Of a stretch of 64,000 nt of DNA, positions 1 to 64,000 are shown piece by piece. Position 1 is the stretch's first letter. Each line of letters opens with the position of its first letter. This DNA comes from Bacteroidales bacterium (GTDB taxonomy: Bacteria > Bacteroidota > Bacteroidia > Bacteroidales > UBA932), in assembly GCA_017469425.1 (NCBI GenBank), contig JAFUGJ010000015.1:1-64000 (forward strand), given 5' to 3'. A program made the translations under genes and the position numbers. Below the pieces are notes generated by a model, which saw nothing but the letters and a program-made list of their open reading frames with translations, was not told the origin of the DNA and ran no database searches.

Positions 1-85
1 GCCAGATTGGGTGGCCGTTGGCTTGCTCCCCGGTGTCGAAGCAGCCGGCCTTTCGTAGCTTTTTCTCTAACTCTGTGTACTTCAT
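1..85 (-). CDS. hicA: HicA-family toxin, N-terminal part (cut by window edge)
   Basis: Reading the minus strand from the ATG at 85 gives 28 codons beginning MKYTELEKKLRKAGC and including a GHPIW motif before the window ends. This matches the N-terminus of Bacteroidetes HicA mRNA interferases, a double-stranded-RNA-binding-like fold with its catalytic histidine in the G-H-P/G-S-H strand. HicA cleaves mRNA and is neutralised by HicB, usually encoded directly downstream, which here would lie outside the window. A -7 box lies 27 nt upstream. The family call rests on few residues but the pattern is distinctive. Confidence 0.7.
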   Translation of the reverse strand, partial: MKYTELEKKLRKAGCFDTGEQANGHPIW

Positions 86-112
86 AGAACTTATTGCTTT
101 GTTATCGCACTA

Positions 113-120
113 CAAAGATA
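113..120 (-). promoter_or_regulatory. Bacteroidetes -7 box for hicA
   Basis: The minus strand reads TATCTTTG, a perfect match to TAnnTTTG, 27 nt before the hicA start codon. No convincing -33 TTTG is seen. Confidence 0.6.
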
Positions 121-175
121 GGAATTTTCCTACTATTTACCGAATATTAATGAAAAACTTTTCACTTTCTTTACA

Positions 176-200
176 GAATTTTGCCGATGTGGCAAAATTC
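176..200. repeat. Perfect 10-bp inverted repeat upstream of hicA
   Basis: GAATTTTGCC, a five-base loop, then GGCAAAATTC. The palindrome follows directly the stop codon (202-204, minus) of an anonymous reading frame and lies upstream of the hicA promoter. It has no T-run. It could be a weak terminator or an operator for a DNA-binding antitoxin; the sequence does not decide. Confidence 0.5.
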
Positions 201-201
201 T

Positions 202-339
202 TTACATTTCGGCGCCTTCCGCCTTGTCCAGCTGGGTGATCATTGCGAGTTCTTCCGGTGATAGGTATAGTTCCGTAGCGGCGACGCGTTCAGCGGCGGC
301 AATCAAATCCTCCTCTGTCTCCGTAACTTCGATTTTTCA
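202..339 (-). pseudogene. Anonymous reading-frame fragment
   Basis: An open minus-strand frame of 45 codons ends at the TAA at 202-204. It is acidic and helix-like (contains ETEEDLIAAAERVAA and SPEELAMI) and looks coding, but it opens directly after an in-frame TGA and has no ATG until the last third. A one-base slip in the A-run near 335 would join it to another frame. It is best read as the 3' end of a decayed small gene. Family unknown. Confidence 0.3.
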
Positions 340-390
340 ACACCACAAGAGGGTTGTTTTGCCCTTAAACGGAGAGGTGTCGGTACTCGT

Positions 391-547
391 TTATACCTTG
401 ATGTAAGTGGTGCTGCAGGTGATGATGTCGGAGTCCTGGAGCGCGAAACGCACGGGGATATCCCTGGAGCTGAAATCGGCGAAAACAACCGATTTGTTTT
501 CTGGTAAATATTTAATAATCAGACTATTAGGTGCTGCAAGCGTGATT
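391..547 (-). pseudogene. Reading-frame remnant running through the first palindromic repeat
   Basis: On the minus strand a frame is open from the end of the barrel gene through the repeat (reads LPENKSVVFADFSS) and stops at the TAA at 391-393 after a plausible C-terminus (DIPVRFALQDSDIITCS and nine more residues). No start codon or family is recognisable. The repeat may have replaced the 5' part of a gene. Between 200 and 547 I see no intact gene. Confidence 0.3.
473..541 (+). repeat. Dispersed palindromic repeat, copy 1 (degenerate left arm)
   Basis: Right arm CCGATTTGTTTTC followed by TGGTAA and a tail ending TTAGGTGCTGCAAG. The same right arm and tail recur at 19857-19932 and 50825-50910, all in the same orientation. 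Here the left arm is reduced to AAATCGG (473-479), leaving a 7-bp stem with 489-495. The tail ends a few bases from the stop codon of the minus-strand barrel gene at 548. Confidence 0.75.
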
Positions 548-1222
548 CTAAAACAGATACCCCAGGCCGACGCCTACGCTCATGACGGAACGGATGGAAC
601 TGCCGTATCCGTCGAGATAATTGCGGGTGAGCGAATAGTGGTATGTAGGAGAGATGTTGATGGCAATATGGCGTATGGGTATTGACAGCACAAGGCCGAC
701 ATCGGCGGTAAGGCCGAAACGGCGGCCGTTCTGAAGGGCAGGGTCAAAATGCTCACCGCCATACCAAATCGGGGTCAGCCCTGCCCGGTATTCTATGCGG
801 CGGAACAGAGCCATCAGGAAATTTGCCAGAATATCAGAACCGATGTCCTTCGTCCTCCCGTTCAGGCCGTCGCGCACGATGTCGATTACCGACAGTTCGG
901 CAGCAGTGACGAGACTGGCTCCAAGAGGCACGATGCCGGGGCAGAACGAGATGCCTACAGGCACGCCGAAGGACTGGTCGTAACCGGGTGTTTCGGATGT
1001 AAGCTGCACTCCGGCACTCCACGAAAACTGCCTCCAGAACAGCTCGGAATAGGTTACGCGAAGCATTGCTGCATCCCAATCGTCATTCGTAAAAAACATG
1101 GTGCCGATGTCGGCGCGAACGCTCCCACGGGCGTTTTCCGGATTGAACCTAACTTTCTGGGCATGGGCCGGTATGGCGCAGAACAACGCCGCAAGCACTA
1201 AAACAATTCCTGACTTCTTCAT
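548..1222 (-). CDS. Outer-membrane beta-barrel protein, unknown role
   Basis: 224 residues with an N-terminal signal peptide (MKKSGIVLVLAALFC, cleavage after AHA) and alternating-hydrophobicity segments ending in the aromatic GLGYLF, typical of BamA-inserted barrels. No lipobox. An in-frame ATG lies four codons upstream at 1234, but it overlaps the -7 box at 1232-1239, so the start at 1222 (MKKSG) was chosen. Divergent from xylB. No function can be assigned; resembles small porin-like or conserved Bacteroidetes barrel proteins. Confidence 0.7.
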   Translation of the reverse strand: MKKSGIVLVLAALFCAIPAHAQKVRFNPENARGSVRADIGTMFFTNDDWDAAMLRVTYSELFWRQFSWSAGVQLTSETPGYDQSFGVPVGISFCPGIVPLGASLVTAAELSVIDIVRDGLNGRTKDIGSDILANFLMALFRRIEYRAGLTPIWYGGEHFDPALQNGRRFGLTADVGLVLSIPIRHIAINISPTYHYSLTRNYLDGYGSSIRSVMSVGVGLGYLF

Positions 1223-1231
1223 AGTACAATG

Positions 1232-1239
1232 CAAAGATA
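1232..1239 (-). promoter_or_regulatory. -7 box of the barrel gene
   Basis: TATCTTTG on the minus strand, 9 nt before the ATG at 1222. It faces away from the xylB box at 1261-1268, with 21 bp between the two boxes. Confidence 0.6.
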
Positions 1240-1260
1240 TAAAACTTGAAAGAAAAATAG

Positions 1261-1268
1261 TATCTTTG
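1261..1268 (+). promoter_or_regulatory. -7 box of the xyl operon
   Basis: TATCTTTG on the plus strand. Transcription would start near 1272-1275, so the in-frame ATG at 1271 is unlikely to be used, which supports the xylB start at 1295. Confidence 0.6.
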
Positions 1269-1294
1269 TTATGCTCAACAAAAACACTGAAACT

Positions 1295-2809
1295 ATGCTC
1301 CTTCTTGGTTATGACATTGGAAGTTCCTCGGTAAAAGCCAGTCTTGTGGACGCTGAAAGCGGAAAATGCGTCGCAAGCGCATTCTACCCCAAAGAAGAAG
1401 CCCCAATCATATCGAAGCAGGCCGGATGGGCGGAACAGGACCCGGAAAGCTGGTGGGGCTACCTTAAACTTGCAACGGCGGACATCATCTCCAAGGCAGG
1501 GCCGGCAAAGGCAGACATCGCAGCCATCGGCATCTCATACCAGATGCACGGGCTGGTGTGCATCGACAAAGACGGCAAAGCCCTGCGCCCGTCAATCATC
1601 TGGTGCGACTCCCGCGCCGTTCCCTACGGGCAGAAAGCATTGGAAGCCCTCGGAAGCGACTGGTGCCTGGAGCATCTGCTGAATTCGCCCGGAAATTTCA
1701 CTGCGGCAAAACTCGCATGGGTAAAGGAAAACGAACCGGAAATTTTCGGACGCATACATAAAATAATGCTTCCCGGCGACTATATCGCCCTCAAGCTCAC
1801 AGGTGAGGCCTGCACCACCGCAAGCGGACTCAGCGAAGGAATCTTCTGGGATTTCACCACCGACAGCCCGTCCGGAAAACTTCTGGATTATTTCGGCTTC
1901 GACGAAAGCATACTCCCGGAAATCAAACCGACCTTCTCAGTGCAGGGCCGGCTCAGCAAGGCTGCTGCCGATGAACTCGGCCTGAAAGCCGGCATCCCCA
2001 TCAGCTACCGGGCAGGTGACCAGCCCAACAACGCCCTCAGCCTCGGAGTGCTGAATCCCGGAGAAATCGCATCCACCGCAGGCACTTCCGGCGTCGTGTA
2101 CGGGGTGAACGGGAAAGTGGCATTCGACCCCCAGTCGCGCGTGAACAGTTTCGCCCATGTAAACCACAGCGCAACGGAACCCCGAATCGGGGTGCTTCTC
2201 TGCATCAACGGCACAGGCATACTCAACTCCTGGGTCCGCCGCAACATAGCCGCAGCCGACATGACCTACCCCGGAATGAACGCCCTGGCGCAGGAATCCC
2301 CCGTAGGCAGCCGCGGCATCAGCATACTTCCCTTTGGCAACGGAGCTGAAAGGATGCTTGGCAACTCCGTTGCCGGAAGTAGCATCCACGGCATCGACTT
2401 CAACCGCCACGGACGCGGCGACATCTTCCGGGCAGCACAGGAAGGAATCGTCTTCTCCTTCAAATACGGCATTGACATAATGGAGGACATGGGTATCAAG
2501 GTCAGGAAAATCCATGCGGGAAACGCCAACATGTTCCTGTCGCCCATCTTCCGTGAAACCCTCGCATCGGTTACCGGCGCTACGATAGAACTTTACGATA
2601 CCGACGGCTCGGTGGGAGCCGCAAAGGGCGCAGGCATAGGGGCAGGCATCTACTCCACAGCCACGGAAGCCTTCAGCACCCTACAGCGCCTCGGACTGGT
2701 AGAACCCGCAAACGACTGCAGCCCCTACATGGAAGCATATCAGCGTTGGCTACATATCCTCCGGAAAAACCAAGCGGACGATTTGAGATATATAATTGAT
2801 AACCAATAA
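1295..2809 (+). CDS. xylB: Xylulokinase
   Basis: Phosphorylates D-xylulose to xylulose 5-phosphate in the cytoplasm. 504 residues, normal for FGGY kinases. The N-terminus reads [15 protein letters not shown], the ATP phosphate-binding loop of the actin-like fold. The second domain has AGTSGVVYG and a late [15 protein letters not shown] motif. First gene of a three-gene operon; xylA starts 17 bp downstream. The neighbouring isomerase makes xylulokinase far more likely than other FGGY kinases. No Nudix-type XylR regulator, often next to xyl genes in Bacteroides, is present in this window. Confidence 0.93.
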
Positions 2810-2826
2810 ATCAAGAAAACATAAAA

Positions 2827-4140
2827 ATGAAAGAGTACTTTCCCCAAATCGGCAGAATCCCTTTCGAAGGAGCCGAAAGCAAGAATCCCCTTGCGTTCCA
2901 TTATTATGACGCTGAGCGTGTTGTGCTCGGCAGGAAGATGAAGGACTGGCACAAGTTTGCGATGGCATGGTGGCATACCCTCGGGCAGGCTTCCGGCGAC
3001 CAGTTCGGCGGACAGACACGAAGCTATGAGTGGGACAAGGCCGCCGACCCCCTGCAGCGCGCCAAGGACAAGATGGATGCAGGTTTCGAAATCATGGAAA
3101 AACTCGGCATCGAGTATTTCTGCTTCCACGATGTGGACCTTGTGGAAGAAGCCGACACCATCGAAGAGTATGAAGCCAGGATGAAGGCGATTACCGACTA
3201 TGCCCTCACAAAGATGAAGGAAAGCGGAATCAAACTTCTCTGGGGCACAGCCAATGTATTCGGACACAAGCGCTACATGAACGGAGCAGCCACCAATCCC
3301 GATTTTGATGTAGTTGCCCGCGCAGCCGTGCAAATCAAGAATGCCATCGACGCCACAATCAAGCTCGGAGGCACGAGCTATGTGTTCTGGGGCGGACGCG
3401 AAGGCTACACTTCCCTTCTCAACACCCAGATGCAGCGCGAGAAAGACCACCTCGCAAAGATGCTCACTGCGGCACGCGACTATGCCCGCGCCAACGGCTT
3501 CAAGGGAACATTCCTGATTGAGCCGAAACCCATGGAGCCCACCAAGCACCAGTACGACACCGACACTGAAACGGTTATAGGATTCCTCCGCGCAAACGGA
3601 CTCGACAAGGACTTCAAGGTGAACATCGAAGTGAACCACGCAACCCTCGCAGGGCACACCTTCGAGCATGAGCTTGCAGTGGCAGTGGACAACGGCCTGC
3701 TCGGCAGCATCGACGCCAACCGGGGCGACGCACAGAACGGATGGGATACCGACCAGTTCCCCGTAGACAATTTCGAACTTACCCAGGCCATGCTCCAGAT
3801 TGTCCGCAACGGAGGATTCGGCAACGGCGGCACCAACTTCGACGCCAAACTGCGCCGCAACTCAACCGACCCCGAAGACATCTTCATCGCCCATATCAGC
3901 GGAATGGATGCCATGGCAAAGGCACTCCTGAGCGCAGCCGAAATCATCGAAAAGAGCCCTATCCCCGCAATGGTGAAGGAGCGTTACGCATCGTTCGACA
4001 GCGGCAAGGGCAAGGAATTCGAAGAAGGTAAACTCAGCCTCGAAGACCTGGTTGCATACGCCAAGAGCAACGGAGAGCCCAAACAGACCTCCGGCAAGCA
4101 GGAGCTTTACGAAACCCTGGTGAACCTCTACAGTTTATGA
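2827..4140 (+). CDS. xylA: Xylose isomerase
   Basis: Converts D-xylose to D-xylulose. 437 residues, the class II (Bacteroides/anaerobe) length. The catalytic histidine lies in FCFHDVDL (His101). Metal ligands lie in [27 protein letters not shown] and [26 protein letters not shown] is the substrate-side signature. Follows xylB closely, and its TGA overlaps the ATG of xylE (ATGA), so the three are translationally coupled. Confidence 0.97.
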
Positions 4141-5549
4141 GCGGATACAGACAGACGGGCAGCCGGGCCTACCTTACCGGCATAGTGCTGGTAGCCGTGA
4201 TAGGCGGACTGCTTTTCGGATACGATACCGCCGTGATTTCCGGCGCGGAAAGGGGCCTTCAGGCATTCTTTGGCGGTGCTGCCGACTTTAATTACACCGA
4301 CGGGCTGCATGGATTTACCACATCCAGCGCCCTCATAGGATGCATTATCGGTGCTTTGATTTCCGGTGTGATGGCTTCGCGCCTGGGCCGCAAGATGTCG
4401 CTGTTTGCCGCAGGCATCATGTTTTTCCTTTCTGCCCTCGGCTCCTACAACCCGGAATTCCTTTTCTTCCATAAAGGAGTCGCGACAAAAGGGCTGCTTG
4501 TGGCATTCAACCTCTACCGCATACTCGGAGGCATAGGCGTGGGCCTGGCATCCGCCCTCTGCCCCATGTACATTGCCGAAGTCGCTCCCGCCAACAAGCG
4601 CGGAACACTCGTGAGCTGGAACCAGTTTGCAATCATCTTCGGGCAGCTCGTGGTGTATTTCGTCAACTTCCTCATCATACGCAGCCACGCAAATGACCCT
4701 GCCGTGGTTGAATGGACCAACAGCATAGGCTGGAGGGTGATGTTCGTAAGCGAAGCCGTGCCCGCCGCCCTGTTCACCCTGCTCATCCTTCTCGTTCCCG
4801 AAACGCCACGATTCCTCGCCCTCAACGGGCAGGACGGCAAGGCCCTCACCGTGCTCAGCAACATAAACGGCGAAGCCCGTGCACGCGAAATCCTTGCTGA
4901 AATCAAGGAAACCGCTGTGGAAAAGACCGAGAAACTTTTCACCTACGGGTGGATGGTCATTTTCATAGGCTGCACGCTCAGCGTTTTCCAACAGATAATC
5001 GGCATCAACGCCGTGCTCTACTTCGCTCCCCGCATCTTCGAATCGATGGGCATGGGCAACCCCATGTTCCAGACCGTGCTGATGGGTATCATCAACATCA
5101 CCTTTACCCTGGTGGCGGTGTTCACGGTTGAGAAAGTAGGGCGCAAGCCTCTGCTCATCACCGGGTCGCTCGGCATGGCAGCGGGTGCCATAGGCGTCGC
5201 ACTATCGAATGTGGTAAGCCTTCCGGCCCTTGTGCCCGTTGTCAGCATCATGGTTTACAGCGCATGCTTCATGTTCAGCTGGGGGCCCATCTGCTGGGTG
5301 TATATCTCGGAACTATTCCCCAACACCATACGCAGCCAGGCCACGGCAATCGCGGTAGCCTTCCAATGGATATTCAACTTCCTGGTATCCAGCACCTTCG
5401 TGCCGCTCTACAACTACAGCCACTTCCTCGCGTACGCACTGTACGGAGGAATCTGCATCATAGCGGCTGTATTTGTATGGAGGCTCGTTCCCGAAACCAA
5501 GGGCAAGACTCTCGAACAGATGACCGCCCTTTGGCGGGGAAGGCGTTAG
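4137..5549 (+). CDS. xylE: D-xylose:H+ symporter, MFS sugar porter family
   Basis: 470 residues with about 12 membrane segments. Sugar-porter signatures are present: [16 protein letters not shown] in the first helix, RLGRK in the loop between helices 2 and 3, and [11 protein letters not shown] at the C-terminus. Imports the substrate for the xylA and xylB products, with which it overlaps and is cotranscribed. Substrate is inferred from the operon; the family also carries arabinose, glucose or galactose. Its TAG stop shares bases with the convergent spt stop. Confidence 0.9.
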
Positions 5550-6730
5550 ATAATCCCTTCTTCTTTAAATACCTCGGAGAGACGGTCGATAGCAATGTCG
5601 ACCTGCTCTTTCGTGTGGGTTGCCATCAGTGCAAAACGCACGAGAGTGTCCTGAGGAGCGCATGCGGGAGGAATCACGGGGTTGATGAAGATTCCCCTGT
5701 CGAAAGCCTTGGCCGTGACGATGAAGGTCTTGTCCTGATTGCGCACATAGAGAGGAATAATCGGAGATTCGGTTTCGCCTATCTCGAATCCGGCTTCGCG
5801 GAAGCGCCTGAGAGCATAGTTGGTGATTTCCCACAGATGCTCCTGACGCCCTGGCTCGCTGCGGATGATGCGAATGGCCTCAAGAGTGGCGGCGGTGGCG
5901 GCAGGAGTCATGCTGGCCTGGAAGATATATGAACGGGCCGTGTGGCGCAGGTAATTGATTACAGCCTCGTCCGCCGCCACGAAACCTCCGAGCGAAGCAA
6001 GGCTTTTGCTGAAGGTTCCCATGATTATGTCCACATCGTCGGTAACTCCGAAATGGTCGCATACTCCGCGTCCTTCCTTTCCGAAGACTCCGAGCCCGTG
6101 GGCTTCATCCACATAGACCGTAGCGTTATATTTCTTTTTGAGGGCGATGATTTCCGGGAGTTTGGCAAGGTCGCCTTCCATGGAGAAAACGCCGTCCACG
6201 ACAATCAGTTTGATTGCCCCGGGGTCGCATTTGGCGAGCTGCTTTTCAAGGGCCTCCATGTCGTTATGCGCATAACGGAGCTGGGTGGCAAAGGAAAGGC
6301 GCCGCCCGTCCACGATCGAGGCATGCACCCTGTCGTCGAAAATCACATAGTCGTCCTTGCCCACAAGCTGCGGGATGACGCCCTCGTTTACAGTGAAGCC
6401 GGTGGAGAAACACAGCGCATCGTCCTTGCCCACATAGGCGGCAAGCTCTTTTTCGAGCTGGACATGGATGTCGAGCGTTCCGTTAAGAAAACGCGACCCG
6501 GCGCATCCGGTGCCATATTTGCGCGTTGCTTCTATAGCAGCGTCAACTATTCTCCTGTCGTAGGTGAGTCCGGTATAGGCATTGGAACCGAACATCAGAA
6601 TCTTCTTTCCGTCAATCGTAACCTCGGTGTCCTGATGGCTGGTAATTTCCCGGAAATAAGGGTAAATCCCGAGAGCCTTGGCCCTCTGAGGTTCGGTGTA
6701 TTTGGAAAGTTTTTCAGTTAAAAGGTTCAT
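5546..6730 (-). CDS. spt: Serine palmitoyltransferase (PLP-dependent), sphingolipid synthesis
   Basis: Condenses serine with a fatty acyl-CoA to 3-ketosphinganine, the first step of Bacteroidetes sphingolipid synthesis. 394 residues. Alpha-oxoamine synthase features: the PLP lysine in GTFSKSLASLGGF, VDEAHGLGVFGKEGRG, and GCAGSRFLNGT near the N-terminus. The sequence follows the Bacteroides enzyme closely (FGSNAYTGL, IIPLYVR, NPVIPPACAPQDTLVR), which favours Spt over glycine C-acetyltransferase. Start at 6730 (MNLLTEKL); an ATG three codons upstream is possible. Preceded by TATATTTA, a near -7 box, at 6752-6759. Convergent with xylE. Confidence 0.88.
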   Translation of the reverse strand: MNLLTEKLSKYTEPQRAKALGIYPYFREITSHQDTEVTIDGKKILMFGSNAYTGLTYDRRIVDAAIEATRKYGTGCAGSRFLNGTLDIHVQLEKELAAYVGKDDALCFSTGFTVNEGVIPQLVGKDDYVIFDDRVHASIVDGRRLSFATQLRYAHNDMEALEKQLAKCDPGAIKLIVVDGVFSMEGDLAKLPEIIALKKKYNATVYVDEAHGLGVFGKEGRGVCDHFGVTDDVDIIMGTFSKSLASLGGFVAADEAVINYLRHTARSYIFQASMTPAATAATLEAIRIIRSEPGRQEHLWEITNYALRRFREAGFEIGETESPIIPLYVRNQDKTFIVTAKAFDRGIFINPVIPPACAPQDTLVRFALMATHTKEQVDIAIDRLSEVFKEEGII

Positions 6731-6789
6731 AGTACACATTTAATCAACCCGTAAATATACGAATTTTTAGCCAAATGCAAACACCCTGG

Positions 6790-7581
6790 CTACTGATGTC
6801 CGAAAGAACGGCGGGGGCCTTCGGCTTCGCGCCACCTGGCGGAATCGAAATCTTCAGGGTCGCGGGGATTCACATACGGGCCTTCACGCCAGGGTTTGAA
6901 CTCCATATATGTAATAGGAAGCCCCATCTCCAGGAACATGCTCTCATAGAAAGTCTGCACTTCCGTAAGTTCGCCAGGCAGCTCCGCCTTGGCGGATGAA
7001 TATAAATCGGTGGTTTCGAGCAGTATTGGCAGGTCGTTGACCACAGCCACCGCACGGGTATATTCATGGAGGAAACGGCTGTCGGTTTTCAGGTGGATTA
7101 TTCCCTCCGGACGCAGGAACCTGCGGTAACGCTCAAGGAACATTGCGGAGGAAAGGCGCTTGTTTTCGCTCGCCTTGAGCTGTGGGTCGGAGAAAGTGAG
7201 CCATATTTCCGACACCTCGCCGGGCCCGAAAAAAGCGTTGATGAATTCGATGCGTGTGCGCAGGAACGCAACATTGGGAAGACGCTCCTGCGTGGCGGTT
7301 TTGGCTCCGCGCCAGAGACGGGCGCCCTTGATGTCCACGCCGATATAGTTCTTGTCGGGGTTGCGGCGGGCCAGTTCCAGGGTATATTCCCCTTTTCCGC
7401 AGCCAAGCTCAAGGACGATGTCGCCCTCGTGGCCACCAAACATTTTTTCCACCCAATGCCCCTTCACGGGATGGTCGGTGAGGTTCGCATATCCCTTGGA
7501 AAGAACTTCCTCGGCAGAGGGTTGCAGAAGGCAGGAAAATGTTTCGTTTTCAGCGAATTTACGGAGTTTATCGTGACCCAT
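6790..7581 (-). CDS. trmB: tRNA (guanine-46-N7)-methyltransferase
   Basis: Methylates G46 of tRNA using S-adenosylmethionine. 263 residues. Motif I is LELGCGKGEYTLELA, followed by YIGVDIKG; TFSDPQLK is in the position of the family's FPDPWPKKRH signature and is divergent, as in other Bacteroidetes members. The gene start overlaps the end of gldH by 14 bp, making it the last gene of the minus-strand operon. Confidence 0.87.
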   Translation of the reverse strand: MGHDKLRKFAENETFSCLLQPSAEEVLSKGYANLTDHPVKGHWVEKMFGGHEGDIVLELGCGKGEYTLELARRNPDKNYIGVDIKGARLWRGAKTATQERLPNVAFLRTRIEFINAFFGPGEVSEIWLTFSDPQLKASENKRLSSAMFLERYRRFLRPEGIIHLKTDSRFLHEYTRAVAVVNDLPILLETTDLYSSAKAELPGELTEVQTFYESMFLEMGLPITYMEFKPWREGPYVNPRDPEDFDSARWREAEGPRRSFGHQ

Positions 7582-8026
7582 CGTATCTCTTTGTTATAAT
7601 GCCAAGACCTGGAAATCTTTCAGGCTGATTCAACACTTTTACTTTCAGGCGCCATCTTGCGGAATGCCCGGGCTGCAATTTGCTGCGATACAGCTGCTGC
7701 ACTTCCCCCGGTTTCATCCACACTGTTTCGGTATGGAAAGCGGGAGCCTCATCCTCCATCCACGACACCTCCAGGCAAAGGGGAACGGTCTGCGCCGCCG
7801 TATAGAAGGAGAGGTCGTAAAAGGCGAGCGTATCGGCAAAATCCGGAGTGAAATAATACAATCCTCCGGCAGCCTCGTCGCTGCGCACGAACTGCTCGCT
7901 CACCGCAGGACGCGTACAGGCAAGAAATGCCATTGCAAACAGAAGGGCAGGCAAAGGGCAGGTCCGGAACAGGAAAAATGTTCCGGTACCTGCATTGCCT
8001 GCCCTATTCTTACCTGATGCCGTCAT
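7568..8026 (-). CDS. gldH: GldH-like lipoprotein
   Basis: 152 residues with a long N-region, a hydrophobic stretch and a lipobox (AMAFLAC), so predicted to be lipid-anchored. The mature part has the FVRSDE opening and beta-rich jelly-roll-like pattern of GldH, a gliding-motility lipoprotein retained in non-motile Bacteroidales. Its ATG overlaps the stop of ricT (ATGA), the gene pairing commonly seen in Bacteroidales, which supports the call. Role in a non-gliding organism is unknown. Confidence 0.68.
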   Translation of the reverse strand: MTASGKNRAGNAGTGTFFLFRTCPLPALLFAMAFLACTRPAVSEQFVRSDEAAGGLYYFTPDFADTLAFYDLSFYTAAQTVPLCLEVSWMEDEAPAFHTETVWMKPGEVQQLYRSKLQPGHSARWRLKVKVLNQPERFPGLGIITKRYDGSR

Positions 8027-9174
8027 TCAGCGGAAGGCTTTCCGCCCTTGCGGCGGCCCTTGTTCCTGCGCTTCTTCCCACGCTTCGGAGAATCGAAACG
8101 GGAAATACTGTCGTCGCCAACCGCCGTTACGAACTCGGGAGCCGCAGGCTCGGGGTCGGTCTTGAGCGATTCCGGCCTGATGCCGTTGCGGTTCATCCTG
8201 ATAATCTCCATGACATCGGCTGCGGCAAGCGGATAAAGGCTTGCATCGCTGTGCTTGTCATAAGAGAAATACATCGTTTCCTTGAGGATGTCGGTCTTGC
8301 GCAGATATGCGAATCCGTCTTCGAATTCGAGAGGTTCCTGCACACGCGGAATGCGGCTCTGGGCATCCTGATAAACCGCGACTTCGTAATTGAGGCAGCA
8401 CTTGAGCTTGCCGCACTGCCCGGCAAGTTTCTGCGGATTCAGCGACAAATCCTGCACGCGGGCGGCGGATGTGGAAATGCTCTTGAAATTGGATATGTAC
8501 CTCGCACAGCAAAGCTCCCGCCCGCATACGCCAATGCCGCCAATCAGTCCGGCCTCCTGACGGGCGCCTATCTGCTTCATCTCTATGCGGATGCGGAATT
8601 CCTCGGCAAATACCTTGATGAGCTGGCGGAAATCCACACGCCCGTCGGCAATGTAGTAGAAGATGGCCTTGCTGCCGTCGCCCTGGAATTCAACATCGCC
8701 GATTTTCATGTCAAGACCCATTTCGGCGGCAATGCGGCGCGATGCAATCATGGTCTGCTGTTCGCGTGCTATCGCCTCCTGCCATTTTTCTATGTCATTC
8801 TGCTTGGCCTTGCGGTAGATTTTCCTGAATTCGTAAGTCTCGGCATCCACTCCTTTGCAACGGAGCTGCCTTCCTACTATGGGCCCTTCCAGGGTAACGA
8901 TTCCAAGGTCGTAACCGGTGGCGGCCTCAACTATCACCATGTCGCCCAGTTTCACATTCTGCCCCGAAGCATTGCGGTAGAACGCTTTTCTGGTATTCTT
9001 GAACCGAACTTCGAAAATATCCTTGAAACTCTGGTCGGGGATTCCGGCCAGGTAGTTATGGTCCTTGAGTTTGCAGCAACCTTCCCTGTAGATGTAGCGT
9101 TCTTCCCCGCTTTTGGAGTCGGTCACGCACACACAGCCGCGGTTGCAGTCCATCCGTATAGTTTCGTTTTCCAT
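8023..9174 (-). CDS. ricT: RicT / PSP1-domain protein
   Basis: 383 residues. The PSP1 domain carries the conserved cysteines of the RicT family: GIGVCGRELCC and GQCGKLKCCLNYE. An extra N-terminal pair, CNRGCVCV, and a basic lysine/arginine-rich tail (KRGKKRRNKGRR) are seen. In Bacillus, RicT belongs to an Fe-S complex acting on RNase Y-dependent mRNA processing; the role in Bacteroidetes is not established. Lies 5 bp downstream of holB and overlaps gldH. Confidence 0.85.
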   Translation of the reverse strand: MENETIRMDCNRGCVCVTDSKSGEERYIYREGCCKLKDHNYLAGIPDQSFKDIFEVRFKNTRKAFYRNASGQNVKLGDMVIVEAATGYDLGIVTLEGPIVGRQLRCKGVDAETYEFRKIYRKAKQNDIEKWQEAIAREQQTMIASRRIAAEMGLDMKIGDVEFQGDGSKAIFYYIADGRVDFRQLIKVFAEEFRIRIEMKQIGARQEAGLIGGIGVCGRELCCARYISNFKSISTSAARVQDLSLNPQKLAGQCGKLKCCLNYEVAVYQDAQSRIPRVQEPLEFEDGFAYLRKTDILKETMYFSYDKHSDASLYPLAAADVMEIIRMNRNGIRPESLKTDPEPAAPEFVTAVGDDSISRFDSPKRGKKRRNKGRRKGGKPSAE

Positions 9175-9179
9175 ACTGT

Positions 9180-10178
9180 CTATATAATTGAATAGAGCCT
9201 GCCCACCAGGTCGGTGAAAAGGATCTTGAGATTCACATTGCGACCAATCAGGGCCGAACTGCGGTCGAAAGCTTCCAGTGCCTTGCGGGGGAAGGTATTG
9301 CGCAGTCTCCCGGCCCAGGACACTGCGTCGGGGTCGTCACCTGCAAGGCTGTCCAGCCCCTGTTGCACAAGGAATACCCGGCGCATCTTTTCGGAAGCGA
9401 ACTTGCAGAAAGCCTTTGCCGAATCGCGCGAAGGAAGGGAGGCAAGCTGCTCCCCCACTTCGAGCGCGCCGGAGAGATTGCGGTCCAGCAGCGACTCCAT
9501 CAGCGAGGCGAAAAGGCCGCCGTCGTCATAACGCAGGGCAAGGCTGTCGTTTGGCGAGGACGACTCCACCCGCACAAGCTGGCAACGCGAGGATATTGTG
9601 GGCAGAAGACGCTCCGGACTGTGGGTTACGAGTATGAACACTGTCTGCTGCGGCGGTTCTTCAAGAATCTTCAGAAGCTTGTTCGCCGTAGTGGTATTCA
9701 TCTTCTCCGGCAGATAAACAAGCACCGAAGTGTATCCTCCTTCGAGCGAATACTGGCTGAGCTTGCGCAAAAGGGCGTTGGCCTCCTTTACTCCTATTAC
9801 CGTGTTCTTCCCTTCAAAACCAAGGGCTTCGTAGAGTTCGGTTTCAGTAAAGTCCGGGTTAGAGATGACGAGCTCGCGCCACTGCTTTGCATACTGCTCC
9901 GACACGCTTTCTCCTGCGGAAAGCACCAGCGGGAAGATGAAATGCACATCGGGATGAATCAGTTTGCTTATTTTATTGCAGGCAGCACACGCTCCGCAGG
10001 AATCCCCGTCCGCTTTATCCTTGCAGTAGAGATACTGCAGGAAAGCAAGCGCGAGGGCCACCCCTCCGCCACCGTCATCCTCATGGAAAAGTATGGCATG
10101 GGGCACCCTTCCGGAATCAACCATCCCGGCGAGGGCACGGCAGGCCGCTGCGTTTCCTTTTATTTCGGCAAACTTCAT
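9180..10178 (-). CDS. holB: DNA polymerase III delta-prime subunit
   Basis: Clamp-loader subunit of the replicative polymerase. 332 residues, AAA+ fold. The zinc-binding cysteines are in YCKDKADGDSCGACAAC. The P-loop position (EDDGGGGVALA) lacks the lysine, as expected for the non-hydrolysing delta-prime subunit. EKMNTTTANKLLKILEEPP and the sensor-type ISSRCQ motif are present. Overlaps the upstream prenyl synthase gene by one base. Confidence 0.9.
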   Translation of the reverse strand: MKFAEIKGNAAACRALAGMVDSGRVPHAILFHEDDGGGGVALALAFLQYLYCKDKADGDSCGACAACNKISKLIHPDVHFIFPLVLSAGESVSEQYAKQWRELVISNPDFTETELYEALGFEGKNTVIGVKEANALLRKLSQYSLEGGYTSVLVYLPEKMNTTTANKLLKILEEPPQQTVFILVTHSPERLLPTISSRCQLVRVESSSPNDSLALRYDDGGLFASLMESLLDRNLSGALEVGEQLASLPSRDSAKAFCKFASEKMRRVFLVQQGLDSLAGDDPDAVSWAGRLRNTFPRKALEAFDRSSALIGRNVNLKILFTDLVGRLYSII

Positions 10179-11152
10179 TACTTTACACGGTGGGCGCTCT
10201 GCCCGGCTATGAATTCGAGGGCGCTGCGGAATTGCGATTCGGGGAAGACTTCCAAGGCGGAGACCGCTTCCTTCACATAGGCCCCGAGTTTTTTCTTGGC
10301 ATATTCCACTCCCCCGTTATCCAGCACAAAACGGGTGATTTCGTGGCAGTATTCCGGATGTTCGGGAATATCCCGTATCATCGAACGGATGCACTCGCCG
10401 CTTCCCGTCCTCTCAATCGCACCGAGCAGGGGAAGCGTTATCTTGCGTTCGAGAAGGTCGATTCCCACGGGCTTCCCCGTAGCCGCGCTGCCCGCATAGT
10501 CGAGGATGTCGTCCTGTATCTGGAATGCCATACCCATCGCACGGCCATAGTTCCCGACCGCTTTCACGAATTCGGACGGAGCATCCACCGAAACCGCTCC
10601 GATTTTGCAGGCGGTTTCGAAAAGCGACGCGGTCTTGCAATAGATTATACGGAGATAGTCCTCGACGGTAGTGTCGGAACTGAACGCTTTCTGCTGCTGG
10701 AGCATCTCGCCTTCCGCCAAATCGGTAAGCGTCCTCGCGCACACATTCACCACCCACTGCAAATGCGAAGAGCCGGTAAGCAGTCCGACAGCCTTCGCCA
10801 GCCAGAAATCTCCGACGAGAACCGCCGGAACGGGGCCGTACTTCGAAAGAACGGTAGGTTGACCCCGGCGGGTTTCCGCCTCATCGGCGACATCGTCATG
10901 CAACAGGGTTGCGTTGTGGAGGATTTCTACGGCTGCGGCGCCATTTATGCTTTCCCCGCTCACGATTCCCGCGCCGCAGAGCTTGGCAGAAAAAAGGGTG
11001 AGCATGGGGCGGAGCATTTTTCCCGCATTGTCGAGAAGCGACGAGTTGATTTCGTCAAGCAGGGGCACATCGGAACCAAGGCTCCTCTTTATGAGTGCCT
11101 TGACCTCGCTCCAGTCGTTCCCGAGCAGCAGTATCAAATCGTCGTTACTCAT
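10178..11152 (-). CDS. ispB: Polyprenyl (octaprenyl-type) diphosphate synthase
   Basis: Makes the long isoprenoid chain for menaquinone; fits menA and menG elsewhere in the window. 324 residues. First aspartate-rich motif LLHDDVADEAETRRG, second motif FQIQDDILDYAG, plus GKMLRPML near the N-terminus. Chain length cannot be read reliably from sequence. Start overlaps the stop of the LOG-family gene (ATGA). Confidence 0.88.
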   Translation of the reverse strand: MSNDDLILLLGNDWSEVKALIKRSLGSDVPLLDEINSSLLDNAGKMLRPMLTLFSAKLCGAGIVSGESINGAAAVEILHNATLLHDDVADEAETRRGQPTVLSKYGPVPAVLVGDFWLAKAVGLLTGSSHLQWVVNVCARTLTDLAEGEMLQQQKAFSSDTTVEDYLRIIYCKTASLFETACKIGAVSVDAPSEFVKAVGNYGRAMGMAFQIQDDILDYAGSAATGKPVGIDLLERKITLPLLGAIERTGSGECIRSMIRDIPEHPEYCHEITRFVLDNGGVEYAKKKLGAYVKEAVSALEVFPESQFRSALEFIAGQSAHRVK

Positions 11153-11682
11153 TCAAAAATCTTCGCAAGTTCCTGTGGTGTATCAGCAAAAACGACTCTC
11201 CCGTAATCTTCTTCAGTGAGCATCCCGCATTGCACAAAATGGCGCAGCAGTTCCCTCAAGGGTTCATAGAAGCCGTCGAGGTTGAGTACCGCAACGCGCC
11301 CGTCGAACTTTCCGAGTTTTGCGAGGACGAGGGTTTCGAAGAACTCGTCCATGGTGCCTATGCCACCCGGAAGAGCCACCGCAATGTCGACATCCTCCCT
11401 CATCTTGTCCTTGCGTTCCGACATTGTCCGGGTCCAGTGCAATTCGGTAAGCCCTTCATATTCGAAGCCCTTCATGAACTCGGGCAGAACCCCTATGTTG
11501 GGGGCTCCGCATTCAGCCGCGGCATCGGCAACGGCTCCCATCGTGCCCCTGAAAGAACCTCCGGACACGATGCCATATCCTGCCAAACAAGCCGCACGGA
11601 CACATTCCCGCGCGGCCTGGTTGTATTTGGAATCTATCTCACTGCTGGCGGAGCAAAAAAACACCGCCTTCTTTCCCTTCAT
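11149..11682 (-). CDS. LOG-family nucleoside 5'-monophosphate phosphoribohydrolase
   Basis: 177 residues, the size of TIGR00730/LOG proteins with a Rossmann-like fold. Signatures SGGSFRGTMGAVADAA and LPGGIGTMDEFFE bind the ribose phosphate and carry the catalytic glutamate. Members cleave N-ribosidic bonds of (modified) AMP; plant LOG activates cytokinins, while the bacterial substrate is usually unknown. Overlaps ispB, so probably the same transcript. Confidence 0.85.
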   Translation of the reverse strand: MKGKKAVFFCSASSEIDSKYNQAARECVRAACLAGYGIVSGGSFRGTMGAVADAAAECGAPNIGVLPEFMKGFEYEGLTELHWTRTMSERKDKMREDVDIAVALPGGIGTMDEFFETLVLAKLGKFDGRVAVLNLDGFYEPLRELLRHFVQCGMLTEEDYGRVVFADTPQELAKIFE

Positions 11683-11706
11683 AGAAAACTCCTTTGTCTA
11701 AATCAA

Positions 11707-12372
11707 TTAAAAGAAGATGGCAAGCGTTGCCATGATGCCGCTGCACTTCTTGGACTTGGCGGTTCCTGAAGCCGCATTGATGGCGCTCTGAACCGATGTG
11801 ATGGCGGACACATTGTCTTCATAGAGTTCGCCCATGTTCCAGAAATAGCGCACGGACAGCTGCAGACTGTCGAAAAGGTCAACGCCGACACCGAGGCCGA
11901 AGCCGTATTCGAGCCGGTTTTTCAGTGTGTCGAAGCCCTTGTTGCTCTCCTGCAAAGTGACTGCGGAAACAAGTTCCTCCTTGGTTTCATTCGTAACCGC
12001 ATAACCCACGAAAGGCTCGGCGAATACATAAGGACGCACCGAAGACAGTTCTACGCCCCACTGAATCTGCACCGGAACCTCGACGAAGCCGGTTTTCAGG
12101 TCGGCGCTGTAATCGCCGAGAGAAGTACCTTTCACCACGCTTCCGAGCTTCGTACCCTTGACATTGTAAAGCACTGCGGGCTGAACCGAAACACCTCCGA
12201 GAAGGTTGAATTTTGCAGCGATACCGAAATGGAACTGGTTGATGTCCTCCGCCTCGGCGACAGCATTGTCTAAACTGGTCTTGGACGAAGTGACACCGGC
12301 AACGATACCGATCTGGGCGAATGCACTGCCTGCAACAAGCATTGCGGCAAATGCCACGAGCAATTTTTTCAT
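11707..12372 (-). CDS. Outer-membrane beta-barrel protein, PorT/OmpW-like size
   Basis: 221 residues; signal peptide MKKLLVAFAAMLVAGSAFA, then repeated amphipathic strands (VQPAVLYNVKG, SVRYFWNMG) and a terminal LAIFF typical of the barrel insertion signal. Starts one base after the trxA stop, so cotranscribed with it. Resembles the generic outer-membrane barrel families of Bacteroidetes; no function assigned. Confidence 0.7.
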   Translation of the reverse strand: MKKLLVAFAAMLVAGSAFAQIGIVAGVTSSKTSLDNAVAEAEDINQFHFGIAAKFNLLGGVSVQPAVLYNVKGTKLGSVVKGTSLGDYSADLKTGFVEVPVQIQWGVELSSVRPYVFAEPFVGYAVTNETKEELVSAVTLQESNKGFDTLKNRLEYGFGLGVGVDLFDSLQLSVRYFWNMGELYEDNVSAITSVQSAINAASGTAKSKKCSGIMATLAIFF

Positions 12373-12373
12373 A

Positions 12374-12688
12374 TTATAAAAGATTATTCAGAATTGTCTG
12401 TATGTCCTGCTTCGAAACAAGGCCCACACTGCGCTCGGCGAGCTGTCCGCCCTTGAAGAAGAGGAGAGTGGGAATGTTGCGTACGCCGAAACGGGCAGCT
12501 ACATCCTCGTTGTCATCGACATTGCACTTTGCAACGGCAATCTTTCCATCGTATTCGGCGGCGATGTCGTCGACAATGGGAGAGAGCATACGGCAAGGGC
12601 CGCACCAGCTGGCCCAAAGGTCCACGAGGACCACATCGTTCGAAGCAAGCGTGGCTTCGAAATTATCTTCGTTGAGAATCGTAATCAT
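12374..12688 (-). CDS. trxA: Thioredoxin
   Basis: Cytoplasmic dithiol-disulfide reductant. 104 residues, no signal peptide, with the WCGPC active site at residues 28-32 and the cis-proline motif NIPTL. A perfect -7 box ends 7 nt upstream of the ATG, so the mRNA may be leaderless. First gene of the long minus-strand run that ends with trmB. Confidence 0.95.
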   Translation of the reverse strand: MITILNEDNFEATLASNDVVLVDLWASWCGPCRMLSPIVDDIAAEYDGKIAVAKCNVDDNEDVAARFGVRNIPTLLFFKGGQLAERSVGLVSKQDIQTILNNLL

Positions 12689-12695
12689 AATGAGG

Positions 12696-12703
12696 CAAAT
12701 ATA
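12696..12703 (-). promoter_or_regulatory. -7 box of trxA
   Basis: TATATTTG on the minus strand with only 7 nt to the ATG of trxA. Confidence 0.6.
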
Positions 12704-12709
12704 TAAAAA

Positions 12710-13003
12710 TTACAGGACATTGTCAACATTCCACGCAAACGCACGGATGCCGAGGTCGGGGGTCTTTTCGTCCTTGGCGCGGAGAGCGTCGAGAATGGGC
12801 CGGACATTGGCGTCGTCCACTACCGTGAGCAAGCCGTCATTGTACTCGGGCCAAGCATGGTTGTTCAGGTGCGGGATTCCGTTCGCGGAGCCGCGTCCGC
12901 TGATGCCGTCGAAACGGGTGAATCCCCTCTGTCCGAACGACTCTACAAGCTCGACTATCTCATCGCCGTAAGCCTGGTTGTATGCTATGAATAATGCTTT
13001 CAT
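12710..13003 (-). CDS. PII-like small protein linked to RND efflux
   Basis: 97 residues. The open frame extends further upstream but the ATG at 13003 (MKALFIAYNQ) overlaps the stop of the RND gene (ATGA) and gives a complete ferredoxin-like domain. GFTRFDGISGRGSANG and PHLNNHAWPEYND match the small PII-like proteins found next to cation or multidrug RND pumps. The T-loop Tyr and GlnB ATP motifs are not recognisable, so it is not a nitrogen PII protein. Possibly senses a ligand or metal and adjusts pump use; this is inference. Confidence 0.65.
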   Translation of the reverse strand: MKALFIAYNQAYGDEIVELVESFGQRGFTRFDGISGRGSANGIPHLNNHAWPEYNDGLLTVVDDANVRPILDALRAKDEKTPDLGIRAFAWNVDNVL

Positions 13004-16000
13004 TGTATGTCGTATTTTTTGGCGGCACGCCTTTCCTGACGGGTGGCGAACACGCAGTACACTGTAGGAATCAGCACGAGGGTGACGAGGGTGGAGATGG
13101 TAAGGCCCCATGCGACCACCATTCCGAGGCCGTTCCACATTTCGGAGCCGTCGCCGTTGCCGACCGCCATCGGAATCATGCCGAGCACTGTGGTGAGGGT
13201 GGTCATGAGGATAGGACGCAGACGGCTGCGGGCCGCAGTGACGGAAGCCTCAACCACGCCCATGCCGCGTTCACGGCAGAGTATGGTGTAGTCTATCAGC
13301 ACTATACCGTTCTTCACCACTATGCCAATCAGGATTATGATACCCACCATGCCCATCACGCTGAGCGCGGTATTCGTAGCCCAGAGGCCGAGAATGACGC
13401 CAACGGCAGCGAAAGGAAGGCTGAACATGATGACGAACGGGCTCACGAACGATTCGAACTGGGCGGCCATCACGATGTACACGAGAAGTATCATCAGCAC
13501 CATGAGTATTCCCATGTCGCTGAACATCTTCTGCTGGTCTTCGTAGTCGCCTGCAATCACGCAGTAGAGGTTGGAAGGAACGGGAGTGTTGTCTATGATT
13601 TCGTTGGTGACGGCAACCGCCTCCGAAAGGGCCACCTTGTTGGCCACCAGGCCGGTAACGGTGATATAGCGCTGGCGGTTGCGGCGTTCGATGGTGGGAG
13701 GCACTTCGGTTTCCACTACACTGCCGAGCTCCTTGAGGCGGATGGCCCGTCCCGCGGGATTGTAGACAATGATGTTTTCCATGTCCTCCACGCTTGTACG
13801 GAACTCCGGAGCATAGCGCACGCGGATGTCGTACTCTTCGCCGTCCTCGCGGTAGAGCGACGCCACGGTTCCGCTCATTGCAGCGCTGAAGGCAGCACCT
13901 GCGGTAGTGGAGCTGAGGCCGTTCAGGGCAAGCTTCTCGCGGTCGAAATCTATCTGGTATTCAGGCGTGTATTCGTCGCGGCTCAGGATTACTTGCGCGA
14001 ATTCCTTGCGCTGGAGCATCTTTGCCTGCATCGCCTTCGCCGCAGCGTCGGTCTCGGCAAAATCGTATCCGTAAATTTCAAGCGACACGCTGGACGCGCC
14101 ACCCATTCCGCCGCCGCCCTCGGTCACGGTAGCCTTGCGGATTTCGGGATAACGCTTGAGTATGCCACGGATCTGGTCGGCAATCACCATCGAAGAACGC
14201 TCGCGCGAACTCTTGCGCCCGATGCGGATGCTCATCGAAATGATGTGCGTACCGTTGCTCTGCATGGATGCGAAGAGATTGTCCGTGTCGGCCTGGCCGT
14301 ATGTGAAGTTCGTGCGCTCGGCCTCGGGCACTTCGGCCACAATGTCGTCATAGATGTTGCGTGCAAGTTCCGCGGTCACCACCTGCGCCGTTCCGACGGG
14401 AAGGGTGAGGTTCAGAGTAATGCGGTCCTGGTCGGTCTTGGGGAAGTACTCGCTCTTGATTCCGGGAGCGAGGAATACCAGCACTGCCGCAAAGATTGCA
14501 AGGGCGCCGAAGACGACTGTCTTGCGATGGTTCACGGCCCAGTTGATGAGGCGGGCGTATGCGGCGGAAACCGCATCGAGAGCCTTGTCGATGGGGGTGA
14601 AGAACATCTTGTAAAGTTTTCCCGTAGGCTTCTCGCCGCGCATGAACTGCGAGCAGAGCATCGGCACCAGGGTAAGGGCGGCCGTGGTGGAAACAATCAT
14701 GATGATGCTCACTATCCAGCCGAGCTGCTTGAACATGATGCCGGTCATGCCCTTGATGAGGGTGAGTGGCAGGAATACCGCCAGCATGGTAAGGGTCGAT
14801 GCGATGACGGAGATACCCACTTCGGATGTGCCGTGTATGGCGGCTTCTTTCGGCTTCTCTCCCCTTTCAAGATGGGTCGTGATGTTCTCGATTACCACTA
14901 TGGCATCGTCCACAACCATGCCTATCGCTATGGAAAGGGAGGCCATGGAAATGATGTTGAGAGAGCCGTCGGTTGCAAAGAGATAGGCAAGAGATGCGAG
15001 CAGAGCTATAGGAATCGACAGCACGATGATTACCGTGGGCCTCCACCTGCCGAGGAAAACGAACACCACGAGCATCACCACGATAAAGGTGATGAGGATG
15101 GTCTCTTCGAGCGAATGGATGGTGTTGACGATTTCTTCGGACGAGTCGAAAATCTGGGTGATGGTGATGTCGGAAGGAAGGGTCTTCTTGGCCTGTTCGA
15201 GCTGCTTGTGCACGCCTTTGCTCACATTCACCGTGTTGGCTCCGGCCTGCTTCTGCACCACGATGCGCGCGGAACGCACTCCGTTGGTGTAGGATTCCTG
15301 CTCGCGTTCCTGGCTGCCGTCACGCACGGTTGCCACATCGCGCAGGAGCACTGTCTTTCCGCCCGTACTTCCCACCACGATGTCGAGAAGTTCGGAAGGG
15401 TCGGTAAACTCCTTCTGGATGCGCAGCGTGTAGGTACTGGAGCCGATGTCGATGTTGCCCGAAGGGAGGTTGCAGTTTTCGGCTGCGATTATCTGAGCGA
15501 GGCTCGAAATGGTAAGATGATAGGCTTCGAGTTTGTTGGGGTCGCAGTAAACCTGGATTTCGCGGGTAGGTGCACCGCTCACGCTCACGGTACCCACACC
15601 CTTCACACGGGCGAGGGGCGTGGTCACCTGGTCGTCGAGAATCTTGTCGAGTCCGCTCACGCTTTCGGTGGCCGACGCAGTGAACATCATGATGGGCATG
15701 TCGTCCACGCTGAACTTGAAAATCACCGGGGTGCTCGCCCCGTCGGGCAGGGTGGAACTCACCATGTCGAGCTTGTCGCGCACATTGTTGGTGGCTTCCT
15801 CGATGTCGGTTCCGTATTCGAATTCAAGGGTGAGGATGCTGACATTCTCCTTACTCTGGGAGCTGAGTTTCTTCAGATCCTCCACACCATTGAGCGTATT
15901 TTCGAGCACCTTGGTAAGGTTGGTCTCGATATCGGATGCGTTGGCTCCGGGATAGGCGCTCATCACCATGATGGTATTGGCGTCGAAATCGGGGAGCAGG

Positions 16001-16104
16001 GCTATCGGAATGTTCATCAGCGAGAACAGACCGAATACCAGAAAGGCGACAAAGACAAGCGCCGTCGTTACGGGATTCTTTACCGCAGATTTAATCAGTC
16101 CCAT
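13000..16104 (-). CDS. RND-family efflux pump, inner-membrane transporter
   Basis: Proton-driven export in a tripartite complex with the flanking MFP and TolC-type genes. 1034 residues, the AcrB/hydrophobe-exporter length, with 12 membrane helices and two large periplasmic loops. The helix-4 proton relay is GMVVDDAIVVIEN and the helix-10 lysine is in IVVKNGIVLID. The start at 16104 (MGLIKSAVKNPVT) lies one base after the MFP stop; a nine-residue N-terminal extension would overlap that gene and is less likely. Substrate unknown. Confidence 0.92.
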   Translation of the reverse strand: MGLIKSAVKNPVTTALVFVAFLVFGLFSLMNIPIALLPDFDANTIMVMSAYPGANASDIETNLTKVLENTLNGVEDLKKLSSQSKENVSILTLEFEYGTDIEEATNNVRDKLDMVSSTLPDGASTPVIFKFSVDDMPIMMFTASATESVSGLDKILDDQVTTPLARVKGVGTVSVSGAPTREIQVYCDPNKLEAYHLTISSLAQIIAAENCNLPSGNIDIGSSTYTLRIQKEFTDPSELLDIVVGSTGGKTVLLRDVATVRDGSQEREQESYTNGVRSARIVVQKQAGANTVNVSKGVHKQLEQAKKTLPSDITITQIFDSSEEIVNTIHSLEETILITFIVVMLVVFVFLGRWRPTVIIVLSIPIALLASLAYLFATDGSLNIISMASLSIAIGMVVDDAIVVIENITTHLERGEKPKEAAIHGTSEVGISVIASTLTMLAVFLPLTLIKGMTGIMFKQLGWIVSIIMIVSTTAALTLVPMLCSQFMRGEKPTGKLYKMFFTPIDKALDAVSAAYARLINWAVNHRKTVVFGALAIFAAVLVFLAPGIKSEYFPKTDQDRITLNLTLPVGTAQVVTAELARNIYDDIVAEVPEAERTNFTYGQADTDNLFASMQSNGTHIISMSIRIGRKSSRERSSMVIADQIRGILKRYPEIRKATVTEGGGGMGGASSVSLEIYGYDFAETDAAAKAMQAKMLQRKEFAQVILSRDEYTPEYQIDFDREKLALNGLSSTTAGAAFSAAMSGTVASLYREDGEEYDIRVRYAPEFRTSVEDMENIIVYNPAGRAIRLKELGSVVETEVPPTIERRNRQRYITVTGLVANKVALSEAVAVTNEIIDNTPVPSNLYCVIAGDYEDQQKMFSDMGILMVLMILLVYIVMAAQFESFVSPFVIMFSLPFAAVGVILGLWATNTALSVMGMVGIIILIGIVVKNGIVLIDYTILCRERGMGVVEASVTAARSRLRPILMTTLTTVLGMIPMAVGNGDGSEMWNGLGMVVAWGLTISTLVTLVLIPTVYCVFATRQERRAAKKYDIQ

Positions 16105-16105
16105 A

Positions 16106-17131
16106 CTATTCCAAAACTGATACTTTAACACCGCTGCGAAGGGTGCTCTGCCCCTTCACCACTACAAGTTCCCCTTCCTCAAGTCCGGAAAGCACTTCGT
16201 ACTTGCCATCGAAATGGCGTCCGAGCACCACGGGTTTCTCAACCGCCTCGCCGTTCTCAACGACGAACACATTGCGCTGACCCGAACCCTGGAGCTTGAC
16301 CACGGCGACATCGGGAATCGCGATGCTGAAGTTCTGTCCGAAGACAAGGTTCACCTTTGCATACATTCCGGGGCGGAGTTCGCGGTTTGAATTGGGAACG
16401 GATACCTCCACATTGAAGGTATGGGTCGCAGGGTCGATGGTAGGATAGATGCGGCGGATGGTTCCGCTGAAGTTTTTGCCGGGAAGGGCATCTACGGTAA
16501 GGGTCACCTTGTCACCCTTGCCGATGCGGGTATAGTCGGATTCCGACACGCCGACCAGCATCTTCACGGGCACTATCTGCTGAACCGTAAAGATGGGGCT
16601 CGCCATGCCGTACATGTCGCCTCGGTCGTAATTGCGGGCTGTGACCACTCCGGAGATAGGGGAACGGAGGATGGTGTTTTCAAGCAAATTGTCGTAAGCG
16701 CTCTTGCTCACCTTGTAGCTCAGTTCCATGGACTCGTAGTCGCTCTGGGCAACGCCTCCTTCCTTGTAAAGCTGCTCGAGGCGCCTGAGTTCCACCTCAG
16801 CATTGGCGAGCCTCAGTTCGGCCTGGTCGAGCTGCACGCGGTCCATCTCGGCGAGCACCTGCCCTGCGCTCACGAAATCTCCCACCTCGACATTGATTTT
16901 CTGGATGCGTCCGCCGCTCTGCGGAGCGATGTTGTTGACGGCATTGGCCTGCACGGTTGCAGAATAATTGCCGTCGAGCACCACGGCTTCCTTCACTGCC
17001 GCATACACCTTTACATTCTGGACGGCTTCCGCAGCCGTGCTGCCGGTCTGCCCGGCTTCGCTTCCTGTTTTCTTCTGGGCGCATCCCGCCATGGCGAGGA
17101 GCGCAAGGGATATGATAGTTATCTTTTTCAT
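16106..17131 (-). CDS. RND efflux membrane fusion lipoprotein
   Basis: 341 residues. Signal peptide with lipobox (LAMAGC), so inner-membrane anchored in the periplasm. Biotinyl-lipoyl-like halves flank a short coiled-coil (INVEVGDFVSAGQVLAEMD ... ENTILRSPISGVVTARN). HlyD/AcrA family. The open frame extends 43 codons upstream, but only the ATG at 17131 gives a proper signal peptide. Lies 7 bp after the TolC-type gene. Confidence 0.92.
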   Translation of the reverse strand: MKKITIISLALLAMAGCAQKKTGSEAGQTGSTAAEAVQNVKVYAAVKEAVVLDGNYSATVQANAVNNIAPQSGGRIQKINVEVGDFVSAGQVLAEMDRVQLDQAELRLANAEVELRRLEQLYKEGGVAQSDYESMELSYKVSKSAYDNLLENTILRSPISGVVTARNYDRGDMYGMASPIFTVQQIVPVKMLVGVSESDYTRIGKGDKVTLTVDALPGKNFSGTIRRIYPTIDPATHTFNVEVSVPNSNRELRPGMYAKVNLVFGQNFSIAIPDVAVVKLQGSGQRNVFVVENGEAVEKPVVLGRHFDGKYEVLSGLEEGELVVVKGQSTLRSGVKVSVLE

Positions 17132-17138
17132 AATCGGA

Positions 17139-18470
17139 TTATTCTGCTGCTTGGTAATCTGCGCCAATGGTGCTTTCGAGACCCGCCTTGGCAACCATGT
17201 AACTGTATACGGCCTGGCTTGCCATGAGCTGTGCCTGCGTGAGGGCGAGCCGCGCCGCATTCAGGTCGGTAAGAGTGCTGCGGCCCACCTCATAGCTCTT
17301 GGAAGCGATGTCGTAGGCTTTCTGCGCCGACTCGAGGGCTTCCTGCGCCGATGCGTAACTCTTGGTCGCCGTTTCCATGGTACTCAGATACTGACGAATT
17401 GCAATGCTGAGCTGCCTCTCGGCATTTTCGCGCTGGATGGCGAGTTCTTCCGCCTGCAGCCTTGCCTGCTTCACCTGGCTCAGGCGCTTTCCGCCCGAAA
17501 AGATAGGGATGCTTAGCGCGAGCGAAACGGATGAATTGGGGAACCAGCTGTACTGCTTGAAATTGAAATCGTCCTCCATGGACATCACGCCGTAATTGAA
17601 ACTGAGCCCGAGGCTCGGCAGATATGCGTACTGCTGAATCTTGATGTTGTCGGCAAGCTGGCGTGCCTGTATTTCGAGCTGGCGGAGCGATGAGTTGTTG
17701 CTGATGTCGTACTCTTCCGCCACGGTTCCGAGGCTTATGGCGTAATCACCCAGCGAATCCGCCACATCGATGTCGGCTTCGAGATCCATGCCGATAACGG
17801 CCTTCAGCTGCCACAGCGCGAGATATATCGAATTTGCCGAATCGTAAAGGTTGGGAATGGCGTTCGCAACTTCAGTCTTTGCCCTGGCAAGGTCGAGTTC
17901 CGATGCCCTGGAAGCATTGTATTTCTTCTGCGTGAGCTCGAGGTTCTCGGCGGCATTGTCGTATACGCTCTTGTAAACATTGTTCGCTTCCTTGGCGAGA
18001 AGCACGCCGTAGTACGCCTGCTTCACCTGATTTACCATCTCAAGGCGCGAACTGCGGGCCTTTTCCACCGCAAGTTCCACGCTCTCCCCGGACACCTTCA
18101 GGCTCTTCCACAGCTGTGCGTTCACAAGCGGCATGCTTGCGCTGACGGAACCGTTATAAGTATTCCAGCGACCCACTGCAATGTTCACCGTTTCGGTGCC
18201 CATCTTCATACTCATTATCTGTTTCTTGATGGTGCGCTGATATGCTCCGGTGGCATCTATCTGGGGAAAGAGCGACGCATAAGTGCCTTTTCGGGCCCAT
18301 TTTTGAACCTCAACTTCCTTGTCTGCCACTTTGACAGAAGGACTTTCGCTCAAGGCAATCTCAAGAGCCTGTCCGAGCGAGAGAATCACCGCCGATGTGT
18401 CTTCGGCTGCAACCGGCTGACTCTGAGGCATCAGAATGGTCAGCGCGGCGGTCAACAATAATCTAACCAT
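17139..18470 (-). CDS. TolC-family outer-membrane efflux protein
   Basis: 443 residues with an N-terminal signal and two outer-membrane-efflux repeats: long amphipathic helices with coiled-coil pattern (LDLARAKTEVANAIPNL, TDLNAARLALTQAQL). First gene of the four-gene efflux operon. Its upstream region coincides with the terminator of the preceding amylase gene, and the T-run of that terminator lies just before the ATG. Confidence 0.9.
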   Translation of the reverse strand: MVRLLLTAALTILMPQSQPVAAEDTSAVILSLGQALEIALSESPSVKVADKEVEVQKWARKGTYASLFPQIDATGAYQRTIKKQIMSMKMGTETVNIAVGRWNTYNGSVSASMPLVNAQLWKSLKVSGESVELAVEKARSSRLEMVNQVKQAYYGVLLAKEANNVYKSVYDNAAENLELTQKKYNASRASELDLARAKTEVANAIPNLYDSANSIYLALWQLKAVIGMDLEADIDVADSLGDYAISLGTVAEEYDISNNSSLRQLEIQARQLADNIKIQQYAYLPSLGLSFNYGVMSMEDDFNFKQYSWFPNSSVSLALSIPIFSGGKRLSQVKQARLQAEELAIQRENAERQLSIAIRQYLSTMETATKSYASAQEALESAQKAYDIASKSYEVGRSTLTDLNAARLALTQAQLMASQAVYSYMVAKAGLESTIGADYQAAE

Positions 18471-18474
18471 TTAC

Positions 18475-18512
18475 AAAAAAATTACGGCGCGTTAATCAAC
18501 AAAAAACGCGCC
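18475..18512 (-). terminator. Rho-independent terminator of the PUL
   Basis: On the minus strand GGCGCGTT, an 11-nt loop, AACGCGCC, then GTAATTTTTTT. It lies 25 nt after the stop of the last PUL gene and directly before the TolC-type gene, separating the two operons. Confidence 0.8.
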
Positions 18513-18536
18513 ATAAGAAGAATGTGTCAAATTAAT

Positions 18537-19820
18537 TTATGATTTAGTTTCAACGCTCCAACCCCATGGAGCGAGGGTGAGGCCGTTCACGAGCACTTCG
18601 GAGGCGGAGAGGTTTGCGTAAACCGTCACCTCATTTCCTTTCACCTTGCGGCTGAAGGCGAGCACATCGGGATTGCCGGTTTCAATCCAGACGAGTTTTC
18701 CTCCCTTTTCTCCCGCTGCAAGAGCAGGGTTGTTGTGCTTGAGTTCCACAAGATACTTGAAGAAATCGGTGTACTCGTTGTCGCTCCAGTCGGTGATGGG
18801 ATCTTTCTCAAAGAACTCCAGACGGCGGTCAAGGCCGATTTCCTGACCTGTGTAGATGAGGGGCTGGGTCTTTGGAAGGGTGAAGTTTAGCACCTCCATA
18901 ACCTTGGCCGCATCGCCGAGGCGCTCGAATTCGGTGCCGTTCCAGGAGTTTTCGTCATGATTGGAAGTGAAGGCGAGACGGAAAGCGGATTCGGGGGTAT
19001 TCACCGCATCCTTGGCAAGATACTCGCGGAGGGCATCGGCAGTCTTTACGCCGTCCTTATTGGCGGGGCCGTTGCCGATTGCGTTCTCAATGTGATGCAT
19101 CTCCCAGGCATAGGTGGCATCGAACATGGTATCCGCAGTAAATTCGGGCTTTTCCGCTTCAGCAAGAAGGTAGATTTCGGGATAAGCTCGGCGGAGGGCG
19201 GGCACAAGGTACTGCCAGGTTTCCGTAGGCATTTCTCCGGCGGCATCGCAGCGGAATCCGTCCACGCCCTTGTCGAGCCAGAAGCGCATGGCATCTTCCT
19301 GTGCATACCAGACCTCTTTGTTATCGTAATTAAGGCTGCGGGTATCGTTCCAGTCATACTCGTAGATTGCATTTCCAAGAGAATCGCGCTCGTAGAAATC
19401 GGCGGGCTTTTCACTCATCCATACATTGTCGGGCGAAGTCTGGTTGGCGACCCAGTCCATCACCACCTTGAATCCCGCTGCATGGGCGGCGGCAATAAGG
19501 TCCTCGAAATCCTGCATGGTGCCGAACTCATCATTCACGGCCTTGTAGTCGGAGATTGCATAGTAGCTTCCGAGGGTACCCTTGCGCTCTTCCACGCCAA
19601 TCTTGTTGACCGGCATGAACCAAAGGATATCCACTCCAAGGTCCTTCAGGCGGGGAAGATGGGCTTCGACGCCCTTGAAAGTGCCTTCGGGAGTAAACTG
19701 GCGGACATTCACTTCATACACCACGGTGTTATACATCCATTCAGGATGCACATTCTTTTTGGGAGCGCTGCAGGCTGCAAGCAGCAGGGCGAAAGTTGCA
19801 AATAAAACAGTCTTTTTCAT
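18537..19820 (-). CDS. GH13 alpha-amylase-family lipoprotein
   Basis: 427 residues. Lipobox LLLAAC, so lipid-anchored. The (beta/alpha)8 barrel shows YEVNVRQF, MDWVANQTS (region I), GFRCDAAGE (nucleophile Asp), LLAEAE (acid Glu) and FTSNHDEN (region IV Asp). Short for GH13, with a compact B domain and C-terminal beta domain. Probably an alpha-glucan or maltodextrin hydrolase; exact specificity is not visible. Last PUL gene, separated from the previous one by a palindromic repeat, and followed by a terminator. Confidence 0.85.
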   Translation of the reverse strand: MKKTVLFATFALLLAACSAPKKNVHPEWMYNTVVYEVNVRQFTPEGTFKGVEAHLPRLKDLGVDILWFMPVNKIGVEERKGTLGSYYAISDYKAVNDEFGTMQDFEDLIAAAHAAGFKVVMDWVANQTSPDNVWMSEKPADFYERDSLGNAIYEYDWNDTRSLNYDNKEVWYAQEDAMRFWLDKGVDGFRCDAAGEMPTETWQYLVPALRRAYPEIYLLAEAEKPEFTADTMFDATYAWEMHHIENAIGNGPANKDGVKTADALREYLAKDAVNTPESAFRLAFTSNHDENSWNGTEFERLGDAAKVMEVLNFTLPKTQPLIYTGQEIGLDRRLEFFEKDPITDWSDNEYTDFFKYLVELKHNNPALAAGEKGGKLVWIETGNPDVLAFSRKVKGNEVTVYANLSASEVLVNGLTLAPWGWSVETKS

Positions 19821-19856
19821 TCAGCAGTTATTTTATTATCTATCAATTACTTACCA

Positions 19857-19932
19857 GAAAACAAATCGGCTATTTTTACCGATTTGTTTTCCGGCAACTT
19901 GTTGCTAATCAGAAGATTGAGTGCTGCAAGCA
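19857..19932 (+). repeat. Dispersed palindromic repeat, copy 2
   Basis: Perfect arms GAAAACAAATCGG (19857-19869) and CCGATTTGTTTTC (19879-19891) with a 9-base loop; the symmetry extends outward by CC/GG across one mismatch. Tail ends TAATCAGAAGATTGAGTGCTGCAAG. The tail overlaps the 3' end of the GH13 gene: its stop codon and last residues (ACSTQSSD) are encoded by the repeat. Confidence 0.85.
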
Positions 19933-21911
19933 GAACCAGCAGCAGAAGCATGACGGGAAAATTCGGCAATCAAGGCGCTGCGGGGAGCGACACGAAGGCC
20001 GTCATGCAGGACGAGCGGGGAGCCGGTGAGCACATCGCGGGCCTGCACGGGGCCGGACACGAATTCGCGGTAGTGAGTCCAGTCGAGGGCCTTGTCGGAA
20101 TCGGTATTGTTGATGAATACGAACACGGCATCGTCGTCGGTGTAACGGAAGAAAGCATAAGTATTCTCAGTAATGTTCCTGTTACCGACATTCGCACGCG
20201 AGAGGAAATGCAGCGTGCGGCCTTCCTGCACGGCCCTGCAGCCTTTTCTCCACCGGAAAAGGGTGCTGGCATAATCGTAAAGGTCGGCGGCAGAGGCGGC
20301 AGCAGTTTGGCGTCCTTCGGCATCAAAAAGGTTCACCGCATCCCCTTCCCATCCTCCGGGGAAGTCAATACGCTTGGCGCCATCGTGCGAGCGGCAGTCC
20401 TTGCGCTCGAGGAACATCATTTCGTCGCCATAGTACAACTGGGGTATGCCGCGTATGGTTGCAAGCATGGCGAGCGCAAGTTTCATCTTTGCCGGATTCT
20501 GCGACAGCACATCCCCGGTGCGGGCGTGGTCGTGATTGGCGAAGAAGGTCATCATGTGGGAAAGGTCCTTGTAGGCAAAGTCCTGGGCGAGAACCGAATA
20601 CACGCGGGTCATTCCCTCGTCCCAGTTGATTTCATCTTCGCAAAGGGCCGTAAGCATGGCGCGCTGCAGGGGGAAGTCCATTATGGACGGAAGATTGGAA
20701 TTGAATCCGTTGGCGTTGGGATTGTCCTTCTGCCAATAAGCCACCTGGGGGATGTTCATGTCCCAGCACTCGCCCACTATGTTCATGCGGGGGTACTCGT
20801 CGGTGACGGCCTTGCACCACTCGCTCATGGGGCCGGGTTCGTTGTACGGATAGGTATCCACGCGAAGACCGTCCAGTCCGGCATACTCCGTCCACCAAAC
20901 CGCCCACTGCTGGAAGTATTTGAGCACGAAGGGATTGTCAAGATTCATGTCGGGCATGGAAGGCACGAACCAGCCGCTCTCCTGACGCTCGCGGTCACGA
21001 AGCGATGCATTCGGGTCCATATACACGGAGAACAAGGCGTTCATCTGCATATACGGTTCGCTCGTATGATACCAGTCCTTGAAAGGAGGGTCGGGCATCC
21101 ACCAATGAGCCGTGCCGCAATGGTTTGTAACGATGTCCATTATCACTTTCAGGCCCCTCGAGTGAGCCGCCTCGACAAAATTCTTGTAATGCTCATTGTC
21201 ACCGAAACGAGGGTCGATGTGATAGTAGTCGGCACAGGCATAGCCGTGGTAGGATTCGTGCGGTTGATTATCGAGCAAAAGTGGGGTGCACCAGACGGCG
21301 GTGGCACCAAGTTCCGCCACATAGTCAAGATGATTGATGATGCCCTGAAGGTCGCCGCCGTGACGCGCCACAGGGTCGGTGCGGTCAACTCTGTCGGGAG
21401 TGGAAGGCACGCTCCAGGCCCGGGCGGAGCCGTCACGGTATTCCCCACCCTGCCAGGCTTCGTCGTTGTCGGCAAATGCTGATGAAAAGCGGTCGGGCAT
21501 GATGAGATAAATCATGTCGGCGGTGGTAAAACTTTCCCTGTTCCGGCTGCCCGCCTCGCGTTCACGGACAATATACGGATACTTGAAACTGCCGCCATCG
21601 CTACTGAACACCAGATTGAATTCTCCGGCTTTCCTGACATCAATGTCGATAAAAAGATAATTAGGGCTGTCGGCCTTATGAATCTTCTTTATCCGGAGGC
21701 CGCTGCCTTCGACGGCAACATCGTATCCGCCGATTCCGGGCCCTTGCACCATGAGCTGCAGCGGGGTATTCATCCCGGTCCACCAGCTAAGTGGTTCCAC
21801 TCTGGCGACCTGCTCCACGGACGCCTCGGGAACGCCTGAAAAATCAGGAGAAGCGCATGCGCCAAGAAGGAGCGCTGCGAGCAAGTACTTGTATTTCAAT
21901 AATATCCTCAT
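19905..21911 (-). CDS. GH13 cyclomaltodextrinase/neopullulanase-type enzyme (SusA-like)
   Basis: 668 residues. N-terminal lipobox (LLLGAC), an Ig-like cyclomaltodextrinase N domain (residues about 30-120), then a GH13 barrel with MDIVTNHCG (region I), GLRVDTYPY (nucleophile), NIVGECWD (acid) and FFANHDHART (region IV), and a C-terminal beta domain. In the sus system SusA digests imported maltooligosaccharides in the periplasm; the same role is inferred. The ATG overlaps the GH2 stop (ATGA). The C-terminal tail beyond ALIAEF is unusual: its last eight residues come from a dispersed repeat. Confidence 0.86.
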   Translation of the reverse strand: MRILLKYKYLLAALLLGACASPDFSGVPEASVEQVARVEPLSWWTGMNTPLQLMVQGPGIGGYDVAVEGSGLRIKKIHKADSPNYLFIDIDVRKAGEFNLVFSSDGGSFKYPYIVREREAGSRNRESFTTADMIYLIMPDRFSSAFADNDEAWQGGEYRDGSARAWSVPSTPDRVDRTDPVARHGGDLQGIINHLDYVAELGATAVWCTPLLLDNQPHESYHGYACADYYHIDPRFGDNEHYKNFVEAAHSRGLKVIMDIVTNHCGTAHWWMPDPPFKDWYHTSEPYMQMNALFSVYMDPNASLRDRERQESGWFVPSMPDMNLDNPFVLKYFQQWAVWWTEYAGLDGLRVDTYPYNEPGPMSEWCKAVTDEYPRMNIVGECWDMNIPQVAYWQKDNPNANGFNSNLPSIMDFPLQRAMLTALCEDEINWDEGMTRVYSVLAQDFAYKDLSHMMTFFANHDHARTGDVLSQNPAKMKLALAMLATIRGIPQLYYGDEMMFLERKDCRSHDGAKRIDFPGGWEGDAVNLFDAEGRQTAAASAADLYDYASTLFRWRKGCRAVQEGRTLHFLSRANVGNRNITENTYAFFRYTDDDAVFVFINNTDSDKALDWTHYREFVSGPVQARDVLTGSPLVLHDGLRVAPRSALIAEFSRHASAAGSACSTQSSD

Positions 21912-24409
21912 TTTAAAGTATCGTTTTTACGCACATCCATGGAGCCTTCGGCCTTTTTCAAGCCTTTGGAAGACACGGTCCAGCGCAAAATGCCGGGTTC
22001 GGCCCCTGCACGGACGATGAAAGTCAGGGCCCCGCTGAAAAGATGCATCTGCGGCTTGCAGAAACTTTCCAGACAGGTGGGGTCGCCGTTTGCAATGGCT
22101 TCGAAGCTCCCTGCCCCGGACACTTTCACATTCACAAGCTCCGAAGCATCCGGAACGGGATTGCCCGCCTTGTCGACCACAGTTACGGTAATATAAGCAA
22201 GGTCGTCACCACCGGCATGAAGGGCCGCGCCCGAAGCCACTTCGCAACGGAGTGCATAAGGCTTTCCGGCTGTGCGAAGCACCCTGGAATCCACAGCCTT
22301 GCCGGACTCGTCGTAGGCAACGACCCTGAGTTCTCCGGGCTCATAAACGACATCGTTCCACATGAGCCTGTGCCTTTCCAGAAGACCGGGCGAAGCCGAA
22401 GTGCCGTCGCACGCAGCGGAGCGGAAGGACCTTCTGCCTTTCGATTCCCCATTCACAAACAGTTCGGCGTAAGGCCACGAGGTATAGACAAATACGGGGG
22501 TGACGAGCCCTTCCCTTCCCGGCCAGGTCCAGTGCGGAAGCACATGAAGGGTGGGAGAAGAAGTATTCCATACGCTGCGGTAGAGCCAGTACCTGTCCTT
22601 GGGAAGGGATGCGAGGTCCACTATCCCGAACACCGAAGAGTGATTTGGCCAGGCGTCGGTGTCGTAAGGGGAAGGCTCTCCGAGATAGTCGAAGCCCGTC
22701 CACACGAACTGCCCAAGCATCCAGGGATAATCTTCGTCTGCCGCAAAATCCACATCGGGGATGTTGGACCAGGTGCAGTATTCAAGGTCGTAGGAACTGC
22801 TCTGATGGTCGGGATGCAGCACATCCATGCCTCTCTGCACGGGGAAATGATAGACTCCCCTGCTGCTCACGGTAGAAGCGGTCTCACTGCCGAGAATCAG
22901 GCCCTGGGGCAGGAGTTCGCGTGCCTGCAGATAGCGGTCGGGCTTGTAATTGAATCCGGGGATATCAAGCGCCGAGGCGAATCCGTCGGCAAAAACTCCG
23001 TCGAACTGGTCCATTCCGCAGGTGACGGGGCGGGTGGAATCTTCCCTGTGGCAGAGCGACACCAGCCACCGTGCGGTAGCTGCACCGGCCTTTCCCCACT
23101 GCGAAGGAACTTCATTGCCTATGCTCCACATCACCACCGAAGGATTGCTGCGGTAGTGCCGGAGCATGTTTACCATGTCCTTTTCGGCCCACTCGTTCCA
23201 GAAACGGTGATACCCGTTTTCGCACTTGGCGTCGTTCCATTCGTCGAAGGGCTCAATCATCATCATGAAACCCATCTCGTCGCAGAGTTCCACGAGTTCT
23301 TCCGCAGGCATGTTGTGCGAAGTGCGGATGGCATTGCAGCCCATGTCCTTGAGGATTTCGAGCTGATGCCTTATCGCGGAACGGTTCACGGCAGCGCCAA
23401 GGGGCCCGAGGTCGTGATGCAGGCAAACCCCTTTGAACATGGTCCTCTCCCCGTTCAGGAAGAAGCCCTGTTCGGGGCGGAATTCGATGCTGCGTATGCC
23501 AAAGCGCGTTTCGGCCTCGTCGCTGAATTCGCTTCCGGGAACGACGCTGATGCGGTTGCGCCATTTAGCGATATTCCATTCGGTATTGAGAGCTCCGCCC
23601 GTGAAGATGCGTACCGTAGCGGTGTAGAGTTCCGGAGTAGACGGGCTCCAAAGGCGCGGGGAAGGAACCACAAGCTGCTGGGTGACAGCCTTGTCGGCGT
23701 AAAGTTTACGCGTATCGGTCCTGCGGGCCACTTCGCTTCCTGCAGCATCCCTTAAAACGGTTTCAAGGGTAATCATCTCCCCTTCTTCCAGGCCCTCGAT
23801 TTCGGTGCGGACGCTCACGACCGCCGATTCCGCCGAAACATGCGGAGTGGTGATATATGTTCCCCATACGGGGATATGTACTGCGGGCTTTGAAATGAGC
23901 CTTACCTTGCGGTAAAGCCCGGCACCGGGATACCAGCGCGACGACTGCTCCCGGTTTTCGAGTTCGACGCGGACCGAATTGGTGCCGTCGGCAACGGCAT
24001 CGCTCACATCCAGGAAGAACGAATTGTAGCCATAAGGCCAGCCTCCCACATCCTTGCCGTTCACGCTCACGCGGGATTCGCTCATGGCCCCGTCGAACAG
24101 CAGGAACCATCGGCGTCCGGCAGTGCCGGAAAGCTCCACGCTGCACTCATAGCAGCCCTTTCCCATCCACGGCAGCCCTCCGCTCCGCCCGGTCTTTTCG
24201 GTAGCCTCGGTTTCGCCGTTCTGCACTACTGCCACCGTCTGCAGGTCGTTCGCCCTGTCGAAAGGCCCGGAAATGGCCCAGTCGTGGGGGATGCGCACCT
24301 TCTGCGTGCCGTTGAAGGTCCAGTCACGAAGAAGAATTACATCGGTGGGGCCTGCCGAAAGACGGCAGGCGACAAACCCGAAAAACAGAATCAGAAGGAA
24401 GCGTTTCAT
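21908..24409 (-). CDS. GH2 glycoside hydrolase, beta-galactosidase type
   Basis: 833 residues with a cleavable signal (MKRFLLILFFGFVAC), then the GH2 order: sugar-binding jelly roll, Ig-like domain, TIM barrel with MWSIGNEVP (acid/base Glu) and LILGSETAS (nucleophile Glu), then C-terminal Bacteroidetes-type domains. A much longer open frame runs upstream but overlaps the GH53 gene; the ATG at 24409 overlaps the GH53 stop (ATGA). With GH53 next door, removal of galactose from galactooligosaccharides is the likely job. Other GH2 activities cannot be excluded. Confidence 0.85.
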   Translation of the reverse strand: MKRFLLILFFGFVACRLSAGPTDVILLRDWTFNGTQKVRIPHDWAISGPFDRANDLQTVAVVQNGETEATEKTGRSGGLPWMGKGCYECSVELSGTAGRRWFLLFDGAMSESRVSVNGKDVGGWPYGYNSFFLDVSDAVADGTNSVRVELENREQSSRWYPGAGLYRKVRLISKPAVHIPVWGTYITTPHVSAESAVVSVRTEIEGLEEGEMITLETVLRDAAGSEVARRTDTRKLYADKAVTQQLVVPSPRLWSPSTPELYTATVRIFTGGALNTEWNIAKWRNRISVVPGSEFSDEAETRFGIRSIEFRPEQGFFLNGERTMFKGVCLHHDLGPLGAAVNRSAIRHQLEILKDMGCNAIRTSHNMPAEELVELCDEMGFMMMIEPFDEWNDAKCENGYHRFWNEWAEKDMVNMLRHYRSNPSVVMWSIGNEVPSQWGKAGAATARWLVSLCHREDSTRPVTCGMDQFDGVFADGFASALDIPGFNYKPDRYLQARELLPQGLILGSETASTVSSRGVYHFPVQRGMDVLHPDHQSSSYDLEYCTWSNIPDVDFAADEDYPWMLGQFVWTGFDYLGEPSPYDTDAWPNHSSVFGIVDLASLPKDRYWLYRSVWNTSSPTLHVLPHWTWPGREGLVTPVFVYTSWPYAELFVNGESKGRRSFRSAACDGTSASPGLLERHRLMWNDVVYEPGELRVVAYDESGKAVDSRVLRTAGKPYALRCEVASGAALHAGGDDLAYITVTVVDKAGNPVPDASELVNVKVSGAGSFEAIANGDPTCLESFCKPQMHLFSGALTFIVRAGAEPGILRWTVSSKGLKKAEGSMDVRKNDTLK

Positions 24410-25542
24410 TCCGCAAAAGGATCGAGGGCCGCAGTGGGTTTTCCTCCTGCAAATGCCCCATATTCGTAATTGTTGCGGCTCTTTTCGGATTCGGGTTCCC
24501 AATAGAACACTCCCCCGAACCAGTCGGAATCCTTCACCCCGTCGAGCACATACTGAAGTGCGGCCTTGGCTTTTTCGGGCTCGGAGGCGGGCATGCCGAA
24601 TTCCACCAGCATCACAGGTTTGCCGTAACGCTTGTTGAGCGTGGAGAAGTTGGAAACGCACTGCCTGGTCTTGGTGCTCCAGTCGGGATAGCCATTGTTC
24701 TCCCAGTAGGAAGGATAAAGTGAAAGGCCGATGATGTCGTACTCGAGCTTGTTTTCCTTCATGAGGTCGTAGAACCATGTGAGGGTGGCGAGTTTCCAGC
24801 CGTTATCTATGTGCAGAATCACCTTTGCATCGGGATACACTTCCTTCACAGCCTCGCGCCCTACATTGAAATACTCCACGAAATGCCCGACGCTGCTGCC
24901 GCTCACCTTGCCCGAAACTGCCGAAGAAATTTCCTTCACATTGCCTTCCGTGCCGGTGTGCATCAACATGCCGGGGGTGACTTCATTGCCTACCTGAACC
25001 CACTCCACATCAATCTTTTCATCCTTCAGGGCCTGAAGAACCTCTTTTGTATGTCCTGCCACCGCCTTTGCCATCTGCTCCGCGCCATATCCCTGCCATG
25101 CAAGCGGAACAATCTGCTTTGAAGGGTCGGCCCAGGTGTCGCTGTAGTGGAAATCTATCATTATTTTCATGCCGAGGTCACGGGCGCGCCTGCATTTGAC
25201 GAGCACATCCTCCTTGTTGTTGTATCCTGCGGAAGGATTCACCCACACGCGGTAGCGCACGGAATTGAAGCCTATGCTCTTCAGCAGGGCCGTACATTCC
25301 ATTTCTGAGCCGGAAGCATTGTAGAACTTGTATTTTTTCGCTTCCATCTCTGTAAGCCAGCCTATGTCGGCGCCCTTTGCAAAAAAGGCGGAGGCTGCGG
25401 GTTCGGGCTCAGGTTCAGGTTCAGGTTCGGGCACGACCGGAGTGTCCGGACCATCTATGGGAGTTTCGTTGTTTCCGCCTCCGGAGCATGAAGCGCAAAG
25501 GACGAAAGCGGATGATGCGAGTATCAGTAAAAGTTTTTTCAT
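24406..25542 (-). CDS. GH53 endo-beta-1,4-galactanase lipoprotein
   Basis: 378 residues. Lipobox VLCASC followed by an acidic/proline linker of alternating Pro-Glu (encoded by a hexanucleotide repeat at about 25402-25433), suggesting surface display on a flexible stalk. The GH53 barrel shows GADIGWLTEME, NSVRYRVWVNP, IDFHYSDTWADP, VQVGNEVTPGML (acid/base Glu) and MLVEFGMP (nucleophile Glu). Cuts beta-1,4-galactan such as pectic galactan or arabinogalactan I. Its place inside an otherwise alpha-glucan-type PUL is unusual. Confidence 0.92.
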   Translation of the reverse strand: MKKLLLILASSAFVLCASCSGGGNNETPIDGPDTPVVPEPEPEPEPEPAASAFFAKGADIGWLTEMEAKKYKFYNASGSEMECTALLKSIGFNSVRYRVWVNPSAGYNNKEDVLVKCRRARDLGMKIMIDFHYSDTWADPSKQIVPLAWQGYGAEQMAKAVAGHTKEVLQALKDEKIDVEWVQVGNEVTPGMLMHTGTEGNVKEISSAVSGKVSGSSVGHFVEYFNVGREAVKEVYPDAKVILHIDNGWKLATLTWFYDLMKENKLEYDIIGLSLYPSYWENNGYPDWSTKTRQCVSNFSTLNKRYGKPVMLVEFGMPASEPEKAKAALQYVLDGVKDSDWFGGVFYWEPESEKSRNNYEYGAFAGGKPTAALDPFAE

Positions 25543-25555
25543 ACCATCAAGATTA

Positions 25556-27901
25556 TCATTCGGAAATCACGAAAACCGCAGTGCTGTAAGCGCCCATGCT
25601 GAGGGTGCTGTCGGTGAGCACTCCGGATGTGGTGGTGGTCTTCAATTCGGCGCTGCCGTTGAGCCCCACGACTTTGCTGAGGTCTTCGGCGCCGAAGGAA
25701 GCGGTAATCTTGGCACCGCCGAAATTGTGCACCACGAGGAGTTTTTCGCTGCCGGAAGTCATGTACCAGGCTCCGATGGCGGCAAAGCGGTTGTTGGTGC
25801 TGTTATATATGGGATGCTCGCTCATTTCACCTTCGGCAAGAGCGGGATAGGTATTGCGCAGTTTGGCAAAGCTTCGGTAAACATTCAGAAGAGAGCCTTC
25901 CGACGCCTCCTGAGCCTCAACAGAAATGTCGGCGCCAAGCATGTTGTTGTCAACTTTCCCGTTCAGGGCCGCAGTGGGAACGCTTCCGTTCCTGGTCCAT
26001 TTCATGGGAGCCCGCACATATTCGTCGCCCTGGTCCTTCACGCCCCAGTATCCGAGTTCTTCCCCTTGATAGATGAAGGGCTTGCCGGGAGATGTGAGAA
26101 GCACTGCGGCAGCAAGTTTTTCCTTCTCCAGCGAACGGCCAAGGTCGGAAGCGGCGCGCACCTCATCGTGATTGGAGAGTTTGATGGCATCGATAAAGTC
26201 ACTGCGGACGGAAGCATAAGCCTGACGGAATCCGAGCACGGTGGAAGCGAAATCGTTGCCCTTGTTCTTCCCTATCCTGTCCTTGAGGGTCCACCAGTAG
26301 TAGAAGTCGAAGCATGACGGAAGACCCGCATAGTAGGGTGCGGTCTGTGAAGCATTGTCCTTCCATGCCTCTCCCACCATGTAGATGTCGCCCTCGCCTC
26401 CGCGGGCTTTGTATGTAGCGTTGATGCGCTCATACCACTGCTTGAGGAAAGCCGCGTTTGCGGAAGCCTGGTCCTGGTAAATCCACACGACGGCATCGAG
26501 CCTGAACCCGTTCACGCCCATGTTCACCCATTTGTCGGCGGTGGAGGCAATGGCCTTGAAGGCTTCGGAGCTGCTTGCGCTTGCATAAGGGCCGTAGTTC
26601 AGGTCGGGCATGCTCTTGTCGAAGCTGGCGAAATACCAGCTCGAGTTGTTGCCGAAAACGATGTTGCCGGGGTCGCTGCCACTGTTGGACGCAAGCGTAA
26701 AAGGAGTTCCGAACACTATGGCCTTCGCCCCGGAAGGTGCGCCCCACTTGGTGCCCTGCCCCCAGTTGTCGCCGGAAGCGGTACGCACAAGGAAGCCCCA
26801 GTCGGTATCGACATCGATGGTTATTTCGAATATGTTCGAGGAAGTCTCATAAAGCCCGACGGCGCCGACTGAACCTATCCAGAGCCACTTGCTCGCAGAA
26901 GCATTGGAAGGCTGCGCCGCAGCGGTGGATGTGGTGACGGTAACCGTCTTGGCATCCCCGGTCCAGTCGAGAAGGAAGTGAAGACGCCCCTTGTAGCCAA
27001 CGCCAACTCCCACGGAATACCAGTCGCCCATCCCGGCGGAGGTGGCTCCGGCGAAATTATCCACTTTCCTGTTCTTGACATCATCCCCGGGATTGTCAGA
27101 GAAAACATAGTAATTCCTGTATGGACTGTCGGCATTGCCAAGCGCATCCTGGAACCATTCTGTGCCGGTGCCGGAATGGTTGAGCACATAGTCCATGTAT
27201 ATATCCACCTTCTTTGCGGCAGCGCTGCCGATAAGGGAGCTGAAAGAAGCGTCGTCGCCATAATGCGCGTCGATTGTGCCGTAATCGTTGATGTCGTATC
27301 CGTGGTAGGAAGACGCCTTCTGCACAGGGGAAAGCCAGATTGCGGAAGCACCCAGACCGTCGATATAGTCAAGATGCTGTTCCACGCCCTTGAGGTCACC
27401 CCAGCCGTCACCGTCGCTGTCGGCAAACGAATAAGCAAGCAACTGATAGGTTATACCCGCACGCTTGACCCCGTCCCAGGTCTTCGGATTAGCAGAAAGA
27501 GTGGTGGTGGTGCTTTGTGTAGGGTTCTCCTCGCCTGCCGCCTGGCTTACGGTCACGCTGACATTTTTGCCCCCCCCGCCGCTGAAACTAATGCTTGTAC
27601 TCCGGGGCTGGACGGAGGTATTTTCGCTCACCGTCACATGTACCGTGGCATCGCCTTCACCGCTATAGGTATCCACCCTGCACCAGCTGCCGCCGTTGGC
27701 GACGGATACGCTCCATTTCCCGTTGCTGCTCACATCCACCGGCAGGGTCGCCTGCACGGGGCTCGTGAAGGAGAGTGTCGCGGGAGAAACCGAAAGGGTT
27801 ACGGCCTGCCCGTTTCCGCCGTTTTCGGAAGGGCCGCCGCACGACGCAGCTGCAACTGCGGCAAGCGCAATGCATATCCAAATGTATAAGAATCTTTTCA
27901 T
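25556..27901 (-). CDS. susG: SusG-type surface alpha-amylase with BACON domain
   Basis: 781 residues. Lipobox AAASC, a BACON domain (about 33-121), then GH13. Catalytic residues by motif: nucleophile Asp469 in GFRLDA, acid Glu511 in VGEAW, and Asp579 in LSNHDE. Residues about 285-418 interrupt the barrel between the B-domain and the DLNYGP strand; this is where SusG carries an inserted CBM58 starch-binding domain, and the length and WLWIGS/WGFLVRT pattern fit. Starch endo-cleavage at the cell surface is inferred. Has its own promoter, after a terminator. Confidence 0.9.
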   Translation of the reverse strand: MKRFLYIWICIALAAVAAASCGGPSENGGNGQAVTLSVSPATLSFTSPVQATLPVDVSSNGKWSVSVANGGSWCRVDTYSGEGDATVHVTVSENTSVQPRSTSISFSGGGGKNVSVTVSQAAGEENPTQSTTTTLSANPKTWDGVKRAGITYQLLAYSFADSDGDGWGDLKGVEQHLDYIDGLGASAIWLSPVQKASSYHGYDINDYGTIDAHYGDDASFSSLIGSAAAKKVDIYMDYVLNHSGTGTEWFQDALGNADSPYRNYYVFSDNPGDDVKNRKVDNFAGATSAGMGDWYSVGVGVGYKGRLHFLLDWTGDAKTVTVTTSTAAAQPSNASASKWLWIGSVGAVGLYETSSNIFEITIDVDTDWGFLVRTASGDNWGQGTKWGAPSGAKAIVFGTPFTLASNSGSDPGNIVFGNNSSWYFASFDKSMPDLNYGPYASASSSEAFKAIASTADKWVNMGVNGFRLDAVVWIYQDQASANAAFLKQWYERINATYKARGGEGDIYMVGEAWKDNASQTAPYYAGLPSCFDFYYWWTLKDRIGKNKGNDFASTVLGFRQAYASVRSDFIDAIKLSNHDEVRAASDLGRSLEKEKLAAAVLLTSPGKPFIYQGEELGYWGVKDQGDEYVRAPMKWTRNGSVPTAALNGKVDNNMLGADISVEAQEASEGSLLNVYRSFAKLRNTYPALAEGEMSEHPIYNSTNNRFAAIGAWYMTSGSEKLLVVHNFGGAKITASFGAEDLSKVVGLNGSAELKTTTTSGVLTDSTLSMGAYSTAVFVISE

Positions 27902-27928
27902 AATATATTTGCTTTGGGGAGAAATTTA

Positions 27929-27936
27929 CAAATATA
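27929..27936 (-). promoter_or_regulatory. -7 box of susG and downstream enzymes
   Basis: TATATTTG on the minus strand, 27 nt before the susG ATG, just downstream of the terminator that closes the susCDEF part. It would give the enzyme genes their own transcript. Confidence 0.6.
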
Positions 27937-27937
27937 C

Positions 27938-27982
27938 TAAAAAAACAATTGCGCCCGACCGCGATATGCAGCCCTGGCGCAA
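27938..27982 (-). terminator. Terminator after the SusF-like gene
   Basis: On the minus strand TTGCGCC, a 20-nt loop, GGCGCAA, then TTGTTTTTTTAG. It follows the SusF-like stop by about 23 nt. Confidence 0.7.
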
Positions 27983-28005
27983 AAGTTTGATAATTAGCTA
28001 TGTAC

Positions 28006-30576
28006 CTATTCGATAGTAAGCTTGGGAGTGGCACTTGCCATGTCGAGGACGATGGTATGCTCACCTGCCGCTGCGATGCTGATGTTTGCACCGTTCAGGG
28101 AAGTGAGTTCGTTGATGTCGCCTCCCATCGAGTAGTCCCAGTTTCCGTTGAAACGCACCTTGAATCCCTGGTCGGCGGCTGTCGTGGTAATCTTGCCGGA
28201 ATAGGTCAGGGTGGTGGCGTCGAAGCTCATCTCCACATCGTCGGCCCAGTCGTTGAAGTCGCCGATAAGGCCGACCTTGGTGATTTCCATGGCAGTTGCG
28301 GTATTCGCAACGAGGTCAACCTTCCAGAAGTAGGTGCCTGCGGAAGCAAGGGTAAGGTTTTCGCCGTCGCCGAGAGTCCAGTTGAGGCCATCGGCTGAAG
28401 TATTACCAATCCAGCTGCCATTGTGCACAAACTTGAACTCGATTCCGGTGCCGTACATGGTGAGAGGGCCCTGGAATTTGCCGTCGCCGCTGCCAAGGAG
28501 GGCGGGATCATCGGTGGCACTCCAGCTATGTCCGGAATAATTGCCGGCAACCACGAGCTTCGTGGAATATGCAGGGCCGTCGAGTTCTGCGGTCTTGGTA
28601 AGCACTGCATGGTAAGGAGTGGTGGCAAGGAAGAGCTCGATGGTATAAACTCCGGGCTCGGTGTCGGTGATGTTGCCGCCGTCCTGCACGAGGTTATCGA
28701 CAGCGCCGCCGACATTGATTTCCCAGTCACGGTTCATACGGAACTTCCACTGTCCACCGGCAGGGATGGTTGCGCCTGTAAGCTTCCAGCTGTCGGAGCC
28801 GGCGTCGTAGCTCATAAGGTAATCCTCGCTGGTGCCCCAGTCGGTGAACGAACCGACAACTTCCACATCGGTAATCAGGGTGGCACCGGCCTTCATCTCG
28901 GACAGGTCGAGGGTGAGCTTGTAGTAACCCTTGTCGAGGCTGAGGTTGCCGCCGCCGGAGCTTACCAGGTTGTCCATGGAGCCTGCATATTCGGCGGACC
29001 AGTCGAGATTGGGGGTGAATTTGAATTCGCCGTCCATCGCGACAAAGCCCTCATAGTGGCCTTCGCCGTCGCCATTGAGCCTGGGAGCCGAAGCGGGATC
29101 CCAGCCCTGATGATTGCCGGTAACGCCCACGGATTCGGGATAGCTGGTGTTGATGAACTTCACGGCATAAGGATGCCTGCTCATGTCGAGGGTAACCTTG
29201 TAATTGCCTTCCGAGGATGCCTTGAGGTTGGCACCGCCGCCATTCACGCCGTAAGTGTCGTCGATGGAGTAATCCCAGTCATCGTTGAGGCGGAACTTGT
29301 ACTCGTCGGCCACGAAATTGGTGGTAACGGTGAATACATTGGTTTCCTTGTTCCATTCCATGGGAATCTCGGCATCCCATCCGCCTACCGCAGTACCGAT
29401 GATGCCAACGCTGCTGAGGCTCACCATCTGGATGGTGTTGAGCTTCTTGTTGAGCATGACCACATATACGCCTGAAGGAACCTTGATGTTGTCGCTGACG
29501 CCGATGGTACCGTTTGCGGACACATATACGCCGTCCTTTCCGCCGACTTCGACTTTCCCGCCGAAATCGTCCTTCCACTCGGGATAGGGAGAGAACTTGA
29601 ACTCGGCATCGTTTCCGTCCTCGGTGGTGAGGTCGATGATGCCCTCATAGTATCCCTTGACGGAAGAAGACTGGGCGAGGGTTGCCGAACTTGCGGGATC
29701 CCAGCCCTGGTGGCTTCCGGGAGTATAGAGAACTTCGGGGAAAGTAGCCAGATAAGTGGTGACCGTCATCTTTGCGGATGCGGCTTCCACACCTCCGGGA
29801 AGGCTTTCGCAGACGGCTTCAACGATGAAGGTGACATCCACATCGGCAGCTTCCTCTCCGCCTGCGGCTACAACGGCCTCGTTGAGGGCGTCAACCGTGG
29901 TGGAATAAGAAGTTCCGGCAATGCCTTCGGCCAGCAGGTACGCGCCTGCATCGACGGCCTTGCGGCCTACTGCGGAAAGAGCGGGAGCGGCTTCGGCAAC
30001 TTTCAGATACACATTGTAACTTACGGTCTCGCCATAGACGAGCCTTGCGGGTTCCCAGGTGATGAGTTCGATTTCCCCGAGAGGGTCGGAAGGATCGAGT
30101 TCCACCGCCTCGCTCGCAAGAGTCACCACGGGAGCCACGCCGTCGCCGTAGGCATAAATGTTCACCGCTATGGTGTTGGATTCATACACTTCGCCTCCGT
30201 CGGCCACGCGTACATACATGTTCACCGAGAAGGTGTCGTTCTCGGGAATGTCGCTGAAACTCCCGAGCAGCAGGGTGCGGAAAGCGTCCTTGCCGGTCTT
30301 GTACCAGGTATCCTTGGTATTTGCCAGGGAAACGGAAGTTCCGCCGCGCTCCATGTAGAAGTCGTAGCTGAGTCCTTCGGGCAGGTTGCGGTATGCGCTC
30401 CATGAGAACACCACTTCCTCCCCGGTCGTGCCGGTGGTGAGGAGAATGTCGCTGTGGGCATAAAGTTCGGGGGCTACCGGTTCTGTCGTGAAGGTATCCT
30501 CGGATTCGATTTTCTGGCAGGCTGCAACGCCGAGGGCGAGAGCCGCGACACTAAAGAAATAAAATATCTTTTTCAT
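28006..30576 (-). CDS. SusF-like surface glycan-binding lipoprotein with six tandem modules
   Basis: 856 residues. Lipobox LGVAAC. Two N-terminal SusE-type Ig-like domains (about 35-145 and 146-280) are followed by six modules starting near 281, 388, 480, 570, 672 and 766. Each begins with a V-x-G-x-x-x-G-W/D-W strand (SHQGWDP, VGGWDAE, NHQGWDP, SFTDWG, NYSGHSW, DFNDWAD) and contains an FKF/FRM/FRL strand with tryptophan. Known SusE has two and SusF three starch-binding modules. Likely holds alpha-glucan at the cell surface; binding by each module is inferred. Confidence 0.85.
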   Translation of the reverse strand: MKKIFYFFSVAALALGVAACQKIESEDTFTTEPVAPELYAHSDILLTTGTTGEEVVFSWSAYRNLPEGLSYDFYMERGGTSVSLANTKDTWYKTGKDAFRTLLLGSFSDIPENDTFSVNMYVRVADGGEVYESNTIAVNIYAYGDGVAPVVTLASEAVELDPSDPLGEIELITWEPARLVYGETVSYNVYLKVAEAAPALSAVGRKAVDAGAYLLAEGIAGTSYSTTVDALNEAVVAAGGEEAADVDVTFIVEAVCESLPGGVEAASAKMTVTTYLATFPEVLYTPGSHQGWDPASSATLAQSSSVKGYYEGIIDLTTEDGNDAEFKFSPYPEWKDDFGGKVEVGGKDGVYVSANGTIGVSDNIKVPSGVYVVMLNKKLNTIQMVSLSSVGIIGTAVGGWDAEIPMEWNKETNVFTVTTNFVADEYKFRLNDDWDYSIDDTYGVNGGGANLKASSEGNYKVTLDMSRHPYAVKFINTSYPESVGVTGNHQGWDPASAPRLNGDGEGHYEGFVAMDGEFKFTPNLDWSAEYAGSMDNLVSSGGGNLSLDKGYYKLTLDLSEMKAGATLITDVEVVGSFTDWGTSEDYLMSYDAGSDSWKLTGATIPAGGQWKFRMNRDWEINVGGAVDNLVQDGGNITDTEPGVYTIELFLATTPYHAVLTKTAELDGPAYSTKLVVAGNYSGHSWSATDDPALLGSGDGKFQGPLTMYGTGIEFKFVHNGSWIGNTSADGLNWTLGDGENLTLASAGTYFWKVDLVANTATAMEITKVGLIGDFNDWADDVEMSFDATTLTYSGKITTTAADQGFKVRFNGNWDYSMGGDINELTSLNGANISIAAAGEHTIVLDMASATPKLTIE

Positions 30577-30588
30577 ATCGATGCCGGA

Positions 30589-31692
30589 TTATTGTTTTTC
30601 CATAACGATGACAAAAGGAGTCCTGTTGCCATGGATTTTCATCAGATAGGTGCCGTCGCCGGGAACCTTCATGTTGTCGCCGCCTTCCACGAGTTCGAAA
30701 CCGCCTTCAACATCGTCGCTCGCCTTGGTGGCGGAGCCGAGCTTGCGGTCCCACGCGTGGTTGAAGCGGATGAGGAACTCGGTTTCGCCGCCGGAGAAGG
30801 TGACGGGCCCTGCGGTCCATACATTCTCCACGCAGTCGTAAACGAGGTCGACATCGTTGGCCCAGCCTGCACTCTCGTCGAATGCTCCGATGAGGCTGAG
30901 GGCGTCGATACCCTCGGCGCTGATGGTCTTGGAGCCGAGATTCACGGTAAGGTGATAAATGTTCTGGGCGTCGGAGCCGAACTGGAAGTTCTCGTCGCCG
31001 TTCTCGGGAACGGACCATGAAGGGGTAAGTCCGCTGTATCCCCAGTAATCACCGGCCCAGGCCCTCTGGGTTAGAATCTTGAAGCCCTGGTCCTCGCCGG
31101 GAACGATGGTGCCGCCTGCAAGGTAGTCGATAAGAATCTTGTAGACATTGGTGCCGCCGCCGGTCTCCCAGAATTCGGGAGCGTTGGCAACATCCCATCC
31201 ATTCTGGAACTGTCCGCAGATGAACAGGCTCCTGAGGCTGGCCTTGAAGGTCTGCACATTGAAAGCCACGGTGTTGGAAGACCTGAGGGGTTCCACTGCG
31301 GTGTCGGCGATTCCGGCCTCCACATAGGCGGTAATGTCGGCTGCGTCATTGGCCTTGACGCCAAGGGAGTTGACCAGCAGGCCGTTGATGTCGGCCTTGG
31401 TCATGGTAAGCGAATTGCTGAAGGAATTTCCTGCCAGGGCAGTCTTGTCGTCCTTTTGGAAGTAGAGGCTGTACTGAATCTGGGTGGGAGTTCCGAACGA
31501 AGCCTCGCTCCACACGAAGGTAACATCCTCGGTGCTGTTGGTGTTGTCGACTATGACATCGGCCACATCCACGAGCACGGGGGCGGTGTACGACGATGCG
31601 GGCGCAACCTGAACCTTGTCGATATCAATCTCGCAGGCGCAGAAGCAAAGCATCGCAGCAAACATTGCCAGATTTGCTATATACTTTTTCAT
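30589..31692 (-). CDS. SusE-like surface glycan-binding lipoprotein
   Basis: 367 residues. Lipobox CFCAC; an N-terminal SusE domain with VTFVWSEASFG, then two starch-binding-type modules (starting near FICGQFQNGWD and LIGAFDESAGW). Domain layout equals SusE of the sus system. Lies 12 bp after susD and 12 bp before the SusF-like gene. Non-catalytic capture of glycan is inferred. Confidence 0.85.
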   Translation of the reverse strand: MKKYIANLAMFAAMLCFCACEIDIDKVQVAPASSYTAPVLVDVADVIVDNTNSTEDVTFVWSEASFGTPTQIQYSLYFQKDDKTALAGNSFSNSLTMTKADINGLLVNSLGVKANDAADITAYVEAGIADTAVEPLRSSNTVAFNVQTFKASLRSLFICGQFQNGWDVANAPEFWETGGGTNVYKILIDYLAGGTIVPGEDQGFKILTQRAWAGDYWGYSGLTPSWSVPENGDENFQFGSDAQNIYHLTVNLGSKTISAEGIDALSLIGAFDESAGWANDVDLVYDCVENVWTAGPVTFSGGETEFLIRFNHAWDRKLGSATKASDDVEGGFELVEGGDNMKVPGDGTYLMKIHGNRTPFVIVMEKQ

Positions 31693-31704
31693 ATCTATTC
31701 AATA

Positions 31705-33357
31705 TTAATATCCGGGATTCTGGGTCAGATTGTCGTTTGCATTGAGATCCGACTCGATGATGGGGAAGATGTTGCGGCTCTCGGGAAGAGAAACGCGGCC
31801 ATCAAGCACACCACCCTTGTAAGGCCAGGGGAATGAAGCGGAAGTGAAGTAGCCGTAACGGACAAGGTCTGTGCGGCGGTGTCCTTCGAGCATGAGCTCG
31901 CGGGCACGCTCGTCGAGCAGCCAGTCGAGGGTGAGGGCATCGTCGGCGGGCATCGCAACGCCTGCACGGTCACGCAGGGCCTTGATGTAATTCTTGGCAT
32001 CGGTCGAAGAAACCACACCGCCGTTCAGACGGGCGTCGGCCTCGGCATAGATGAGATACATTTCGGCGAGACGGATCATGGGGAAGTCCATCGAAGAGAA
32101 GGACTGGTCGTTGAGGGTGCCGTCGGAATAGCGTCCGCTGAACTTCCAGCAGCGCCAGCCGGTTTCGGTCTTGGCATTGTCGAAGTCCTTTTCTCCCTGA
32201 TTGTAGAAGAAGGCACGCTTGTCAGATGCCGCACGGTCATAGCCGAGGCTTCCGGAAGGGTCGTCCCACTTCACATTGCTCAGGGCAAAACGCTCAACAT
32301 ACTCGTTGGGAACATGGTAGCCGTTCCACTCTTCGGGAACGATGGCTCCGCTGAGTCCGAGGACAGTAGCCACGGTGCTCCGCGAAGAATCGAAGAATGC
32401 CGAACCGAGGGTGGTGGTGCCGCCCCAGCTCTGTGCGTGATCCTTGTCATACTCGATTGCGAAGATGAATTCATCGGCGGCAGCACCGTTCTCGGTGTTG
32501 TCCTGCATGAACATCTCTTCATATACGGGGTGAAGCACATAGCCCATGCCTATTGTGGTCTGCGCCATGTCCTTTGCCTTCTGCCACTGTGCGGTGCCTG
32601 TGTAAACCTCGGCATTGAGGTAGAGGCGGGCAAGGAGGCCTGCCACCGAGCCCTTGGTAGGACGGGGATAAGCGACGGCTCCCTTTGCAGGCATGTCGCT
32701 GCTGTCGGAGAGGAGGTCCAGGAGTTCAGTCTCAAGCCAGTTGTAGAGATCGGCCCTGCTGATTTGTCCGGGCATGTCGCCGCCGATGTTCTCGGGCATG
32801 GGGAAAGGAGGATTTCCGAAAAGGTCGAGGAGGGTCCAGAAGAATATGGCCCTGTGGAAGCGTGCTTCGGCACGGTACTGATGCACGGTGTTCTTGATGG
32901 AGCCGTGTCCGCGTGCATCCAGCTTGCCGTCCTCGGTCTGGAGAAGGAATTCGTTTGCCAGGGCGATGCCTTTGAGGCAGCGGGTGTAGGCAATGTTGAT
33001 TCCGGTATTGGAAGTATTCCACTTGTTGTAGCAGAGGTCGGGAACATAGGAGTCGCCCGTCCATGTGCACTTGAAGGAGTCGGTAGTCATCTCCTGCAGG
33101 TTGATAAACTGGCGCAGGAGCTCACTCTGACCGGCATCGGGAGCAACGATATCGGCGCTGCCCGGATCGGTCTGGCTCACGAATGACCAATATGCGTTTA
33201 CATAGGCAAGACCCATGAGATAACTGTCCTCGTTCTCATAAGCGGTCTCGGAAGTATTATCGGTCTCATTGAGCGGAAGGGTGTCGAGGTCGCCGAGGCA
33301 TGCGTTGCATACAAGTGCGATGGCGGCTGCGGAGAGTATTCTGAATATATTTTTCAT
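31705..33357 (-). CDS. susD: SusD-family outer-membrane glycan-binding lipoprotein
   Basis: 550 residues. Lipobox CNAC, then a tetratricopeptide-rich SusD/RagB fold (YNKWNTSNTGINIAYTRC, AEARFHRAIFFW, FPMIRLAEMYLIYAEADAR). Forms the lid of the SusC transporter. Start taken at the ATG at 33357 (MKNIFRILS) rather than the TTG four codons upstream. Lies 12 bp after susC. The SusE/F and amylase neighbours point to alpha-glucan, but the ligand is not readable from the sequence. Confidence 0.92.
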   Translation of the reverse strand: MKNIFRILSAAAIALVCNACLGDLDTLPLNETDNTSETAYENEDSYLMGLAYVNAYWSFVSQTDPGSADIVAPDAGQSELLRQFINLQEMTTDSFKCTWTGDSYVPDLCYNKWNTSNTGINIAYTRCLKGIALANEFLLQTEDGKLDARGHGSIKNTVHQYRAEARFHRAIFFWTLLDLFGNPPFPMPENIGGDMPGQISRADLYNWLETELLDLLSDSSDMPAKGAVAYPRPTKGSVAGLLARLYLNAEVYTGTAQWQKAKDMAQTTIGMGYVLHPVYEEMFMQDNTENGAAADEFIFAIEYDKDHAQSWGGTTTLGSAFFDSSRSTVATVLGLSGAIVPEEWNGYHVPNEYVERFALSNVKWDDPSGSLGYDRAASDKRAFFYNQGEKDFDNAKTETGWRCWKFSGRYSDGTLNDQSFSSMDFPMIRLAEMYLIYAEADARLNGGVVSSTDAKNYIKALRDRAGVAMPADDALTLDWLLDERARELMLEGHRRTDLVRYGYFTSASFPWPYKGGVLDGRVSLPESRNIFPIIESDLNANDNLTQNPGY

Positions 33358-33369
33358 AATCCGTCTCAA

Positions 33370-36342
33370 TTAGAAGTTAAGGCTAACGCGAAGAGTGTAC
33401 AGTCTCGGACGGGGAACGATGTTGTTGTCCACGCCGTTGCTGATATTGTCTGTAGTGTAGAGTTCAGGGTCGAGTCCGCCGTATTTGGTGAAGATGCAGA
33501 CATTCTGCACGGACGCCGCCACGCGCAGCGACTCGATGCCTTTCAGCTTGAAGGTGTACCCGAGGTTGATGTCATCAATCTTGAAGAAGGATGCATCCTC
33601 TATCCACATGTCGGAATAGTTCTGGTAATCCGCCATGGGGAGGGTCCAGTTACGGATAAGGTAGTTGTTGCTGAGGTTGTTGATGTAACCCTTTGTGTAG
33701 TCGTCGCTGAACGAAGAGGAGTATCCCCTGCGCACGGAGTTGATCGCATAGTTGCCGATGGAGCCGTGGCCGTTGACGCTGAAATCCCAGTTCTTCCAGG
33801 TGAGCCTGGTGTTGAGGCCGAAGTACATCCAGGGAGTAGGGCTGTAGCCGGTGACATAGCGGTCGGCCTGGGTAATCTGGCCGTCGCCGTTGCGGTCCAC
33901 GAAAGCGTTCTCGATGGCCTTTCCGTCGGCATCATACAGCTGCTGGAACATGTAGAACACATTGGGAGCCTGGCCTATGCGGTGCAGGGCGGAATAACCG
34001 TCGGTACCGGAGAGGTTGGGTCCTGTCTCCACGCCCTTGTAGCCGGGAGTGTCGCGCAGCGTGAGCTTGGTGATTTCGGTGTTCTGGAAGGTGACATTGC
34101 CTCCTATGCTCCAGTGCCATTCGTCGGTCTCTACGGGAATCACATTGAGAGTGAGCTCGATACCCTTGTTGACGAGGGAGCCGATGTTCTGGGTGAGATA
34201 GTTGGTGAAGTTGCCGCCGAGGGGAACGCTTACGCTGTTGAGCAGGTCGGTGGTCTCGCGGTAGTATCCTTCCACGGTACCCGTGATGCGGTCGGAAGCG
34301 AATCCGAAGTCAAGACCCGCATTGTAGGTAGTAGTGGTTTCCCACTTGATGTTGGGGTTGTAGCCCTGGGGTGCAAGGGCATTCACATTCACACCGCCCA
34401 TGTTGTACCTCATGCGGGAGTCGGTGGCGCCGTAGTAACGGGCGAGATACTGGTAGTAGTCGTCGCCGATGTCCTGCTGGCCGGTCTTGCCCCAGCCGAG
34501 ACGGAACTTGAGTGCGGAAACCGCCCTGTTGTCAACGAGGAAATTCTCGTTCTTCATGTTCCATGCGAAGGCTGCCGAAGGGAAGAGGCCCCAGCGGTTG
34601 TCGGAAGAGAAACGCGAGGTGGCGTCGTCGCGGAGGGTGAAGGTGAACAGGTACTTGGATTTCCACGACCAGTTAAGCCTTCCGAAGAAGGAGATGAGGT
34701 AGTATTCCCTCGCTGAATCGGGATGGTCCTGGAAGACATTGGCGAAAGTGCCGTCGTTGTAGTAGTCGGTACCTTCCCAGCGGTAGTAGTTGTGCTGCCA
34801 GGAATAACCGGCCATCACATCGAGGTTGGAATGCTCGAAAGAGTGGTTGTAGTCGGCATAGAACTCGAGCAGGGTGTTGCGGTTGAAGTTCCGGCTCTTG
34901 GAAGCATAGTCACCGCCCTGGATGGCGGCCTTTCCTGCAAGATAGGAGCCGGGAAGCCTGTTGTAACTGTTGTGGTTGTCCGAGATGTCGTAACCGAGAT
35001 TGAGGTTGAAGCGCAGGTCTTCCAGTCCGTGAAGCTTGTAGTCGACCTGGGCGTTGCCAATTGAACGGCGGAGGTTGCCGAAGTTGCTCACTTCATTGAG
35101 CAGGGAGAGGGGGTTCACCGAAGAAAGGGTGTTGGCGTCGCCGTTGGCATTGAACCAGTTCCAGTAAGAGCCGTCTGCATTGCGCACGGGCTTCGTGGGG
35201 TCGAAGGCGATGGCGTTGCCCACTGCTCCGGAGTCGCCATAGTTGATGTCGGAAATGATGCCCTTGAGGTTGACATTAAGGGAAAGGTGATCGTCGAAGA
35301 ACTTGGGCGCAAGGTTGATGTCCATGTTGCCCCTGGTGGCATCTCCCGCCTTGAGTGTTCCCCGGTCATAATTGTATCCGAAACTGAAGCGGTAAGGAAG
35401 ATTCTGTCCGCCGTTGATGCTGACATTGTGGTCGGTGGAAACGCCCAGACGGTATATCTCCTTCTGCCAGTCGGTGTTTTCCGTTCCGAGAAGGGCCGTC
35501 TTGTCGGGATAGGTGGCGGCGATGTAGGAGCGGAACTCGTCGCCGCTCATGGCATCCATGGTGCGGTAGTTCTGCTTCACGGAGAAGCTGCCATTGTAGC
35601 TGACCTTGGGTTCAGCGGTCTTGGAGCCTTTCTTGGTGGTGATGATGACCACGCCGTTGGATGCACGGGAACCGTAGATTGCGGTTGCGGAAGCATCCTT
35701 CAACACGGAAAAGCTCTCGATGTCGTTGGGGTTCACCGAAGCGAGAGGGTCGCCCATGAAGGCGCCGCCTTCCTTGGTAATCGGCACGCCGTCAATCACG
35801 ATGAGGGGGTCGTTGTTCGCGGTAAGCGAAGAACCGCCCCTGATACGGAAGGTCGATTTCGCGCCGGGTTCGCCGGAAGCGGGAATGATGTTCAGGCCGG
35901 ACACCTTGCCCACAAGGGCCTGCGCCGGGCTCGTGATGGCTCCGCGGTTGATGTCGTCAGCCTTGATGGATGCGATGGAGCCTGTCATGTCGGTCTTCTT
36001 TACCGTACCGTAACCGATGACAACTACATCATCGAGGAACTCGCTGTCCTCCGCGAGTGTCAGCGCGGCGGGAACTTCAGAAGCCTTGAAAGAAACTGTC
36101 GAATAGCCTATGCAACTGATTTCCACAACTGCGTCGGCCGAAGACACCTTGAGGGTATAATTGCCGTCGAAGTCGGTCACCGTGCCGTTCGTAGTGCCTT
36201 TTTCCACTATGGAGGCACCAATCACGGGTCCGATTGCGTCAACGACATTACCCTTAACCTCATATCCGCCCTGGGCGGACACATTTGCCCCCATCAGCGC
36301 CGAAGCGATGACGGTGGAGAGGAGAATAAGGATTCTTTTCAT
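33370..36342 (-). CDS. susC: SusC-family TonB-dependent glycan importer
   Basis: 990 residues. Signal peptide, carboxypeptidase-regulatory-like domain (YEVKGNVVDAIGPVIGASI), TonB-box region near DDVVVIGYGTVKK, a plug domain with PLIVIDGVPI, and a 22-strand barrel ending LRVSLNF. Imports oligosaccharides released at the surface, using TonB energy. Starts 39 bp after the MFS transporter gene, so all may share the promoter region at 37711-37859. Confidence 0.95.
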   Translation of the reverse strand: MKRILILLSTVIASALMGANVSAQGGYEVKGNVVDAIGPVIGASIVEKGTTNGTVTDFDGNYTLKVSSADAVVEISCIGYSTVSFKASEVPAALTLAEDSEFLDDVVVIGYGTVKKTDMTGSIASIKADDINRGAITSPAQALVGKVSGLNIIPASGEPGAKSTFRIRGGSSLTANNDPLIVIDGVPITKEGGAFMGDPLASVNPNDIESFSVLKDASATAIYGSRASNGVVIITTKKGSKTAEPKVSYNGSFSVKQNYRTMDAMSGDEFRSYIAATYPDKTALLGTENTDWQKEIYRLGVSTDHNVSINGGQNLPYRFSFGYNYDRGTLKAGDATRGNMDINLAPKFFDDHLSLNVNLKGIISDINYGDSGAVGNAIAFDPTKPVRNADGSYWNWFNANGDANTLSSVNPLSLLNEVSNFGNLRRSIGNAQVDYKLHGLEDLRFNLNLGYDISDNHNSYNRLPGSYLAGKAAIQGGDYASKSRNFNRNTLLEFYADYNHSFEHSNLDVMAGYSWQHNYYRWEGTDYYNDGTFANVFQDHPDSAREYYLISFFGRLNWSWKSKYLFTFTLRDDATSRFSSDNRWGLFPSAAFAWNMKNENFLVDNRAVSALKFRLGWGKTGQQDIGDDYYQYLARYYGATDSRMRYNMGGVNVNALAPQGYNPNIKWETTTTYNAGLDFGFASDRITGTVEGYYRETTDLLNSVSVPLGGNFTNYLTQNIGSLVNKGIELTLNVIPVETDEWHWSIGGNVTFQNTEITKLTLRDTPGYKGVETGPNLSGTDGYSALHRIGQAPNVFYMFQQLYDADGKAIENAFVDRNGDGQITQADRYVTGYSPTPWMYFGLNTRLTWKNWDFSVNGHGSIGNYAINSVRRGYSSSFSDDYTKGYINNLSNNYLIRNWTLPMADYQNYSDMWIEDASFFKIDDINLGYTFKLKGIESLRVAASVQNVCIFTKYGGLDPELYTTDNISNGVDNNIVPRPRLYTLRVSLNF

Positions 36343-36381
36343 TAAACTTGTTATTAGTTAAACAATATTGATTTTATTGGA

Positions 36382-37710
36382 TTATTGCTTTTTTCCTATG
36401 AACCTCACGCACAGGGCCCCTGCCGCCAGCAGGCATCCTGCCAGCACCAGCATGGCCGGCTGGGAATTCCCCACGAGCCGCATGACCAGTCCGCCGGTCG
36501 CGGCTGCCACTATCTGCGGCAGGCAGATGGTGCAGTTGAACAGCCCCAGGTAGCTACCCATGTAGGGATTGCCTTCGAGAGCGTTGGTGAGGAGGGTGAA
36601 AGGAAGCGCCAGCATCGCGGCCCATGCCGCTCCGATGAGCAGGTAGCTGCCGCAGATGAGGAACTTGTCGTGGATGAAGAAGATGGATGCAAAGCCCGCC
36701 GCACCGAGCAGGAGGCTCAGCACATAGGCGCTTTTCACATTGCGGAAGCGGGGCAGCACTGAAGCCCAGATGATGGACCCCACTGCCTGCACGGCAAAAA
36801 CGACTCCTACCCAGTTGCCCGCATCCTGATATGCCTTGGAAGCGGTATCGGCGGCCTTGTTCCAGCAGTTGTAGGCGATTGCGCCGTTCGAATATGTCCA
36901 CATATAGAGAAATGCCGCCCAGCAGAAGAACTGCACCAGGCCGACTGTCCAGAAGGTGCGGGGAGCCTTGAACAGGAGCGCGACAAGGCCGTCGCCCTTT
37001 CCTTCCGGCTCATCCTTGATGCCATGGAACTCTTTGTATTCTGCAGGAGGCATCTCTTTCACCTTCACGAAAGTATAGAGTACGCAGACTATCAGGATGG
37101 CTGCTCCCACATAGAAAGAAGTGATTACGCTCGGGGGAACCTGCCCCTCGGGAGCCTCGTTCGCGATTCCTATCCAGGTGAAGAATATGGGGAAGAGGTA
37201 TCCGAACAGGCTTCCGGCATTGCAGAGGAAACTCTGGATCGAGTAAGCCTGCGTCTTCTGCTGCTCGCTCACCATGTCGCCCACCATCATCTTGAAGGGC
37301 TGCATGGCCACATTGATGCTGGTGTCGAGGAAAATGAGGCTGAAAAGCCCGAACCACATGGCGGCATTGAGCCCGAGGAAAATCCACGCCGTGGAAAGAT
37401 TCAGGCTGCCCGCGTTGGGGAGCAGCAACATCACGAGCACGGCCACGATGGCACCTACCAGAAGATAGGGCTTGCGGCGGCCCAGCCTGCACCATGTGCG
37501 GTCGGAATACTTTCCGATGAGGGGCTGCACTATCATTCCCATGAGAGGGGGCAGTATCCAGAAAAAGCTGAGCTGGTGGGGGTCGGCCCCGAGGGTGGCG
37601 AAGATACGGCTTATGTTGGCGCTTTGCAGGGCATAGGCAATCTGCACCCCGAAGAATCCGAAGCTGAGGTTGACCATCTGCGCAAAGCTGAGCGTGCGTT
37701 TATTTTCCAT
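36382..37710 (-). CDS. MFS/GPH-type disaccharide or oligosaccharide:cation symporter
   Basis: 442 residues with 12 predicted helices. SDRTWCRLGRRKPYLL between helices 2 and 3 and the N-terminal FGFFGVQIAYALQSANISR are typical of the SLC45-like/maltose-sucrose symporters of Bacteroidetes. It would move the disaccharides made in the periplasm across the inner membrane. The longer open frame upstream crosses the regulatory region; the start at 37710 (MENKRTLS) was chosen. First gene of the PUL transcript. Substrate (maltose or galactooligosaccharide) unproven. Confidence 0.83.
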   Translation of the reverse strand: MENKRTLSFAQMVNLSFGFFGVQIAYALQSANISRIFATLGADPHQLSFFWILPPLMGMIVQPLIGKYSDRTWCRLGRRKPYLLVGAIVAVLVMLLLPNAGSLNLSTAWIFLGLNAAMWFGLFSLIFLDTSINVAMQPFKMMVGDMVSEQQKTQAYSIQSFLCNAGSLFGYLFPIFFTWIGIANEAPEGQVPPSVITSFYVGAAILIVCVLYTFVKVKEMPPAEYKEFHGIKDEPEGKGDGLVALLFKAPRTFWTVGLVQFFCWAAFLYMWTYSNGAIAYNCWNKAADTASKAYQDAGNWVGVVFAVQAVGSIIWASVLPRFRNVKSAYVLSLLLGAAGFASIFFIHDKFLICGSYLLIGAAWAAMLALPFTLLTNALEGNPYMGSYLGLFNCTICLPQIVAAATGGLVMRLVGNSQPAMLVLAGCLLAAGALCVRFIGKKQ

Positions 37711-37741
37711 CGCGAAACGGCGTTTTAGTGTTAAAAACGCA

Positions 37742-37749
37742 CGAAAATA
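37742..37749 (-). promoter_or_regulatory. Candidate -7 box for the PUL transcript
   Basis: TATTTTCG on the minus strand, one mismatch from TAnnTTTG, 31 nt upstream of the transporter ATG. The LytTR-type sites at 37783-37833 would sit about 45-95 bp upstream of the start site, a normal activator position. Confidence 0.4.
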
Positions 37750-37782
37750 GCTTAAATACCTTTTAAAATAAAGGCAATTCCG

Positions 37783-37833
37783 ATGAACGGTGAAAGCAGA
37801 AGGACAAACTACAAAATAAAATGGATGAACGGA
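37783..37833 (-). promoter_or_regulatory. Candidate LytTR-regulator binding sites, 21-bp spaced direct repeats
   Basis: On the minus strand ACCGTTCAT (37783-37791) and TCCGTTCAT (37825-37833) both fit the LytTR consensus [TA][AC][CA]GTTN[AG][TG]. A weaker match, GTAGTTTGT, lies exactly midway (37804-37812). The gaps are 12 bp each, the spacing known for LytTR direct repeats. They sit between the PUL and the divergent LytS/LytTR genes. Confidence 0.55.
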
Positions 37834-37859
37834 ATCGATTTTTTTGTATCTTGCATGCA

Positions 37860-39005
37860 ATGGAGAAGGTACGCACCGGCTGGCTGATACTCATTTTCGC
37901 ACTGCTGCATTTCGCTACGGCGGCTGTCTGCCGTATGCTGGACGCCGACGACACCATGCTGCTCACGCTTCTCACTATGACGCTCACCGTGCTCATCTGC
38001 CTGCGGGAACGCATCTCCCTCGAATTCATTGGCCTGAGCATCGTGCTGGTAAACATCATAGGCTACGCGGCAGGAACCGGATTCGCCGCACTCATGAAAC
38101 TTTTCATCTCAAACGGCATCCTGCGGCACGCCATATCCACTTTCCTCACCACTGAAATGCTGGGATGGATGATTTACGGCGCCACCAAAATATCGTTCGC
38201 AAAAAGCTCCCACGCCCGGCGCCAGCTCACCTCCGACTTCCAGGTACGGTGGATTATCTTCGCTGTCGGGCTCATCTATCTAATCCGCGTAATCATCAAT
38301 GTGTGGTCGGCTTCCGGCGGGCAGCTGAAAGAAACCGGAGGCGACATCGTGGGCAACTCCATTGCCCTGCTCATTTTCGTGGCGGACATCATCTTCATAA
38401 GCAACAGTACCCGAAAGGCGATGGAGGCGGAACGCGGCAAGGCCAACAAGGCCCGCTTCCAGTACATGAACCTCAAGCAGCAGGTGAACCCGCATTTCCT
38501 CTTCAACAGCCTCAATGTCCTGGACGCCCTCGTATGCGACGGCACGAAGGAAGAAGCCAGCACCTATATCCACAAGCTCGCCGGGCTGTACCGCTATATG
38601 CTGCGCAACGAAGGGGAGGAACTGGTAAGCCTCTCCGACGAACTCGAGTACGCCCGCATGTACCTTGCCCTTCTCCGGGTCCGTTTCCCCGAAGGAATAC
38701 GCATGGAAGAGGACATACGCCCCGAGGACCTTTCCCGCATGGTAGTTCCGTGCTCCGTGCAGCTGCTGTTGGAAAACGCCACCAAGCACAATGCCTTCTC
38801 GGCATCGGAGCCGCTTCTGATACGCATTTCTTCCGACAATAACACCTTACTGATAACCAACAACTTACGCCTGCGTCTTACGCCCTCTTCCTCAACCGGG
38901 CTGGGGCTTAAATACATACGCCAGCAGTATCTCGACCATTCAGGGGCCGAGGTGCTGGTGCAAAAAAGCGACGCAGAATTTTCCGTAAGCCTGCCACTAC
39001 TTTGA
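37860..39005 (+). CDS. LytS-type sensor histidine kinase
   Basis: 381 residues. About five or six hydrophobic segments in the first 190 residues form a membrane sensor without an obvious extracytoplasmic domain. The His_kinase domain (PF06580) has QQVNPHFLFNSLN with the phospho-accepting His, LLLENATKHNAFS as N-box and STGLGLKYIRQQY as G-box. The ATG at 37860 is 13 codons inside the open frame and follows a TATCTTGC box by 5 nt. Partner of the LytTR regulator three bases downstream. Confidence 0.9.
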   Translation: MEKVRTGWLILIFALLHFATAAVCRMLDADDTMLLTLLTMTLTVLICLRERISLEFIGLSIVLVNIIGYAAGTGFAALMKLFISNGILRHAISTFLTTEMLGWMIYGATKISFAKSSHARRQLTSDFQVRWIIFAVGLIYLIRVIINVWSASGGQLKETGGDIVGNSIALLIFVADIIFISNSTRKAMEAERGKANKARFQYMNLKQQVNPHFLFNSLNVLDALVCDGTKEEASTYIHKLAGLYRYMLRNEGEELVSLSDELEYARMYLALLRVRFPEGIRMEEDIRPEDLSRMVVPCSVQLLLENATKHNAFSASEPLLIRISSDNNTLLITNNLRLRLTPSSSTGLGLKYIRQQYLDHSGAEVLVQKSDAEFSVSLPLL

Positions 39006-39008
39006 TTT

Positions 39009-39761
39009 ATGAATGTTTTACTTGTTGAAGACGAGCCCATGGCCCTCCGGAGGCTTGAGCAGATACTTTCGGTCAACTTCCCGGAAGTCGAAATAATAGG
39101 CAGAACCGGTTCCGTGCGCGACACCGTGCAGTGGCTCCGCGAAAACGGCGCCCGCACCGATGTCATTTTCATGGATGTGGAACTATCCGACGGCAACTGC
39201 TTTGAAATCTTCAAGCAGACTGAGGTCAGTGCAAGGGTGATAATGACCACTGCCTACGACAATTACGCGGTACGGGCGTTCGAAGTGAATTCAATAGACT
39301 ATCTTCTGAAGCCCGTCGAGATACCCGCACTCCGCAGGGCGCTGGAACGCTGCAGGAATGCCCTGGGGGGAGCAAGCATAGAAAAACTCCTCTCCGCGCT
39401 CGGACAGCGGCCTCCTGTCGGCGGAACTTTCAAGGAGCGTTTTCTCGTCAAGGTAGGGGAAAGGATAGTTCCCGTCGCGGCGGACGACATAGCATGCTTC
39501 GTTTCGGAGAACAAAGGCACTTACCTCATCACCCTCGACGGCTCGAAATACATAATCAACCCCTCGCTGGACGAACTTGCTGAAGAACTGGACCCGCTCC
39601 GCTTCTTCCGCGTATCGCGCAGTGCGATAGTGGCAAAGAAAACCGTCCGCAGCGTCAACCGCCTGTCCGGAAGCAAGCTTTCGATAGTGTCGGTGCTCCC
39701 CGGCGAAATCGAGGTAAGCCGCGCCCGCGTAGAGGATTTTCTTAGCTGGCTGGAGAAATAA
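39009..39761 (+). CDS. LytTR-family response regulator
   Basis: 250 residues. Receiver domain with VEDE (Glu7-Glu9), phospho-acceptor Asp56 in FMDVELSDG, Thr in MTTAYD and Lys in YLLKPVE. C-terminal LytTR DNA-binding domain (about 140-250) with FLVKVGERIVPV and FFRVSRSAIV. Cotranscribed with the LytS kinase. Target genes are unproven, but consensus LytTR sites lie in the adjacent divergent PUL promoter region. Confidence 0.93.
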   Translation: MNVLLVEDEPMALRRLEQILSVNFPEVEIIGRTGSVRDTVQWLRENGARTDVIFMDVELSDGNCFEIFKQTEVSARVIMTTAYDNYAVRAFEVNSIDYLLKPVEIPALRRALERCRNALGGASIEKLLSALGQRPPVGGTFKERFLVKVGERIVPVAADDIACFVSENKGTYLITLDGSKYIINPSLDELAEELDPLRFFRVSRSAIVAKKTVRSVNRLSGSKLSIVSVLPGEIEVSRARVEDFLSWLEK

Positions 39762-39765
39762 TAGT

Positions 39766-39773
39766 TATATTTG
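39766..39773 (+). promoter_or_regulatory. -7 box of lgt
   Basis: TATATTTG with only 6 nt to the ATG at 39780; the predicted mRNA has almost no leader. Confidence 0.6.
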
Positions 39774-39779
39774 CACACT

Positions 39780-40643
39780 ATGAACTTATTGGCAATACAC
39801 TGGGCCGTGGACCCTGTACTCTTCCACATAGGGCCTGTTCAGATACGCTGGTACGGCCTGCTCTTCATATCCGGATTCATCCTCGGATGGTATTTGTTCC
39901 GCTGGTTTTTCCGCCGCGAAGGCATAAAAGAAGAACTGCTCGACCCTCTGCTCTACACCTTGCTAATCTGCACCATAGTTGGGGCGAGGCTCGGACACTG
40001 CCTCTTCTATGAGCCGGGCTATTATCTGGGTTCGTGGAAGGGTTTCATCGAAATCTTCATGCCATGGAAAGGCGGGCTTGCAAGCCACGGTGGAGCCATA
40101 GCGCTTCTTCTCGGAATGTGGTGGTTCTCAGCCAAATACGGAAAGCAAAACGGGTTTGACTACCTATGGATAATGGACCATCTGGTAATTACGGTTGCCT
40201 TTGCCGGGGCTTTCATCCGACTGGGGAACCTCTTCAATTCCGAAATCTACGGCAATGTCACCGGCCTCCCCTGGGGAATCGTATTCGACCTGAGGGGCGA
40301 AACCCAGCCCAAGCACCCCACGCAGCTCTATGAAGCCGGTTCCTACCTGCTGCTCGGCCTGTTCCTGCTGTGGCGCTACCGCCATAAGCTGGAAAAAACT
40401 TTCCGGGGCTTTTTCTTCGGGGCCTTCCTCATAGGGTGTTTCGGCATGCGGTTCATCATTGAATTCATCAAGGAACCACAGGAAGAATTTGAAAACGCCA
40501 TGGCCCTCGACATGGGGCAGCTGCTCAGCATCCCCTTCATCATCGCCGGAATCTGCATCCTGATTTACTCCTACCGCAAAAAAATGCCGGCAGCTGCACA
40601 GCCACCGGCATCAATTCGGAATTCTTCCGCCAGAAAAGCTTAG
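39780..40643 (+). CDS. lgt: Prolipoprotein diacylglyceryl transferase
   Basis: Transfers diacylglycerol to the lipobox cysteine of prolipoproteins in the inner membrane, so it serves the many lipoproteins of this window. 287 residues, seven membrane segments. Signatures [23 protein letters not shown] (essential His) and [14 protein letters not shown] (the Lgt signature). The ATG at 39780 is used because a TTG three codons earlier is part of the -7 box. Stop shares the four bases TTAG with pgk. Confidence 0.94.
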
Positions 40644-41893
40644 TCGCGCACGGCTGCGATTCCGGGAAGGTCTTTTCCTTCGATGGCCTCGAGCATGGCT
40701 CCGCCGCCGGTGGAAACATAACTCACCTTGTCGGCATAGCCCATCTTGGTAACGGCAGCAACGCTGTCACCTCCTCCCACGAGGGAGTAAGCACCGTTTG
40801 CAGTAGCCTCTGCGAGGTATTCTGCAATCTGCAAGGTTCCCTTTGCAAAGGTATCCATCTCGAACACACCTACGGGGCCGTTCCAGAGAATGGTCTTGGA
40901 GCCGAGGATGATGTTCTTCCAGTTTTCGAGCGAAGCCTTTCCGGCATCCATGCCTTCCCATCCTTCGGGAATCTCATGCGAGGGAACGGTCTTCACATTG
41001 GCATCGTTGCTGAAATCGTCGGCAACCACGGTCTCAACGGAGAGGCTGAGGTTCACGCCGAGTTCCTTTGCCTTTGCAAGGATTTCCAGCGCCTGGGGGA
41101 TAAGGTCGTCTTCGTGAAGAGACTTGCCGATTTGGCCGCCCTGGGCCTTGATGAAGGTATAACCCATGCCGCCGCCGATGATGAGGTTGTCAACCTTGGG
41201 AAGGAGGTTCTGCAGGACTGCGAGCTTGCTGGAAACCTTGCTGCCGCCGATGATGGCGGTGAAGGGGCGCTCCGCGTTCTTGAGGACATTGTCGATAGCC
41301 TTGATTTCGCCTTCCATGAGATAGCCGAACATCTTGTCATCGGGGAAATATGCGGCGATGAGAGCGGTGGAGGCGTGTGCGCGGTGTGCGGTTCCGAAAG
41401 CATCGTTTATGTAGCAGTCGGCATAGGAGGCCAGCTTCTTGGTGAACTCTTTCTGGCTTTCCTTCACGGCCTTCTTGGCTGCGGCCTTCTCCTCGTCGGT
41501 AGCATCCTCTGCGAGTCCGCGGGGTTTGCCTTCTTCCTCGGCGTAGTAGCGGAGGTTCTCGAGAAGCAGGACTTCGCCGGGCTTGAGGGCGGCAGCCTGG
41601 GCGTCTGCCTTCTGGCAGTCGTCGGCAAACTGGACGGGCACTCCGAGGCATTCGCTCACGCGGGCCACGATGTGCTTGAGGCTGAACTTGGCGTCAACCT
41701 TCTTGGGGCGTCCGAGGTGGCTCATGATAATGAGGGAGCCTCCTCCTTCGAGCACCTTCTTGAGCGTGGGGATGGCACGGCGGATGCGGGTGTCATCGGT
41801 AATTTCGAAATTTTCGTTCAGAGGAACATTGAAATCCACGCGTACGATGGCTTTCTTGCCCCTGAAATCATAAGAATCAATGTGCTGTTGCAT
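40640..41893 (-). CDS. pgk: Phosphoglycerate kinase
   Basis: Glycolytic ATP-forming step. 417 residues. [18 protein letters not shown] near the N-terminus; [16 protein letters not shown]; nucleotide-side [16 protein letters not shown] and [13 protein letters not shown]. Monocistronic, convergent with lgt. Confidence 0.97.
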
Positions 41894-41964
41894 AATATGA
41901 TATTAGAATATATTTTTCCGGGCGCAAATTTAGTAAAAATCTTCTACATTTACTCTACATCCGC

Positions 41965-42855
41965 TTACCGTTCCACTCGGACGAAGATACTCAAAGGCAG
42001 AGTCTTGCCGAAACTGTCGCCGAGGGCGAGTTCTCCGGAAGAAAGATGCGCCTTTCCCAATGCCTCGCGCACGAGGGTTTCTCCCAGCGCAGCGGAGTAT
42101 CCGTTCGAATAAAGGTTCAGCACCATGAAGGAATGTTCCGGTTTGAGAATGCGGGCCACATTGCGGAGCAGCCCGAACAGGCTTTCGTCGAGTTTCCACT
42201 TTTCCCCGTCCGGGCCATGACCGTATGCAGGGGGGTCGAGGATGATGCCGTCATAGAGATTCCCGCGGCGGGCTTCGCGCTGGGCGAATTTCATTGCATC
42301 TTCAACTATCCAGCGTATGCCGTCCATGCCGCTCGCCTCCATGTTTCCGCGCGCCCAGGACACTACCTGCCGGACGCTGTCGAGATGCGTCACATCGGCT
42401 CCCGCGGCCTTGGCGGCAAGGGATGCCGCCCCGGTATAGGCAAAAAGGTTCAGCACCTTCGGCCTGTCCAGTTCCCTGGTCTTCCTGTATATGAATTCCC
42501 AGTTGGGAGCCTGCTCCGGGAACACGCCCACATGCTTGAAAGCGGTAAGGCCGAGGCGGAGCCTGAATTTCAGGCCGTCCTGCAGTCCGGGATAGGATAT
42601 ATACCACTGGTCCTCCATTTTTTTCTGCCTCTCCCAGGTTCCGCTGTCCTCTTTTCCGGCCCTGCCGAAACCTGCTCCGGGCTTGAATCTGACATGCGAA
42701 AGACGCCGCCATTCGGCCTCGCCCATTGTCTTGTCCCACAAGGCTTTGGGTTCCGGACGAGCCATTATGTAAGGGCCGAAACGCTCCAACTTCTCCCCGT
42801 TTCCACTGTCGAGAAGTTCATAATCTTTCCAGATTTCTGAAGGGAATTCCACCAT
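41965..42855 (-). CDS. Class I SAM-dependent methyltransferase, RlmI/RlmK-like
   Basis: 296 residues, PF10672-type fold. SAM motif VLNLFAYTGAASLAAKAAG and catalytic-side ILDPPAYGHG as in 23S rRNA methyltransferases. No PUA domain is seen, unlike RlmI. Start at ATG 42855; a TTG at 42867 that overlaps the DUF2723 stop is the alternative. Cotranscribed with the DUF2723 gene. rRNA substrate is inferred from the family. Confidence 0.75.
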   Translation of the reverse strand: MVEFPSEIWKDYELLDSGNGEKLERFGPYIMARPEPKALWDKTMGEAEWRRLSHVRFKPGAGFGRAGKEDSGTWERQKKMEDQWYISYPGLQDGLKFRLRLGLTAFKHVGVFPEQAPNWEFIYRKTRELDRPKVLNLFAYTGAASLAAKAAGADVTHLDSVRQVVSWARGNMEASGMDGIRWIVEDAMKFAQREARRGNLYDGIILDPPAYGHGPDGEKWKLDESLFGLLRNVARILKPEHSFMVLNLYSNGYSAALGETLVREALGKAHLSSGELALGDSFGKTLPLSIFVRVER

Positions 42856-42863
42856 AGCCGCCG

Positions 42864-45800
42864 TCAATCGCCTTCCTTTGCAGACCCCACCATTTCGGCG
42901 AAGGAGTTGTAGATGCTGTCGGCAAGAGCCTTCTCGCCATTGTCCTTCAGCGTATCCACCACATAATACATATAGTTGCCGCAGAGTTCGAATTCTTCCT
43001 GGGCGTAACCGTAGAATTCAAGATAGAACCGGGCGGCGGACAGAAGTTCGTTGCCATAGTCGGCTGCAAGGCTGCGTGCCTTCTCGGCATCGCCCAGCTT
43101 GAAGAGGAGCTCCAACTCCTTGATTATCATGTAGTCGTTGGTGGAGAAGCCGAGCGGAATGGCGCAAAGCGGGAAGCGCTTCATCACTTCGTCACAGCGC
43201 GCAAGCATCTCCGCAGCCCTGTCGTTCTCTCCTGCCTTATGGAAAACTCCGGCGCAGCTGGTGAAGAGGCTCCTTATGTTCATGACTCCGAGGAAAGTAT
43301 AGTAGTTCTGGTAGTCGATGAACCAGTCGGGTGCCGAGAGGGCGTCGAAGCTGTAGACTTCGGTCATGTTGCGGTAGAGTTCGTCGGTATCCACAATCCC
43401 GAGGTTGGTGGTGGAAGGACGGTTCTTGAAAGGCACAAGCTTGGCCGAGAAGCCTTCGAACATCAGATAGTCCTTGATGCCGATGTTGATGTCGCCTCCG
43501 TAGTTGAGCACATTGAAGGGCCTGTCCCACTGGTAGTTCGACAGGAAATCGAGCACGAAGAGTTCGGGCTTGGTAATGAAGTCCTTGTCCTTGGGTATTT
43601 CCAGAATCAGGGTGTCCAGTATCCTGTCGGCGAATTTCTCGCTCACTATGCCGTATTTAAGGGCATTCTCCTTGTTCACGGGCACGGCGATGCGGTGCGA
43701 CGCTATGTAGTCGAACTTGCGTCCGCTGCTCATCTGCACCTTCACCTGAGGATGCTTGAAGAGTTTCATGAGGTCGGAAATGCTCATCACTCCCCCGCGC
43801 TGGTCATATATGGGGATGTACTCATTGGTGCCGTAGAGATACTGGTCGGGTCCGATGCGAAGGTCCAGCGGCCTGCTCTCGTTGCATGCCCATTTCATCT
43901 GGTCGATATGCCAGTCGGTGCCGAGAAGAGAGGTATTGGCGATACGGACATCGGTGCGGACATCTTCCACCTCCTGGGCATACCAGAGAGGGAAGGTGTC
44001 GTTGTCACCATGGGTCACGAGCACGCCCTGCGGGCCTACCGACTTCACATAATTCGAGCCGAGTTCGGGCGCCGTGCGGCGGCCTGAGCGGTCATGGTCA
44101 TCCCAGTTCTGCGCGGCCATCAGTGCGGGCACGCACAGGCATGCGGCGGAAACCGCGGCTGCGACGGCAAACTCGCTTCTGTGTCTCAGGGCATCGGAAA
44201 TCAGTTCGTACAGCCCTGCAACGGCAAGCCCGGCCCAGACTGCGAAGAAATAGAACGAACCGGCGAACACATAGTCGCGCTCACGCACCTGGAAAGGAGG
44301 CATGTTCAGATACACGGCTATGGCGAATCCTGTCATGAAGAACATGAGGAAATTCAGCCAGCATCCGCGCCTGTCGCGTCCGAACTGGAAGAACAACCCT
44401 ATCAGGCCAAGCAGCAGGGGCAGGAAGAAATAATGGTTCTTGCCTTTGTTTTCAGCAAGTATTGCCGGAGCGTCGCCCTGGTCGCCCAGCCTCCAATTGT
44501 CGATGAATTTCACCCCGCTTTCCCAGTTGCCGTAGAAGATGTTCGAAGGCGAAGGGCTGTGGATGTCGTTCTGCCGCCCCACAAAGTTCCACATGAAGTA
44601 GCGCCAGTACATCCATCCCAGCTGGAAATCGAAGAAATACAGGAGGTTGGCTCCCATTGTAGGCTTGGGCGACGCGGCACCCTTCACGCGGCTGCCCTTG
44701 CCGCCGGTGTATGCCTTGTAGAACTCCTTGGTATTGCCGTCGATGTTGCTCCACATGCGGGGGAAGAGCATCTTGCCCTCCGAACTGTAGGAAGCTTCTC
44801 CGGGGCCTTCGACCTTCTTGTACCTGCCGTCGAGAGGAGCCCAGTAGTAGGTGGTTTTCACATCGTACGGAGCATCGTAATACTGCCCGTAAATAAGCGG
44901 CGTGCTGCCATACTGCTCACGCGACAGGTAGCGCACGAGGGTGAAGGCATTGTCCGGCTGGTACTCGTTGGTGGGAGTCTTGGAGCAGGAACGGATGATG
45001 TCGATGGTGAATATGGAAAAACCGATGATAATGGTCGTAAGGCAGAGCAGCGCCGTATTCCAGAAAAGCTTTTTGGCTTTGTAGGTACGGAAAATTCCCC
45101 AGAAACATGCCACCAGCACGAGTACCAGGAAAATGGCGGCGCCGCTGTTATAGGGCAGTTTTGCCACATTTACGAAGAAAAGGTCGAAATATGCTGCCAA
45201 CTTGGGGAACCAGGGGATGAACAGGAAATTGATGGCTCCAAGTATCACCACCCCTACGAGGAAAATCTTGACGCATTCCCAGAAGGTATAGGGTTCCTCG
45301 CGGCGGCGGTAGTAGAACAGGAACACCAGGGCGGGGATGATGAGCAGGTTGAGCAGATGCACTCCGATGCTGAGGCCCATCAGGAAGGCTATCAGCACGA
45401 TCCAGCGCACGGAACGGGGCTCGTCGGCCCTGTCGTACCACACCGTCATCACCCAGAAAACCAGGGCCGTGAACAGCGAACTCATGGCATACACTTCGCC
45501 CTCGACCGCCGAGAACCAGAAGGTGTCGGAGAAGCAGTACACAAGCGCACCCACAAGGCCCGAGCCGAAAATGGCTACGGCCTGTGCAGTGGAATACTCC
45601 TCTTCACGCGGACGCACCAGCCTCTTAACGAACCATACGATGGTAAGATAAAGCAGGAAGATGGTGAGCGCCGAGCACAACGCGCTCATGGCATTGACAA
45701 GGAGGGCGGCGTGCATATTGTCGCCGAACATCGTGAAGAAGCGCGCAATCAGCTGGAAGGTGGGGTTTCCCGGAGGATGCCCTACTTCGAGTTTGTACGA

Positions 45801-45932
45801 ACTTGCGATGAACTCGCCGCAATCCCAGAACGAAGCGGTGGGCTCTATGGTGGAAAGATAGGTGAAAGCGGAAACCACGAAGGCGAAAGCCGCGGCAATC
45901 CTGTTCCACATATTGAATTTCTTTGTAGTCAT
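42864..45932 (-). CDS. DUF2723 (TMEM260-like) multi-pass membrane glycosyltransferase candidate
   Basis: 1022 residues. N-terminal half with about a dozen helices and the family signature TIEPTASFWDCGEFIASSYKLEVGHPPGNP, here split in my description as TIEPTASFWDCGEF and KLEVGHPPGNP; the C-terminal half is a large soluble region. The human homologue TMEM260 is a protein O-mannosyltransferase (GT-C fold), so protein glycosylation is the leading guess for the bacterial family. Its -7 box ends 6 nt before the ATG. Confidence 0.8.
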   Translation of the reverse strand: MTTKKFNMWNRIAAAFAFVVSAFTYLSTIEPTASFWDCGEFIASSYKLEVGHPPGNPTFQLIARFFTMFGDNMHAALLVNAMSALCSALTIFLLYLTIVWFVKRLVRPREEEYSTAQAVAIFGSGLVGALVYCFSDTFWFSAVEGEVYAMSSLFTALVFWVMTVWYDRADEPRSVRWIVLIAFLMGLSIGVHLLNLLIIPALVFLFYYRRREEPYTFWECVKIFLVGVVILGAINFLFIPWFPKLAAYFDLFFVNVAKLPYNSGAAIFLVLVLVACFWGIFRTYKAKKLFWNTALLCLTTIIIGFSIFTIDIIRSCSKTPTNEYQPDNAFTLVRYLSREQYGSTPLIYGQYYDAPYDVKTTYYWAPLDGRYKKVEGPGEASYSSEGKMLFPRMWSNIDGNTKEFYKAYTGGKGSRVKGAASPKPTMGANLLYFFDFQLGWMYWRYFMWNFVGRQNDIHSPSPSNIFYGNWESGVKFIDNWRLGDQGDAPAILAENKGKNHYFFLPLLLGLIGLFFQFGRDRRGCWLNFLMFFMTGFAIAVYLNMPPFQVRERDYVFAGSFYFFAVWAGLAVAGLYELISDALRHRSEFAVAAAVSAACLCVPALMAAQNWDDHDRSGRRTAPELGSNYVKSVGPQGVLVTHGDNDTFPLWYAQEVEDVRTDVRIANTSLLGTDWHIDQMKWACNESRPLDLRIGPDQYLYGTNEYIPIYDQRGGVMSISDLMKLFKHPQVKVQMSSGRKFDYIASHRIAVPVNKENALKYGIVSEKFADRILDTLILEIPKDKDFITKPELFVLDFLSNYQWDRPFNVLNYGGDINIGIKDYLMFEGFSAKLVPFKNRPSTTNLGIVDTDELYRNMTEVYSFDALSAPDWFIDYQNYYTFLGVMNIRSLFTSCAGVFHKAGENDRAAEMLARCDEVMKRFPLCAIPLGFSTNDYMIIKELELLFKLGDAEKARSLAADYGNELLSAARFYLEFYGYAQEEFELCGNYMYYVVDTLKDNGEKALADSIYNSFAEMVGSAKEGD

Positions 45933-45938
45933 AACCCA

Positions 45939-45946
45939 CAAAGATA
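45939..45946 (-). promoter_or_regulatory. -7 box of the DUF2723 gene
   Basis: TATCTTTG on the minus strand, 6 nt before the ATG at 45932. Confidence 0.6.
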
Positions 45947-45967
45947 ATCATTTTTGACCAATGTGCG

Positions 45968-46198
45968 TCAGGGAACGGGATCGTACCCGCTTCCTCCCCA
46001 TGGATGACAGCGGAGGATGCGCCTGAGCGAGAGCCAGAACCCTTTCAGGGGACCGTATTTGCGGAATGCTTCGAGAGCATACTGCGAACATGTGGGAGTG
46101 AACCGGCAGGTGGGAGGCTTGAGCGGGGAGATGCACAGCTGATAGAATTTTATCAGCAGGATGAACGGTGCACTGAGTATTTTCTTCAGGAAATTCAT
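45968..46198 (-). CDS. yidD: Membrane protein insertion efficiency factor YidD
   Basis: 76 residues. Contains the family core [27 protein letters not shown] and GWWL-equivalent [17 protein letters not shown]. Helps YidC-dependent insertion at the inner membrane. Start overlaps the rnpA stop by 4 bp, the usual rnpA-yidD arrangement. Confidence 0.93.
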
Positions 46199-46545
46199 TT
46201 GCGGGCTGCGTCTATGCGGGAAAGCAGCGTACTCACATCGGACCTTATCCGTTCGAAAGACTCAGGTTCAGGGCTGTTGAACTGGATGAGAATATCGATT
46301 CCGGCAGGTTTCTGTATCCTGTAGGCTTCGCGGATGCGGCGCTTTAGAAGATTCCTCCGGACCGCCCTTTTGAAAAGGCGCTTGGGCACCGACACCATCA
46401 GGCGCGAGCCTTCCGTTCCCCTTTCGGCCCAGCAGTATTTCAGGCAACCGCAGCTTCCCCAGCTGCCCCCGGCGATAAGTTCCGACACCGCCTTCTCTCC
46501 GGACAGCCTTTCAGCCTTGCTCAGAGTGTTGCCCAAGGGAGCCAT
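46195..46545 (-). CDS. rnpA: Ribonuclease P protein component
   Basis: 116 residues. [20 protein letters not shown] contains the basic RNR motif; followed by IREAYR. Binds RNase P RNA to process tRNA 5' ends. Located between hemD and yidD; the classic rpmH neighbour is absent, as in other Bacteroidetes. Confidence 0.92.
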
Positions 46546-46552
46546 GTGGCGG

Positions 46553-47287
46553 TTATTTGTTGTCCTGAAGATAAAGTTCGATGGCCTTTGCCACCGAAGG
46601 AGCTTCGGGGGTAGGACCCTGGATGTCGATGCTCAGGCCGGCTTCCTCCATTGCAGGAACTATGCTCTTGCCGTAACCGACGAACTTGATGCCGCCCTGC
46701 TTGAAGTCGGGGAAATTCTCGAACAGCGACTTCACATCGGCGGGATTGTACATGGCCACGATGTCGTAAGATGCGAAATCGATGTCGTGGAGGTCCTGCG
46801 TAACGCTTTTCACGAGTTCGGCCTCGCTGTAGTCGAGCCCTGCCTTGGCAAGAAGCGAAGTGAGGGCCTCGGCGTTGGAGCCTGCAGCCTTGGTGACGAG
46901 AAACTTCTCCCCCTTGTGCTTGGGGCCTATGAGAGGGATGATTGAAGCGGGCGTTCCGTTACCGAAGAATATCTTGCGCTTGCGGTAAACGATATGCTTC
47001 TGCAGGTACATCGCCACCAGTTCGGTGGTGCAGAAATACTTCATGGTTTCCGGCACTTTCACGCGGAGCTCGTCGCAAAGCTTGAAATATGCGTCGATGG
47101 CGTGGCGCGACGAGAACACTATTGCGGTATATTCGGAAAGGTTTACCCGCTGCTCACGGAATTCGCGCGAACTGAGGGGTTCAATCCTGAAGAAAGGGCG
47201 GAACACCAGTTCGGCATTGAACTTGGTCTGGAGGGTTTCGTAAGCAGTCATCTTCGCAGGTGCCTGCTGGGATATCAAGATTCTCAT
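46553..47287 (-). CDS. hemD: Uroporphyrinogen-III synthase family protein
   Basis: 244 residues, two-lobed HemD fold: MRILISQQAP opening, IVFSSRHAIDAYF, FLVTKAAGSN and IVAMYNPADVKSLF in the second lobe. Low motif content is normal for the family. In Bacteroidales a HemD-like gene commonly precedes rnpA and yidD. No other heme-synthesis gene is in the window, so true activity is uncertain. Confidence 0.75.
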   Translation of the reverse strand: MRILISQQAPAKMTAYETLQTKFNAELVFRPFFRIEPLSSREFREQRVNLSEYTAIVFSSRHAIDAYFKLCDELRVKVPETMKYFCTTELVAMYLQKHIVYRKRKIFFGNGTPASIIPLIGPKHKGEKFLVTKAAGSNAEALTSLLAKAGLDYSEAELVKSVTQDLHDIDFASYDIVAMYNPADVKSLFENFPDFKQGGIKFVGYGKSIVPAMEEAGLSIDIQGPTPEAPSVAKAIELYLQDNK

Positions 47288-47305
47288 ACTGTGCACTTTA
47301 GCCTG

Positions 47306-48028
47306 CTACAGCAGGAGTGCGGAGGCAATCAGCACGCCGACTGGCAGGATTTCAAGGCCGCAAAGATACAAAAATGTTCCCAATCCCGAACATTTAGAAG
47401 CCAAAAACTGATGTTCGCGCAAAAAAGACAACAGCCACAAAAGCCCCATTTCGACCCACATTATCAGGCAGATAAGTTCGTCGTCCGCCCGAAAAACCGT
47501 AAGCAGGCACACGCTGACGAGCATCAGCACGGAAAATACTACAAAATAATTGTAAAGCCCCTTGCGCACGGTGGTGCGGGATTCGTTGTCCATACGGGGA
47601 GGCCAGACCTTGAATATGATGCCGAATGCCAGAAGGCGCAGAAGTACGAATCCGACAAACACACCGGCAATTTCGGCAATGCGCAGCCAGGGTTCGCCCC
47701 GGGGCGCGAGGAAAGATGCAGGATAAAGACCATACCTGTCCACGGCAATGAGAAAAGGCACGGTCAGCATGCGTGCGCAATAGTTGCGTGAGCGGGCGAC
47801 GCTGAGGCTGTGCTCAATCTCCAGGTTGCCCCGGCGGCGGGAAATTGCTCCGGACACGGAAGGCATCAGCGCAAGGAGCTCCGGCAGGAGCAGGAGCATA
47901 AGCAGGGCCGCCCCCACGAGAAACCAGCCGTGTTCCGGAACCGATATCCACGAAAACGGCTTTTCAAGCACGGGAGCCTGTTCCGGCAGATGTAAAGTAC
48001 CGAGGTCCATTTGACGCGAAATTAACAT
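47306..48028 (-). CDS. DUF4271 integral membrane protein
   Basis: 240 residues with about six membrane helices and a soluble segment after the first. RTTVRKGLYNYFVVF and FLYLCGLEILPV fit the Bacteroidetes DUF4271 family, which sits next to hemD. Function unknown. The start at 48028 abuts the divergent lepA promoter; an ATG at 48010 (MDLGTLHL) is equally possible. Confidence 0.75.
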   Translation of the reverse strand: MLISRQMDLGTLHLPEQAPVLEKPFSWISVPEHGWFLVGAALLMLLLLPELLALMPSVSGAISRRRGNLEIEHSLSVARSRNYCARMLTVPFLIAVDRYGLYPASFLAPRGEPWLRIAEIAGVFVGFVLLRLLAFGIIFKVWPPRMDNESRTTVRKGLYNYFVVFSVLMLVSVCLLTVFRADDELICLIMWVEMGLLWLLSFLREHQFLASKCSGLGTFLYLCGLEILPVGVLIASALLL

Positions 48029-48035
48029 ATTTTTT

Positions 48036-48043
48036 TAACTTTG
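48036..48043 (+). promoter_or_regulatory. -7 box of lepA
   Basis: TAACTTTG, ending 7 nt before the first possible ATG (48051) and 13 nt before the preferred one (48057). Confidence 0.55.
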
Positions 48044-48056
48044 CAGGATTATGGAA

Positions 48057-49832
48057 ATGAAAAACATCCGCAACTTCTGCATCATCGCGCATATCGACCA
48101 CGGCAAGAGCACGCTTGCCGACCGCCTGCTCGAACTCACGAAGACCTTGAGCGAGCGCGACATGGAGGCACAGGTGCTCGACGACATGGATCTGGAGCGG
48201 GAGAAAGGCATCACCATCAAGAGCCACGCAATCCAGATGCAGTACAAGGGATATATCCTCAACCTCATCGACACTCCCGGCCATGTGGACTTCTCCTATG
48301 AGGTGTCGCGCTCCATCGCCTCCTGCGAAGGGGCCCTGCTGGTTGTGGACGCATCCCAGGGTGTGCAGGCACAGACAATCGCCAATCTCTACCAGGCAAT
48401 CGACCACGGGCTCGAAATCATCCCCATCCTCAACAAGATTGACATGGATTCCGCACAGCCCGAAGTGGTGGCCGACCAGATTGTCGACCTTATCGGATGC
48501 GAGCCCGAAGACATCTTCCGCATATCCGCACGCACCGGGGAAGGGGTGGCCCCCATCCTGGACGCCATCGTGGAAAAGATTCCCGCCCCCAAGGGCGACC
48601 CGGACGCTCCCCTTCAGGCCCTAATCTTCGACTCGGTTTTCAACCCCTTCCGCGGGGTCATCGCATATTTCAAAATCAAGAATGGCTCCATACGCAAAGG
48701 ACAGAAAGTCAAGTTCTTCAACACCGGAATGGACTACGACGCCGAAGAAATAGGCATCCTGCGCATGAAACTCGTACCCACTACGGAAGTGGGCTGCGGC
48801 GATGTGGGATATATCATTTCCGGCATCAAGAGCGCCGCAGAAGTGAAGGTAGGCGACACCATAACCTCCTTCGACAATCCCTGCAAGGAAGCCATCGCAG
48901 GATTCGAGGAAGTGAAGCCCATGGTGTTTGCGGGCATGTATCCCGTCCAGGCCGACAAGTTCGAGGAACTGCGCGCCGTACTCGAGAAATTCCAGCTGAA
49001 CGACGCTTCCTTCGTCTATGAGCCCGAAAGCTCCCTCGCGCTGGGAAGCGGTTTCCGCTGCGGATTCCTCGGACTGCTGCACCTCGAAATCGTGCAGGAA
49101 AGGCTGTTCCGCGAGTTCGACATGGATGTCATCACCACGGTGCCCAATGTATCGTACAAGGTTTACACCACCCAGGGCGAAGTGCTCGATGTGCACAATC
49201 CTTCCGGGCTTCCCGCCCCCACCATAATCGACCACATCGAAGAGCCTTTCATCCGGGCGCAGATTATCTCCAAAGCGGAATTTTTCGGCCCCGTGATGAA
49301 ACTGTGCCTCGACAAGCGCGGCACCCTCGTGAGCCAGCACTACATCACTTCCGACCGCGTGGAACTCAACTACGACATGCCCCTGTCCGAGATAGTCTTC
49401 GACTTCTACGACAAGCTCAAAAGCATCTCCAAGGGCTACGCTTCCTTCGACTATCACATTACCGGATACCGCACCGCACGCCTGGTCAAGCTGGACATCC
49501 TTCTCAACGGAGAGCCTGCCGACGCACTCTCCACCCTGATTCACGAAGACAACGCCTACGACTTCGGGCGCAAGATGTGCGTTAAGCTCAAGGACCTCAT
49601 CCCGCGCCAGCAGTTCGACATCCCCGTACAGGCCGCGATAGGGGCCAAAATCATCGCCCGCGAAACGGTGAAGCAGCTGCGCAAGGATGTGACTGCCAAA
49701 TGCTACGGCGGCGATGTGACCCGAAAGAGAAAACTTCTCGAAAAGCAGAAGGAAGGAAAGAAGCGCATGCGCCAGATAGGCAAGGTGCAGGTGCCGCAGA
49801 GCGCATTCATGGCTGTACTTAAATTGGATTAA
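48057..49832 (+). CDS. lepA: Elongation factor 4
   Basis: Ribosomal back-translocase GTPase. 591 residues. P-loop [16 protein letters not shown], switch [28 protein letters not shown], LepA-specific C-terminal region with [19 protein letters not shown] and [17 protein letters not shown]. Start at 48057 ([12 protein letters not shown]) matches the family N-terminus; 48051 adds two residues. Confidence 0.96.
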
Positions 49833-49834
49833 CT

Positions 49835-50044
49835 ATGCATAATTTACTTATCTTCAACTTCGGCACCCCCGAAATCATCCTCATCGCCCTCGTGGTGCTC
49901 CTGCTTTTCGGAGGACGCAAGATTCCCGAACTGATGAAGGGGCTCGGCAAGGGCGTGCGCAGTTTCAAGGAAGGCGTGAACGATATCCAGAAAGATATTG
50001 ACAGGCTCGACTCGAAGCCGGAAGACAAAGCCGACGAACAGTAG
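49835..50044 (+). CDS. tatA: Sec-independent translocase TatA
   Basis: 69 residues: one N-terminal helix ([15 protein letters not shown]), the FGGRKIPEL hinge, an amphipathic helix ([15 protein letters not shown]) and an acidic tail. Two bases after lepA and 13 bp before tatC. No tatB is seen; TatA probably does both jobs, as in other Bacteroidetes. Confidence 0.93.
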
Positions 50045-50057
50045 CAGGCCGTCCGGT

Positions 50058-50822
50058 ATGGAGGAGATGTCGTTCTGGGACCACCTCGAAGAACTGAGGT
50101 GGTGCATTTTCCGGATGCTCATTGCCCTGGCAGTGGCATTCGCGGGGGTGTTCATTGCTCTCCCCCACATCTTCGACGACTGGATACTCGGCGCTTCCAA
50201 AGCGGATTTCTTTGCATACAAATGGATAGGGCTCGTACTTGGGCCCGGCGAGGATGTTCCCATCATCAACATAAATGTCGCCTCGCAGTTCCTCACGCAC
50301 ATGAGCGTGGCAATGTGGCTGTCGCTGCTTGTGGTATTCCCCTTCATGGTTTACCAGCTGTGGGTCTTTGTCAAGCCCGCGCTTTACCCCGGCGAAATAA
50401 AGGGCGTGCGCATGGCATTCGGCGGAAGCACCCTGCTGTTTTATCTCGGATGCGCCCTGTCCTATGTGCTCATCTTCCCCATCACCTTCAGGTTCCTCAC
50501 GCAGTACCGGCTGGGTGGTGAAATCACCAACACCATCTCCCTGAACTCATACATGTCGATATTCCTTACCATGACTTTCATCATGGGAGTGGTATTCGAA
50601 CTGCCCGTGCTCGCATGGCTGCTCGGCAAACTGGGCATAGTCAACAAGGGCATGCTCCGGGGCTGGCGCCGCTATGCAGTGGTGGTGCTGCTGGTTCTCG
50701 CTGCTGCCATCACCCCCACCGGCGACCCTTTCACCCTGCTGGTCGTATTCCTGCCGCTGTACCTGCTGTACGAACTATCAATCGTGCTGGTTCCACGCAG
50801 CAGTCAAATAGTTGATTCATAA
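50058..50822 (+). CDS. tatC: Sec-independent translocase TatC
   Basis: 254 residues, six helices. EEMSFWDHLEELRWCIFR is the conserved twin-arginine signal-binding N-terminus; LPVLAWLLGKLGIV and AAITPTGDPF are family motifs. The open frame starts earlier but 50058 gives the normal N-terminus. Its stop codon directly abuts palindromic repeat copy 3. Confidence 0.95.
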   Translation: MEEMSFWDHLEELRWCIFRMLIALAVAFAGVFIALPHIFDDWILGASKADFFAYKWIGLVLGPGEDVPIININVASQFLTHMSVAMWLSLLVVFPFMVYQLWVFVKPALYPGEIKGVRMAFGGSTLLFYLGCALSYVLIFPITFRFLTQYRLGGEITNTISLNSYMSIFLTMTFIMGVVFELPVLAWLLGKLGIVNKGMLRGWRRYAVVVLLVLAAAITPTGDPFTLLVVFLPLYLLYELSIVLVPRSSQIVDS

Positions 50823-50824
50823 TA

Positions 50825-50910
50825 TTTTACCGGAAAACAAATCGGTCATTTTCAGCGATTTGTTTTCCAGGAAGTCATTGATATGAAGAGAGTTAAGTGC
50901 AGCACCATAA
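50825..50910 (+). repeat. Dispersed palindromic repeat, copy 3
   Basis: Arms GGAAAACAAATCG (50832-50844) and CGATTTGTTTTCC (50856-50868), 11-base loop, flanked on the left by TTTTACC. The tail (GAGAGTTAAGTGCAGCACC) is the most diverged of the three and contains the ATG at 50883 proposed for menA. The element fills the whole space between tatC and menA. Confidence 0.8.
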
Positions 50911-51770
50911 AAGCTGCAATAAAATCGATGAGGCTGCGGACGCTGCCGCTGAGCCTGGCGGGGGTGCTGCTGGGTGCGAAACTGGCGTGGAAGACATGGC
51001 AGGTGAATCCGTGGGTGATTCTGCTGCTGGCGCTTACTACGGTGTGCCTGCAGATACTTTCGAACCTCAGCAACGAGTTGGGAGATGTGCTGCACGGCAC
51101 CGATGGCGACGACAGGCAAGGGCCGGAGTACGGATTGAATTCCGGGCAACTGACCATTCGGCAGATGAAGATGCTGATAGGAGGATTCGTGCTGCTGTGC
51201 TGCGGATTCGGTGCGACGATGATTTGGGTCTCGTATGGCACGCTGCTGTGCCTGCCTGCAATTCTTCTTCTGCTTCTCGGTGCGGGAGCTATAACTGCGG
51301 CGATGCGATATACGCTCGGAAAGAATCCCTACGGATACAGGGCGATGGGAGATTTCTGGGTATTCGTATTTTTCGGCCTCGTGAGCGTGATGGGAGCCTA
51401 TTTCGTGTGCTCACATACTATCGACGACCCGGCCCTTGTCCTGCCCGCTGCGGGAATAGGATTTTTCAGCATCGGTGTACTGAATGTCAATAATATACGC
51501 GACATGAAAACCGATGCCCCCAACAGGGTGACGGTTGCAATCAAGCTCGGTGCCCGCAATGCCCGTATCTACCATACTATTCTTGTTTTGCTCGGATGGG
51601 CTGCCCTGATTGCGTTCGCGCTGATGCGTCACGGCAGCTGGTATTTCCTGCTGACACTGCCGCTGTTCGCGATTCATCTTGCCGGAGTGTGGAAGCATAC
51701 CGGGCGGGAGCTTGACAGGTATCTGCCGATGCTGGTGCTGAGCACTTTCGTGCTTGCACTCCTTTATTAG
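50883..51770 (+). CDS. menA: 1,4-dihydroxy-2-naphthoate polyprenyltransferase
   Basis: Joins the polyprenyl chain to DHNA in menaquinone synthesis. 295 residues, UbiA fold with eight to nine helices. Prenyl-diphosphate/Mg-binding motif SNLSNELGDVLHGTDGDD and the second motif NNIRDMKTDAPN. The first 9-10 residues lie in a dispersed repeat; conserved sequence begins near MRLRTLPLSLAG, whose ATG at 50928 is an alternative start. Convergent stop shared with the SUI1 gene. Confidence 0.9.
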   Translation: MKRVKCSTIKAAIKSMRLRTLPLSLAGVLLGAKLAWKTWQVNPWVILLLALTTVCLQILSNLSNELGDVLHGTDGDDRQGPEYGLNSGQLTIRQMKMLIGGFVLLCCGFGATMIWVSYGTLLCLPAILLLLLGAGAITAAMRYTLGKNPYGYRAMGDFWVFVFFGLVSVMGAYFVCSHTIDDPALVLPAAGIGFFSIGVLNVNNIRDMKTDAPNRVTVAIKLGARNARIYHTILVLLGWAALIAFALMRHGSWYFLLTLPLFAIHLAGVWKHTGRELDRYLPMLVLSTFVLALLY

Positions 51771-52111
51771 TTTCCCCTTTTTGCGTTGTAGCCCATGCCC
51801 AGAAGGAGCGTGGTGACTTTGTCGCGCAGGTCGCCCTGGATGGTGATTTCGCCATCCTTGGCAGTGCCGCCCACGCCGCATTTGGTCTTAAGAGTCTTTG
51901 CGAGGGATGAAAGGTCGCCGGAAGTGCCCACGAATCCTTTCACGAGCGTAACCTGTTTGCCTGCACGCTGGCGGCGATCGATGCTTACGACAAGGCGCTG
52001 CCTTGCAGGCGGAAGGGTTTCGGCTTCGGCCTCGGTTTCGGTAGTATATTCAAAATCCGGGTTGGTGGAATAGACCACACCCAGCCTGCTTTTCCAATCG
52101 TTGTCTTTCAT
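51767..52111 (-). CDS. yciH: SUI1/eIF1-like translation factor (YciH type)
   Basis: 114 residues. SUI1 core: VSIDRRQRAGKQVTLVKGF, CGVGGTAKDGEITIQGD, LLGMGYNAKRGN. Bacterial YciH-type proteins affect start-codon fidelity. A longer open frame continues upstream through a palindrome, but the ATG at 52111 (MKDNDWKSRLG) fits the family. The palindrome at 52130-52214 lies 19 bp upstream, in its leader. Confidence 0.88.
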   Translation of the reverse strand: MKDNDWKSRLGVVYSTNPDFEYTTETEAEAETLPPARQRLVVSIDRRQRAGKQVTLVKGFVGTSGDLSSLAKTLKTKCGVGGTAKDGEITIQGDLRDKVTTLLLGMGYNAKRGN

Positions 52112-52129
52112 AATAAATAGTGATGTTCG

Positions 52130-52214
52130 TACAAAGTAGTTGTTCTTTTTTGCGACCATTTTCCCGGCAGGGTCGCGCAAGCGACAGGGAGCCAAAAAGA
52201 ACAATCACTTTGTA
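52130..52214. repeat. Large imperfect palindrome between yciH and menG
   Basis: Left arm about 24 bp starting TACAAAGTAGTTGTTC, right arm the near-complement ending GAACAATCACTTTGTA (three mismatches). The 37-bp centre holds a small hairpin GTCGC-GCAA-GCGAC. The right arm includes the menG stop codon. Both strands are open through it (reading AKKNN plus FVRT or FVPI). Sequence is unrelated to the three-copy repeat. Coordinates are good to about one base. Confidence 0.7.
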
Positions 52215-52888
52215 CCTATATACATTCTGCATATTCCGAAAGTAAGGGCCCGGTGGCGCACTTCGGAAAAGCCAGCCTCGCGCATGGTTGCAAGCCATTC
52301 CTTTTTTCCGGGAAAGGCCAGCACCGAAGCAGGCAGATACCTGTATGCCTCGGCATTGCCGGACATCCGTCTGCCTATAAAAGGCATTATTCTGGTAAAA
52401 TACCATTTATATATTTTACGCAGCGGCGAAAATGCCGGCACGCCAAGTTCAAGCATGACGAACTTTCCGCCGGGACGGAGCACACGGAAAATCTCACGCA
52501 GGCATGCGGGCCTGTCCTCGAAATTGCGCACTCCGAAGGCAACGGTCACATTGTCGAAACTGCCCTCGGGAAAATCAAGCGCCGCACAGTCGCCAAGCCG
52601 GGCGGAGATGCTTTTCTCCAGCCTCTCCCCGGCAACCTTTTCGCGCATCAGTTCCAGCATCTTTTCCGAAATGTCGATTCCGGTTACCGCACAATGGCGC
52701 CTCCGGGCGATGGTAATGGCAAAATCCCCCGTGCCGCAAGCCACATCAAGGACCTGCGGACCGTCGATATGGCGGAGGGCGGCACGGCGCCACACCTTGT
52801 CTATTCCAAGCGAGGTGAGATGATTGAAAGCATCATATTGAGGGGCGATGCTGTCGAACATTTCCGCTATTTTTTCTTTTTTCGGCAT
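52205..52888 (-). CDS. menG: Demethylmenaquinone methyltransferase
   Basis: Final C-methylation in menaquinone synthesis. 227 residues. UbiE/MenG signatures FDSIAPQYDAFNHLTSLGID, VLDVACGTGDFAI and FGVRNFEDRPACLREI and RVLRPGGKFVMLE. ATG at 52888 preferred over the TTG before it. A TATATTTG box on the minus strand lies at 52908-52915. Located between menA/yciH and a divergent esterase-like gene. Confidence 0.93.
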   Translation of the reverse strand: MPKKEKIAEMFDSIAPQYDAFNHLTSLGIDKVWRRAALRHIDGPQVLDVACGTGDFAITIARRRHCAVTGIDISEKMLELMREKVAGERLEKSISARLGDCAALDFPEGSFDNVTVAFGVRNFEDRPACLREIFRVLRPGGKFVMLELGVPAFSPLRKIYKWYFTRIMPFIGRRMSGNAEAYRYLPASVLAFPGKKEWLATMREAGFSEVRHRALTFGICRMYIGTK

Positions 52889-52907
52889 CAAATTGCTAAC
52901 TTTACTG

Positions 52908-52915
52908 CAAATATA
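52908..52915 (-). promoter_or_regulatory. -7 box of menG
   Basis: TATATTTG on the minus strand, 19 nt before the ATG. A weaker plus-strand box, TAACTTTA at 52897-52904, for the divergent gene lies inside the menG leader, so the two promoters overlap back to back. Confidence 0.5.
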
Positions 52916-52929
52916 GAAAATAACACTTT

Positions 52930-53826
52930 ATGAAACGATTTTTCGTAGCCTTTACCGGTCTGCTGCTTGCCATCGGCCTCTGCACAGCACAGTCCAAGTA
53001 TCCCAACCACCCCCTCCCCAGCAATCCCGACACCCTGCGCATCCTCGCCATCGGCAACAGTTTTTCCGACGATGCCACCGAATACCTTCCCGGCCTGCTG
53101 GAAGCCGCAGGCATCCACAATGTAATACTCGGACGGCTCTACATCGGGGGCTGCACCCTTGAAAGGCACTGCAAGGAATACGAAACCAACGGGCATGAAT
53201 ATGTTTACCTGAAATCGGTGAACAACAAGTGGAAAACAATCAAGCGTTACCAGCAAGGGCACTTCATGGACGGCCTGGGCGACGAACCATGGGATATAAT
53301 CACCATGCAGCAGGGCTCTCCCAAAAGCGGACGCTGGGACAGCTACGACCCCTGGCTCGGAAAGCTCATCGAAATAGTACGGAAGGAGTGCAGCAACCCC
53401 GACGCCGCAATAGTCTGGCACCAGACATGGGCTTATTCCCACACCTACACCAACCGCAGTTTCGCAAACTACGCATACGACCAGCAATACATGTTCGACA
53501 GCATCCAGCTCTGCGTTGACAAGGCCCGCAAAGAATACGGCATCGACATCGTGATTCCCTCCGGACCCGCCGTTCAGATGCTGCGCAAGACCTGGCTAAA
53601 CACCGACAAGGACCTCACCCGCGACGGCTTCCACATGTCGTTCCGCGAGGGCCGCTATGCCACGGCCTGCGTGTGGTTCGAAACCCTCATCCGCCCCACT
53701 CTCGGCGTGAGCGTCAAGGGCAATGCCTTCCGCAATGCAGGCACCGAAAACGAGGTGACCGACAAGGAAGCGAAGCTGATGCAGAAGATTGCCGTAAAGG
53801 CAGCGGGCAAGGCAAATTCAAAGTAA
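52930..53826 (+). CDS. DUF4886 SGNH-hydrolase-like exported protein
   Basis: 298 residues with a signal peptide (cleavage after LCTAQ or nearby). ILAIGNSFSDDATEYLPGL corresponds to the GDS block with the nucleophile Ser, and LTRDGFHMS supplies the Asp-x-x-His of block V, so the SGNH triad is plausibly intact. DUF4886 members sit in Bacteroidetes glycan loci and are thought to be carbohydrate esterases; the substrate is unknown and no glycan genes adjoin it here. Confidence 0.75.
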   Translation: MKRFFVAFTGLLLAIGLCTAQSKYPNHPLPSNPDTLRILAIGNSFSDDATEYLPGLLEAAGIHNVILGRLYIGGCTLERHCKEYETNGHEYVYLKSVNNKWKTIKRYQQGHFMDGLGDEPWDIITMQQGSPKSGRWDSYDPWLGKLIEIVRKECSNPDAAIVWHQTWAYSHTYTNRSFANYAYDQQYMFDSIQLCVDKARKEYGIDIVIPSGPAVQMLRKTWLNTDKDLTRDGFHMSFREGRYATACVWFETLIRPTLGVSVKGNAFRNAGTENEVTDKEAKLMQKIAVKAAGKANSK

Positions 53827-53834
53827 AAACTTAC

Positions 53835-53842
53835 TATCTTTG
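53835..53842 (+). promoter_or_regulatory. -7 box of the transketolase operon
   Basis: TATCTTTG, 6 nt before the ATG at 53849. Confidence 0.6.
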
Positions 53843-53848
53843 CAAGAT

Positions 53849-54688
53849 ATGAAAAAGACCATTCAGGAACTTACCGACATCGCCTCCCAGGTCCGCCGCG
53901 ACATCGTGCGGATGGTAACGGCCGCAAAATCCGGCCATCCCGGAGGCTCCATGAGCAGTACCGACATCCTTACTGCCCTTTATTTCAACGAAATGGAACA
54001 AGACCCGGCCACCTGGACCCGCGACGCAAAGGGCCAGGACGCCTTCATCCTCTCCGCAGGACACCTTGCTCCCGTTTATTATTCCGTCCTCGCCCGTGCA
54101 GGCTATTTCGACCCCAAGGAAATGGGCACCCTGCGCAAATTCGGCAGCAACCTCCAGGGGCATCCCACAGTCGGCCACATCAACGGCATCTTCCAGCCCT
54201 CCGGCTCTCTCGGACAGGGCCTTTCCGCCGCTGCCGGCATAGCCCTCGGAAAGAAACTTAGCGGCGACGGCCACCGTGCCTTCGTCCTTTGCGGCGACGG
54301 CGAAAGCGAAGAAGGACAGATTTGGGAAGCGGCCATGTTCGCCCTTCACCACAAGCTCGACAATCTCGTAGCCATCACCGACTGGAACGGCATGCAGATT
54401 GACGGCCCCATCGAAACCGTAAGCGGCATCCAGGAGCTCAACGAAAAGTGGCTTGCCTTCGGATGGGATGTCATCGTTGCCGACGGGCACGACTTCGAAT
54501 CCATACTCGGAGCATTCGAACTCGCCCGCAAGAAAGACGACAAACCCAAGATGATACTCTTCAAGACCGAGATGGGTCACGGAGTCGATTTCATGGCAGG
54601 CAGCCACACATGGCATGGCAAGGCACCCAGCGAAGAGCAGTGCGGCGAAGCCCTCAAACAACTCAAAGAAACCTTAGGAGACTATTGA
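53849..54688 (+). CDS. tktN: Transketolase, N-terminal (thiamine diphosphate) subunit
   Basis: 279 residues. GHPGGSMSSTDILTALYF and the TPP/Mg motif GDGESEEGQIWEA followed by NLVAITDWNG. Two-subunit transketolase as in archaea and many anaerobes. Start at ATG 53849; three codons upstream a TTG is part of the promoter box. Connects xylulose 5-phosphate, made by XylA/XylB, to glycolysis. One base before the C-terminal subunit. Confidence 0.93.
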   Translation: MKKTIQELTDIASQVRRDIVRMVTAAKSGHPGGSMSSTDILTALYFNEMEQDPATWTRDAKGQDAFILSAGHLAPVYYSVLARAGYFDPKEMGTLRKFGSNLQGHPTVGHINGIFQPSGSLGQGLSAAAGIALGKKLSGDGHRAFVLCGDGESEEGQIWEAAMFALHHKLDNLVAITDWNGMQIDGPIETVSGIQELNEKWLAFGWDVIVADGHDFESILGAFELARKKDDKPKMILFKTEMGHGVDFMAGSHTWHGKAPSEEQCGEALKQLKETLGDY

Positions 54689-54689
54689 T

Positions 54690-55643
54690 ATGAAAAAATA
54701 TACTGTTACCGGAAAGAAGGATACCCGCAGCGGATTCGGAGCCGGACTGGTGATTGCCGGACGCGAAAATCCCGATGTGGTTGCCCTTGCAGCCGACCTC
54801 AAAGGCTCGCTCAAGATGGATGCCTTTGCAGCCGAATTCCCCGAAAGATTCATTGAGTGCGGCATTGCCGAAGCCAATATGGTAGGCGTTGCGGCAGGTC
54901 TCGCCCTCACCGGAAAAGTGCCTTTCTGCGGTTCGTTCGCAGAATTCATCACCGGCCGCGTGTACGACCAGATCCGTCAGGAAGTTTCCTATGGCAATAC
55001 CAATGTGAAGCTAGCTTCTTCGCATGCAGGCATCACCCTCGGAGAGGACGGAGCCACCCACCAGACCATGGAGGACATAGCACTCATGCGCGCCCTTCCC
55101 AACCTTACCGTGCTAGTTCCCTGTGACTACAACCAGACCGTGCAGGCCACCATCGCCGCAGCCCACCATCAGGGTCCGGTATATCTTCGTTTCGGCCGCC
55201 CTTCGGTTCCCATCTTCACCGACCCCGACGAGCCATTCGAAATCGGCAAGATTTATAACCTGAATCCCGGCAGCGATGTCACCATCATCAGCGCGGGGCA
55301 TCTCGTTTGGGAAGCCCTCCAGGCTGCCGAAGCCCTCGAAGCCGAAGGAATCAGCGCCGAAGTGCTGAATGTCGCAACTGTGAAGCCTCTCGACACCGCC
55401 ACCCTTCTCGCATCGGTAGGAAAGACCGGGGCCGCAGTCGTTGCCGAAGAGCACAATGTTGCCGGAGGAATAGGTGAAGCCGTTGCAGGCGTGCTCGCAG
55501 CCAATGCTCCCGCGCCAGTCGAGTTCATCAACGGAGGCGACCGTTTCGGACAGAGCGGCACCCCTGCCGAACTCATGGCGGCATACGGCCTTGATGCAGC
55601 GCACATTGCCGAAGCAGCCAAGAAGGCCATCGCCCGCAAATAG
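54690..55643 (+). CDS. tktC: Transketolase, C-terminal (pyrimidine-binding) subunit
   Basis: 317 residues. PYR domain with RFIECGIAEANMVGVAAGLA (the conserved Glu that activates TPP lies in ECGIAE), HAGITLGEDGATHQTMED, and C-terminal transketolase domain with VAEEHNVAGGIGEAV and DRFGQSGTPAELM. Forms the active enzyme with the preceding gene product. Followed by a hairpin at 55647-55666. Confidence 0.93.
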   Translation: MKKYTVTGKKDTRSGFGAGLVIAGRENPDVVALAADLKGSLKMDAFAAEFPERFIECGIAEANMVGVAAGLALTGKVPFCGSFAEFITGRVYDQIRQEVSYGNTNVKLASSHAGITLGEDGATHQTMEDIALMRALPNLTVLVPCDYNQTVQATIAAAHHQGPVYLRFGRPSVPIFTDPDEPFEIGKIYNLNPGSDVTIISAGHLVWEALQAAEALEAEGISAEVLNVATVKPLDTATLLASVGKTGAAVVAEEHNVAGGIGEAVAGVLAANAPAPVEFINGGDRFGQSGTPAELMAAYGLDAAHIAEAAKKAIARK

Positions 55644-55646
55644 CTT

Positions 55647-55666
55647 GGAACGGTTTTTGCCGTTCC
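55647..55666 (+). other. Hairpin after the transketolase genes
   Basis: GGAACGG, TTTTTG, CCGTTCC: a 7-bp stem four bases after the stop codon, without a following T-run. A weak terminator or mRNA-end stabiliser between tktC and the sigma factor gene. Confidence 0.5.
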
Positions 55667-55691
55667 GGTGATTCGACAAAGTCGGAATATC

Positions 55692-56192
55692 ATGGACAGC
55701 AAAGACTTCAATGCAATTGTCGGGCAGTACAGCGAGCCGCTGTATTGGCATATCCGCAACATAGTCGGTTCCCACGAAGATTCCGACGACATCCTGCAGG
55801 AAACATTTGTAAAAGTTTGGAAGGCCCTCCCCTCGTTCAGGGGAGAGTCTTCCGTTTCTACATGGCTCTGGCGCATCGCTACCAACGAAGCTCTGAGTTT
55901 CATGCGCTGGCGTAAAGTGCGGGCGGCGCTGAGTTTCAAGAGCATTGATGCCGAAACCGAAAAAACAGTCGATGCAGACCCGTATTTCAATGGCGACACC
56001 GCACAGCGCAAGCTGGCAAAAGCCATATTGAAACTGCCCGACAAGCAGAGGGCGGTATTCTGCATGCGATATTTTGAGGACCTCCCCTACGAGCAAATCG
56101 CCCTGATTACAGGCACAAGCGTAGGGGCCTTAAAAGCCTCATACCACTTGGCGCAGGAGAAAATCAAGAAAGAAATCGAAACCTCAGATTAA
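55692..56192 (+). CDS. ECF-family sigma factor
   Basis: 166 residues. Sigma region 2 with DSDDILQETFVKVWKAL and TWLWRIATNEAL, sigma region 4 with VFCMRYFEDLPYEQIALITG and the recognition helix SVGALKASYHLAQEKI. Start at ATG 55692 (MDSKDFNAIV). Followed by a small one-helix membrane protein and a Spy-like protein, an arrangement typical of envelope-stress sigma operons. Target promoters not identified. Confidence 0.92.
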   Translation: MDSKDFNAIVGQYSEPLYWHIRNIVGSHEDSDDILQETFVKVWKALPSFRGESSVSTWLWRIATNEALSFMRWRKVRAALSFKSIDAETEKTVDADPYFNGDTAQRKLAKAILKLPDKQRAVFCMRYFEDLPYEQIALITGTSVGALKASYHLAQEKIKKEIETSD

Positions 56193-56226
56193 ACCTATTT
56201 ACCAAATCCTCATCTAACAAATCGGT

Positions 56227-56505
56227 ATGAACAAGAAACTTAACTATTCAGTGCCGGATGGCTATTTCGAGAATCTGAAGACCAGGCTCTCGGCCATCCC
56301 GCAGCAGCAGGAGACTCCTGGCAGGCTCCAGCGTTTCACTCCATACCTGGCCCTGGCGGCGTGTTTTGCAATGGCAATTATGGTCGGGAGCATAGTGCTC
56401 AACCGCACTGCGGCACCGGCAGCATCCGACGACGAAATCATCGAGTACCTGATTGACTCCGACATCACGCTTGCACAGATTGAGGATTACCTTACTCTAT
56501 ATTAA
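56227..56505 (+). CDS. Small membrane protein, probable anti-sigma factor
   Basis: 92 residues. Cytoplasmic start (NYSVPDGYFENLKTRL), one membrane helix at about 43-59 (ALAACFAMAIMVGSIVL), and a short acidic periplasmic end (DDEIIEYLIDSD). The VPDGYFE motif recurs in Bacteroidetes proteins encoded after ECF sigma genes. Too short for a known zinc anti-sigma domain; the role is inferred from position. Confidence 0.6.
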   Translation: MNKKLNYSVPDGYFENLKTRLSAIPQQQETPGRLQRFTPYLALAACFAMAIMVGSIVLNRTAAPAASDDEIIEYLIDSDITLAQIEDYLTLY

Positions 56506-56512
56506 TTATATC

Positions 56513-57061
56513 ATGAAAAAAATCGCACTTTTTATTTCGGCATTGTGCCTTGCACTCAGCGTAAGCGCACAACCTGCACAGCAGAAAGGCCGTCCTGACG
56601 GCAAAGACCGTCAGCAGAATCACAAAGAGATGATTTCCCGCCTTCAAAGCGAGCATATCGCCTTCCTCACTGCGGAACTCGACCTCAGCCCGGAAGAAGC
56701 CCAGGCTTTCTGGCCCGTGTTCAACAAAGTCCAGAAGGAACAGATGGAAATCCACAAGGCCCTTGGGGCGGCAAGCAAGAAGCTCAGGGATGCCCTCAAG
56801 GAAAACAAATCCGACAAGGAGCTGAAGGATGCCCTTTCTGCCTACAATAAGGCAAAGCAAAACCAGAAAAGCGTTCTTGCCGACTATCAGAATGAATTCA
56901 TTAAAATACTCGGTGTCCAGAAGGCAGCGAAACTCTATGTAGCCGAAGAATCTTTCCGCACCAGGCAAATCAACAAACTCGGCCAGGGCCGCAAAGACGG
57001 GAAACCCCAGGGAGCACCCAAAGGGCAGAAAAAGTCAAAGCCAACGGCGGAAAGCAATTAA
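56513..57061 (+). CDS. Spy/CpxP-like periplasmic protein
   Basis: 182 residues with signal peptide (MKKIALFISALCLALSVSA, then QPAQQ). The mature part is almost all charged helix, with FLTAELDLSPEEAQAFWPVF in place of the LTxxQ repeat, and a basic Gly/Pro/Lys tail. Probable stress-induced chaperone or sensor of the ECF sigma module; starts 7 bp after the anti-sigma candidate. Confidence 0.7.
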   Translation: MKKIALFISALCLALSVSAQPAQQKGRPDGKDRQQNHKEMISRLQSEHIAFLTAELDLSPEEAQAFWPVFNKVQKEQMEIHKALGAASKKLRDALKENKSDKELKDALSAYNKAKQNQKSVLADYQNEFIKILGVQKAAKLYVAEESFRTRQINKLGQGRKDGKPQGAPKGQKKSKPTAESN

Positions 57062-57070
57062 ACAAGGCAA

Positions 57071-57102
57071 AAAAAGATGACCGAAAGGTCATCTTTTTTT
57101 TT
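57071..57102. terminator. Bidirectional terminator between the Spy-like and PPTase genes
   Basis: AAAAAGATGACC, a GAAA tetraloop, GGTCATCTTTTT followed by further T residues. A-run on one side and T-run on the other let it serve both convergent genes; it extends into the last bases of the minus-strand gene (stop at 57101). Confidence 0.9.
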
Positions 57103-57739
57103 ACGCTATCCAAACCAGTACATGCCTGTCGAAGGTTATGTATTCCAGGTCGAAGTCTTCCTCGTAACCGTCCTTGTGAATAAAGGTTGCCTCCAGTTCG
57201 CCTTCGCCCTTGGGCCGGAATGAGTCAATCTCAATCTGCTCCGCGAAATCGACCTTGTACTGCGACAATTTTTTGTAAACGGCTTCCTTGGCGCACCAGT
57301 AGATAGCGAGCTGCTCGTTGCGGCGGTCGTCGTCAAGGTCGTCGATTTCGTCCTCCGAAAGGGCTTTCTTTTCAACCGCCGAAAAGTCGCGGTCGAGGCT
57401 TTCGCAGTCGATGCCGACATCTTCAAGGTCATTCAGAATCACCGCCACATATTTGTCAGTATGGGTGATGCTGATGTTGGTGGCGTTGTTTTCGATATAG
57501 GGCTTGCCATTGTCGTGATGGGAAAGATACACCTTCTCCTCGAACATTGCGTCGAGAAGTGCGCGTACTGCAAGCTTCTGCTTGCGCAGGGATTCACTCT
57601 TGATGAACGAAATCTCTTCGAGTTCGTCGGTAGGGATGGATGTCAGTTCTTTTAATTCTGCCTCAGTTTCCGTTATATGCCAAACACCGAGACGCGAGTG
57701 CGCGTCGTCGTCGAGGTCTTTTGTAAGAAATAGTGCCAT
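57101..57739 (-). CDS. 4'-phosphopantetheinyl transferase, Sfp type
   Basis: Activates carrier proteins with the phosphopantetheine arm of CoA. 212 residues. Mg/CoA-binding GIDCESLDRDF and WCAKEAVYKKLSQ, with ISITHTDKYVAV before them. No carrier-protein or polyketide genes adjoin it. Sfp-type rather than AcpS by length. Preceded by a TATATTTG box at 57757-57764. Confidence 0.88.
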   Translation of the reverse strand: MALFLTKDLDDDAHSRLGVWHITETEAELKELTSIPTDELEEISFIKSESLRKQKLAVRALLDAMFEEKVYLSHHDNGKPYIENNATNISITHTDKYVAVILNDLEDVGIDCESLDRDFSAVEKKALSEDEIDDLDDDRRNEQLAIYWCAKEAVYKKLSQYKVDFAEQIEIDSFRPKGEGELEATFIHKDGYEEDFDLEYITFDRHVLVWIA

Positions 57740-57756
57740 AAATATTTATAACGGTG

Positions 57757-57764
57757 CAAATATA
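57757..57764 (-). promoter_or_regulatory. -7 box of the PPTase gene
   Basis: TATATTTG on the minus strand, 17 nt before the ATG. Confidence 0.55.
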
Positions 57765-57802
57765 ATCAAATTTTGAATATCCAAGAAATCAAAGGAAATA
57801 AC

Positions 57803-57810
57803 TATCTTTG
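57803..57810 (+). promoter_or_regulatory. -7 box of mdh
   Basis: TATCTTTG, 32 nt before the ATG at 57843. Confidence 0.6.
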
Positions 57811-57842
57811 CATTCCCTAAAAGAACTATTGTTTTTTTCGAT

Positions 57843-58829
57843 ATGAAATATTTGACAAATGAAAAATTGGTCATCGTTGGTGCCGGCGGAATGATTGGCT
57901 CCAATATGGCCCAGTCCGTGCTTATGCTCGGTCTTACTCCCAATGTATGTCTTTACGACATCTATGAACCCGGTCTCAAGGGCGTTCTCGCCGAAATCAA
58001 CCACTGCGGCTTCGAAGGTGCAAATGTTACCGCCACCATCGACCCCGCCGAAGCTTTCACCGGAGCCAAGTTCATCATATCCTCCGGCGGTGCCCCCCGC
58101 AAGGAAGGCATGACCCGCGAAGACCTTCTCAAAGGCAACTGCCAGATTGCCGCTGAATTCGGCGACAACATCAAGAAGTACTGCCCCGATGTAAACCATG
58201 TGGTGGTTATCTTCAACCCCGCCGATGTCACCGCACTCACCGCACTCATCCACTCCGGACTGAAGCCCTCGCAGCTCACCAGCCTCGCAGCCCTCGACAG
58301 CACCCGTCTGCAGGAGGCCCTCGCGCAGGAATTCGGCGTTCAGCAGTGCAAGGTTACCGGCGCCCATACCTACGGAGGACACGGAGAAGCAATGGCAGTG
58401 TTCGCTTCGCAGGTGAAGATTGACGGCAAACCCCTCTCCGACATGGGTCTCAGCCCCGAAAGGTGGCTCGAAATCAAGCATGCAACCGTACAGGGCGGCA
58501 GCAACATCATCAAACTCCGCGGACGCAGTTCCTTCCAGAGCCCCGCATACCAGGCCGTGAAGATGATTGAAGCCGCAATGGGCGGCGACAAGTTCACCTG
58601 GCCTGCCGGATGCTATGTCAACAACGCAGTGTTCCAGAATGTGATGATGGCTATGCCTTCCACCATCGACAAGACCGGCGTTCACTTCAATGCTCCCAAG
58701 GGAACCGCAGAAGAGATGGCAGCCCTCAAGGCTTCCTACGAACATCTCTGCAAGATGCGCGACGAAATCGTGGCCCTCGGCATCGTTCCGCCCGTGTCCG
58801 AATGGAAGAGTCTGAATCCTAATCTTTAA
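57843..58829 (+). CDS. mdh: Malate dehydrogenase
   Basis: 328 residues, lactate/malate dehydrogenase family. NAD-binding GAGGMIGSNMAQ with acidic residue in CLYDIYEP; FIISSGGAPRKEG; NPADVT; catalytic His in GAHTYGGHGEAM. The Bacteroides-type enzyme in the reductive (fumarate-forming) branch. Own promoter and terminator, so monocistronic. Confidence 0.9.
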   Translation: MKYLTNEKLVIVGAGGMIGSNMAQSVLMLGLTPNVCLYDIYEPGLKGVLAEINHCGFEGANVTATIDPAEAFTGAKFIISSGGAPRKEGMTREDLLKGNCQIAAEFGDNIKKYCPDVNHVVVIFNPADVTALTALIHSGLKPSQLTSLAALDSTRLQEALAQEFGVQQCKVTGAHTYGGHGEAMAVFASQVKIDGKPLSDMGLSPERWLEIKHATVQGGSNIIKLRGRSSFQSPAYQAVKMIEAAMGGDKFTWPAGCYVNNAVFQNVMMAMPSTIDKTGVHFNAPKGTAEEMAALKASYEHLCKMRDEIVALGIVPPVSEWKSLNPNL

Positions 58830-58870
58830 GACGCGAAAACGCAACTTACAGGCTACCAATACTTTACATG

Positions 58871-58907
58871 AAAACTATCGCTCGAATCGGGCGATAGTTT
58901 TGTTTTA
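58871..58907. terminator. Terminator between mdh and the deformylase gene
   Basis: AAAACTATCGC and GCGATAGTTTT (11-bp perfect stem, 9-base loop), followed by GTTTT. Symmetric A/T flanks suit both convergent genes. Confidence 0.88.
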
Positions 58908-58944
58908 ATCAACTATAATTCAAGTGCTTACATTTTCGCACCCG

Positions 58945-59550
58945 CTACTCGGGCTTCTGGTAGAGCGAACCGGGAACAGGCTTGTCGATATACAGCACTC
59001 CGTCGAGATGGTCACATTCGTGCTGGAAGATGATGGCGGAGTAGCCCTGCACGCGCTCAGCGGTGTCGCGAAGGGTCTTTGCCGATGTATAAGCCACATC
59101 CACATCGCGGTAGCGCAGCACATCGCCCCTCCATCCGGGGATGGAAAGGCAGCCTTCAGGCCCGGGAAGCATCTCGCCGCGCGTGGCAGTGATGCGGACA
59201 TTGGGATACACCTCGAAAGGTTCGCCCTCCTTGTCGAAACGCTGCACAGCGATTACCCTGCGGGAGAGGCCGACCTGCGGAGCGGCTATTCCCACGCCGT
59301 CCTGCGAAGGGTCGGTTACGGTTGCTATCAGCGCATCCGCAAGCCTGCAGAACTCCTCAGACGCAATTTCATCAGTACTGAGCACCGCGCACGGCGTACG
59401 GAGCACGATGGAATCGGCTTTGTCATAAATCGTGAGCACCCTCAAGGGGGTATCGGCATCAATTATTGCCTTTTCGGCCTCGGTCCAACCGGTTTTCGGA
59501 GAACAGGCCGCAAGAATCAGCAGGGCGGCTGCAAGGAATTTCGCTTTCAT
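58945..59550 (-). CDS. Exported peptide deformylase-like lipoprotein
   Basis: 201 residues. All three deformylase motifs are intact: GVGIAAPQVG (85-94), EGCLS (132-136, metal Cys134) and QHECDHLDG (176-184, His177, Glu178, His181). Unlike cytoplasmic Def, it begins with a lipoprotein signal, FLAAALLILAAC, with Cys16 as lipid site, so it should be anchored outside the cytoplasm. Activity on formylated peptides in the periplasm or at the surface is possible; substrate unknown. Longer upstream frame rejected because it removes the signal. Confidence 0.85.
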   Translation of the reverse strand: MKAKFLAAALLILAACSPKTGWTEAEKAIIDADTPLRVLTIYDKADSIVLRTPCAVLSTDEIASEEFCRLADALIATVTDPSQDGVGIAAPQVGLSRRVIAVQRFDKEGEPFEVYPNVRITATRGEMLPGPEGCLSIPGWRGDVLRYRDVDVAYTSAKTLRDTAERVQGYSAIIFQHECDHLDGVLYIDKPVPGSLYQKPE

Positions 59551-59596
59551 TTTCGTATCTTTGTGCAATACTGCAAAAATAAAAAAATATCCATAT

Positions 59597-62299
59597 ATGA
59601 AAAAGGCCATCTTGCTTTTCATCCTGTTTATTCCTCTTGCGCTTTCTGCTGCAATTTCGCCCAACAACGCCCGCAGGGCCGACCGCATCTATTTCGATTC
59701 CGTCCGGGGGAACGGGGGCACAGCCGAATGGAGAATGTGCAAGGCTTCCGAAGCCGGGCAGGCGGAACTGATTTCGCAGCCGGGATTCGACGATGCAGCC
59801 TGGATGCAGGCGAGGGTGCCGGGAACCGTGCTCACGAACCTCGTGGAAAACGGAGTGCTCCCCGACCCTTACTTTTCTGACAACAACCGCCTTACCAAAG
59901 GGCTGATTCCCGACATCAACGATGTGGGGCGCGACTACTACACCTATTGGTTCCGCACCGAATTCGACATTCCCGAATCGTATGAAGGCAAGAAGGTCTG
60001 GCTGCATCCGGAGGGCATAAACTATCGTGCCGAGTTCTGGGTGAACGGGCATCTTTTCAGCACGGTTACCGGAATGTTCCGCGACGATGACATCGACATC
60101 ACCGAATTCGCCAACATCGGAGGGAAAAACGCCCTGGCGGTGCTGGTCTACCCCGTCGACTTTCCCGGAAGGCCGGGCAAGAAAACCTGGGGAGCCCCCG
60201 GTGAATACAACAACGGTGGCGACGGCAACATCGGCCTCAACTCCACCATGCTCATGAGCGTGGGCTGGGACTTCACCTTCTGGGATGCAGTGCGCGACCG
60301 CAACACCGGTATCTGGCGCAGCATCTCCCTCTACAGCACCGGTGCCATTACCGTACGGCATCCGTTCGTACATTCCACCCTCGCGCATCCCAATTACGAT
60401 GCCGCCGACCTTGCAGTGTCGGTGGAGGTTTCAAGCCGATATGTTGACAGCCCGGCCACCCACAAAGCCCGCATCGTGGGAGAGATTACCGGCCCCGGGC
60501 TGGAACCCGTGAGCATAGAAAAAACCGTCGCGCTCTACCGCGAGGAAGACAAACTGGTGAGCTTCGGCGTGGATGAATTCTCCCAGCTGCACATCAGCAA
60601 CCCCCGGCTCTGGTGGCCTCTCGGCAAGGGTGAGCATCCGCTTTACAATCTAAAGGTCACCGTATTCGACGACGATGTTGCGAGCGATTCGCTGCAGACC
60701 ACCTTCGGCATCCGCGAAGTGGTGGCCACCCGCGAAACCCCGGATGAAAGCAAGCTTTTCATGGTGAACGGCAAACCCATCTTCGTGAGGGGTTCCAACT
60801 GGATTCCCGAGGCCATGCTCAAGGACAACGACAAGCGCATGGCGGCAGTGCTGCGCATGAGCGCCCAGTGCGGATTCAACCTTCTCCGCCTGTGGGGCGG
60901 CGGCATCGTGGAAAGCGACTATTTCCACCAGCTCTGCGACGAATACGGATTCATGGTTTGGGAAGAGTTTTTCATGACGGGAGACACCCGCCATCCCCAC
61001 GACAAGGCCACCTACTTTGCCAATGTGGAATCGTCGGTAAAGAGAATCCGCAACCACCCCTGCGTGGTGTTCTATGTGGCTTCCAATGAAAGCACCGAGG
61101 TGAGCGGCACCCGCGAACTTCTCGAAAAACTCGACGGCACGCGCCCTTGGCAGCAGCAGAGCGAATGCGACGGCATCCACGACGGAAGCCCCTATGTGCA
61201 GGTGAACCCCATGCTCCACTACTACGACAAAGCCTCACCCCGCGGCAGCCGCGTCAACGGCTTCAACCCCGAATACGGATTTACCGGAATGCCGCATTAT
61301 ACTTCGCTCCAGAGGTTCCTGCGCCCTGAAGAAATCTGGCCCATGGACCAGAGCGTGTGGGATTATCTGGACGGCAGCGGCTTCGGCAAGGTGACCACCA
61401 CCGTAAAGGCCCTGGCCGACAACTACGGCGAATCTTCCGGCATCAAGGAATACGGATGGAAGACCCAGCTGCTGAGCGCCATGAATTCCAAGTCCATCTG
61501 GGATGTATGGAACTACAACAAGTTCGACTATGGCGACCGCTACTGCTCCGGCACGCTCTTCTGGAGCCATGCCAGCCCCATCCCCATGATAAAGAACCAC
61601 ATGTGGGACTGGTATCTCATCCCCACTGCGGCGCTCTACCACACCATGCACGCCCTTGAGCCGGTACATGTGCAGTACGATTACAGGAAAAATACGGTTT
61701 CGGTTTACAACGACAGGCTTAAGCCTCTGTCGAACCTCACCGTGGTGGCTCGCCTCTACGACCTCGAATGCGACAAGCTCGCCACCTTCACCACCCGCAG
61801 CGTGAAGGTTGACGCCGACGGGGTCGCGAACGATGTAATGCGCCTGATTATCCCCGAGAATATCACTCCCGTGCATTTCATCTGCCTCGAAGTGCTGTCG
61901 TCGAAGGGCGAAGTGCTGTCGAAGAATTTCTACTGGCGTTCAACGGCCCGGTATGTCAGCAACACCCTCACGGGCCCCTGTGCATCAGGATTCGAGAAGC
62001 TCAAAGACATGCCCGAAGCCAAGATAAAAGCCAGCCTGAAAAAGCGTTCCGACGAGCAGAACCTGTACTACGAAGTAACCCTCAACAATACTTCGAAAAA
62101 GATTGCCTTCTTCAACGAAGTGCTGCTCCTTGGCGACGACGGACTGCCCGTGCCCTACACTTTCACTTCCGATAATTACTTCTCGCTGGAGCCGGGAGAA
62201 ATTCAGACCGTCACGCTGGAGATTGCACGCGAAGACGCACCTTCCAAGCCGCGCATCCATGTGGAAGGATGGAATGTGGCGGAGACCGTGCTTAAATAA
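59597..62299 (+). CDS. GH2 exo-beta-glucosaminidase/beta-mannosidase-type enzyme
   Basis: 900 residues with a signal peptide (MKKAILLFILFIPLALSAA). Jelly-roll with VPGTVLTNLVENGVLPDPY, Ig-like domain, then barrel with NLLRLWGGGIVESDYF, VFYVASNE (acid/base Glu) and NPEYGF (probable nucleophile Glu), and C-terminal beta domains. VPGTVLTNLV and the five-domain length match mannosidase/exo-glucosaminidase GH2 members rather than beta-galactosidases. A TATCTTTG box lies about 23 nt upstream. Not part of a visible PUL; convergent with the HD gene, three bases apart. Confidence 0.82.
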   Translation: MKKAILLFILFIPLALSAAISPNNARRADRIYFDSVRGNGGTAEWRMCKASEAGQAELISQPGFDDAAWMQARVPGTVLTNLVENGVLPDPYFSDNNRLTKGLIPDINDVGRDYYTYWFRTEFDIPESYEGKKVWLHPEGINYRAEFWVNGHLFSTVTGMFRDDDIDITEFANIGGKNALAVLVYPVDFPGRPGKKTWGAPGEYNNGGDGNIGLNSTMLMSVGWDFTFWDAVRDRNTGIWRSISLYSTGAITVRHPFVHSTLAHPNYDAADLAVSVEVSSRYVDSPATHKARIVGEITGPGLEPVSIEKTVALYREEDKLVSFGVDEFSQLHISNPRLWWPLGKGEHPLYNLKVTVFDDDVASDSLQTTFGIREVVATRETPDESKLFMVNGKPIFVRGSNWIPEAMLKDNDKRMAAVLRMSAQCGFNLLRLWGGGIVESDYFHQLCDEYGFMVWEEFFMTGDTRHPHDKATYFANVESSVKRIRNHPCVVFYVASNESTEVSGTRELLEKLDGTRPWQQQSECDGIHDGSPYVQVNPMLHYYDKASPRGSRVNGFNPEYGFTGMPHYTSLQRFLRPEEIWPMDQSVWDYLDGSGFGKVTTTVKALADNYGESSGIKEYGWKTQLLSAMNSKSIWDVWNYNKFDYGDRYCSGTLFWSHASPIPMIKNHMWDWYLIPTAALYHTMHALEPVHVQYDYRKNTVSVYNDRLKPLSNLTVVARLYDLECDKLATFTTRSVKVDADGVANDVMRLIIPENITPVHFICLEVLSSKGEVLSKNFYWRSTARYVSNTLTGPCASGFEKLKDMPEAKIKASLKKRSDEQNLYYEVTLNNTSKKIAFFNEVLLLGDDGLPVPYTFTSDNYFSLEPGEIQTVTLEIAREDAPSKPRIHVEGWNVAETVLK

Positions 62300-62302
62300 T
62301 TC

Positions 62303-62929
62303 CTATTCCGGAAAATAACTGTCGAAAACGCTCCGGAGCCATCCGGGGCGTTTCAGGTTTTGGCGAAACTCCTCCAGGCGGGCAGCGTTTGGCGACTCCT
62401 CAATCCAGAGTTTGAGGTATCCGCCATAGTCGTATTTTTCTTTCAGATGCTCGCACATCCTCTGCCAATGGCCTTCCCTGTCGAGTTCGGGATAATGAGA
62501 GAGGCCGTACTGGATGGTGCGCCGCACAATGGTCTGAGCGTCAATGATGCGGTCGGCCTCCGCCACGATGCGTCCGTAGATGCTGCGAGGTTCGTGGTCG
62601 GACGATGCACGGTGGTCTTCCGCCGCCCGGGCCATGATTTCAATCTGCTCCGGGGTAAACCAGAGGCGCAGCTTTTCGTCGCTGCGGATTATGCGTCCGG
62701 ATACGAGATGATGGGTTTTGCGCCCTTCGCACAGACCGGTATCGTGGTATGCCGCGATGGCATAGACCATGTCGCGGTTGAGCGGCTCACCTTCGCCCCG
62801 TGCATCTACTTTGTCAGCAAGCATAAGGCTCTGTTCGATGACGGTTCGCACATGGTCTGTTTTATGGGCGTCGTCGAAATGCCCGTAACGGGGAATTATT
62901 TCCGCCTCGATATATTCGTGCAGGGTCAT
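62303..62929 (-). CDS. HD-domain phosphohydrolase
   Basis: 208 residues. HD metal ligands: KTDHVRTV, AAYHDTGL, AEDHR and AEADRI. Start at ATG 62929 (MTLHEYIEAEI), which overlaps the end of trmN6. Small stand-alone HD proteins hydrolyse nucleotides or similar; substrate not predictable. Confidence 0.8.
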   Translation of the reverse strand: MTLHEYIEAEIIPRYGHFDDAHKTDHVRTVIEQSLMLADKVDARGEGEPLNRDMVYAIAAYHDTGLCEGRKTHHLVSGRIIRSDEKLRLWFTPEQIEIMARAAEDHRASSDHEPRSIYGRIVAEADRIIDAQTIVRRTIQYGLSHYPELDREGHWQRMCEHLKEKYDYGGYLKLWIEESPNAARLEEFRQNLKRPGWLRSVFDSYFPE

Positions 62930-63663
62930 AGATAGAAGTCTTTGGTAAGGGATGAGTATTCTGATGAGCGCATGGCACCCTCCATTAAGGAAAGTTCCTC
63001 TTCGCAAGGCTCTCCGGGCACAGGAACTCCTTTGCTGAATTCGGCAATGATGCGCTTGAATGGCTTGGAGGGGGTGGTACGGATGCGTATGGTTCGAAAA
63101 GGAGAGAGGCCGAAACTTTTTGCAGTGCGGGTAAGCGGGAGCTCCGTTCCGGCAGGGAGAATAAGGGAAAGGGTGCCGCCGGGGTTAAGGCGCTCCGCTG
63201 CAAATGAGATGATGTCGCGGTACGAAAGACTGTCGGCATGGCGGGCGGCGCTGCGTCTGCCGTCTGGAGCTTTGAGGGAGTCTTCGAAGAATGGAGGATT
63301 GGAGAAAATTGCATCGTAGCGAGCCGAATCCAAGGCCAAAGACAGTTCCTGCAGGGAGATTTTCGACGCATGAAGATGGAGGCTCCAGGGGGAGGAGGCG
63401 AAATTTGCCGAGGCTTCGGCTACCGCATCGGCATCTATGTCGATGGCTTCTATTAGAAAGTCTTCCATCCCTGCGGACAGGCGCTGTGCCGCCATAAGGG
63501 CTATTACCCCGGTGCCGGTGCCAACATCCAAAAGAAGCTGGGGTTCCCTGCGGGATGCATCCGGCAGGGTCATGGCAGCGCCGAGCAGCACCGCATCCGT
63601 GCCCACCTTCTGGGCGGCAAGGTCGTTACGGACAGAAAACTGTTTGAAACGGAATTCTCCCAT
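62926..63663 (-). CDS. trmN6: tRNA1(Val) (adenine-37-N6)-methyltransferase
   Basis: 245 residues. FRFKQFSVRND...KVGTDAVLLGA, SAM motif LLLDVGTGTGVIALMAAQR and the N6-adenine signature FSNPPFFEDS. YfiC/TrmN6 family. Start at ATG 63663, overlapping the stop of the ABC gene (ATGA type); stop overlaps the HD gene start. Confidence 0.88.
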   Translation of the reverse strand: MGEFRFKQFSVRNDLAAQKVGTDAVLLGAAMTLPDASRREPQLLLDVGTGTGVIALMAAQRLSAGMEDFLIEAIDIDADAVAEASANFASSPWSLHLHASKISLQELSLALDSARYDAIFSNPPFFEDSLKAPDGRRSAARHADSLSYRDIISFAAERLNPGGTLSLILPAGTELPLTRTAKSFGLSPFRTIRIRTTPSKPFKRIIAEFSKGVPVPGEPCEEELSLMEGAMRSSEYSSLTKDFYL

Positions 63664-64000
63664 CAGACAAACTGCCCGTCTTTCATTGTGAGGGTGCGGT
63701 CGCACATTGCCGCGAGGGCGGGGTCGTGGGTAACGATGATGATTGTCTGGCCAAGACGCTCGCGAAGGGAGAAAAATAGCTGATGAATCTCTTCCTTGGT
63801 GGCGGAATCAAGATTTCCGGTCGGTTCGTCGGCAAATACCACAGCCGGAGAATTGACAAGGGCACGGGCTATAGCAACACGCTGCTGCTCTCCCCCGGAA
63901 AGCTCGGAAGGCTTGTGCTCCATGCGCTCCGAAAGGCCCACGACCAACAGGAGTTCGCGCGCTTTCTTCTCGGCATCCCTGGCGGATTTTCCCGCAATCA
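63663..64000 (-). CDS. ABC transporter ATPase, LolD-like, C-terminal part (cut by window edge)
   Basis: About 112 residues are visible. ABC signature [15 protein letters not shown], Walker [15 protein letters not shown]-loop [10 protein letters not shown], and a short C-terminus. The Walker A part lies beyond the window. EPTGNLD is typical of the LolD/MacB/FtsE group; LolD (lipoprotein release) is the likeliest but not certain. Confidence 0.8.

Follow-up and report, generated by a model that had tools for sequence, protein, structure and literature searches.

The window, the whole 64,000-nucleotide stretch analysed here (contig JAFUGJ010000015.1 of assembly GCA_017469425.1, from a Bacteroidales bacterium), carries a kinase gene and a regulator gene on the plus strand, which diverge from a run of glycan-utilization genes on the minus strand. 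The minus-strand genes were assigned by family search except where another basis is given.

18537..19820, minus strand, GH13 alpha-amylase family
19905..21911, minus strand, GH13, cyclomaltodextrinase type (SusA-like by name only)
21908..24778, minus strand, GH2
24406..25542, minus strand, GH53
25556..27901, minus strand, SusG-like GH13 alpha-amylase with CBM58 and SusG C-terminal domain
28006..30576, minus strand, SusE/SusF-like surface protein with CBM48-type modules
30589..31692, minus strand, SusE-like protein
31705..33369, minus strand, SusD-like lipoprotein (NCBIfam SusD 322 bits, below the 725 cut-off)
33370..36342, minus strand, SusC/RagA TonB-linked receptor
36382..37710, minus strand, MFS symporter, first gene before SusC (best NCBIfam match GPH_sucrose, below cut-off)
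37860..39005, plus strand, histidine kinase, 381 aa (PF06580)
39009..39761, plus strand, response regulator with receiver and LytTR DNA-binding domain (Response_reg and LytTR)

The N-terminus of the kinase is a membrane sensor with six hydrophobic segments, according to a simple hydropathy script, and is followed by the PF06580 domain, whose H-box NPHFLFNSLN contains His212. The regulator matches PF00072 and PF04397 above cut-off and adjoins the PF06580 kinase gene, as in LytTR-type two-component systems. These profiles bear out the kinase and LytTR regulator genes that the initial annotation had called on the plus strand. It had also labeled the pair LytS/LytTR, and of this label the PF06580 kinase and the receiver–LytTR regulator stand but the sensor does not: a search of the window kinase at E≤10 found no 5TMR-LYT sensor, only PF06580 and a chance match to NPCC (E 0.1). 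According to excerpts of PMC10653868, the 5TMR-LYT domain is present in all LytS-like kinases, and the name 'LytS' is therefore loose for this protein. Across 17 kinases, the sensor residues His17, Cys24, Asp31, Thr36, Cys47 and Asn65, among others, are invariant; the conserved His17, Cys24, Asp31, Cys47 and Asn65 (37860-38400) suggest an intramembrane ligand or metal site. Many kinases of the relatives L019-L035 are longer (~460-500 aa), with an insert between the sensor and the H-box, and on the tree the long form is interspersed with the short one.

Judged by their predicted products, the minus-strand genes are a starch Sus locus plus GH53 and GH2: the SusC and SusD pair is accompanied by SusE/F-like proteins, a SusG with CBM58 and a GH13 of the cyclomaltodextrinase type. 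The GH53 and GH2 genes lie within the starch polysaccharide utilization locus (PUL; 21908-25542), and the true start of GH2 is probably downstream of the one listed; its ORF overlaps GH53. The intergenic gaps are 0-39 bp from the MFS gene through the SusF-like gene, and 104 bp ahead of the SusG-like gene; because the gaps are small, the promoter upstream of the MFS gene probably drives the PUL. Elsewhere in the window, xylulokinase, xylose isomerase and sugar porter genes lie consecutively at 1271-5549 (by eye from translations), and the window has no Rfam match.

The initial annotation had proposed that this PUL is controlled by something other than SusR, an HTCS or a sigma/anti-sigma pair. 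The HTCS part of that proposal held genome-wide: the own genome (94% complete) has 0 matches to the HTCS sensor Reg_prop, and the PUL is not classed as HTCS-controlled (among control genomes, 1 of 14 matches, Bacteroides ihuae). The sigma/anti-sigma part held for the genes scanned beside the window PUL, none of which is of the ECF sigma or FecR kind.

Half-sites and candidate promoters in the intergenic region

Between the kinase–LytTR pair and the starch PUL lie three half-sites and two candidate promoter elements.

37742..37749, minus strand, PUL -7 box TATTTTCG, 32 bp downstream of the end of half-site 1 (TTCATC)
37782..37790, plus strand, half-site 1, PUL-proximal, GATGAACGG (sequence and conservation in relatives)
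37803..37811, plus strand, half-site 2, middle, degenerate, GACAAACTA (sequence)
37824..37832, plus strand, half-site 3, kinase-proximal, GATGAACGG (sequence and conservation in relatives)
37847..37854, plus strand, candidate kinase -7 box TATCTTGC (by eye; not a strict-pattern match)

The half-sites start at 37782, 37803 and 37824, in exact 21-bp steps. Two full consensus matches 42 bp apart on the minus strand, with a 7/9 match midway, had been reported initially, and we found them in place: ACCGTTCAT at 37783-37791, TCCGTTCAT at 37825-37833 and, between them, GTAGTTTGT at 37804-37812. Both the full and the 7/9 scores refer to the LytTR consensus quoted in the initial annotation. The register that conserves best is GAYGAAYNG on the plus strand, one base earlier than that of the initial annotation. 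In relatives with 42-bp pairs the middle position reads, for example, GATGAGTTG (L008) or GACGAGCGG (L035), and by its letters the window's middle half-site is a degenerate and weak (7/9) member.

Single consensus matches at ≤1 mismatch are not unusual in the window (22 vs 25.9 expected). When the 149-bp intergenic region was shuffled 20000 times by mononucleotide, however, two full matches spaced by 21±1 or 42±1 bp arose in 11 cases. Together with the conservation described below, the shuffles rule out a chance origin of the half-sites. The putative operator consists of direct repeats of ~9 bp with 10-13 bp spacers, and so has the LytTR-type layout as defined in excerpts of PMC11347149 and PMC4847170. 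YpdB binds direct repeats of GGCATTTCAT, and LytTR sites generally are 9-11 nt repeats with 11-13 nt spacers (PMC4847170, PMC10653868, in excerpts).

We then compared promoter positions, with TAnnTTYG as the strict -7 box pattern. A strict half-site was present in 71 of 74 regions, 53 of which also had a strict -7 box; removal of three duplicates left 51 boxes from 68 distinct regions. Measured from the nearest strict half-site, the 51 distances were 30-33 bp (26 boxes), 52-54 bp (6), 64-65 bp (11) and 74-75 bp (8), with a vector strength of 0.94 at a period of 10.67, the loci being related and not independent. L161 and L146, in which the site precedes the MFS gene without an adjacent kinase gene, have gaps of 32 and 33. 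The sites had been placed just upstream of the PUL -7 box, and this position is confirmed by the 32-bp gap in the window and by helically fixed distances in the relatives. That the half-sites precede the PUL -7 box at distances differing by helical turns suggests activation. On the kinase side, distances of 19 and 42 bp dominate; since these -7 boxes also cluster, an autoregulatory share is possible. The kinase ATG lies only ~5 nt past its candidate -7 box (37846-37862), as it does in L012, L013, L017 and L018 (by eye), and the kinase mRNA may for this reason be leaderless.

Distribution of the predicted operator and the regulator

A search with the kinase had hits at E≤1e-20 in 64 of 101 genomes, a count that takes in generic kinase matches, and at 26 of the 29 best relatives' loci the MFS gene was divergent beside the kinase. 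Strict GAYGAA pairs at 21 or 42 bp were found in 22 of 27 intergenic regions (our own and 26 relatives), whereas 1000 dinucleotide shuffles gave a mean of 0.01 loci with such pairs; the remaining 5 regions have looser copies (by eye). The initial annotation had named lack of conservation in related loci as grounds for giving up the half-sites, and they passed this check. Over the 27 regions, GAYGAA occurred 64 times on the kinase strand vs 1 on the opposite strand, and the flanks vary while the 9-mers and their spacing persist. Of 300 genomes in the genus, 109 contain the exact double pattern; with the pattern reversed as a control, 26 matches were obtained in 23 genomes. Exact-pattern loci adjoined an MFS gene of this kind in 23 of the 30 cases examined (one, L060, is a 40% paralog).

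We next asked whether the site goes with the regulator at the best 80 named MFS loci, which come mostly from uncultured Bacteroidales, many of them from ruminants. By profile, 44 of the 80 have an adjoining kinase or LytTR gene and 36 do not; the 44 comprise 35 kinases, 7 fusions (see below) and 2 loci in which only a LytTR ORF was called, one of which (L095) has a kinase by BLAST. Sites were scored with a two-half-site matrix trained on the 27 intergenic regions, on which the window scores 21.1. Scores above 9 were obtained at 42 of the 44 loci with such a neighbor vs 3 of the 36 without (41 of 44 at the strict threshold of 10, L115 scoring just under it), and the AUC was 0.946 on 77 loci (41 vs 36), three loci that share training sequence being left out. 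The three scoring loci without a neighbor (L117, L146 and L161) have a full-length regulator ortholog elsewhere in each genome (E 7.7e-64 to 2.1e-69, 41-51% identity); L117 lies where a contig stops, and its pair may just have been lost to that truncation. The other 33 loci reach a top score of 3.5, and a regulator ortholog was found in 0 of these 33 genomes (best E 4.6e-37; assembly completeness not given).

When the site was tabulated against the regulator, as neighbor or genome ortholog, the counts were 45/1/0/33 over 79 loci, with L115 counted as scoring. The sole discordant row, L164, has no site; its neighbors include a kinase and a receiver protein, with no LytTR. In 9 of 9 independent pairs, taken from starred branches of the MFS tree, the site follows the regulator; in a few of 200 random pairings, 8 pairs agreed and 1 did not differ. 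L159 was omitted from the pairs test (misplaced start) and is a real exception, with a kinase neighbor and no site. Across the genomes compared, the predicted operator goes with the regulator. Because 33 of the 80 MFS loci have neither regulator nor site, the PUL can run without the regulator, and the upstream genes at 10 of the 36 pair-less loci contained no known regulatory domain of a substitute.

Further copies of the operator were also sought. In the own genome, 32 places matched at ≤2 mismatches vs 23 for a control pattern, with 0 exact pairs, and only the window's two overlap into a triple; a large regulon was thus not seen in this genome. In the relatives, 20 stretches with extra exact-pattern places were examined. 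Copies lie ahead of pullulanase genes in or near starch PULs in L235, L237, L241 and L242, with a gap to the -7 box of 31 in L235, L237 and L242; in L241 the repeats are overlapped by a called ORF, and a strict -7 box is missing. A second locus with kinase and MFS, L243, has a -7 box gap of 32. The other 15 of the 20 places fall inside predicted ORFs (8) or are intergenic (7: L236, L245, L246, L247, L248, L250 and L253). Neighbors of the intergenic seven, of which only part were scanned, include a serpin, a TonB-type OMP, an ABC transporter and an esterase, without known link, and the places set aside may include more targets. In L250 the site pattern lies inside a palindromic GC-rich element, and L248 and L250 are near OMP_b-brl_3 genes; the GC-rich element at L248/L250 is perhaps a terminator that mimics the site. 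In another genome (G340), a copy of the kinase and regulator genes is directly divergent from SusC, with no MFS gene between (L233:4805-5470), and the L233 repeats sit 43 bp from the -7 box.

One-protein sensor–LytTR fusions

In some relatives a single protein of 256-378 aa, stop to stop, takes the place of the pair, and consists of the kinase sensor region followed by LytTR, with no kinase and no receiver. We counted 18 fusion ORFs among the loci examined, duplicates included, and at least 9 of the 300 genomes searched in the genus encode a match of full or almost full length within a single ORF. In eight fusion genomes (L221-L228) the MFS and SusC genes adjoin the fusion, and seven of the eight have strict pairs (L221 has none). 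All 7 fusions among the 80 loci have a site score above 18. The sensor residues that are invariant in the kinases are also invariant in the 10 fusions aligned; the fusions of group C (see below) lack the last membrane segments. No MHYT domain was detected in L074 and L080 (E≤0.001) or in L087, L100 and L148 (E≤10), and LytTR was present. The alignment of the L100 fusion to the window kinase ends at Asn210, immediately ahead of Pro211-His212, and the protein then resumes at residue 108 of the regulator, so that the phospho-acceptor, the kinase core and the receiver are all gone.

Of 77 rows, 64 entered the tree; those removed were 5 long branches, 7 near-copies and 1 copy of the window. The fusions fell into three groups, each supported at 100/99 or better, with one origin in 0% of bootstraps, and the window pair is sister to fusion group B (100/99). 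The AU test rejected a single origin of all fusions (p 1.5e-6) and the joining of groups A and B (5e-4); A and C joined was not rejected (0.122) and B and C joined was borderline (0.0497). The fusions therefore represent independent collapses, two of them firm by the AU test and a third likely from the tree. Nesting and the kinase remnant in L100 indicate that the direction was from pair to fusion. At L124:9450-9803 we noticed a lone LytTR ORF (~113 codons), without sensor, kinase or receiver, past intact repeats beside the MFS gene.

Proposed control of the starch operon

We propose, with a probability of roughly 0.8, that the divergent starch operon (MFS-susCDEF-susG-GH) is under the control of a membrane kinase and a LytTR regulator dedicated to it. 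That the pair acts on the sus-type PUL through 21-bp-phased half-sites was already suggested by the initial annotation, and conservation, co-occurrence and geometry, all comparative, now speak for it. The ligand of the membrane sensor would most likely be a product of starch breakdown or a linked transport state, and the kinase, whose domains and those of its partner are intact, would phosphorylate the regulator. Two or three regulator monomers would then bind the half-sites at 37782-37832 on one helix face, probably cooperatively. The PUL-proximal half-site stands just above the -33 region, and the bound regulator would most likely recruit RNA polymerase and turn the operon on; it may also act on its own promoter.

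CoxC, a LytTR protein of the membrane, has three direct repeats as its binding site and acts as a repressor (PMC11347149), and the regulator might repress the PUL in the same way. However, the CoxC sites overlap -35, whereas in the window a distance of 32 bp separates the -7 box from the end of the nearest half-site, which lies above -33; excerpts of the same paper describe most LytTR regulators as activators with binding sites upstream of -35. The helical-turn steps in the distance to the -7 box also argue against repression, which we regard as unlikely, though worth keeping in view. The sites stand between both promoters, and the clustering at 19 and 42 bp on the kinase side would fit sites that only autoregulate the kinase and regulator genes and have no connection with the PUL. 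Yet L161 and L146 retain the site before MFS at the usual gap without an adjacent kinase, the 8-kb stretch round the trans kinase of G341 has no strict pair, and copies precede pullulanase genes, which makes autoregulation alone very improbable.

The identity of the binder can be questioned too: the own genome encodes five LytTR proteins, G340 and G341 have a site without an adjacent regulator, and another LytTR protein could be the main one to bind. We consider this scarcely probable, because in the fusion genomes LytTR is joined to the same sensor beside the operator, and genomes with weaker paralogs only have no site. Finally, every locus comes from related Bacteroidales, and the half-sites might reflect recent shared ancestry or promoter composition and be no LytTR operator. 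The 9 of 9 independent pairs in which presence follows the regulator, the flanks that differ while 9-mers and spacing stay, and the failure of shuffles to produce pairs leave hardly any room for this explanation.

The components of this system are already known, as the following comparisons with excerpts of published work indicate. YpdA/YpdB-yhjX and BtsS/BtsR-btsT of E. coli likewise combine a membrane kinase, a LytTR regulator, a transporter target and direct repeats; unlike them, the window has another half-site, two or three repeats, a starch PUL as predicted target and a kinase without detectable 5TMR-LYT sensor. CoxC (PMC11347149), an MHYT-LytTR protein with three direct repeats, resembles the fused relatives in joining a membrane sensor to LytTR, but here the sensor does not match MHYT, the operator position suggests activation, and the fusion derives, by tree and remnant, from a two-component pair. 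In Firmicutes, the Roseburia arabinoxylan PUL Ros-7 (PMC5320581) already lists a kinase and a LytTR response regulator in a glycan-use cluster with a GPH transporter; it differs in substrate and in its ABC/GPH transport without SusCD, and no operator or test is named in the excerpts. SusR of Bacteroides thetaiotaomicron is also a dedicated starch regulator (susA/susBCDEFG), and SusR-like operators are direct repeats, but it is a one-protein membrane regulator with a DNA-binding domain unlike others (PMC3878776), whereas the window has LytTR and a kinase. HTCS similarly control Bacteroidota PULs through sensor and kinase, with an AraC-type output and a large periplasmic sensor (PMC3878776), and the own genome is without a Reg_prop match. 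In its excerpts, that paper gives SusR, HTCS and ECF pairs as PUL regulators, and the string 'lytt' does not occur in its text. Among the matches listed in a search of the open-licence literature, there was no LytTR regulator of a Bacteroidota PUL and no such pair-to-fusion conversion. What appears new against the literature searched is a LytTR protein with a predicted operator on a Bacteroidota starch PUL, and a kinase and receiver that were lost more than once.

SusR is the model for starch use in Bacteroidota, and the window locus appears to represent another kind of control module, from a lineage of uncultured gut bacteria, whose predicted operator is defined sharply enough for target genes to be predicted from it. 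We lean towards the broader view that LytTR is a further class of PUL regulation in Bacteroidota, alongside SusR, HTCS and ECF pairs, that has repeatedly collapsed to one-component form, with sensor, LytTR and 21-bp operator retained. If this is true, the sensor controls DNA binding without a kinase relay in the collapsed forms, and the window pair is the nearest intact relative of one collapse. Kinase with regulator, fused sensor-LytTR and lone LytTR (L124) form a natural series on one kind of operator and operon, which makes testable whether a two-component system can convert to a one-component system, and what the phosphorelay contributes.
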